DNA of 34,536 nucleotides from assembly GCA_009885945.1 (NCBI GenBank), contig VFJR01000007.1, positions 1-34,536 of the forward strand, in the 5' to 3' direction. Below the pieces are notes generated by a model. The model was given only the letters and a program-made list of their open reading frames with translations, was not told the DNA's origin and made no database searches. Below are positions 1-34,536 of the stretch, in pieces. The stretch comes from Anaerolineaceae bacterium. Lineage in GTDB: Bacteria; Chloroflexota; Anaerolineae; Anaerolineales; Villigracilaceae. Position 1 is the first letter of the stretch. Each line of letters opens with the position of its first letter. Made by a program: the position numbers and the translations under genes.

Positions 1-8025: not shown

Positions 8026-8055
8026 ACAACAGACCGCCCTTCGGCGGTCTGTTGT
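8026..8055 (-). terminator. 13-bp perfect hairpin between two minus-strand genes
   Basis: Positions 8026-8038 and 8043-8055 are perfectly complementary, with a four-base loop. It follows the four-cysteine repeat gene by 16 bases. On the minus strand it is followed by CATTAAAATTAAAATG, which is AT-rich but not a clean T tract, so it may be a partial terminator or an mRNA-stabilising hairpin that lowers expression of the DUF2723 gene starting 14 bases later. Confidence 0.6.
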
Positions 8056-8071
8056 GAATTTGGAATATTAT

Positions 8072-9160
8072 CTATTTGCCAGTCGGCACATAAACGCCGG
8101 TAAACTGCGCAGGGGCACACGCCTGCCCATCCTCTGTTCTTGTTTCAAGCGCGATCCAGGCAGATGCTTGGTTAACCAAATCGCCTAAATAATAATAAAT
8201 AGTATTTTCTTTATCTGGGCGGGCGGCAAAACAAATCTCCCAAATACCTTCTTCAGGAGTCATTTCCCACAGAACAATTTCTTCCTGTTCGTAATGTAAA
8301 ACGTGACAACCTGGATAATAAATTAAACCAGCCCCATCTGGGAATGCTGCATTTTGAGTATTATCATATCCATCTACAAGATCATGATCTTCCATCAGCG
8401 TATCAGCAACGTGCAAATCATCTGACAATTGAGGCGCTTTGTAGAAAGTTTTAAATGTACAAATACCGCCTGCACCATAAGTACCTGAGCTAGTAATGCG
8501 AGTAGATGGAGGGGGCACCAATACCGTACCAACTTTAATCGGCGGTAAATTGGCGTTATCATTTTGGGTACTTCCGGGCAATTGAGTCACTTTACTGCCC
8601 GGCGCATATTCGCCTGTATAAACGGCAGCGGCACAAGCTAAGCCATCCAAATGAGTTGTGGGCAATTCAAGCCAAATCTGGTTATCTGTACCAGGATCAT
8701 CATAATAATGATAGACAATCAATTCTACGTCCGGGCGCTCTGCAAAGCAGACAGTCCAATCCCCGTCCGTTGTGCTGGCTTCGCGAACAACGTCACCAAG
8801 TTTATAATGTACGATATGACAGCCTGGCAAGTAAATATCACCTTCATAGCCAAAAGGAACTTCGCTTGAATCTTTAAGCGGCACTTCCACATCTATTGTG
8901 TTTTGCACCCCTACAATATTTTTATAATTAACATCAAAATTACATACGCCCGCCAGTGAATAATTTCCAGATTCTGTAATCGTGATCGCAGTAGGCTCAG
9001 AAAATAATACAGTAGATTCCTGAGGTGCAAAACCAGAACCCTGGTTTGCAAGGCTCATAAAATTAGTCAACGCCTGCACAACAGCAGAATCATTTTTGCC
9101 AACAATGACAAAAATTGTCACAGCCACAATCGCAAAAGCATATTGAAAATATTTTTTCAT
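8072..9160 (-). CDS. Secreted protein with two copies of an unrecognised four-cysteine domain
   Basis: I do not recognise this 362-residue family. It starts with a signal peptide or anchor (residues about 5-21 hydrophobic after KK) and a strong AAAGGAG ribosome site. The rest is two copies of one domain. Shared pattern: GxCxF, then PGCHxxHY, then CFAxRPD followed by a YYY-like run, then DGxACAxAxxTGxY. The cysteines are at about 73, 114, 138 and 176 in copy one and 234, 285, 310 and 348 in copy two; the last three are spaced almost identically and there are no others. Two disulfides per domain outside the membrane are likely. A proline-rich linker (about 192-218) joins the copies. It precedes the DUF2723 gene on the same strand. 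Confidence 0.8.
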   Translation of the reverse strand: MKKYFQYAFAIVAVTIFVIVGKNDSAVVQALTNFMSLANQGSGFAPQESTVLFSEPTAITITESGNYSLAGVCNFDVNYKNIVGVQNTIDVEVPLKDSSEVPFGYEGDIYLPGCHIVHYKLGDVVREASTTDGDWTVCFAERPDVELIVYHYYDDPGTDNQIWLELPTTHLDGLACAAAVYTGEYAPGSKVTQLPGSTQNDNANLPPIKVGTVLVPPPSTRITSSGTYGAGGICTFKTFYKAPQLSDDLHVADTLMEDHDLVDGYDNTQNAAFPDGAGLIYYPGCHVLHYEQEEIVLWEMTPEEGIWEICFAARPDKENTIYYYLGDLVNQASAWIALETRTEDGQACAPAQFTGVYVPTGK

Positions 9161-9247
9161 TATAGAACTCCTTTATTTATTGGCTTATTTTAATAGAAAA
9201 CATTCGGAAACCCACTAAAAAACACTTCGGTTTTTGGACGAGTTTAG

Positions 9248-11818
9248 TTACTTCCTAAACACAATCGTATACTCCCGATCTAGTTGCAGATTAGTTGTGA
9301 TAGTAACTATGCCGCTTTTGATAACGGCATCAACGGGCAGCGATTCAACTGTAAAGCCCTTGGGAAGTCGAATGATTAATTCAAAAGGAATCGCCACAGT
9401 GCCCGGCTGCTTTTGAATCTTCAAATAATATACAAAATTACCCGTACCCGCTTGAGTTTGCACAACATCCAAAGGCAGCTTAAAATCAAGTTGAGTGGTA
9501 ATTGCCTGAGCAACAGGAACGACCTTCAGCACCCCAAACACTTGCATGCCCTGGCTTTCATCTTCCAAAATGTCCACCTTTGGCAACACATTTCTGCGAT
9601 TAAGCATCCAGTCTCCGGGAATAAATTGCGTAATCGAATCCACTAGTTTGGCATCCACCATTGTGTATACACGCATATAATCCCAATAACAATCATGAAT
9701 AGGATAAAAACTTTCCCCCAGTACTGTATAGCCATATAAGTGTACGCACGGAGTATTCGATTCTGTAGTATTCGTATGAGTAACGTTTAGTTGACTGAGC
9801 GGTGATTTTAAGTTTGTTAAATCAACGTCATAGGAGATTTCAGTGTTGATAACTGCATTCGTTTTATTAAAACCAATATTCGCGTCTACCACCATAATGA
9901 AATCACCGTTGCTTGGGCGTATGACCCCGTCCCATTTGCTTTTCTCCACAAAAGACATAACAACTGGGTTATCCATTTGCAGCAAAATATGACGCTCATC
10001 TAACATCTTTATCACAGTCAGAAATAATGCTTCCCAATCCACATCCCCATTTAATACTTTTCTCAACATCTCAGCAGAAATAGTGTTGAGAAAATTCTGC
10101 TTATTGATGCTTCCTTGTCCAGGTTTTTTCTTTTCTGCGCGCATATAAGAAATTACATTATCTGCACTAATGGGAACATCTACATCTTGCAAATGTACAG
10201 GTCCAATCACCCTTAAAATTTCGACCAGCATATGTTGATCAAATGCAATCACCCCATCGGCAGAATGATTAGTGATATACGAATATAACTGCTCGGCATA
10301 TAAAGCAGAGGTGGGATAATCAGTAAACCAATTTGAATCACGCAAAACCAGTACGGGACTATTCATATATTCCCTCAACTGCCAAGGCGCAACAGGGTAT
10401 GGCTTCGTCCAGTCATCCAATTCTCCAGTATCTTTAAAAAAGATGCTCCCTAATTTTCCATTTTGAATTAATACCGTTCCAACCGCTGTGAGAAACCCTC
10501 CTGTCGGACGCAGCTCATCTTCATTTTGGACAAGCAGTAAATAGGTTTTAGGACCCTCTTTGCTAGCCCCGGCAATTTGCGGAATCTCTACTGCAAGCGT
10601 CAAGGTATCATTAAGCAAAACAAGCGCAGGATCAATTTTATTTACTACAATATCGTACGTGAAAGGGGATAAGCAACTATCATCTATTTGTCCGCGCACA
10701 CTACGCACATTTTGCGTCTTTTTCAATATGCTTACAAATTGTGAGTTAGCCTTAACAAACATAGCAGTAATCGCAGATGGGCTTAATTTTATTTCATCAG
10801 AGCGGACTGCGTCCAAAATCGGCTTCCCCGCATCATATCCATCTAAAGTTATATCCAGCAGGTCAGATCCCATTCTCATAAAGGATGCGCTCGCGGCAAT
10901 ATCACAGCCATAGTTCGGAATCCATTTAAAGGCAGGAGCCGCCCAAATAAAGGGCGCAGTTTCTCTTTTTAAGTTTCCAAAATCTTCCTGCAAATTCTCC
11001 AGCAATGGGATTGCATTGTCAATGTCTGCCATACTGGGAGGCAGCTCTACAGCGTTACGTAATTCTTCTATATCTGTGCGCACTGCCATCGCCGCATTAT
11101 AAATGAGCCAGCTCTTTACTCCTAAAAACAAAAGAAGCGCGAGACCAGCCCAGCGAAAAACAGACTTTCTGTTTATGGAGGTGTTGGCAAATAATCGCTT
11201 TTTATTTTCTTTTTCAATAGGTACAACAGGCGTCGCGTTTTCATCTTCTTGATTCACGGCAACTGCATCCGAAATGCTCTCTGTTGTTTGCGCAATGGAT
11301 AAATAACTCTCACGCGTTGCAATTACATCCATCAACCTTTGCAAGCCTTTACGGTGCCAGTCACTGATGGTGCTAATTGGCGTTATATCAGATTCTGCGC
11401 TTACCAAAGCATAGTGCGCAACCTCAGCCTCTGTTAAATCAGCGGCGGGCTTTCCATACACAAAAAGTAAAATACTGTGATCCATACGCCCCCATGCCTC
11501 TTGAAACGAAGCCGGGATTGGCGCACCAAACAAAATAGGAGAAAAATACTTCGCTGCCAAAAAACCAAACTCGCTCCAGCGCGCATCTAACCTAACCCCG
11601 CGCTTGGGAGGCAAAGCAGGAAGCATGGTTTTAAATAAATCTGCCAGCGCCGCTAAAATTTGCTCGCCGTGGGTTTTATCTACAAAGCCTGGATTATTTT
11701 TTACAAAATCCTGCACAAAAAGGCTTTTTGCCCAAGGGTGCGAATTCAAACGATCTGCCTTGTGGATATTATCAAGAACCTTTTTTAATTTTGCAATATC
11801 AGAATCTGTTTTTTTCAT
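9248..11818 (-). CDS. DUF4012 membrane-anchored surface protein
   Basis: An 856-residue protein. Residues 1-210 are a soluble, presumably cytoplasmic region of unknown function; a single membrane segment lies at about 222-240; the remainder is outside the membrane. The DUF4012 signature LLLVQNEDELRPTGGF is at about 427-442, followed by SIFFKDTGELDDW. DUF4012 proteins are common in Chloroflexota and Actinobacteria and are often near polysaccharide genes, but their activity is not known. The ATG at 11818 is preferred: the upstream extension of the frame would run through the SRP RNA gene. A TATAAT on the minus strand (11834-11829) lies ten bases before this ATG, so the leader would be very short. 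Confidence 0.88.
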   Translation of the reverse strand: MKKTDSDIAKLKKVLDNIHKADRLNSHPWAKSLFVQDFVKNNPGFVDKTHGEQILAALADLFKTMLPALPPKRGVRLDARWSEFGFLAAKYFSPILFGAPIPASFQEAWGRMDHSILLFVYGKPAADLTEAEVAHYALVSAESDITPISTISDWHRKGLQRLMDVIATRESYLSIAQTTESISDAVAVNQEDENATPVVPIEKENKKRLFANTSINRKSVFRWAGLALLLFLGVKSWLIYNAAMAVRTDIEELRNAVELPPSMADIDNAIPLLENLQEDFGNLKRETAPFIWAAPAFKWIPNYGCDIAASASFMRMGSDLLDITLDGYDAGKPILDAVRSDEIKLSPSAITAMFVKANSQFVSILKKTQNVRSVRGQIDDSCLSPFTYDIVVNKIDPALVLLNDTLTLAVEIPQIAGASKEGPKTYLLLVQNEDELRPTGGFLTAVGTVLIQNGKLGSIFFKDTGELDDWTKPYPVAPWQLREYMNSPVLVLRDSNWFTDYPTSALYAEQLYSYITNHSADGVIAFDQHMLVEILRVIGPVHLQDVDVPISADNVISYMRAEKKKPGQGSINKQNFLNTISAEMLRKVLNGDVDWEALFLTVIKMLDERHILLQMDNPVVMSFVEKSKWDGVIRPSNGDFIMVVDANIGFNKTNAVINTEISYDVDLTNLKSPLSQLNVTHTNTTESNTPCVHLYGYTVLGESFYPIHDCYWDYMRVYTMVDAKLVDSITQFIPGDWMLNRRNVLPKVDILEDESQGMQVFGVLKVVPVAQAITTQLDFKLPLDVVQTQAGTGNFVYYLKIQKQPGTVAIPFELIIRLPKGFTVESLPVDAVIKSGIVTITTNLQLDREYTIVFRK

Positions 11819-11828
11819 ATGCCACGTT

Positions 11829-11834
11829 ATTATA
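11829..11834 (-). promoter_or_regulatory. Putative -10 box of the DUF4012 gene
   Basis: TATAAT on the minus strand, ten bases before the ATG at 11818. No convincing -35 is seen. It sits 11 bases from the -35 of the divergent SRP RNA promoter, so the two promoters would share the same short stretch of DNA. Confidence 0.45.
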
Positions 11835-11845
11835 CTAAACTCTAA

Positions 11846-11874
11846 TTGACGCCCCCCACTAGATAGAGTATCCT
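11846..11874 (+). promoter_or_regulatory. Sigma-70-type promoter of the SRP RNA gene
   Basis: TTGACG (11846-11851), a 17-base spacer, and TATCCT (11869-11874). Transcription would begin near 11881, which agrees with the folded 5' end of the RNA. The -35 matches five of six consensus bases and the spacing is ideal, as expected for a stable RNA gene. Confidence 0.8.
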
Positions 11875-11881
11875 TGCACAC

Positions 11882-11985
11882 GTTCGGGCAGGGCCGGCGC
11901 GGCGAAGCCTTTCGAATCCCGCCAGGATCGAAAGATAGCAACGGTAAGGAAGAGTTTTCGGGTGCCGCCGTTCCCCTGCCCGGGC
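11882..11985 (+). ncRNA. ffs: Signal recognition particle RNA, small bacterial type (4.5S)
   Basis: The RNA core of the signal recognition particle, which binds Ffh and directs membrane proteins to the translocon. The ends pair (GGGCAGGG at 11886-11893 with CCCTGCCC at 11974-11981, extended by G-U and G-C pairs), and inner arms GGCGCGGC and GCCGCC pair next. The tip is the conserved domain IV: CAGG (11923-11926), a three-pair stem ATC/GAT, a GAAA tetraloop (11930-11933) and AGCA (11937-11940), then ACGGTAAG. The usual tip is a CC/GG stem with GGAA; here both sides of the stem differ in a compensated way, which supports a real RNA. A T-rich stretch follows. No Alu-like domain is seen, so it is the short form. 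Confidence 0.93.
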
Positions 11986-12008
11986 ATTTTTATTTTCTTG
12001 TTTTTGTT
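11986..12008 (+). terminator. ffs: T-rich tract ending the SRP RNA
   Basis: Directly after the GC-rich terminal stem of the SRP RNA comes a run rich in T (ATTTTTATTTTCTTG and more). The RNA's own closing stem plus this tract would serve as an intrinsic terminator. Confidence 0.55.
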
Positions 12009-12021
12009 ATACAATCCTCCC

Positions 12022-12360
12022 ATGCTATCCACACCAATCAAATACCTCATCGCACTTGTCATTGGCATCAGCCTTGGACTGCTATATGGCTGGGCAATAG
12101 ATCCAGTTGAATTTATAGATACAACACCAGAAACTTTACGCGCCGATTATCGCGCCGATTACGTACTCATGACTGCGGAAATATACAACAGCGATGGCAA
12201 CCTCAGCCTCGCCGCGCAAAGACTGGCAGTATTGGGCAGTCAACCTCCAGCTGAGATTGCCGCGCAGGGCTATCAATCTGCATTAGAGTTTAAATTTTCA
12301 GACGCCGATATAGCCCTGATCCAAAGACTGATGAGCTCGCTTCAAGCTGGAGGAAATTAA
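12022..12360 (+). CDS. Small membrane-anchored protein, paralogue of the next gene
   Basis: A 112-residue protein with one N-terminal membrane segment (about residues 6-24) and a soluble helical remainder. It shares with the following gene the pattern G-x-x-LGL-x-Y-x-W, then P-V-x-x-x-D-x-TP-x-x-LRAD, followed by a helical segment (NSDGNLSLAAQRLAVLG here, SNGDIERARARLSLLG there), so the two arose by duplication. The function is unknown. The ATG at 12022 is chosen because the protein family begins there; no Shine-Dalgarno is present, but TACAAT (12010-12015) ends six bases before the ATG, suggesting a leaderless or nearly leaderless mRNA. Its stop overlaps the start of the next gene by one base (TAATG). 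Confidence 0.75.
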   Translation: MLSTPIKYLIALVIGISLGLLYGWAIDPVEFIDTTPETLRADYRADYVLMTAEIYNSDGNLSLAAQRLAVLGSQPPAEIAAQGYQSALEFKFSDADIALIQRLMSSLQAGGN

Positions 12361-13199
12361 TGAATCGCGCCAATCCATTAATGACTCTCATCGCGCTTCT
12401 AGCCGGGCTCGGGCTTGGTCTGGCGTACTCATGGGGAATCTCACCTGTTAGTTACACCGACTCCACCCCGAACATTTTACGCGCCGATTTCAAAGACCAG
12501 TACCGCACGATCATCGCCGCTGCCTTTGCATCCAACGGAGATATTGAACGTGCACGCGCGCGCTTATCATTACTTGGAGATAACGATTCGTTTCAGGCTT
12601 TAAGCGCTCAAGCGCAACAAATGCTGGCTGTGGGTCGCCCTTATGAAGATGTAGAGCAAATTGTTCAACTTGCATCTGCGTTGCAAGGGCAAAAAATATT
12701 TGCATCCCCCACTTCGCCATCATCCTACTCAGCGCAATTTACCGCCTTGCCCACACTAACACCTCTTGTCAACGCTGCGCTTGTTGATTTAACTACAATT
12801 CCACAATCAACTCCACTGGTAATTACCACAACAACAAGCCGCCCCACACAGACTCTTAGTCCTACACCCGGATTGCCTCTTATCCTTATTTCTCAGGAGG
12901 AAATTTGCAATTCAGAATTGAATAGTGGATTAATGCAAATCACCATTTTAGATGAAAGACGCAGACAATCCCCCGGGATAGAGTTAACTATCACATGGGA
13001 CGGCGGCGAGGAACATTTCTTCACAGGATTAAAGCCAGAGTTAGGCAACGGCTATGCCGATTATCAAATGACTGAAGGTGTTACCTATTCACTAAAGCCC
13101 GAAAATGGCAACCCAATTCCAAATATTATTGCACCTGCTTGTCCTGCTCCAAATGGTTCTTTCTTAGGCGGAATCAAATTTATTTTTCAAAAACCCTAA
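12360..13199 (+). CDS. Membrane-anchored protein with Thr/Pro linker and C-terminal beta-rich domain
   Basis: A 279-residue protein. Residues about 7-25 are a membrane anchor, and about 30-120 resemble the whole of the upstream paralogue (TPNILRADFKDQY, SNGDIERARARLSLLG). A threonine-, serine- and proline-rich linker follows (about 120-180), then a C-terminal domain of about 100 residues with two cysteines (EEICNSE and APACPAP), probably a small beta-sandwich carrying a disulfide outside the membrane. The ribosome site GGAGG is seven bases ahead of the ATG, and the start overlaps the previous stop (TAATG). I do not recognise a function. A bidirectional terminator follows. Confidence 0.75.
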   Translation: MNRANPLMTLIALLAGLGLGLAYSWGISPVSYTDSTPNILRADFKDQYRTIIAAAFASNGDIERARARLSLLGDNDSFQALSAQAQQMLAVGRPYEDVEQIVQLASALQGQKIFASPTSPSSYSAQFTALPTLTPLVNAALVDLTTIPQSTPLVITTTTSRPTQTLSPTPGLPLILISQEEICNSELNSGLMQITILDERRRQSPGIELTITWDGGEEHFFTGLKPELGNGYADYQMTEGVTYSLKPENGNPIPNIIAPACPAPNGSFLGGIKFIFQKP

Positions 13200-13204
13200 T
13201 CAAC

Positions 13205-13238
13205 AAAAAAGCAGCCACAATATTGTGGCTGCTTTTTT
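13205..13238 (+). terminator. Bidirectional intrinsic terminator
   Basis: A perfect 22-base palindrome (13211-13232) flanked by a run of A on the left and T on the right. It lies between convergent genes and works in both directions, ending the gene pair at 12022-13199 and the LCP gene on the minus strand. Confidence 0.9.
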
Positions 13239-13259
13239 GTTTAACTTATTTATGCTTGA

Positions 13260-14729
13260 TTAAAACCCAGCAGGAAGTTTTGCCACCCAATCGTTACCAA
13301 GGCGAATTTCAATATCAACAGTAGCGGCAGGATCAGGTTTAATAATGATCTGAACATTTGCCGCAATCCCCATTTCTGCGATCAAATACCGAAAAGTATA
13401 CAACTTGGGGTTATACATAATGATCAGCGTTTGATCATACGTACGGTCGGCGGGTCCAATTTCAACAACTTGAACACCCTTGCTAATTAAATAATTACCG
13501 GTGCGCTGGTCAATTCCCTGCGTAAAGGTACCATTTAAAACGCGCACACGCGCCGCATCTGCCTGCATCAAGGTGACAGGGTCGCCGCTTGCCATTGGGG
13601 TAATTGCCCCGCCAGCAAAAATATCATCGCGCAAAATCGTAATTTTATCCATAATGGGCTTCAACACAGCCGCTTTTTGACCATTGAGCGTGGTGTTTTC
13701 AAAAGTTACCATGGTGTCGTCAATCACGCCGCTCTTAATGCTTTCTGGGGGAATTTGCTGTAACAACACAGCCAACTTCAACGCTTCGTCAAAAGCCATG
13801 TTGGTGCGTAAACCCGCTTGAGCCTCGGCATATATCTGCGGTGCAAGCTGCATCATGTTCGAAAAATTTTCTGTTGAAAATACCTGGTCGCGCAATGCGC
13901 GAATCACCAATTGCTGACGTATGGAGCGATCTACATCGCCGCCCGCTGTGTAACGCTGACGCGCATATGCAAGCACATCATAACCCCACAGAGTTTGACA
14001 ACCCTTATCTAAAACTCTCGGTTTTTTATCGCCAACAGGATCAATCCGAATTCTGGCAGGTATACAAATATATAAGCCGCCCATTGTATCAATCACTTCT
14101 TCAAACGCGCGAAAATCAATTTGCCCATAATAATGAATCGGCACGCCCAGCAATTGCTCAACTGTTTTCACAGCCAATCCTGGTCCACCGCCCGGAAGTT
14201 TATCGCCCTCACCCAAAGCATAAGCGGTGTTAATACGGCTATAGCCATAGCCAGGGATATTCACCCACAAATCACGTGGAACAGATAACATACCCGCTTG
14301 TTTAGTGACGGGGTCAATGGTAAAAAGAATCATCGTATCAGAACGCGGCGGTCCTTCGTTGGTAATATAATCACGATAATCCAAACCAATAAATAAAATA
14401 TTGACGCGGCTGGCTCCATCCCACTGGGGATAGGATACATCAGGCGCTGAAATAACAGGAGTGGGCAAATCCACAGGAGCGATAGGTGTACCTTCAGCAT
14501 TTAATGTAAACCCACCATTAGCACCGCCAACGCCACATTTTGCTGGAACCGTACCCGGCAATTTTATTGTATTTAAAGTCAAACAAGTGACAAGGTTATT
14601 AACCGCAATAAAACCGCTAACAGCCAGGGCTATGCCAACTCCCCAAAAAATCATATTGCCAACAGAGGGTCGTTTGATTTTTATAGGAGGTAATTTTATT
14701 TTTTTAAATAATGCTGTAATTTTATTCAT
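13260..14729 (-). CDS. LytR-CpsA-Psr (LCP) family protein with C-terminal LytR_C domain
   Basis: LCP enzymes transfer glycopolymers such as teichoic acids, capsules or arabinogalactan from a lipid carrier to peptidoglycan outside the membrane. The 489-residue protein has a basic N-terminus, a membrane anchor (about 26-48), and an LCP domain (about 105-285) with NILFIGLD, PPRSDTM, SVPRDLWVNIPG and YARQRYTAGGDVDRSIRQQ; the arginines and aspartates of the pyrophosphate site are present. Near the C-terminus VRVLNGTFTQGI begins a LytR_C domain. The ribosome site AAAGGA lies ahead of the ATG. It is the last gene of the VanW-Trm112-HEAT-LCP row. The acceptor polymer is unknown; the glycan operon at the left of the window is a candidate source. 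Confidence 0.93.
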   Translation of the reverse strand: MNKITALFKKIKLPPIKIKRPSVGNMIFWGVGIALAVSGFIAVNNLVTCLTLNTIKLPGTVPAKCGVGGANGGFTLNAEGTPIAPVDLPTPVISAPDVSYPQWDGASRVNILFIGLDYRDYITNEGPPRSDTMILFTIDPVTKQAGMLSVPRDLWVNIPGYGYSRINTAYALGEGDKLPGGGPGLAVKTVEQLLGVPIHYYGQIDFRAFEEVIDTMGGLYICIPARIRIDPVGDKKPRVLDKGCQTLWGYDVLAYARQRYTAGGDVDRSIRQQLVIRALRDQVFSTENFSNMMQLAPQIYAEAQAGLRTNMAFDEALKLAVLLQQIPPESIKSGVIDDTMVTFENTTLNGQKAAVLKPIMDKITILRDDIFAGGAITPMASGDPVTLMQADAARVRVLNGTFTQGIDQRTGNYLISKGVQVVEIGPADRTYDQTLIIMYNPKLYTFRYLIAEMGIAANVQIIIKPDPAATVDIEIRLGNDWVAKLPAGF

Positions 14730-14741
14730 TCATGATCCTTT

Positions 14742-15314
14742 TTAACCGGGCTTAATATATACCATATCCAAGCCCAGCCGTTCCAAGCCTTCTTTTGCCC
14801 AGTATTGAAGCAGGGACGATTCTTCTTCCATCACTTTCATCATCAATGGGATTGCGCGGTGATCGCGGATTTCGGCAAGCGCGCGCAAGGCTTGGATTCT
14901 AGCGGATTGCCGCGCATCTTTCAACACAGAAAGCAGATTCAACACCGCAGGGCTTCCTATTACACTGAGAGCATTACCTGCCAACTGCGCCACAAGCGGG
15001 TCTACATCACTTAATAAAACACATAATGCGGGAACTGCTTTTTCATCTGGATGCGCATGGAACGCAAGCGCTGTAGCGGCACGCACTTCCGGCGCTGAGT
15101 CGCTGAGCAGCGGAATCAAGTGTACGGTTAAAGAATGAGGCGCTAATGCGAGGGTTCGAATCGCCCACCAGCGTTGATCCGCGTTGGGAGATCGAGTCAG
15201 ATTCAAAAGCGCTGGAATTGCTTCATCATTTAATGCCGCAAGCTTTATCGCCGCATTTTCAGCGCGAACTTCATCGCCGCTGATCAGTTCTGCCAGCAGA
15301 CTTTGTAAAGACAT
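14742..15314 (-). CDS. HEAT-repeat protein
   Basis: A 190-residue protein made of about five HEAT/PBS-lyase-like repeats, seen as recurring segments such as AALNDEAIPALLNLTRSPNADQ, WWAIRTLALAP, DSAPEVRAATALAFH and DPLVAQLAGNALSVIG. Such repeats are protein-binding scaffolds and give no direct function. The ATG at 15314 overlaps the stop of the upstream Trm112-like gene (TAATG), so the two are translationally coupled; upstream in-frame codons have no HEAT character. A partner role in the envelope cluster is possible but not shown. Confidence 0.85.
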   Translation of the reverse strand: MSLQSLLAELISGDEVRAENAAIKLAALNDEAIPALLNLTRSPNADQRWWAIRTLALAPHSLTVHLIPLLSDSAPEVRAATALAFHAHPDEKAVPALCVLLSDVDPLVAQLAGNALSVIGSPAVLNLLSVLKDARQSARIQALRALAEIRDHRAIPLMMKVMEEESSLLQYWAKEGLERLGLDMVYIKPG

Positions 15315-15532
15315 TATTTGGCAGGCGGAGGAATCGGCAGTGCATCTGCCGAGGTGCCCATCCATTTATCGCCTTCGTCAATTAACATAACGGGGATGTC
15401 ATCCACGATGGGGTATTTGCGGGCGCAGTCCTGGCAAATGAGCCAAGTATCTTTATGAAGTGTAAGCTTGCCGTCTTTTTCGCGCACACAATTTGGGCAA
15501 CGTAAAATTTCTAATAAGTCTTTGCTAATCAT
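15314..15532 (-). CDS. Trm112-like small zinc protein (UPF0434/YcaR type)
   Basis: A 72-residue protein with the Trm112/YcaR fold pattern: DLLEILRCPNC at the start, a second CQDC pair (Cys12, Cys15, Cys33, Cys36, a likely zinc site), then YPIVDDIPVML. The eukaryotic Trm112 activates several methyltransferases; the role of bacterial members is not established. The ATG at 15532 has GGAG six bases upstream; a TTG four codons earlier overlaps that ribosome site and is rejected. It is coupled to the HEAT-repeat gene. Confidence 0.9.
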   Translation of the reverse strand: MISKDLLEILRCPNCVREKDGKLTLHKDTWLICQDCARKYPIVDDIPVMLIDEGDKWMGTSADALPIPPPAK

Positions 15533-15582
15533 GAGTTTCTCCAATCGGCGGGTATTGTACCATTTTGATTATAAATGGCATT

Positions 15583-17475
15583 TTACGAAGATGGGTCAAT
15601 ACACAACCCGCGTTTCTTGGCGATCGTTTGCGGGTCATCCATTCCAGAACCATATTGACAAATAGCCTGCCAAGGTTGGTAATGAGTTTGAAAATTGTCT
15701 GTAAAATATACCTGACCATTTCTATAGACCGTGCGCGTCACTACAATATCAGCACCATTGGCAGAATGTTCCACTTCTTTTATTTCAGTCTTTTTAAACT
15801 CGGGGTTTTCTTCAAAGCGCGGGCTGGGAGGTCCTACCACGTTAATCGGACCCGTTGTATCCCATGAAACTGTTCTACCATCAGAGGTGGAATATAACTT
15901 CCAGGTTAAAGAACGCGCGCTGACATCCATATATGTTTCCATCAATAACCAATAAGGAGTGTCATTGGTAAATTTAAAATCAACCAAGGGAAAATAGACT
16001 GTTGCATCCATGCCCGCCAATCTTGGGTCGACTGCACCACTGGATGTCATTTCATAATAAGAGACTCGATAGGCGTGAGAGTGTCTTTCTGCAACAGGAA
16101 AACCCGCTTGAAAGACGGTGCGGAATAAAGTTGTGCTTACTTGGCAAACCCCGCCACCCACCCCTTTAATGGTGCGATTGCCATAAATAATTAAAGCCTC
16201 TGCAAAACCATTATCCAAACTAACATCGCCCATTACTTCCCCCATAGAGAAGGTAGCTCCAGGCGCAACCATCACACCATGAAAACGCGCCGAGGCAGTT
16301 TGCACATTTTGAATGCGCGCTTCACTGGAGCCATAAAAAAATGTTGTTGTCTGTCCAACCAATTCTGTAATACCGAATTGTTCGCCACTGGCGTTATCGG
16401 GAATGGCGGGTTGTTTTTCGATAACCGTCAAAGGAATATTATGCTCGCCGCGCAATAACGCATCGTTCACTGCGCGGATACTGGCTTCTACATCCAAAGT
16501 TCTGCCCACCGCTGAGGCGCTGATCGGCTCAAGCTGGCGGGTTGAATCATTGAATATAAAACGCGCATCTACAGATGTTCTATCTATTTGTGATTGAAGA
16601 TTCAATAACAACAGACGCAGGGCATTTTCATCCAGCTTTAATTGAACCGCTGCAATGCCATCTACTTCTACATTTTGCACTACCAACATACTAGCAACGG
16701 ATTGCTGGTCATACATCCATGGACCAGGATCGCCCGCGCGATAATTAGGCACAGCCAATTGCATAGCTTGACTCAAAATTTGCTGTGCCTGCAAAGTCTG
16801 CGTAGAAACATCAAAGATGCGCGGAGAAACTTCTTGAATGACCAATTGCACTTCACCATCGCGAAACGATTGCAATTGTGCACCTAGGTAGATCATGGTG
16901 GCGTCCAAACTTAGTGAACGCCCCACTTGCCCCGGCAAGGCGATCACATTTGCCCCGTCAATTTTTAATGTGGCTTCGGCAACTTGCTGATTAATTTGCA
17001 AAGCAAGGTTTTGCAGATATGTGTATGCCACACGTTGATCAAATACGATCACAGGCGAGATATCCAACCCGCTTCGCGCGCGCACCTGTGAGTTGAGCGC
17101 CGCAAACGGACCGCCAGCCCGCCCCCACTGATACGCCGCTACTGCACTAGCAGAAGGATCAAACGCCATACCCAATTCCACCGGCGCAGCAACCCAAATT
17201 TTTTCGCCATCTCGAAAAACAATCCTGCCCGTCAACGGAAATGAAAGAGTCTGGCTTAGTTTTAAAGTAGCTTCTGTGGGAGATAAACCAGAAACATCTA
17301 CACCCGCCACTGTAACACCGGGAAATATTTTGCCAGCATAGATCAACTGATATCCCACTGTCCATGCTGTGGCGATAAAAACAAACATTAACACGCCTCC
17401 GATCAATGCCGCGAGAATTTGCGGCAGGATCGGATTATTATGCGGGTAACGGTACGTAAATGAGGAAGTTGTCAT
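15583..17475 (-). CDS. VanW family protein with peptidoglycan-binding-like domains
   Basis: A 630-residue protein anchored by one membrane segment (about 17-40). The outer part begins with PGVTVAGVDVSGLSPTEA, the typical opening of PG_binding_4 domains, of which two or three appear to follow. The VanW domain lies at about residues 400-540, with ATFSMGEVMGD, GVGGGVCQVSTTLFRT and ERHSHAYRVSYYE. VanW proteins occur in some vancomycin-resistance clusters and widely in Gram-positive-type bacteria and Chloroflexota; their activity is uncertain, but a role in the cell wall is supported by the domains. The ATG at 17475 is preceded by TATAATCCTATCT, a -10 box seven bases from the start with no Shine-Dalgarno, so the mRNA is probably leaderless. 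Confidence 0.9.
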   Translation of the reverse strand: MTTSSFTYRYPHNNPILPQILAALIGGVLMFVFIATAWTVGYQLIYAGKIFPGVTVAGVDVSGLSPTEATLKLSQTLSFPLTGRIVFRDGEKIWVAAPVELGMAFDPSASAVAAYQWGRAGGPFAALNSQVRARSGLDISPVIVFDQRVAYTYLQNLALQINQQVAEATLKIDGANVIALPGQVGRSLSLDATMIYLGAQLQSFRDGEVQLVIQEVSPRIFDVSTQTLQAQQILSQAMQLAVPNYRAGDPGPWMYDQQSVASMLVVQNVEVDGIAAVQLKLDENALRLLLLNLQSQIDRTSVDARFIFNDSTRQLEPISASAVGRTLDVEASIRAVNDALLRGEHNIPLTVIEKQPAIPDNASGEQFGITELVGQTTTFFYGSSEARIQNVQTASARFHGVMVAPGATFSMGEVMGDVSLDNGFAEALIIYGNRTIKGVGGGVCQVSTTLFRTVFQAGFPVAERHSHAYRVSYYEMTSSGAVDPRLAGMDATVYFPLVDFKFTNDTPYWLLMETYMDVSARSLTWKLYSTSDGRTVSWDTTGPINVVGPPSPRFEENPEFKKTEIKEVEHSANGADIVVTRTVYRNGQVYFTDNFQTHYQPWQAICQYGSGMDDPQTIAKKRGLCIDPSS

Positions 17476-17482
17476 AGATAGG

Positions 17483-17488
17483 ATTATA
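17483..17488 (-). promoter_or_regulatory. -10 box directly ahead of the VanW gene (leaderless start likely)
   Basis: TATAAT on the minus strand is followed by seven bases and the ATG, so transcription would begin at or next to the start codon. No convincing -35 is visible. Confidence 0.5.
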
Positions 17489-17715
17489 CCTTTGCAAATT
17501 AGAAGTGGATTAGAGACGAGATACGGAGTCAAATAGTTCCCTTATAAAGGTGTACCGTCAATATCCTCAACAGACATAGGCTTCTAAAAGTCTTATTATG
17601 AATTTTCAAAAATTTCGAACACCTCTTAATTATAAAAAAGCCTATAATGTGTAAAATAATGCTTATTCAAAATATTTTGCATAAGCCCTACAGATGTAAA
17701 ACAAAAGGAGATATT

Positions 17716-18330
17716 ATGAAAAACCGTAGTTCTGTTTTGTTTATCTATTTGTTATTTATTGTAGCCGCCAGCCTTGCCTGCCAGACACTCAGCGGTACCA
17801 CTACGCAGGCACCCCCAGAAGAATCTCAGCCTCAATCGCAAATCGCAAAACCAACTGCCAATCAGAATTCTGAAACTACTAGCGACCTTGTCGTTTTTGT
17901 AGATAAAAATAATCTGGCTCAATTTGAAGTGCCCGGCGATTGGGAATATTCGCAAAGCGATGTGGAAGGCGGTTACGTGGATTCATTTGCATCACCAGAC
18001 GGCAATGCTTTGATGGAAAATTTTGTATACGATGATGGCACCAGCTTTACGGGCGGTCAAAATGGTAAGGCGGCTTTATATCTCTTACACAGATATTACA
18101 GCGCTACCGGCAAAGAAGGTGATATCAAAGTAATCAGTGATGCGGTGCAAGCCGACGGCAGTGAGCGCCTGGTGTGGACCTCCCGTTCTGGCGGCTTCTC
18201 TGGCGTTTCATTCTTTGAAGTACGCAATCGAACTACCTTCCTAATGCTCACCGGCAAATGGGTCAATGAAACTGAAGAAACATATCTACCGATCGTGAAT
18301 CACACCATTGAAACCTATCGGATTCCGTAA
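17716..18330 (+). CDS. Lipoprotein of unknown function
   Basis: A 204-residue protein with a lipoprotein signal peptide: basic start, hydrophobic core and a cysteine at residue 22 in AASLAC. A low-complexity Gln/Thr/Pro/Ser tether follows to about residue 55, then a compact domain of about 145 residues (FEVPGDWEYSQSD, YVDSFASPDG, RLVWTSRSGGFSG, YLPIVNHTIETYRIP). This resembles secreted PsbP/DUF1795-like domains in outline, which I cannot confirm. The ATG at 17716 has AGGAG at ideal distance; an earlier in-frame ATG does not. TATAAT at 17643-17648 may be its -10 box. It is expected on the outer face of the membrane. Confidence 0.8.
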   Translation: MKNRSSVLFIYLLFIVAASLACQTLSGTTTQAPPEESQPQSQIAKPTANQNSETTSDLVVFVDKNNLAQFEVPGDWEYSQSDVEGGYVDSFASPDGNALMENFVYDDGTSFTGGQNGKAALYLLHRYYSATGKEGDIKVISDAVQADGSERLVWTSRSGGFSGVSFFEVRNRTTFLMLTGKWVNETEETYLPIVNHTIETYRIP

Positions 18331-18340
18331 ATAAATATTT

Positions 18341-18389
18341 AAAGCACAAAAGGACACGGCTTCTAAGAGACCGTGTCCTTTTGTGCTTT
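18341..18389 (+). terminator. 19-bp inverted repeat between convergent genes
   Basis: Positions 18341-18359 and 18371-18389 are perfectly complementary around an 11-base loop. The outer part of the stem is A/T-rich (AAAGCACAAAAGG), so the T residues of the 3' arm may act as the tract in either direction. It separates the lipoprotein gene from the membrane-protein gene on the minus strand. Confidence 0.75.
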
Positions 18390-18395
18390 AGAAAG

Positions 18396-18788
18396 TTACA
18401 ATTTAGAGTGCCAAATCTGTGCCAACGCCTTGCTCACTGCCCACGCGCAGATAAACCCCACGACGACGCCTATTACCAAACCAACCCACATCCCATACTG
18501 ACTCGCCCAAGTCCCCGACATGCCGCCCAAATAGGTTGCGACGAAAATGGTAACAATTAAACCGAGCAGGTCAATCAAAACATTGCGCATAAATTTTAAG
18601 CGCGTGATTTGTTTTTGCTTGTAAGGTTGAATATGTTTTTGGATGATAAAGTAAAACGCGAAGCCAAGACCTAAGATTAAGAGGATGCTACCTATCCAAG
18701 GTAGGATGCTTGGGGAATAGATGATGGAAAATATCAGAGCTATAAGCAGAGCAATGGAAATGTAAGGGCGGGATTTTGCAAAAGACAT
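18396..18788 (-). CDS. Small four-helix membrane protein of unknown function
   Basis: A 130-residue protein that is mostly membrane: hydrophobic segments at about 9-26, 28-49, 67-90 and 97-121, with a basic cytoplasmic loop (HIQPYKQKQITRLKFMRN) between the second and third. No family is recognised. It lies 86 bases downstream of the candidate immunity gene on the same strand and may be co-transcribed with the toxin module; it is also conceivable as an immunity or accessory protein. Coding potential is supported by the coherent transmembrane pattern and by the terminator immediately after the stop. Confidence 0.65.
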   Translation of the reverse strand: MSFAKSRPYISIALLIALIFSIIYSPSILPWIGSILLILGLGFAFYFIIQKHIQPYKQKQITRLKFMRNVLIDLLGLIVTIFVATYLGGMSGTWASQYGMWVGLVIGVVVGFICAWAVSKALAQIWHSKL

Positions 18789-18874
18789 TATTTTATCTTT
18801 AAGGAAATGGAGTCGCTATTAACATTGGGTATTCTGCACAAACTTTTTCGGATGGCATTAATTAAAATCGTTGA

Positions 18875-19483
18875 TCATTCAACAATCCCCAAGCGCTTTC
18901 CCATATCCTGATTAATATAATCCACCAACCGATTGAATAACGCGATGGATGCTTCGTCGCTTCCATTCACCGTCACTGTAATGACGTATTCTTTCACTTG
19001 CGCCGCCATGGTGCAGGCTCTGTTCGTCATGTTAATATTTGTTGGTTTTCCACAGCCAGAATCGTACTGATCCGCAATCTCCAAGGCATGTAGCTGGCCA
19101 TTCTTTGTTCGTTCTTCAATTCCAATTGAAAGATACCTATTGAACCAATATCCAGCTCGTTTTTCTGTAGGGGAACGAATAAAGTCAATTAAAACCTGAG
19201 CATGATTATCCCATTCTGCCCCCCCTATCCCCTGCTCAAAAGTGGATGGGCTGGATGTTTTATAAATAGCAACATCTTTTTCAACCTTTCCCGCAGGAAA
19301 CAACTCCTTTGGGAAAGTTATATCCCATACTGTAAACGAGCGTTTAGGGGCGCAAATATTAAAGGGGCACAAACCTATCATGTACACAGGCAAAACAAAT
19401 ATCATAAACAGATAACACGATAATATTATCCCAATCAAACTTAATATAACAAGAGTCATGGTTCTCCTCGTGGTTTTTTTCAT
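18875..19483 (-). CDS. Membrane-anchored protein; candidate immunity gene
   Basis: A 202-residue protein with an N-terminal membrane segment (about 9-33, after KKTTRRT) and an outer domain with several cysteines (GLCPFNICAP, DSGCGKP, NRACTMAA). The last part, VKEYVITVTVNGSDEASIALFNRLVDYINQ, looks like a strand-helix unit. I do not recognise the family. Its ATG overlaps the stop of the Bacterial toxin 44-like gene by four bases (ATGA). Polymorphic-toxin immunity genes lie directly downstream of the toxin, so this is the best immunity candidate. An unrelated secreted protein is the alternative. Confidence 0.65.
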   Translation of the reverse strand: MKKTTRRTMTLVILSLIGIILSCYLFMIFVLPVYMIGLCPFNICAPKRSFTVWDITFPKELFPAGKVEKDVAIYKTSSPSTFEQGIGGAEWDNHAQVLIDFIRSPTEKRAGYWFNRYLSIGIEERTKNGQLHALEIADQYDSGCGKPTNINMTNRACTMAAQVKEYVITVTVNGSDEASIALFNRLVDYINQDMGKRLGIVE

Positions 19484-20289
19484 GGCTTTTCTTGCCCATC
19501 AGACTGGTCAAACCTATCTGCCGGGTATGTGTTCGGCTGGGATTGCACGTCAAACGGCGGCATAAAACCTTCTGGCGGCGGTTGAAGAGAGTTCAAGACT
19601 TCATCGGTCAAGGCGTTTAGGAAAGCCTCTTCAGTAATGTTGCCTCTAGTGTTTTCATACAAATCATAGCCAAAATTTACGGCGTTCGTGTCATACGGGT
19701 CTTCAAACCAATTCCACCAATTCTCACCCTTGAGAGTGCCTTCCCATATCTCTAAACCGCCCCCAGCAATTTTGGACATCCAGCGCGGAACGCCCGCATC
19801 TGCAGCAGTTACCCCAAAAATTATATTGCCAGCAGTGGAATAATCCACCCATCGGCACGCACCGCTATTGCTACATAGAATGTGGGCCGAGTCTTTATCG
19901 CCGGGTCCTGTTCTAAATAATTGTTGCATTTTCAACTTAATATCCCATCTTCCACCCCCGGTGTTAAGTGTAAGGAAATCGCTCGCCAATTCGCTAAACC
20001 AGAACGCAGAAAAAACCGAATTGATTGGCATTTGTATTCCAGGTATTAGCAGTTCATAGGGCTGTAACTGCCTCTGGTCATTGTAAAGCCTCATGTCTTC
20101 CAATTCAGGGCTTACTATATTGCGGTTCATTACCAAAGACATCCAAGACGTCAAATCGTATTGCTTTTGTCCCGCTACCTGAAGTGCTTGCTCTTGCAAA
20201 TAGTCTTGATAACTTTGTTGCGGATGCATCTGTGCCCACTCCGCCATTCTGTTGATAGGCTTGATACTCAGGCGTAGAAACATGTGCAT
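19480..20289 (-). CDS. C-terminal part of a broken secreted protein, with a Bacterial toxin 44-like domain
   Basis: An intact frame of 269 codons; the first ~15 are out of register with the ancestral protein, which continues from the next fragment upstream. Residues 112-215 contain GRWDIKLKMQQLF, VDYSTAGNIIFGV, WMSKIAGGGLE and FEDPYDTNAVNFGYDLYE. This order (WDIK, then N-I-x-FG, then an AG motif, then fDDPyD and a closing LY) is what I know from the Bacterial toxin 44 (Ntox44) domain at the C-termini of polymorphic toxins. The assignment is from memory of the family pattern. If the frameshifts are real it would lack its export part and probably be inactive or intracellular. A tail rich in Pro and acidic residues follows. 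Confidence 0.65.
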   Translation of the reverse strand: MHMFLRLSIKPINRMAEWAQMHPQQSYQDYLQEQALQVAGQKQYDLTSWMSLVMNRNIVSPELEDMRLYNDQRQLQPYELLIPGIQMPINSVFSAFWFSELASDFLTLNTGGGRWDIKLKMQQLFRTGPGDKDSAHILCSNSGACRWVDYSTAGNIIFGVTAADAGVPRWMSKIAGGGLEIWEGTLKGENWWNWFEDPYDTNAVNFGYDLYENTRGNITEEAFLNALTDEVLNSLQPPPEGFMPPFDVQSQPNTYPADRFDQSDGQEKP

Positions 20290-20596
20290 CTAGTCTCTCA
20301 CTCTCGGTCATATCCAACTCAGCGAACTTCTTCTCCAGCTTCTTTTCTTCGCGCCATTGAGCGTCACTTGCTTGACGTGCTTGATACGCGTCAGTATTCT
20401 TATACACAGACAACTTCTCTTTCTCCGTCATATCTGCCATCTCAGGATCAGCATATGCGCTCGCATGCCGTGATGCGATATACGCCTGCTCCTTCTGCTT
20501 GCGCCTACGGTTGCGACCATGCCAGATGCTTCGTTGTTTTTCTGGTTGCGTCTGCTGTTCTCCATCCTGCTTTTTCTTCCGCGTCCCCTCTGCCAT
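20105..20596 (-). pseudogene. Middle fragment of the broken toxin-like protein (helical linker)
   Basis: A 163-codon frame rich in Lys, Glu and Gln, predicted helical, with a loose repeat of DMTEKEKLSVYKNTDAYQAR and DMTESERLDAHVSTPEYQAY. It continues the fragment upstream (after AILAAAA) and is continued by the toxin-domain frame: dropping one G near 20243-20247 would join YQAYQQNG to EWAQMHPQQSYQDY. Beyond that point the codons here are out of frame. Charged helical stretches of this kind commonly sit between the surface repeats and the C-terminal toxin of Chloroflexota polymorphic toxins. Confidence 0.6.
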
Positions 20597-21162
20597 CGCT
20601 GCTCCAGTGCCGCCGCGGCGAGAATTGCCAGCATGGTGTTGTTGATGTTTCCGCCAAAGCCTGTGCTGAAACCATTGGTAGTTGCAGACAATTGAACTTC
20701 CCCGCCTGTTACGATTGTGCTCGATTCAGTGGACGAATCATTGGATATCTCATCTCCAAATGTCAATTCATCCTCATTTGACTCTTGGGTAGGTAATATT
20801 TCTTCGTTCTCATCTGCAAACAATGGAATTGCAGGCAACAGACTGGCGATGCTAAACTCCACAGTCACTGTGCTGTTGATGACAGTTTCATTGCCCGCCA
20901 TATCAGTTACTTTAAGGAAAGCATCATACTCGCTTGCACCCGCCTTGACGCCGTTGCTGAACCAACCATCCCAAGTGAAGACCTTATCCATCGCACGGTC
21001 AATAATAACACGGCGATTTGAATCATCTTTGTGTATCACCAGCCGCGCTTCGGAGAGTCCGCTATTTTGATCTTGAGCGGAGTATTCCACTGCCTTGTCT
21101 GCGTTCCAGCTTTTTTGAATCTCGGCTATCGGCGCAATGGTATCTATTATCCCCTTGCGGCG
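20428..21162 (-). pseudogene. 5'-truncated fragment with an Ig-like repeat and membrane segment
   Basis: The frame opens after a stop at 21165-21163 and reads DTIAPIAEIQKSWNAD, then DQNSGLSEARLVI and FLKVTDMAGNETVINSTVTV. This is the pattern of extracellular Ig-like repeats (APxA..., ...DxAGN). An acidic and Ser/Thr-rich segment follows, then TMLAILAAAAL, a hydrophobic stretch. After about 20605 the sense sequence moves to another frame. One base less in the GGGG run at 21151-21154 (+ strand CCCC) would extend the protein upstream to TPQGIIDTIAP, but the ATPase gene ends at 21201, so the original N-terminus and signal peptide are gone. Confidence 0.6.
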
Positions 21163-21181
21163 TCACTCCATATGCAAGGGG
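21151..21181. repeat. 8-bp inverted repeat at the truncated 5' end of the toxin remnant
   Basis: CCCCTTGC (21151-21158) and GCAAGGGG (21174-21181) are perfectly complementary around 15 bases. It lies 20 bases past the ATPase stop on the minus strand. It could be a weak terminator for the ATPase gene or mark the junction where the toxin gene lost its 5' part; there is no T tract. Confidence 0.4.
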
Positions 21182-21200
21182 ATTACGGATTACTTGTACT

Positions 21201-23783
21201 CTACCCCCCAAAGGCAGGCAACTCCATTGTTCCCGATTCAGATTCAATAACATAAAAAGGCATCCATGCTAAGCCGAAGGCTTTGATGAAGATATCGGTC
21301 TTTTTGGGCGTGATGTTAATTTCTTCGTTTTGGTTGACTGTATCACCCCACATAGAATTGATCTGTTCAACCAACAGATCCCGTTCACGTTCGAGATCAA
21401 TAAGCTGAGTTTTATAATCACTGACGGCTTTAACAGATTCTTCTACGTCCGATTCTGCTTGTTGCGATAAACGATGTTTGGTAAATTGTGTCACAACGCT
21501 TTTTTTACGTCCCATGCCTAACAAACCTGCGCCTAGTTCTAAAAGATTTGCGCCTGCTTCAATTTTGCGGTTCTGCAAATCAGATTGATCCATTTGCAAT
21601 TCACGTTCTTCACGGCTAAGTTTATCTTGCAAAGATTTTATTTTTCGATCCAACACTGCCGATTTTTTAGCAATTTCCGCATCTCGCAATTGACGGGCTG
21701 TGTCAGCGCAGGCTTTCATAAAATCGGCTTGAGTCACATCGGGTCCAGCAAACACTTTCAGTTTGGTGTTGGCGCGCGCGGTAACAGCTGAATTACGCAA
21801 GACCCAATCTGCAAAGTCTTTTTGCAAAGCAGTCACGCGTTTGGCGTCATTCAACGGTGCGTCCACCATGCTAAAGCGGGCTTGCGGTGTAGGCGCAGAA
21901 TCAAGATTTTCGACGGAAACATTATTAAGGAAATCATCCCAGCGAACGATGCCGTTTTTGTCTGGCGCCTCCACAATCACAACGCGAATCTCACTGGTAT
22001 CTACGCCAAATTTACGATCCAAAAATCGAATCTGTGCGGCGGCGAGTAATGTGGGGCGATACATGATTGCTTGAATCATAGCTTGGTTGGGCATGGCGCG
22101 CTGTGCGGCTTTGAAGGCTTCGGGCATACTGTAATTTTGGGGCAAATAATACTCGCGCACACCTGCGGGAATGGTCGGCTTGGTTGATGAAGTTCCATCA
22201 GGTTTTTGATTCACTGCAGATGCCGCTTTACGATTTTCAATCGGCGCTTCAGACTCAGGGAGGGCTGATGATGCGGCAGAAACAATTTTTACTGGCTGAA
22301 AAGATTCAACGGAAGCGGGCTCGGCAGAGGCGACAGACCCGCCTCTTGAAACAGAATCAGCTTTCGGCGCGGAAGGAAGCGCTGTATCAGCGTGGACTAA
22401 TTCGTTAAGCGCGGGAATCTGATTGCGTGTAAGTGGACCCGCGAGGAAGTTCATCGTCCAACGGGTTTGAAAAACGATGGGCGCTTTGGCGTGGACATTG
22501 TGCAAAATGAACATGCGCTTGCCAAGCGTTGAAATTAATTTATCCATTGCGGCGCGGGGAATACCGCCAGCGGCGCTTTCGAGCCCGTCTAGCAAACGAT
22601 TCTTGTCGCGTTCGGTTTGTAATTTACCAATTAACCATGTGCCTGTGTTAGAGAGGGCTTTGTAATCAATATCTACTGGGTTTTGGGTTGCTAATAATAA
22701 ACCCAGCCCAAATGCGCGCGCTTGTTTTAACATGCGTAACAGCGGACCTTTGGAAGGCGGTGTGGCAGTAGGAGGCAGGTAACCATAAATTTCGTCCATG
22801 TAAAGCATGGCGCGCAAGGAGTTAGAACCTGCTTGTGTGCGCATCCATGTTTCTACCGCTGAAAGCAAAAGAGTAACGAAGAACATACGCTCGCCATCGG
22901 AGAGATGCGCGAGATAGAAAATGCTATGACGTGGTTGTCCTTCTGCGGTAAACAGCAAGGATTGAATATCCAATGCTTGACCTTCGCGCCAGGTTTCAAA
23001 TGCGGGGGCGGCGAGAATATTGTTTAAGGTCATGGCAAGTTCCATGCGGTCTTTGGCAGGGAAAAATGTATCTACTGGAAATGCGCCGAGATTTTTAAAT
23101 GGCGGTGTTTGTGTTTGTAAAATTAATTCTGTTAGATCAAGGTCATTGCCTTCGCTCCAATGTGTTTCGAAAATATTGGAGAGCAAAATATGTTCACGCG
23201 AACGAATGGGGTCAATGTCATTCATGCCCACCAGCCCTAGCAAGGCAGTGACTGTGCTTGAAATACGTTCACGCAATACTTCACGGTTATCTTCCCAATT
23301 AAGTTTGGGAGCCGCCAAGGATGAAAGTACGCTGACGGAAATACCGGCGTCTGAGCCTGGGGTGTAGATGGCGAACTTTACTGCATTATTTAAATCGTTT
23401 AATCTTTGGTTGCTAATGCCCCATTCTTTTAATCCAGTCTGCCATGCAGTTGCGGCTTCGTCTGCAATATCTTCCATAGATTTGTTCGTGCGGCGTGAAA
23501 TGTCAGGGTCAATCCAAGGTTGAAAATCTTGCGGCATAAGCTCTGGGAAGTGCAAAAGTAAATTGGTGAGATCGCCTTTAGGGTCAATGATGATGGCAGG
23601 CACGCCTTGTAAAGCGGCTTCTTCGAGCAAGCCGATGCATAAGCCTGTTTTGCCAGAACCTGTCATACCTGTTACAACGGCGTGAGTGGTTAAGTCTGCA
23701 GGATCGTATTCTACGAGTTCTTTACTTAGCTTGCCTGCTTTGAGGTCAAAGATTTTTCCGAGATAAAAAGAGTCTTCTGCCAT
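21201..23783 (-). CDS. HerA/DUF87-like P-loop ATPase
   Basis: An 860-residue ATPase of the FtsK/HerA superfamily. Visible in order: Walker A GMTGSGKTG (39-47), IIDPKGDLT, Walker B AMLYMDEIYGYLPP with Asp330-Glu331, LLATQNPVDIDYKALSNTGTW, typical of HerA-type hexameric motors, then a Ser/Ala/Pro-rich linker near 490-560. The C-terminal part includes a long coiled coil (about 690-830: KSLQDKLSREEREL, LIDLERERDLLVEQI). The combination is known from uncharacterised 'ATP-binding protein' genes of Chloroflexota. It may move DNA or protein; the sequence does not decide. AGGAG precedes the ATG at 23783. It appears complete and unrelated to the toxin remnant after it. Confidence 0.85.
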   Translation of the reverse strand: MAEDSFYLGKIFDLKAGKLSKELVEYDPADLTTHAVVTGMTGSGKTGLCIGLLEEAALQGVPAIIIDPKGDLTNLLLHFPELMPQDFQPWIDPDISRRTNKSMEDIADEAATAWQTGLKEWGISNQRLNDLNNAVKFAIYTPGSDAGISVSVLSSLAAPKLNWEDNREVLRERISSTVTALLGLVGMNDIDPIRSREHILLSNIFETHWSEGNDLDLTELILQTQTPPFKNLGAFPVDTFFPAKDRMELAMTLNNILAAPAFETWREGQALDIQSLLFTAEGQPRHSIFYLAHLSDGERMFFVTLLLSAVETWMRTQAGSNSLRAMLYMDEIYGYLPPTATPPSKGPLLRMLKQARAFGLGLLLATQNPVDIDYKALSNTGTWLIGKLQTERDKNRLLDGLESAAGGIPRAAMDKLISTLGKRMFILHNVHAKAPIVFQTRWTMNFLAGPLTRNQIPALNELVHADTALPSAPKADSVSRGGSVASAEPASVESFQPVKIVSAASSALPESEAPIENRKAASAVNQKPDGTSSTKPTIPAGVREYYLPQNYSMPEAFKAAQRAMPNQAMIQAIMYRPTLLAAAQIRFLDRKFGVDTSEIRVVIVEAPDKNGIVRWDDFLNNVSVENLDSAPTPQARFSMVDAPLNDAKRVTALQKDFADWVLRNSAVTARANTKLKVFAGPDVTQADFMKACADTARQLRDAEIAKKSAVLDRKIKSLQDKLSREERELQMDQSDLQNRKIEAGANLLELGAGLLGMGRKKSVVTQFTKHRLSQQAESDVEESVKAVSDYKTQLIDLERERDLLVEQINSMWGDTVNQNEEINITPKKTDIFIKAFGLAWMPFYVIESESGTMELPAFGG

Positions 23784-23883
23784 GGATGTTTTCTCCTTGC
23801 ATTTTGTTTTTTGTACTCGCTTGATTTAGAACGTGCGTGCTAACAGTCTTAATGTACTCTATTTTATGTCAAATGGCAACATA

Positions 23884-23917
23884 AAAAAATACAGCGCAAG
23901 GATTTTCCTTGCGCTGT
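23884..23917 (-). terminator. Intrinsic terminator of the sigma/DUF5667 operon
   Basis: A 12-base perfect stem (23891-23902 with 23906-23917) around three bases. On the minus strand it follows the DUF5667 stop and is followed by a run of T (ATTTTTTTAT). Confidence 0.9.
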
Positions 23918-23922
23918 GAGTG

Positions 23923-25005
23923 TTAATTATCGGGTTCATCAGGCTCGTCCGGGGCATCAGGTTCTTCTACCCCGCTGTTACTTGATCCGCTTCCGCTATT
24001 ATCATCAGTACTGCTGCCGCTATGGTCTATGCTATCATCTTCAATATCATCATTGCCATTATTACCACCTGTAGTTCCTTCGTCTGAATCTTCCAGTTCT
24101 ATTTTTGTGGCTACAAATCTGCCATCAGAAGAAAAATAGCCCTCCACTTCTACTTCCAGCCCAATAGTCAGGTTTCCATTAATGGTTGTATTCTCAAGAT
24201 AGACAAGCTGGTGATTAATAGTAATTGTATTTCCCTGCATTAAAAGGATGTGCCCTTCAATATGAAAGCCGTCATGCTCATCTGATTCTGCTTTCAAAGC
24301 TTTGCCTAGCGGCACAATAGAGCCCGGCGGCAACAACTCAATACTGCTAAGCACAACCAACCCATCTTCATTCGTACTGCCTGTGGCAATAACCATAATT
24401 CCATTGCTCAACGATCCTTTTGTTTCAGCAGTTACCAAAACAGGCAAACCTGAAATAAAGAATTTTCCGTTTTGTTCTAAGACCACGCCTTCCAGCCGTA
24501 CCTCGGCAAAAAGACCTTCAGCCAGTAATTCATTGGCTTCGTGCAAACGCTCTTGTTCATATTCATTTTCCAATACGATGCGCGCAAATTGATCTGTTAC
24601 AAACAACAAACGCACATCTTCCCAAGTCCGTTTTACAGAGTATAAATTTTGCCCTGGCAATGCGCCCGAAGAAGCGCTGACCAACCCCGTACCGCTGGCA
24701 AGCAGCACAGTCAAAACACTAAACGTTAATGAAAATCGCTGAAACAAAGAGAGCATCGGGCGGCGTGACACAAGTTTTTGTTCACGCAAGTGCGCGGCAC
24801 GCTGCAATACTTTAGTACGTCCCTGCATCATAGCTTGTTGAGATGGCATAGCGGCAGATGAGGCGCGCAATCTTTGTCCAGCTTTTAACATGATGCGCAA
24901 TTCATCTGCAACATCAGGAAATTGGACAAGGGTCTCTTCAAGCCCTTTTCCATTTTCTATTTCCTGCAGACAAATTTCGAGAATATCAAATAAATTATGA
25001 TTCAT
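23923..25005 (-). CDS. DUF5667/DUF5666 membrane protein, probable regulator of the ECF sigma factor
   Basis: A 360-residue single-pass protein. A cytoplasmic helical region (residues 1-90) begins DILEICLQEIENGKGLEETL and resembles the region that binds sigma factors in related Chloroflexota proteins. A membrane segment lies at about 91-111. ALPGQNLYSVKRTWEDVRLL (115-134) is the DUF5667 signature. Two DUF5666-like beta units follow (LEGVVLEQNGKFFISG and FHIEGHILLMQGNTITI), then an Asp/Glu/Ser/Gly-rich tail. Its start overlaps the end of the sigma gene by 11 bases. The sigma/overlap/membrane topology is that of an anti-sigma factor without the zinc motif; that role is inference. Confidence 0.85.
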   Translation of the reverse strand: MNHNLFDILEICLQEIENGKGLEETLVQFPDVADELRIMLKAGQRLRASSAAMPSQQAMMQGRTKVLQRAAHLREQKLVSRRPMLSLFQRFSLTFSVLTVLLASGTGLVSASSGALPGQNLYSVKRTWEDVRLLFVTDQFARIVLENEYEQERLHEANELLAEGLFAEVRLEGVVLEQNGKFFISGLPVLVTAETKGSLSNGIMVIATGSTNEDGLVVLSSIELLPPGSIVPLGKALKAESDEHDGFHIEGHILLMQGNTITINHQLVYLENTTINGNLTIGLEVEVEGYFSSDGRFVATKIELEDSDEGTTGGNNGNDDIEDDSIDHSGSSTDDNSGSGSSNSGVEEPDAPDEPDEPDN

Positions 25006-25546
25006 CGCTCACCTTGCCAATCACACGCTGAAGAGCCGCCAATGCACGAAACTGAAGAGCTTTGACAGCATTTACATTTTTTTTCAAAATAACCGCTGTT
25101 TCTTCCAATGAATATTCTTGCCCAAACCGCAAAGAAAGTACCTGTTGCTGCTCATCGGTTAATTTGGCAAGAGCGCCTTGAAGTATATATTTTTGTTCAC
25201 GCGCATCTACTTCTGAAGCAGTGCCTGGTCTCAGATCAGGGAACGAATCTGAAATAGCCTCTGTGGGTCTGCGATATTTTTTACGCAATTCGTCTGTGAT
25301 CAGATGAGAGGCGGTGCCGATCAGCCAACCCTTCAAGTTGTTTTGTGGACCCCGATTTTTGTCCACAGCCTCGAGCAAACGCACAAAGACATCACTTGCC
25401 AAATCCTCTGCAACCTGCTCATCTGCCAAACGATAAAGGGCATACCGATAAACTTCAAGATAATACCTGTCATAGATCGCGCCAATCGTCTGCGAATCCA
25501 AATTTTGTAGTTTTTTTATTACATCATTTTCATCAATGGAAAACAT
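24995..25546 (-). CDS. ECF-type RNA polymerase sigma factor
   Basis: A 183-residue sigma-70 family protein of the ECF class. Region 2 is seen as AIYDRYYLEVYRYALYRLAD, EDLASDVFVRLLEAV and LKGWLIGTASHLITDELRKK; region 4 as LTDEQQQVLSLRFGQEYSLE, then ETAVILKKNVNAVKALQFRA with its helix-turn-helix. Regions 1.1 and 3 are missing, as usual for ECF sigmas. It directs polymerase to a limited set of promoters, probably including its own. The downstream overlapping DUF5667 protein is the likely partner. No Shine-Dalgarno is obvious at this ATG. The regulon and signal are unknown. Confidence 0.93.
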   Translation of the reverse strand: MFSIDENDVIKKLQNLDSQTIGAIYDRYYLEVYRYALYRLADEQVAEDLASDVFVRLLEAVDKNRGPQNNLKGWLIGTASHLITDELRKKYRRPTEAISDSFPDLRPGTASEVDAREQKYILQGALAKLTDEQQQVLSLRFGQEYSLEETAVILKKNVNAVKALQFRALAALQRVIGKVSDES

Positions 25547-25625
25547 AAGAGAATTAGCGCTCGTTCAAAATGAAATCAACTATCGTTTAATATTCCGTTT
25601 CACTTTGAGTATATCAGCAGCGCGC

Positions 25626-25667
25626 AAAAAAAGATGTCATTACCCTGGGCAATGACATCTTTTTTTA
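25626..25667 (-). terminator. Bidirectional intrinsic terminator
   Basis: AGATGTCATT (25632-25641) pairs with AATGACATCT (25651-25660), and the stem continues inward with one mismatch. It is flanked by A and T runs on the two sides, so it can stop transcription in both directions. It ends the acidic lipoprotein gene, upstream of the sigma operon. Confidence 0.88.
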
Positions 25668-25682
25668 ATTCTTTATTTCCAC

Positions 25683-26192
25683 TTATCCGCCAGAGCCTGA
25701 ATCTTCGTCTCCAGATTCATCTTCACTTTCGTCTTCATCTTCACTTTCGTCTTCATCTTCACTTTCGTCTTCATTTTCATCTTCATCTTCAGATTCGTCT
25801 TCAGATTCGTCTTCGCTTTCAGACTCATCTTCATCTACATCTTCGTCTATATCTTCACTATCATCCGATGCTTCATCATCAGCTTTATCATCAACACCGC
25901 TCACAACAAAGGTCCCGTCATCCAATGCTTCTAATTCCAAAACAACGGTATCACCCACAGCAAATGTTTCATCGCCCAAAAACTCTGGCGCAACTGTAAA
26001 GGTTTGTCCATTTACAGTCCATTCATCGCCATTAATAGATTCAATTTGACCTTCAATCTCATTATGAGAAGCCAATCCCTTGCTTCCCCCAAAATTATTG
26101 TCATTTTGCTTTGCTGGAGCACCACTGCAAGCAGCCAGCAGAAGGGATGCAAGAACAATCATAAACCGAAGCATGCTAAATATATTTTTCAT
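25683..26192 (-). CDS. DUF5666-like lipoprotein with a highly acidic repeat tail
   Basis: A 169-residue protein. The signal peptide ends in a lipobox, LLLAAC with Cys22. After a short tether comes a single DUF5666-like beta domain (EIEGQIESINGDEWTVNG, FAVGDTVVLELEALDDGTFV, about residues 45-98). From about residue 100 to the end it is almost only Asp, Glu and Ser, with units SEDEDE repeated. The repeat is encoded by near-perfect 18-base direct repeats. An AGGAG ribosome site precedes the ATG. The acidic tail may bind cations or extend from the surface; no function is established. It shares its DUF5666 module with the neighbouring putative anti-sigma protein. Confidence 0.85.
   Translation of the reverse strand: MKNIFSMLRFMIVLASLLLAACSGAPAKQNDNNFGGSKGLASHNEIEGQIESINGDEWTVNGQTFTVAPEFLGDETFAVGDTVVLELEALDDGTFVVSGVDDKADDEASDDSEDIDEDVDEDESESEDESEDESEDEDENEDESEDEDESEDEDESEDESGDEDSGSGG
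25717..25770. repeat. Three perfect 18-base direct repeats inside the acidic lipoprotein gene
   Basis: The unit TCATCTTCACTTTCGTCT on the plus strand occurs three times without change (25717-25734, 25735-25752, 25753-25770), and degenerate copies follow to about 25830. The unit is a multiple of three, so copy-number change keeps the reading frame and only lengthens or shortens the acidic tail. Confidence 0.9.
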
Positions 26193-26254
26193 TGCGAATA
26201 ATCTCCTGGGTTCTAAAAATATGAAATTCTATCTATATAGTCGAATATCCCCTT

Positions 26255-26295
26255 AAAAAGTTACGGGCTCTCCAAAACCAACTTGGAAAGCCCGT
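26255..26295 (-). terminator. Intrinsic terminator after the phospholipase-D-like gene
   Basis: ACGGGCT-C-TCCAA (26263-26275) pairs with TTGGA-A-AGCCCGT (26283-26295), with one mismatch. On the minus strand it is followed by AACTTTTTAAG. It lies 24 bases past the stop of the gene at 26320. Confidence 0.85.
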
Positions 26296-26319
26296 CGTAG
26301 GCAGTATTTAGCTTAAAAG

Positions 26320-27432
26320 CTATTTTTGCGCCTGCGTATACACTCTTTCAAATTCTGCTAGAAACTGTGCCGCAACCTCATCGCTATAGACAACCAGAAA
26401 ATTCTCATCATTTCTGGTCTCTGCGCTGGTGGTGAAATTATAAGAGCCAAAAACCACAATACTTTCGTCAATGATCATTACTTTATGGTGCATCTGACCC
26501 TCAATGCCATCGCGATAAACATCCAAGCCTGCAGAGCTAAATTGATCAAATTCAGTGCCTTGGTTTGAGTTAACCTGCTGTTCTTCCATGACACCCTGCA
26601 CTGTAAGCCCATCTTCGGCACGGGCGCGAATTGCCTGCCCAAGCGCATCAGATGTAAAGGAGAATGCCATAAAGTAAATACTGCTGTTTGCTTCGTTGAT
26701 CAAATCCAATAAAGCATTGACGGGTTTATCATCTGGCGAGAAATAATTATCAAATGGAATCCCATCCAAAGTCACACGCGGATTCGGCGTATCAGGCGCG
26801 ATATCGTCGCTAAATTTATCATCCACAAACATTTCTTCAAATTCTTGGGTGTAATTCTCAGCCAATTTCACAGAGCGAATCCGCACAAGATTATTGTTGT
26901 CCTCATAAGTCCCAGAATCGGTAAAATTCAGCGAACCCATCCATACTTCAGAGTGATCAATGACAATAAATTTATCGTGCATTAATCCCTCACGGCGATC
27001 ACCAATCAAAGGAATACCTGCATCTATTAACTTTTGCGGGTCCGAACGATCCAAATTATCCGATTCCATCACAACCCGAACCTGCACGCCGCGCTCAAAG
27101 GCATTGATCAAAGCGTACCGAACACTATCGAGGCTCAAGCTATAAACTGCCATATCTATGCTTAATCGCGCTGAATCTATTGCTGCCACCAGCGGAACAT
27201 CTGCTCCGCCAGTTTTTTGCGCAGAGAGCGAACTTTGCGGGTCGGTGAAATAAATTTCCAGCGTAGAATTTCCAGCGCCAAAACCAGCGCTCAAAGAAAT
27301 CTCTGTAAACTGCGAAGATACTGAATTATTCTGAGATGCTTGTGATTGTACAGGATCAACAGAAGCTGGTGCACAAGCGAACAAAAGCGATGTAATTAAT
27401 ATAATAGAAAAGATAAAGCTGTTCTGTTTCAT
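26320..27432 (-). CDS. Phospholipase D-like lipoprotein with two HKD motifs
   Basis: A 370-residue secreted protein with a lipoprotein-type signal (LLFAC, Cys20). Two PLD half-domains follow. The first has MHDKFIVID followed by GSLNFTDSG (HKD near residue 151); the second has MHHKVMIIDES, then GSYNFTTSAE and NDEN (near 314). This two-motif, ~350-residue form is seen in Nuc-type endonucleases and cardiolipin-synthase-like hydrolases; both histidines, lysines and aspartates are intact, so it is probably active as a phosphodiesterase outside the membrane. DNA or phospholipid as substrate cannot be decided from sequence. AGGAAA precedes the ATG. It is flanked by its own terminator and appears to be a single-gene unit. 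Confidence 0.9.
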   Translation of the reverse strand: MKQNSFIFSIILITSLLFACAPASVDPVQSQASQNNSVSSQFTEISLSAGFGAGNSTLEIYFTDPQSSLSAQKTGGADVPLVAAIDSARLSIDMAVYSLSLDSVRYALINAFERGVQVRVVMESDNLDRSDPQKLIDAGIPLIGDRREGLMHDKFIVIDHSEVWMGSLNFTDSGTYEDNNNLVRIRSVKLAENYTQEFEEMFVDDKFSDDIAPDTPNPRVTLDGIPFDNYFSPDDKPVNALLDLINEANSSIYFMAFSFTSDALGQAIRARAEDGLTVQGVMEEQQVNSNQGTEFDQFSSAGLDVYRDGIEGQMHHKVMIIDESIVVFGSYNFTTSAETRNDENFLVVYSDEVAAQFLAEFERVYTQAQK

Positions 27433-27474
27433 TATTGTTTCCTGTGGTTAGGTTAATCACAGACCTTACGCATG

Positions 27475-27600
27475 AACCCAAGTAGCCATGACGCCAAGGC
27501 TAGATAAAGTTCGCCAAGGGCTTTTCTTGGCGAACTTTCAAAAAATTGGCGCTCTTTGCGCCTTAGCCCTCTTTAGAGGGTGGCGGTGACAAAGATTTTG
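27475..27600. repeat. Intergenic cluster of three hairpins
   Basis: This 185-base gap between genes holds three inverted repeats in a row: AAAGTTCGCCAAG (27506-27518) with CTTGGCGAACTTT (27526-27538); GGCGC (27548-27552) with GCGCC (27558-27562); and CCCTCT (27567-27572) with AGAGGG (27575-27580). The words CGCCAAG and CTTTGCG are typical of dispersed intergenic repeats in environmental bacteria. None is followed by a T tract, so they are not plain terminators. Confidence 0.6.
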
Positions 27601-27617
27601 ATTCTGCATACGGTCAG

Positions 27618-30600
27618 TTATTTAGATTTACTGGATAATTCTTCCACCAAGTTATTCACCTGTTTTAAACGATCTGATAATACTTTTATGACGCTCATAC
27701 TCACATCCGGGCGGTCATGCAATAGTGAGTTAAATGCTTTTTGAGAAATGCACAAAACATGCACATCATTGACTGCGGTTAAATTGGCTACACGCGGCTC
27801 ACGGTTAATCACAGACATTTCGCCTACATACTCGCCCACATCACGGCGCGCCAATTCCACTTCATTGTTATTAGCATCTACGGTGGTTACTTTTACCTGC
27901 CCAGAAACGATCACATACAACATGTCACCTTGCTCGCCTTCTTCTGCAAATACTTCGTCGCTAGCAAAAAAAGATTCCTCTGCGATCAGCGCTACTTGCT
28001 TTAAATCTGCGGGGGAAAGTTTTTCAAATAAAGGTACGCGCTTAAAAAACAGAATACGATCCATTAAAGTTAAGGTGTGATAGTTTTCCATTGAATCTCC
28101 TACAGGTTGGGCGGCAATACGTACAAGGGCATCATGATCTTCAAATAATACTTTATCCAATTGAGGCGCAAACAGACTGTTATTAATTTTTCTTAAAGCA
28201 TACGCTGTGCAGGCACGTACCCAAGGGTCGCGGTCTGCAAGCAAAGTTTTCCATATATCAGGATCAACTACAGTAGGCTCTTCAATTTCTTCCCACAGGC
28301 TCATCAGCGGGCGTACACTGTTGCGCCACTTTTCACTCAACTCATCTAAAATTTCCAAGCCTAAGGCTCTTTGCGATGTATCACTCCAACGCAAAGTATC
28401 CACCGCCAAAGACATTGCTTCGCGGTCTTCCATCAATCCAATCGCCTGTAATGCCCGAATTCCCGACTCTTTGGATTTTTCATGCAATTGATTTGCTAAA
28501 AATTCGCCCGCATCTGTCTTGACCTCAAGCCTGACCTGGCGCATTTGGTTTTCGTGGCGTTCCGCGCGTTCTACTGCCATACGAATATAAGCTTCCATCG
28601 GTTTTAATGGAGGAGGCGGCAATTCATAAAGAGCAAGCAATGCACCATCTTCATATTCAAGTTGCATTAATACGTTAAGCGTCGGCTGAATCGCTTCGGC
28701 TCCAATACTACCCAGCAAGGATGCGCTCGTTTCTTGTATGCGTGTATCATGAGAAGAAAGCGCTATAATTAAATGAGAAATAGCATTACTGGGATTAATC
28801 TGCACCAAAGATTTAAGTATGGCGCGGTGAATATCAGGAAATTCTGCTTGGTCTTTAATTTCGTTTTCAAGAAAGACAAAAAGCTCGCTGTCTTTTAATT
28901 CGCCAAGAGCGCCAATCGCTGCAATGCGTGCAGAGGGCTCGCCCATCGCCGCTGTGCTTCGTAAAAATTGTTTTGCCTGTGTAAGAATTAAATTTTCGAT
29001 AGCGCCAGTGATTGGCAATTTGAGCAGTGCCACAGCCGCACGCGTACTCACTTGCGGATCTGGGTCATCAAGCATCGGATGTAGATAATGTAAAACGCCA
29101 GGCGCAAAGCCAGCAAGATGCGAAAGCGTGGAAACTGCTTCGGTACGCACATCAGGCTCAGGGTCAGAGAGAGAGGCGGCGATATCCAATAAAGCAGTAG
29201 TGGCATTTGAGGTAGCTAAAGCTCTTAAAGATTCAACGCGTACTATTGAATCTGAATCGTGTAATGATTGCACCAGCAAACTATGTACGCCTTGCGTAGG
29301 CAAATAACCAAGAATTTCAACGGCAACGCGCCGAATGGCGGGGTCTGGGTCATTCAGCGCCTTAATAATTTTTGCGAGCGCAGAAACATCATTTTGCAAA
29401 CCCGTGAGGGATCCCCCTTCTGTGTAGAATAATTGCGGTTTGCCTGCGCGTAAAGCATCCAAAAGAGCTTCGTTATATCCACGGCGTGCTTTCCAAATGG
29501 CGCTGGTGCATAAAACTGCCGCAATAAATCCAATCCACGCTAACTGCGCAGGTGTTAAAAACCGATCGCCTACAATGAGCAAACCGCCTGCAATAAATGT
29601 ACCTGCCTGCCCAGGCACGCCATCAATAAACGCACGCACTTGATCACGCCGTTCGGCAGGGGCTACATTGAACATAGCTTGATAGGCTGGGTCTGCCATG
29701 CCAGAAAGCCATAAGGTTTGTATAAAACGAAATGAAATTATGACTAGGAAAGCAGGAGAAATAATCATCACGCCAAATCCGCCAAGATAAATGAGCGGGA
29801 GCAAAAGAAGCGCGGTCATAATTCCAAACCGTACAAAAAAACGATTTGCTATAAATAATGATGCTAAAAAAGCGGCGGCTGTACTGACACCGGTAAATAC
29901 ACCAAGGAAGGATGCCAATCCAGCTTCATCGGGAAAGTTTTCTGTTGCTGCGCGTGAAAATGGTAATGAAATGGAAAAATAAAGCACCGAAAATAAAATA
30001 GCCGCAAGGGATACTGAAACCAACAAAGGTGAATTGCGCACATATTGAAAACCACGTCGAATTTCTTTAGTAACAGAGGGGGCTTTTCGTTTTGATTTTT
30101 TGCTAAAGAATTGTGTGACTTGTGAATTTTTAAGTAATGTCATCACCAGAAAAAATGTGATGAGCATGGCGCCTGACCAAATATAGATTAGATTATCGGT
30201 GCCAATTACAGCCACCGACGCCCCTGTCAAAAAACCGCCAATGACTTGCCCTAAAATGCGGCTGGCATTAAAAATAGGAAAAAGACGTTTTGCTTGGCGA
30301 GCATCACAAACAAACCCCGCTACGCCCCAAACTAGTAAACCGATCAATGAGTTGAGAATTTCCTTACCAAGCCATAGGATTGGGTACACCCAGATTAAAT
30401 CTGTAATCAGGGCGATCCTTGCTCCGATAAGTACAATTGTAAGGATGAGAGGCAGGGTAATATAAAGTATAGCGCGCGGCACGCGGCTGAGGAATGCAGA
30501 AACCCCAAAAGATGTGAGCATATTGGTAAGCCCTAAACCCAAAAACATATAGGGCAGGTAATCTACACCAAAACGCTTGATAAATAAAGTTTCAATGCCA

Positions 30601-30710
30601 GTGCCGCCCAATGCCGCTCCGCCAGCAGTGAAAAGCATAATGCCAATCACAAGTGAGACCATGCGGGTTTCGCCGTGTTTTATATTGAGAAATTGACTAA
30701 TTCGCTGCAT
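27618..30710 (-). CDS. Transporter-like membrane domain fused to HEAT repeats and a cyclic-nucleotide-binding domain
   Basis: A 1030-residue fusion. Residues 1-420 carry about twelve membrane segments and resemble the major-facilitator or ATP/ADP translocase (NTT) type (TAGGAALGGTGIETLFIKRF, WVYPILWLGKEI and FNASRILGQVIGGFLTG are visible). About 430-870 are HEAT repeats, for example DPDPAIRRVAVEILGYLP and DPEPDVRTEAVSTLSHLA. About 885-1020 form a cNMP-binding fold: PLFEKLSPADLKQ, AEEGEQGDMLYVIVSGQVKV and the phosphate-binding region GEMSVINREPRVANLTA. Such fusions occur in Chloroflexota and some other groups. A nucleotide-regulated transporter is a reasonable guess, but the substrate is unknown. 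AGGAAG precedes the start. Confidence 0.9.
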   Translation of the reverse strand: MQRISQFLNIKHGETRMVSLVIGIMLFTAGGAALGGTGIETLFIKRFGVDYLPYMFLGLGLTNMLTSFGVSAFLSRVPRAILYITLPLILTIVLIGARIALITDLIWVYPILWLGKEILNSLIGLLVWGVAGFVCDARQAKRLFPIFNASRILGQVIGGFLTGASVAVIGTDNLIYIWSGAMLITFFLVMTLLKNSQVTQFFSKKSKRKAPSVTKEIRRGFQYVRNSPLLVSVSLAAILFSVLYFSISLPFSRAATENFPDEAGLASFLGVFTGVSTAAAFLASLFIANRFFVRFGIMTALLLLPLIYLGGFGVMIISPAFLVIISFRFIQTLWLSGMADPAYQAMFNVAPAERRDQVRAFIDGVPGQAGTFIAGGLLIVGDRFLTPAQLAWIGFIAAVLCTSAIWKARRGYNEALLDALRAGKPQLFYTEGGSLTGLQNDVSALAKIIKALNDPDPAIRRVAVEILGYLPTQGVHSLLVQSLHDSDSIVRVESLRALATSNATTALLDIAASLSDPEPDVRTEAVSTLSHLAGFAPGVLHYLHPMLDDPDPQVSTRAAVALLKLPITGAIENLILTQAKQFLRSTAAMGEPSARIAAIGALGELKDSELFVFLENEIKDQAEFPDIHRAILKSLVQINPSNAISHLIIALSSHDTRIQETSASLLGSIGAEAIQPTLNVLMQLEYEDGALLALYELPPPPLKPMEAYIRMAVERAERHENQMRQVRLEVKTDAGEFLANQLHEKSKESGIRALQAIGLMEDREAMSLAVDTLRWSDTSQRALGLEILDELSEKWRNSVRPLMSLWEEIEEPTVVDPDIWKTLLADRDPWVRACTAYALRKINNSLFAPQLDKVLFEDHDALVRIAAQPVGDSMENYHTLTLMDRILFFKRVPLFEKLSPADLKQVALIAEESFFASDEVFAEEGEQGDMLYVIVSGQVKVTTVDANNNEVELARRDVGEYVGEMSVINREPRVANLTAVNDVHVLCISQKAFNSLLHDRPDVSMSVIKVLSDRLKQVNNLVEELSSKSK

Positions 30711-30940
30711 ACTTTAGCTTCCTGTTCTTATAGATGCCTAATAGACAAGCACTAACAATGCAAATTCACTCATAAGATTTTGAATATTTTTTCGAAACCA
30801 ATCAGGTTTAACTACGCTAATTGAGAAGTATTTTCAAAAAAAACTCAAAAGAAATGCAGGCGTAGTCAAAAAGACTTCGGCAACATAATCATATTGAGTA
30901 ATAATTATGATTATACCCGCATATAATATAATCCTTATCT
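30711..30940. promoter_or_regulatory. Divergent promoter region between the fusion transporter and murJ
   Basis: An AT-rich 230-base gap between two divergent genes, so it must contain a promoter for each. On the plus side two overlapping TATAAT boxes (30922-30927 and 30927-30932) lie just ahead of the murJ ATG; TTGAGT at 30894 is too far for a normal -35. No clear promoter is seen on the minus side, and no small ORF is convincing. Confidence 0.5.
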
Positions 30941-32518
30941 ATGGAACAAAACGCTAATCAACAAATCGCCCGCGCGGCAGGCACGATTATGATCGCCATC
31001 GTATTGGGACAAATCGCGGGATTAATTCGCGGCATCATCGTTGCGCGCACCTTCGGTGCCTCACCAGAACTGGATGCCTTCTTCGCCGCCAACCGAGTCA
31101 GCGAAACTTTATTTCTATTGGTCGCAGGCGGCGCGCTTGGGTCTGCATTCATTCCAACATTCACTGGATTACTCGCCAAAGACGAAAAAGATTCCGCCTG
31201 GAAACTCGCCGCCTCTTTAGCCAACGCGGTCACACTTACCCTCAGCCTGCTTGCCGCGTTAACTGCTTTTTTCGCCCCTCAAGTTGTGCGCTTCGCCCTC
31301 GCCCCCGGACTTTCCACCAACCCCGAGCTTTTTGCCTTAACTGTTGCATTACTGCGCATCCAATTGATCTCTGCCATCCTCTTCGGTCTCGGCGGATTAA
31401 TTGTCGGCATTCTCAACGCGCATCAAATCTTTTTAATTCCCGCGCTCACGCCCGCGCTTTATCAACTTGGCATCATCTTTGGCGCGCTATTTCTCTCCCC
31501 TACTTTGGGAATCTACGGGCTGGCATGGGGCGTAGTGATCGGCTCAATTTTATATTTACTCGTACAACTTCCATCATTACTTAAACTCGCTGGTAACCTG
31601 CCACTTTCAACTTTCAACTTTCAACTCACTCCCCACGTCCGCCAAGTGTTCCTCCTCATGGGACCTCGCTTACTCGGTGTTGCCATCGTGCAATTAAATT
31701 TTTGGGTCAACACCTGGCTCGCCTCTCAAATGCCCAGCGGAAGTGTCTCTGGCTTATATTATGGTTTCTCGCTCATGCTGATGGCACAAGCCGCTATTGC
31801 TCAATCCGTAGCCATCGCCGCAATGCCGACATTTTCTGCACAACACGCACTTGGTCAACAAGATGAAATGCGCGCCTCGCTCGCCGCATCCCTGCGCGGA
31901 ATTATCCTGATGGCATTGCCTGCCAGCATAGGGCTAATGATTTTGCGTCAGCCGTTGATCGCCTTGCTTTATCAGCGCGGCGCATTTGACGAAAACTCTG
32001 TACAAATTGTTTCTTGGGCACTGCTTTGGTACGCGGCAGGCATGGTAGGACACTCCATCATGGAAATCCTCACCCGCGCCTTTTACGCTCAACACGATAC
32101 AAAGACTCCAGTCATCATCGGGATAATCGCAATGACGCTCAATGTGATCTTCAGCATTACCTTCGCAAAGTTATTCACATCGCTCGGCTGGATGCCACAC
32201 GGCGGATTGGCATTAGCAAACTCAACAGCCACCGCGCTTGAAGCAGTCGTATTATTTGTGGTCATGCGAAAACGATTGAACGGAATTGAAGGCAATCATA
32301 TTTTACGCGGAGCAATCCCCTCATTAATTGCCGCATTAGGAATGTCTTTCACCTTATTTGGCTGGCTCAGGCTTGCAAAAGATTTCAACACATGGCTTAT
32401 TGCCCCTCTTGGCGTCATCCTCGGCGGAATAATTTACTTTGGCATTTTATTTATATTGCGCCTGCCAGAATTACAATTTATTGTGAATGGGATTTCAAGA
32501 AGGCTGAAAAGAAATTAA
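30941..32518 (+). CDS. murJ: Lipid II flippase MurJ
   Basis: A 525-residue protein of the MOP/MviN superfamily that moves lipid II across the membrane for peptidoglycan synthesis. About 14 hydrophobic segments are visible, and the N-terminus has the family pattern: GQIAGLIRGIIVARTFGAS, ELDAFFAANRVSETLFLLV, GALGSAFIPTF. In the second half are LYQRGAFDE and ITFAKLFTSLGWMPHGGLALA. There is no Shine-Dalgarno; TATAAT ends eight bases before the ATG, so the mRNA is probably leaderless. Three perfect 7-base repeats (CTTTCAA, 31604-31624) lie in a loop-coding region. It converges on the DUF212 gene with a terminator between. MurJ and Wzx-like flippases belong to one superfamily, but this length and N-terminus fit MurJ. 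Confidence 0.93.
   Translation: MEQNANQQIARAAGTIMIAIVLGQIAGLIRGIIVARTFGASPELDAFFAANRVSETLFLLVAGGALGSAFIPTFTGLLAKDEKDSAWKLAASLANAVTLTLSLLAALTAFFAPQVVRFALAPGLSTNPELFALTVALLRIQLISAILFGLGGLIVGILNAHQIFLIPALTPALYQLGIIFGALFLSPTLGIYGLAWGVVIGSILYLLVQLPSLLKLAGNLPLSTFNFQLTPHVRQVFLLMGPRLLGVAIVQLNFWVNTWLASQMPSGSVSGLYYGFSLMLMAQAAIAQSVAIAAMPTFSAQHALGQQDEMRASLAASLRGIILMALPASIGLMILRQPLIALLYQRGAFDENSVQIVSWALLWYAAGMVGHSIMEILTRAFYAQHDTKTPVIIGIIAMTLNVIFSITFAKLFTSLGWMPHGGLALANSTATALEAVVLFVVMRKRLNGIEGNHILRGAIPSLIAALGMSFTLFGWLRLAKDFNTWLIAPLGVILGGIIYFGILFILRLPELQFIVNGISRRLKRN
31604..31624 (+). repeat. murJ: Three 7-base tandem repeats (CTTTCAA) inside murJ
   Basis: CTTTCAA occurs three times end to end. The array totals 21 bases, so the frame is kept now, but gain or loss of one unit would shift it. 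Confidence 0.85.
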
Positions 32519-32521
32519 AAA

Positions 32522-32568
32522 AACTTTCCTCTTTCTTCTTTGAATAGAAAAGAAGAAAGAGGAAAGTT
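32522..32568 (+). terminator. Terminator hairpin with an all-pyrimidine arm
   Basis: Positions 32522-32541 and 32549-32568 pair over 20 bases around a seven-base loop. Most of the left arm (from 32524) is pyrimidine only. It separates the convergent murJ and DUF212 genes and could stop polymerase from either side, although long T tracts are missing. Confidence 0.75.
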
Positions 32569-32592
32569 GCTACCAAAACGGTTAAAGTAACT

Positions 32593-33045
32593 CTAGTGCC
32601 AAATCAGCCATTGCGTAATTGCTACAAAAAATCCCAACAAAATCCCACCAACCACTTCAAGGGGCGTATGACCAATTACTTCTTTCAAATCATTTTCATC
32701 CCACATGTGACCTTTGAGTAATTCGCCAAACAACACATTGATTCGCTCGGCATGGATGCCCGCCTGGCGCCGAACCCCCGCCGCATCATGTACAACAATC
32801 ATCGTAATTGCAACCGCAATCCCAAACATTGGCGTATCAAACCCTTGATACAAACCGGTAGCGATCGTGCCAGAAACCAGCAAAGCTGTATGCGAAGATG
32901 GCATCCCGCCCGCGGCAAATATCATTGCCCACAGCCAGCGGCGTGAACGCAAATACTCAGTAGGCACTTTTAAAACCTGCGCCAACAGCCAACCGATTAG
33001 CACTGCAACCAAAACTTTATTGTGTATTAATTGATCAAAAATCAT
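32593..33045 (-). CDS. DUF212 (divergent PAP2-like) membrane protein
   Basis: A 150-residue membrane protein related to PAP2 acid phosphatases. It has AAGGMPSSHTALLVSG (about residues 44-59), in which PSSH corresponds to the PAP2 SGH-type motif, then HDAAGVRRQAGIHAERIN and a C-terminal HTPLEVVGGILLG. This is the DUF212 pattern seen in Firmicutes, cyanobacteria, Chloroflexota and plants. A lipid-phosphate phosphatase activity is plausible, and next to murJ undecaprenyl-phosphate recycling comes to mind, but this is not shown. Its ATG overlaps the xseB stop by four bases. Confidence 0.92.
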   Translation of the reverse strand: MIFDQLIHNKVLVAVLIGWLLAQVLKVPTEYLRSRRWLWAMIFAAGGMPSSHTALLVSGTIATGLYQGFDTPMFGIAVAITMIVVHDAAGVRRQAGIHAERINVLFGELLKGHMWDENDLKEVIGHTPLEVVGGILLGFFVAITQWLIWH

Positions 33046-33299
33046 TCAGATTCTTCCTCAAATGGGATGAGTGACTCTCCGGAAATTTTCTGCACCTTAA
33101 GCTGAGCTGACTCAAGTAACGCGCCACAATACTTAACCAAATCCTGACCCCGCTCAAACAGCTTCATCGCCTCCTCAAGTGGATTCTGCGAAGCGTCCTC
33201 ATCCAGTGAATCTACAATTCCCTCAAGTTCAGCCAACGCCTCTTCATAGGATAATTCTTCGACTGGTTTTTCCAATTTTTTAACAGTTGATTTTGCCAT
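33042..33299 (-). CDS. xseB: Exodeoxyribonuclease VII small subunit
   Basis: An 85-residue helical protein. Its core, LSYEEALAELEGIVDSLDE followed by PLEEAMKLFERGQDLVKYC, is the diagnostic XseB pattern. Several small subunits bind one XseA to form exonuclease VII, which degrades single-stranded DNA from both ends. GGAG precedes the ATG. It lies 34 bases after xseA and overlaps the DUF212 gene by four bases, so the three form one transcription unit. Confidence 0.95.
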   Translation of the reverse strand: MAKSTVKKLEKPVEELSYEEALAELEGIVDSLDEDASQNPLEEAMKLFERGQDLVKYCGALLESAQLKVQKISGESLIPFEEESE

Positions 33300-33333
33300 A
33301 AACGCTCCATTGGCGGTTGAGTAGCCGCGTTTT

Positions 33334-34536
33334 TTATTTTTGCGGCGTATCGAAACCCGATTTACGATTTACTTCAAACTCACCATCGCTCACACGAACT
33401 TTCATTTCACCTTGAGCGTGTGCTACTTTTGAGACAAGTGCGCCGCCTTCTTTGCGGGTGATGATAGCATATCCACGCGATAAAATACTTGTGGGATTTA
33501 ATGATTGCAACCGTTTGGAAATTCCAGTCATATTTTCAGATTGCAATTGCAAACGGTGGATAAGCGCAGAAACTGTGCGGCGGGAGAGTTCATCTAGGTG
33601 TTGAGATTCAAAATGAATTCTTCTTTCGGGAGATGCATATTTGAGGCGCGCTGTTAGGGATGAGATTAAGGCTTGATGGTCAGCGAGCAAGCCTAAGGTT
33701 AAATTTGTGATGCGTGACGCGTAATGCGTAAGTTGCTCAGCAAGGTCATCGATGGTAGTTTGAGTGGCAAGTTCTGCGGCGGCGGTGGGCGTTGCGGCGC
33801 GTAAATCAGCGGCAAAATCACAGAGAGTAAAATCTGTTTCATGTCCTACACCACAAATAATCGGCGCCTTTGAATCGGCAACTGCGCGCACAACACGCTC
33901 GTCATTAAATGCCCACAAATCTTCAATAGAACCGCCGCCGCGCGCCAGCAAAATTACATCGGGGTTTTGTTTATTAATTAATTGAATCGCAGTCACCAAG
34001 GCAGGAGGAGCATCCACACCTTGAACAGGCGCAGGCGCAAGAATAACGCGAACAAGAGGCAAACGGCGGCGCAGTGTGTTGAGCATATCACGCAACGCCG
34101 CGCCCGTTGCAGATGTGACAATACCAATTATTTTTGGAAGCTCAGGAATAAGGCGTTTACGCTCGCTGTCAAAAATACCATCTGCCTCAAGCATGGATTT
34201 AAGACGCATGAACTCTTGATATAACTCGCCCTGCCCTTTTGGCTGAATAATATTTGCAATTAATTGATATTGCCCTTGCGGTTCATATACAGCAATTTTG
34301 CCATGTACTTCCACAGCCGCGCCGTCTTGAATGTTGGGGCGAGCGCGCACAGCATCAGTTTTCCACATGACACATTTTAGCGATGCATTTTTATCTTTAA
34401 GTGTGAAATAAATATGCCCCGAAGCAGGCCGTGAAAGGTTAGAAATCTCCCCTTCGACCCATACATCCTGCAACTCGGCATCACCTTCCAGCAATTTGCG
34501 AATGCGAAAAGTTAGTTGAGAAACAGTAAGGTGGCT
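33334..34536 (-). CDS. xseA: Exodeoxyribonuclease VII large subunit (5' end beyond right edge)
   Basis: The frame is open to the right edge, giving 400 visible codons. The first visible residues, HLTVSQLTFRIRKLLEGDAE, are the known start region of XseA, so only a few residues are missing. An N-terminal OB fold (LQDVWVEGEISNLSRPASGH) binds single-stranded DNA. The catalytic part shows GIVTSATGAALRDMLNTLRR, VILLARGGGSIEDLWAFNDE and ICGVGHETDFTLCDFAADLR with TPTAAAE, and a coiled coil follows. It carries out single-stranded DNA degradation with XseB. An internal ATG/TTG near 34494 is not the true start. Confidence 0.95.
   Translation of the reverse strand, partial: SHLTVSQLTFRIRKLLEGDAELQDVWVEGEISNLSRPASGHIYFTLKDKNASLKCVMWKTDAVRARPNIQDGAAVEVHGKIAVYEPQGQYQLIANIIQPKGQGELYQEFMRLKSMLEADGIFDSERKRLIPELPKIIGIVTSATGAALRDMLNTLRRRLPLVRVILAPAPVQGVDAPPALVTAIQLINKQNPDVILLARGGGSIEDLWAFNDERVVRAVADSKAPIICGVGHETDFTLCDFAADLRAATPTAAAELATQTTIDDLAEQLTHYASRITNLTLGLLADHQALISSLTARLKYASPERRIHFESQHLDELSRRTVSALIHRLQLQSENMTGISKRLQSLNPTSILSRGYAIITRKEGGALVSKVAHAQGEMKVRVSDGEFEVNRKSGFDTPQK

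Follow-up and report, generated by a model that had tools for sequence, protein, structure and literature searches.

The gene and its neighbours

The window, a stretch of 34,536 nucleotides from a contig of an Anaerolineaceae bacterium, contains a gene for a small protein with two similar cysteine-rich domains. An earlier note had described these as an unrecognised tandem four-cysteine extracellular domain. The gene lies between a DUF4012 gene and a gene for a TMEM260-like glycosyltransferase, and the features of the locus are as follows:

9248..11941, minus strand: DUF4012 gene, directly upstream (PF13196 E 1.7e-30, and synteny)
8072..9160, minus strand: gene of the two-domain protein, stop codon included (open reading frame, ribosome-binding site, homologues)
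9068..9160, minus strand: signal-peptide-like hydrophobic leader, about residues 1-31 (read from sequence and alignment)
8591..9001, minus strand: copy A, residues 54-190, with C73, C114, C138 and C176
8075..8518, minus strand: copy B, residues 215-362, with C234, C285, C310 and C348
8031..8050, minus strand: perfect 8-bp hairpin AGACCGCC-GAAG-GGCGGTCT between the window gene and the glycosyltransferase gene
6522..8120, minus strand: TMEM260-like glycosyltransferase gene, downstream (PF11028 E 2.2e-27)
5929..6438, minus strand: RfaH/NusG-like antiterminator gene, below the NCBI RfaH cut-off
293-5612, minus strand: Kdo and ABC polysaccharide-export gene set, headed by the RfaH/NusG-like gene

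The window protein has 362 amino acids (ATG start, codons 8075-9160), and an AAGGAG ribosome-binding site lies at 9173-9168, 7 nt 5' of the ATG. The likely start of the glycosyltransferase gene is the ATG at 8012, 59 nt past the stop codon of the window gene; the hairpin between the two genes has no T run and was not listed by the terminator scan. The leader has the look of a signal peptide, and several homologues read VWA or AWA at this leader in the alignment. Secretion is consistent with this look, as was the extracellular location proposed earlier.

Each copy of the domain spans about 140 residues. A BLASTP comparison aligned copy A to copy B with 33% identity over 161 columns (88.6 bits, E 9e-28), which is beyond chance and bore out the proposed duplication. 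All eight cysteines of the protein fall within the two copies. Copy A has C2-C3 and C3-C4 spacings of 24 and 38 residues and copy B of 25 and 38, as had been reported, and the motifs PGCHxxHY, CFAxRPD and DGxACAxAxxTGxY each occur twice. The C1-C2 distance differs, being 41 in copy A and 51 in copy B, which contains an insert.

The export set comprises kdsA-, kpsF/kdsD- and kdsB-like genes, a gene for a Wzt-like ABC ATPase and two methyltransferase genes; positions 293-6438 on the minus strand thus carry a Kdo polysaccharide-export gene set in a Chloroflexota genome. Upstream, beyond the DUF4012 gene, are LCP and VanW genes. Near the domain genes of relatives we found genes for Wzz/GNVR-AAA_31 (loci L029 and L034), LysM (L029 and L031) and low-molecular-weight phosphatase (L034) proteins, and the EPS cluster described for Bifidobacterium longum 105-A includes a DUF4012 gene (PMC5412050; also PMC6744442). 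An envelope-polysaccharide setting of the locus is well supported. The DUF4012 protein contains a hydrophobic segment ahead of its DUF4012 domain, as read by eye. The idea that it is an LCP-like polymer ligase was rejected: hhalign gave no profile relation to LytR-CpsA-Psr (PF03816; 0.3 to 0.4%, from alignments of 37 and 14 sequences, both shallow).

Other genes were recorded in passing. An ORF at 19480-20289 of the window matched PF15607 (Ntox44, bacterial toxin 44; E 4.1e-07), and the genes around it are small and mostly have no confident Pfam match. At 27618-30710, a 1030-aa protein adjoining murJ gave sub-cut-off matches to HEAT-like (NblB-type) and CRP-type families. Downstream of the cassette in L029, a very large ORF (12146-18952) contains SdrD_B, DUF11 and prealbumin-like repeats, and its product is likely a surface protein.

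Distribution of the domain and its link to a TMEM260-like enzyme

The window protein matched no Pfam family at E <= 1, IPT/TIG included, and searches of NCBIfam and of PDB sequences returned no meaningful match; two PDB profile matches, with E 0.13 and 1.2, looked like chance. The 18 members of alignment A2 had no ZU5, GPS, GAIN or IPT/TIG Pfam match. At the level of sequence, the domain was thus rightly called unrecognised, and no significant match to a known family was obtained.

A domain profile search gave matches in 36 of 152 genomes of the organism's own GTDB family. Of 61 near relatives, counting the own genome, 11 have the domain, as do 10 of 396 genomes of the class, all ten belonging to the same family. 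When 400 genomes of the order were searched with a broader profile (A7), 44 matched: 31 belong to the own family, and the other 13, with weaker matches (E 8e-11 to 9e-4), to four other families; at the level of the phylum, 12 of 400 genomes matched, ten in the own family and two weakly. In a scan of genome contigs, the single protein as query found no match and profile A3 found six loci. All six named records come from metagenome bins, four of which carry the label Anaerolineales bacterium, one Anaerolinea thermophila and one Chloroflexi bacterium.

Homologues have either two copies, in frames of about 340-400 residues, or one copy, in frames of about 160-230 residues. The domain tree placed the A copies in one group (99/95), grouped the B copies weakly (61/0) and separated the one-copy forms by a supported branch (97/93). 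A single duplication may suffice for this tree, the root position of which is not fixed. In one one-copy relative (L013, ORF 1267-1860), the leader ends in LAGC, a lipobox-like sequence that suggests a membrane-anchored version. Two further loci, L136 (G579:C35) and L137 (G634:C41), each encode several secreted-looking proteins in a row, about 250-390 aa long, whose ends weakly match the C-terminal half of the domain; no glycosyltransferase gene was present within the stretch read.

We examined the gene neighbours of the domain, and DUF4012 - domain gene - TMEM260-like gene proved to be the usual order. A PF11028 gene lay directly downstream on the same strand at 34 of 40 domain loci (36 genomes), with 166-240 nt between the two domains. 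DUF4012 was found within 4 kb at 32 of the 40 loci, and 27 had both neighbours in the order of the window. For this count, two matches of one protein were joined, and all 53 DUF4012 matches were used together with 84 PF11028 matches with E up to about 9e-18; weaker matches were omitted, as was the slightly stronger one of G265. Two of the six enzyme-less loci are at contig ends (G535:C30 and G035:C32). These two genomes were each counted twice, apparently for one gene split over two contigs, the second half of which lies beside the enzyme on a different contig of that genome. The other four (G023:C41, G484:C31, G428:C35 and G479:C509) are not at contig ends. Among the six named loci, L029, L032 and L034 contain all three genes, L033 has no DUF4012 gene, L031 has no enzyme gene, and L030, cut upstream, shows neither.

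Seen from DUF4012, 32 of 53 loci had a match to the first domain profile nearby, and eight more had the enzyme nearby and no such match. Six of these eight contain a small secreted-looking protein in the slot of the domain gene (L095, L097, L098, L100, L101 and L102). Searched with profile A2 among the ORFs of 20 loci, L095 (1.6e-5), L097 (9.8e-5) and L100 (2.9e-4) matched, L102 (0.012) and L101 (0.047) were marginal, and L098 did not match; these E-values refer to small sequence sets. Profile A7 included L095, L097, L100-L104, L023 and L028 among others, which match it by construction. Of the remaining two loci, L096 has no slot protein, and L099, the second locus of the organism's own genome, has none between its genes. 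In the own genome's second TMEM260-like/DUF4012 locus (L135, G000:C136:6900-12500), a downstream ORF (1232-2449) encodes a 405-aa FecR-domain protein with a weak terminal match to the domain (E 1.8e-4) that has the same four cysteines.

The cassette arrangement was also found at L141 and L146, which belong to a different family (f13) of the order. Because four of the 40 loci and three DUF4012 loci (L142, L144 and L145) have the domain gene without the enzyme, the link to DUF4012 may matter as much as the link to the enzyme. The idea that the domain follows the glycosyltransferase rather than DUF4012 was dropped, as three DUF4012 loci hold the domain gene on the other side.

The enzyme of the window scored 96.4 bits against PF11028, for which the curated cut-off is 24.2, and matched the solved human TMEM260 (9rql_A) with E 2.3e-27 over residues 60-497 of 532. 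Its DGGDLITA...AHPTGYP aligns with DSGELITA...AHPPGYP of the human protein. Human TMEM260 (GT117) is described as a protein O-mannosyltransferase that selectively serves IPT Ig-like domains (PMC11292533), and the window enzyme may have such an activity.

PF11028 matches were found in 92 of 152 genomes of the family, and we used two enzyme trees to locate the linked ones. In a tree of 47 proteins, for which some loci had been chosen because they were linked, all 33 linked enzymes fell in a clade of 37 (98/99), together with three unlinked enzymes and one of unknown status. A tree of 73 proteins (35 loci added, partial sequences dropped, quick method with SH-aLRT only) placed all 29 linked enzymes in one clade of 37 rows with a branch support of 99; the clade also held one enzyme with a divergent slot protein, six unlinked enzymes and one at a contig end. 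On the other side of that branch were 36 rows labelled unlinked. The 73-protein tree lacks several linked enzymes (for example G027, G376, G428, G450, G461:C50, G501, G529:C58 and G535) and the weaker PF11028 matches; four of its 'linked' labels refer to divergent slot proteins used in the profile, and that of L192 rests on a weak match. At L191, the slot contains a secreted-looking ORF for which no match reached significance (E 0.073).

The six unlinked enzymes inside the clade are L061, L065, L071, L084, L163 and L164, and five of their six genomes have a domain gene elsewhere (G511, G000, G479, G503 and G484). L061 (G536) has neither a slot protein nor a domain gene detectable with profile A2, and lies inside the clade in the 73-protein tree and outside it in the 47-protein tree. 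Among the 36 rows outside the clade, L055, L082 and L083 have membrane-anchored slot proteins; when the upstream ORFs of nine 'unlinked' enzymes were inspected, these three held divergent relatives of the domain, L056 had no upstream sequence, and the others gave no match. The statement that enzymes outside the linked clade have no slot protein was therefore dropped.

With 29 linked enzymes in one clade, particular enzyme branches and the domain family travel together. No other evidence for a working partnership is as strong as this co-occurrence, and we regard a functional link between the domain protein and the TMEM260-like glycosyltransferase as very probable. Adjacency through operon history, with the domain protein acting as an adhesin or structural surface protein, would leave room for the members without the enzyme (G023:C41, G484:C31, G428:C35 and G479:C509), for the weak match in the FecR-domain protein of L135 and for the weak matches in tandem arrays such as L136, where no enzyme was seen in the stretch read. 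We consider this explanation quite improbable, since the enzyme adjoins the domain gene at 34 of 40 loci and divergent members hold the same slot, even in another family.

Conserved residues, predicted fold and the cleavage motif

To describe the conserved residues we used 52 aligned domain copies. They represent the closer family, since copies below 60 bits, and hence the divergent members, were excluded; L012, L085, L091-L094 and L117 were dropped as duplicate or cut loci. C3, C4, one glycine, the tryptophan and the tyrosine of the last strand are found in all 52 copies. C1 and C2 occur together in 45 copies and are missing together in seven, and neither occurs alone. In six of these seven, a cysteine pair occupies two different columns; L013, the seventh, has cysteines elsewhere. 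Those six copies are closely related in the domain tree, and their alternative pair may reflect one switch. Because cysteines are gained and lost in pairs, disulfides C1-C2 and C3-C4 can be proposed. PGCHxxHY is typical of the two-copy proteins, and the wider core reads CF...W...C...G.Y.

The positions of T168/T340 and T182/T354 are Ser or Thr in all 52 closer copies; neither is kept in divergent members, so there is no universal acceptor site, and none can be named with confidence. The earlier note had taken the strong motif conservation as a sign of a defined fold and of a binding surface. The fold part agrees with the model described below. The binding surface did not find support, because the strictly kept residues are mostly Cys, Gly, Trp and Tyr, which look like fold residues.

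An AlphaFold2 model of copy A, built from 14 domain rows, had a mean pLDDT of 86.4 and a pTM of 0.81. The full-length model was poorer (mean pLDDT 61.2, pTM 0.61; best ten-residue blocks 80-86). A Foldseek search of the PDB with copy A returned the FIIND of NLRP1 first (7crw_A; prob 1.00, E 4.6e-3), MYDGF, an unrelated beta-sandwich, at rank 2 (prob 0.91), and the AnkG ZU5 (6m3p_E; 0.99), ankyrin-B (4d8o; 0.96) and the BAI3 GAIN domain (4dlo_A; 0.94); no match had E <1e-3. VIA-align gave the CD97 GAIN domain (Z 8.7; 124 residues, 4.1 A), the ankyrin-B ZU5 (Z 8.6; 122 residues, 3.8 A), the CELSR1 GAIN domain (Z 8.0; 130 residues, 4.0 A) and BAI3 (Z 7.8; 128 residues, 4.3 A), where Z below 8 may, by the tool's own warning, reflect merely a common arrangement. 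Rows 1-17 were all ZU5, GAIN or FIIND domains, the last at Z 6.1, and row 18 was MYDGF at Z 6.0 (94 residues, 3.5 A). The full-length model matched ankyrin first in both programs: ZU5A-ZU5B in Foldseek (E 4.8e-3, prob 0.38, TM 0.16) and ankyrin-B in VIA-align (Z 8.2; 113 residues, 3.4 A). The predicted model thus has the ZU5/GAIN strand arrangement, at weak statistics. PF00791 matched in none of the 152 family genomes, yet also in none of 14 controls, so that this negative carries no weight.

Divergent relatives of the domain were found in four loci:

L055, 401-1354: membrane-anchored relative
L082, 714-1388: membrane-anchored relative
L083, 2078-2788, minus strand: membrane-anchored relative
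L199, 1450-2364: membrane-anchored relative

In L055, L082 and L083, which form one branch of the enzyme tree, the relative lies directly upstream of the TMEM260-like gene and consists of an N-terminal hydrophobic segment and a domain that reads ICF...W...CG...H-L-[ST]-[IL]-F-A-L. The fourth, L199, was found by search, and the short stretch around it showed no enzyme of the PF11028 type. All four carry H-[LF]-[ST] (HLS, HLT, HLS and HFS) followed by x-F-A-L. In hhalign, the four relatives aligned to A7 with a probability of 90.5%, with Cys, Trp, Cys and the last strand in register, and to the narrower 52-copy alignment with 20%. A Pfam search of L055, L082 and L083 gave no ZU5 or GPS match.

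From the predicted structure and these relatives, we consider a ZU5/GAIN-type fold class probable. The domain may thus be a true homologue of ZU5/GAIN domains. Convergence on a common beta-sandwich by an independent fold family would fit the missing sequence match to PF00791 or any Pfam ZU5, GPS or GAIN family, in the membrane-anchored relatives as well, and also fits the Foldseek E-values and the low hhalign probability obtained with the 52-copy alignment. The uniform ZU5/GAIN/FIIND identity of the first 17 VIA-align rows, up to Z 8.7 though nearly tied with MYDGF at the end, and the high probability obtained with A7 speak against it, and convergence appears unlikely. A domain with no sequence match and a ZU5/GAIN-like predicted structure is best described as a sequence family that is new, with a fold that is probably known; the label 'unrecognised' therefore holds for sequence, and at the level of the fold gives way to a weak placement near ZU5/GAIN/FIIND.

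Some domains of this class cut themselves. CARD8 and NLRP1 are cut at SF/S and PIDD at HF/S, the slash marking the cut (PMC3210808). CARD8 and NLRP1 have no His at -2, but another His is required (PMC3210808, PMC8081665), and a C-terminal CxH motif has been described for the ZU5 superfamily (PMC3482391). The H-[LF]-[ST]-x-F-A-L of the four membrane-anchored relatives fits both the GAIN/latrophilin motif HLTNFAVL and HF/S in PIDD. At the equivalent of the cut site, the window protein reads Y/T or F/T (T182 and T354); Ser/Thr is in place, and the autoproteolysis motif is absent, with no His at -2 and no CxH. The ZU5 domains of ankyrin are not known to be cleaved, so a missing H-[LF]-[ST] lowers the case for an autoprotease and leaves that for the fold unchanged.

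If each copy did cut itself just before T182 or T354, after the aromatic residue, several features would be explained. Ser/Thr occupies the cut position in 52 of 52 copies, preceded by Tyr in 20 and Phe in 13. The distance from C4 to this residue is six in 39 copies and seven in 13, and that from TTC to the Thr of HLT in latrophilin is likewise six. Copy A of L041 reads HFT, and all four membrane-anchored relatives have the H-[LF]-[ST] motif. In addition, residue 137 of the model aligns to residue 976 of rat NLRP1 (7crw_A), which would bring model residue 129 (T182) near the NLRP1 cut F968/S969, if the alignment is gapless (PMC8081665). Nevertheless, 51 of 52 copies, those of the window protein included, have a residue other than His at -2, and a cut would release only a few residues before the linker or the C-terminus. 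Cutting of the window protein is unlikely, because His at -2 is rare, CxH is absent and the Ser/Thr is lost in divergent secreted members. We regard an autoproteolytic role of the two copies as very improbable; cutting would be more plausible in the membrane-anchored relatives.

Proposed role and comparison with known systems

We propose that the protein would be exported and would fold as two ZU5/GAIN-type beta-sandwiches, each with two disulfides (C1-C2 and C3-C4), and that it may be the dedicated partner of the adjoining TMEM260-like GT-C glycosyltransferase, in a cassette of DUF4012, domain protein and TMEM260-like enzyme that would belong to an envelope-polysaccharide locus. The partnership would most simply be that of enzyme and acceptor: a polyprenyl carrier would supply the sugar, and the membrane enzyme would attach it to Ser/Thr in beta-strands of the exported domains, much as human TMEM260 adds mannose to IPT beta-sandwiches. 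Once glycosylated, the protein would have its role at the cell surface. As a whole, this explanation is tentative, somewhat short of an even chance. The role of glycan acceptor, taken by itself and by analogy to the human enzyme, is possible, though on the doubtful side.

A different division of labour is a real possibility, though one we would not bet on: the enzyme and DUF4012 may act on a secreted glycan that the domain protein binds, presents or organises, itself remaining unglycosylated. The EPS-type genes near relatives (Wzz/GNVR-AAA_31, LysM, low-molecular-weight phosphatase), the downstream Kdo genes, Wzt-like ABC ATPase and RfaH-like gene of the window, the DUF4012 gene of the B. longum 105-A EPS cluster (PMC5412050) and the glycosidase beta-sandwich modules among the lower VIA-align rows all agree with such an accessory role. 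The linkage, however, is specific to TMEM260-like enzyme branches and does not extend to EPS genes generally, and proteins are the substrates of the closest enzyme whose activity is known (PMC11292533).

The enzyme-acceptor reading can be extended to a bacterial TMEM260-type protein glycosylation with one dedicated ZU5/GAIN-like acceptor in the same cassette. In some lineages this acceptor would be secreted and disulfide-braced, and in another membrane-anchored with H-[LF]-[ST]. Such a system would parallel, in prokaryotes, the way animals O-mannosylate Ig-like receptor domains, and would feed an envelope-polysaccharide pathway. In this extended form the reading is rather unlikely. Among the papers listed by our searches, judged partly by titles, we found no bacterial substrate of TMEM260-type enzymes. 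A small secreted protein beside particular enzyme branches offers a concrete candidate partner that is easy to express, and with it one can test whether TMEM260 relatives in bacteria glycosylate folded beta-sandwich domains like the human enzyme. Bacteria would also gain a disulfide-braced, apparently non-cleaving ZU5/GAIN-like family whose membrane-anchored cousins keep the cleavage motif.

Among known systems, the ZU5, GAIN and FIIND domains (ankyrin, CD97, BAI3, CELSR1, NLRP1, CARD8 and UNC5b) are the nearest folds of the single-copy model. As in ankyrin ZU5A-ZU5B, to which the Foldseek match is weak (prob 0.38), the copies stand in tandem, and a cysteine pair probably links the strand before the conserved Trp to the strand leading into the last one, as in this group. 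Unlike these domains, the domain of the window has no sequence-family match and a four-cysteine pattern of its own, and the protein has no His at the cleavage motif, is bacterial and presumably secreted, and has no receptor, death or CARD domain attached. The ZU5-superfamily domains of bacterial polymorphic toxins and large surface proteins share the extracellular, bacterial use; as described, they belong to large multidomain proteins and have a C-terminal CxH autopeptidase motif (PMC3482391), whereas the window protein is small and standalone and has no CxH. The DUF4012 (PF13196) proteins of EPS clusters are represented here by a neighbour of the domain, not by a relative. Unlike the IPT substrates of human TMEM260, the window domain has no IPT match, is bacterial and is a putative target of glycosylation. 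The neighbouring enzyme is a homologue of human TMEM260, the described substrates of which are likewise extracellular beta-sandwich domains (PMC11292533).
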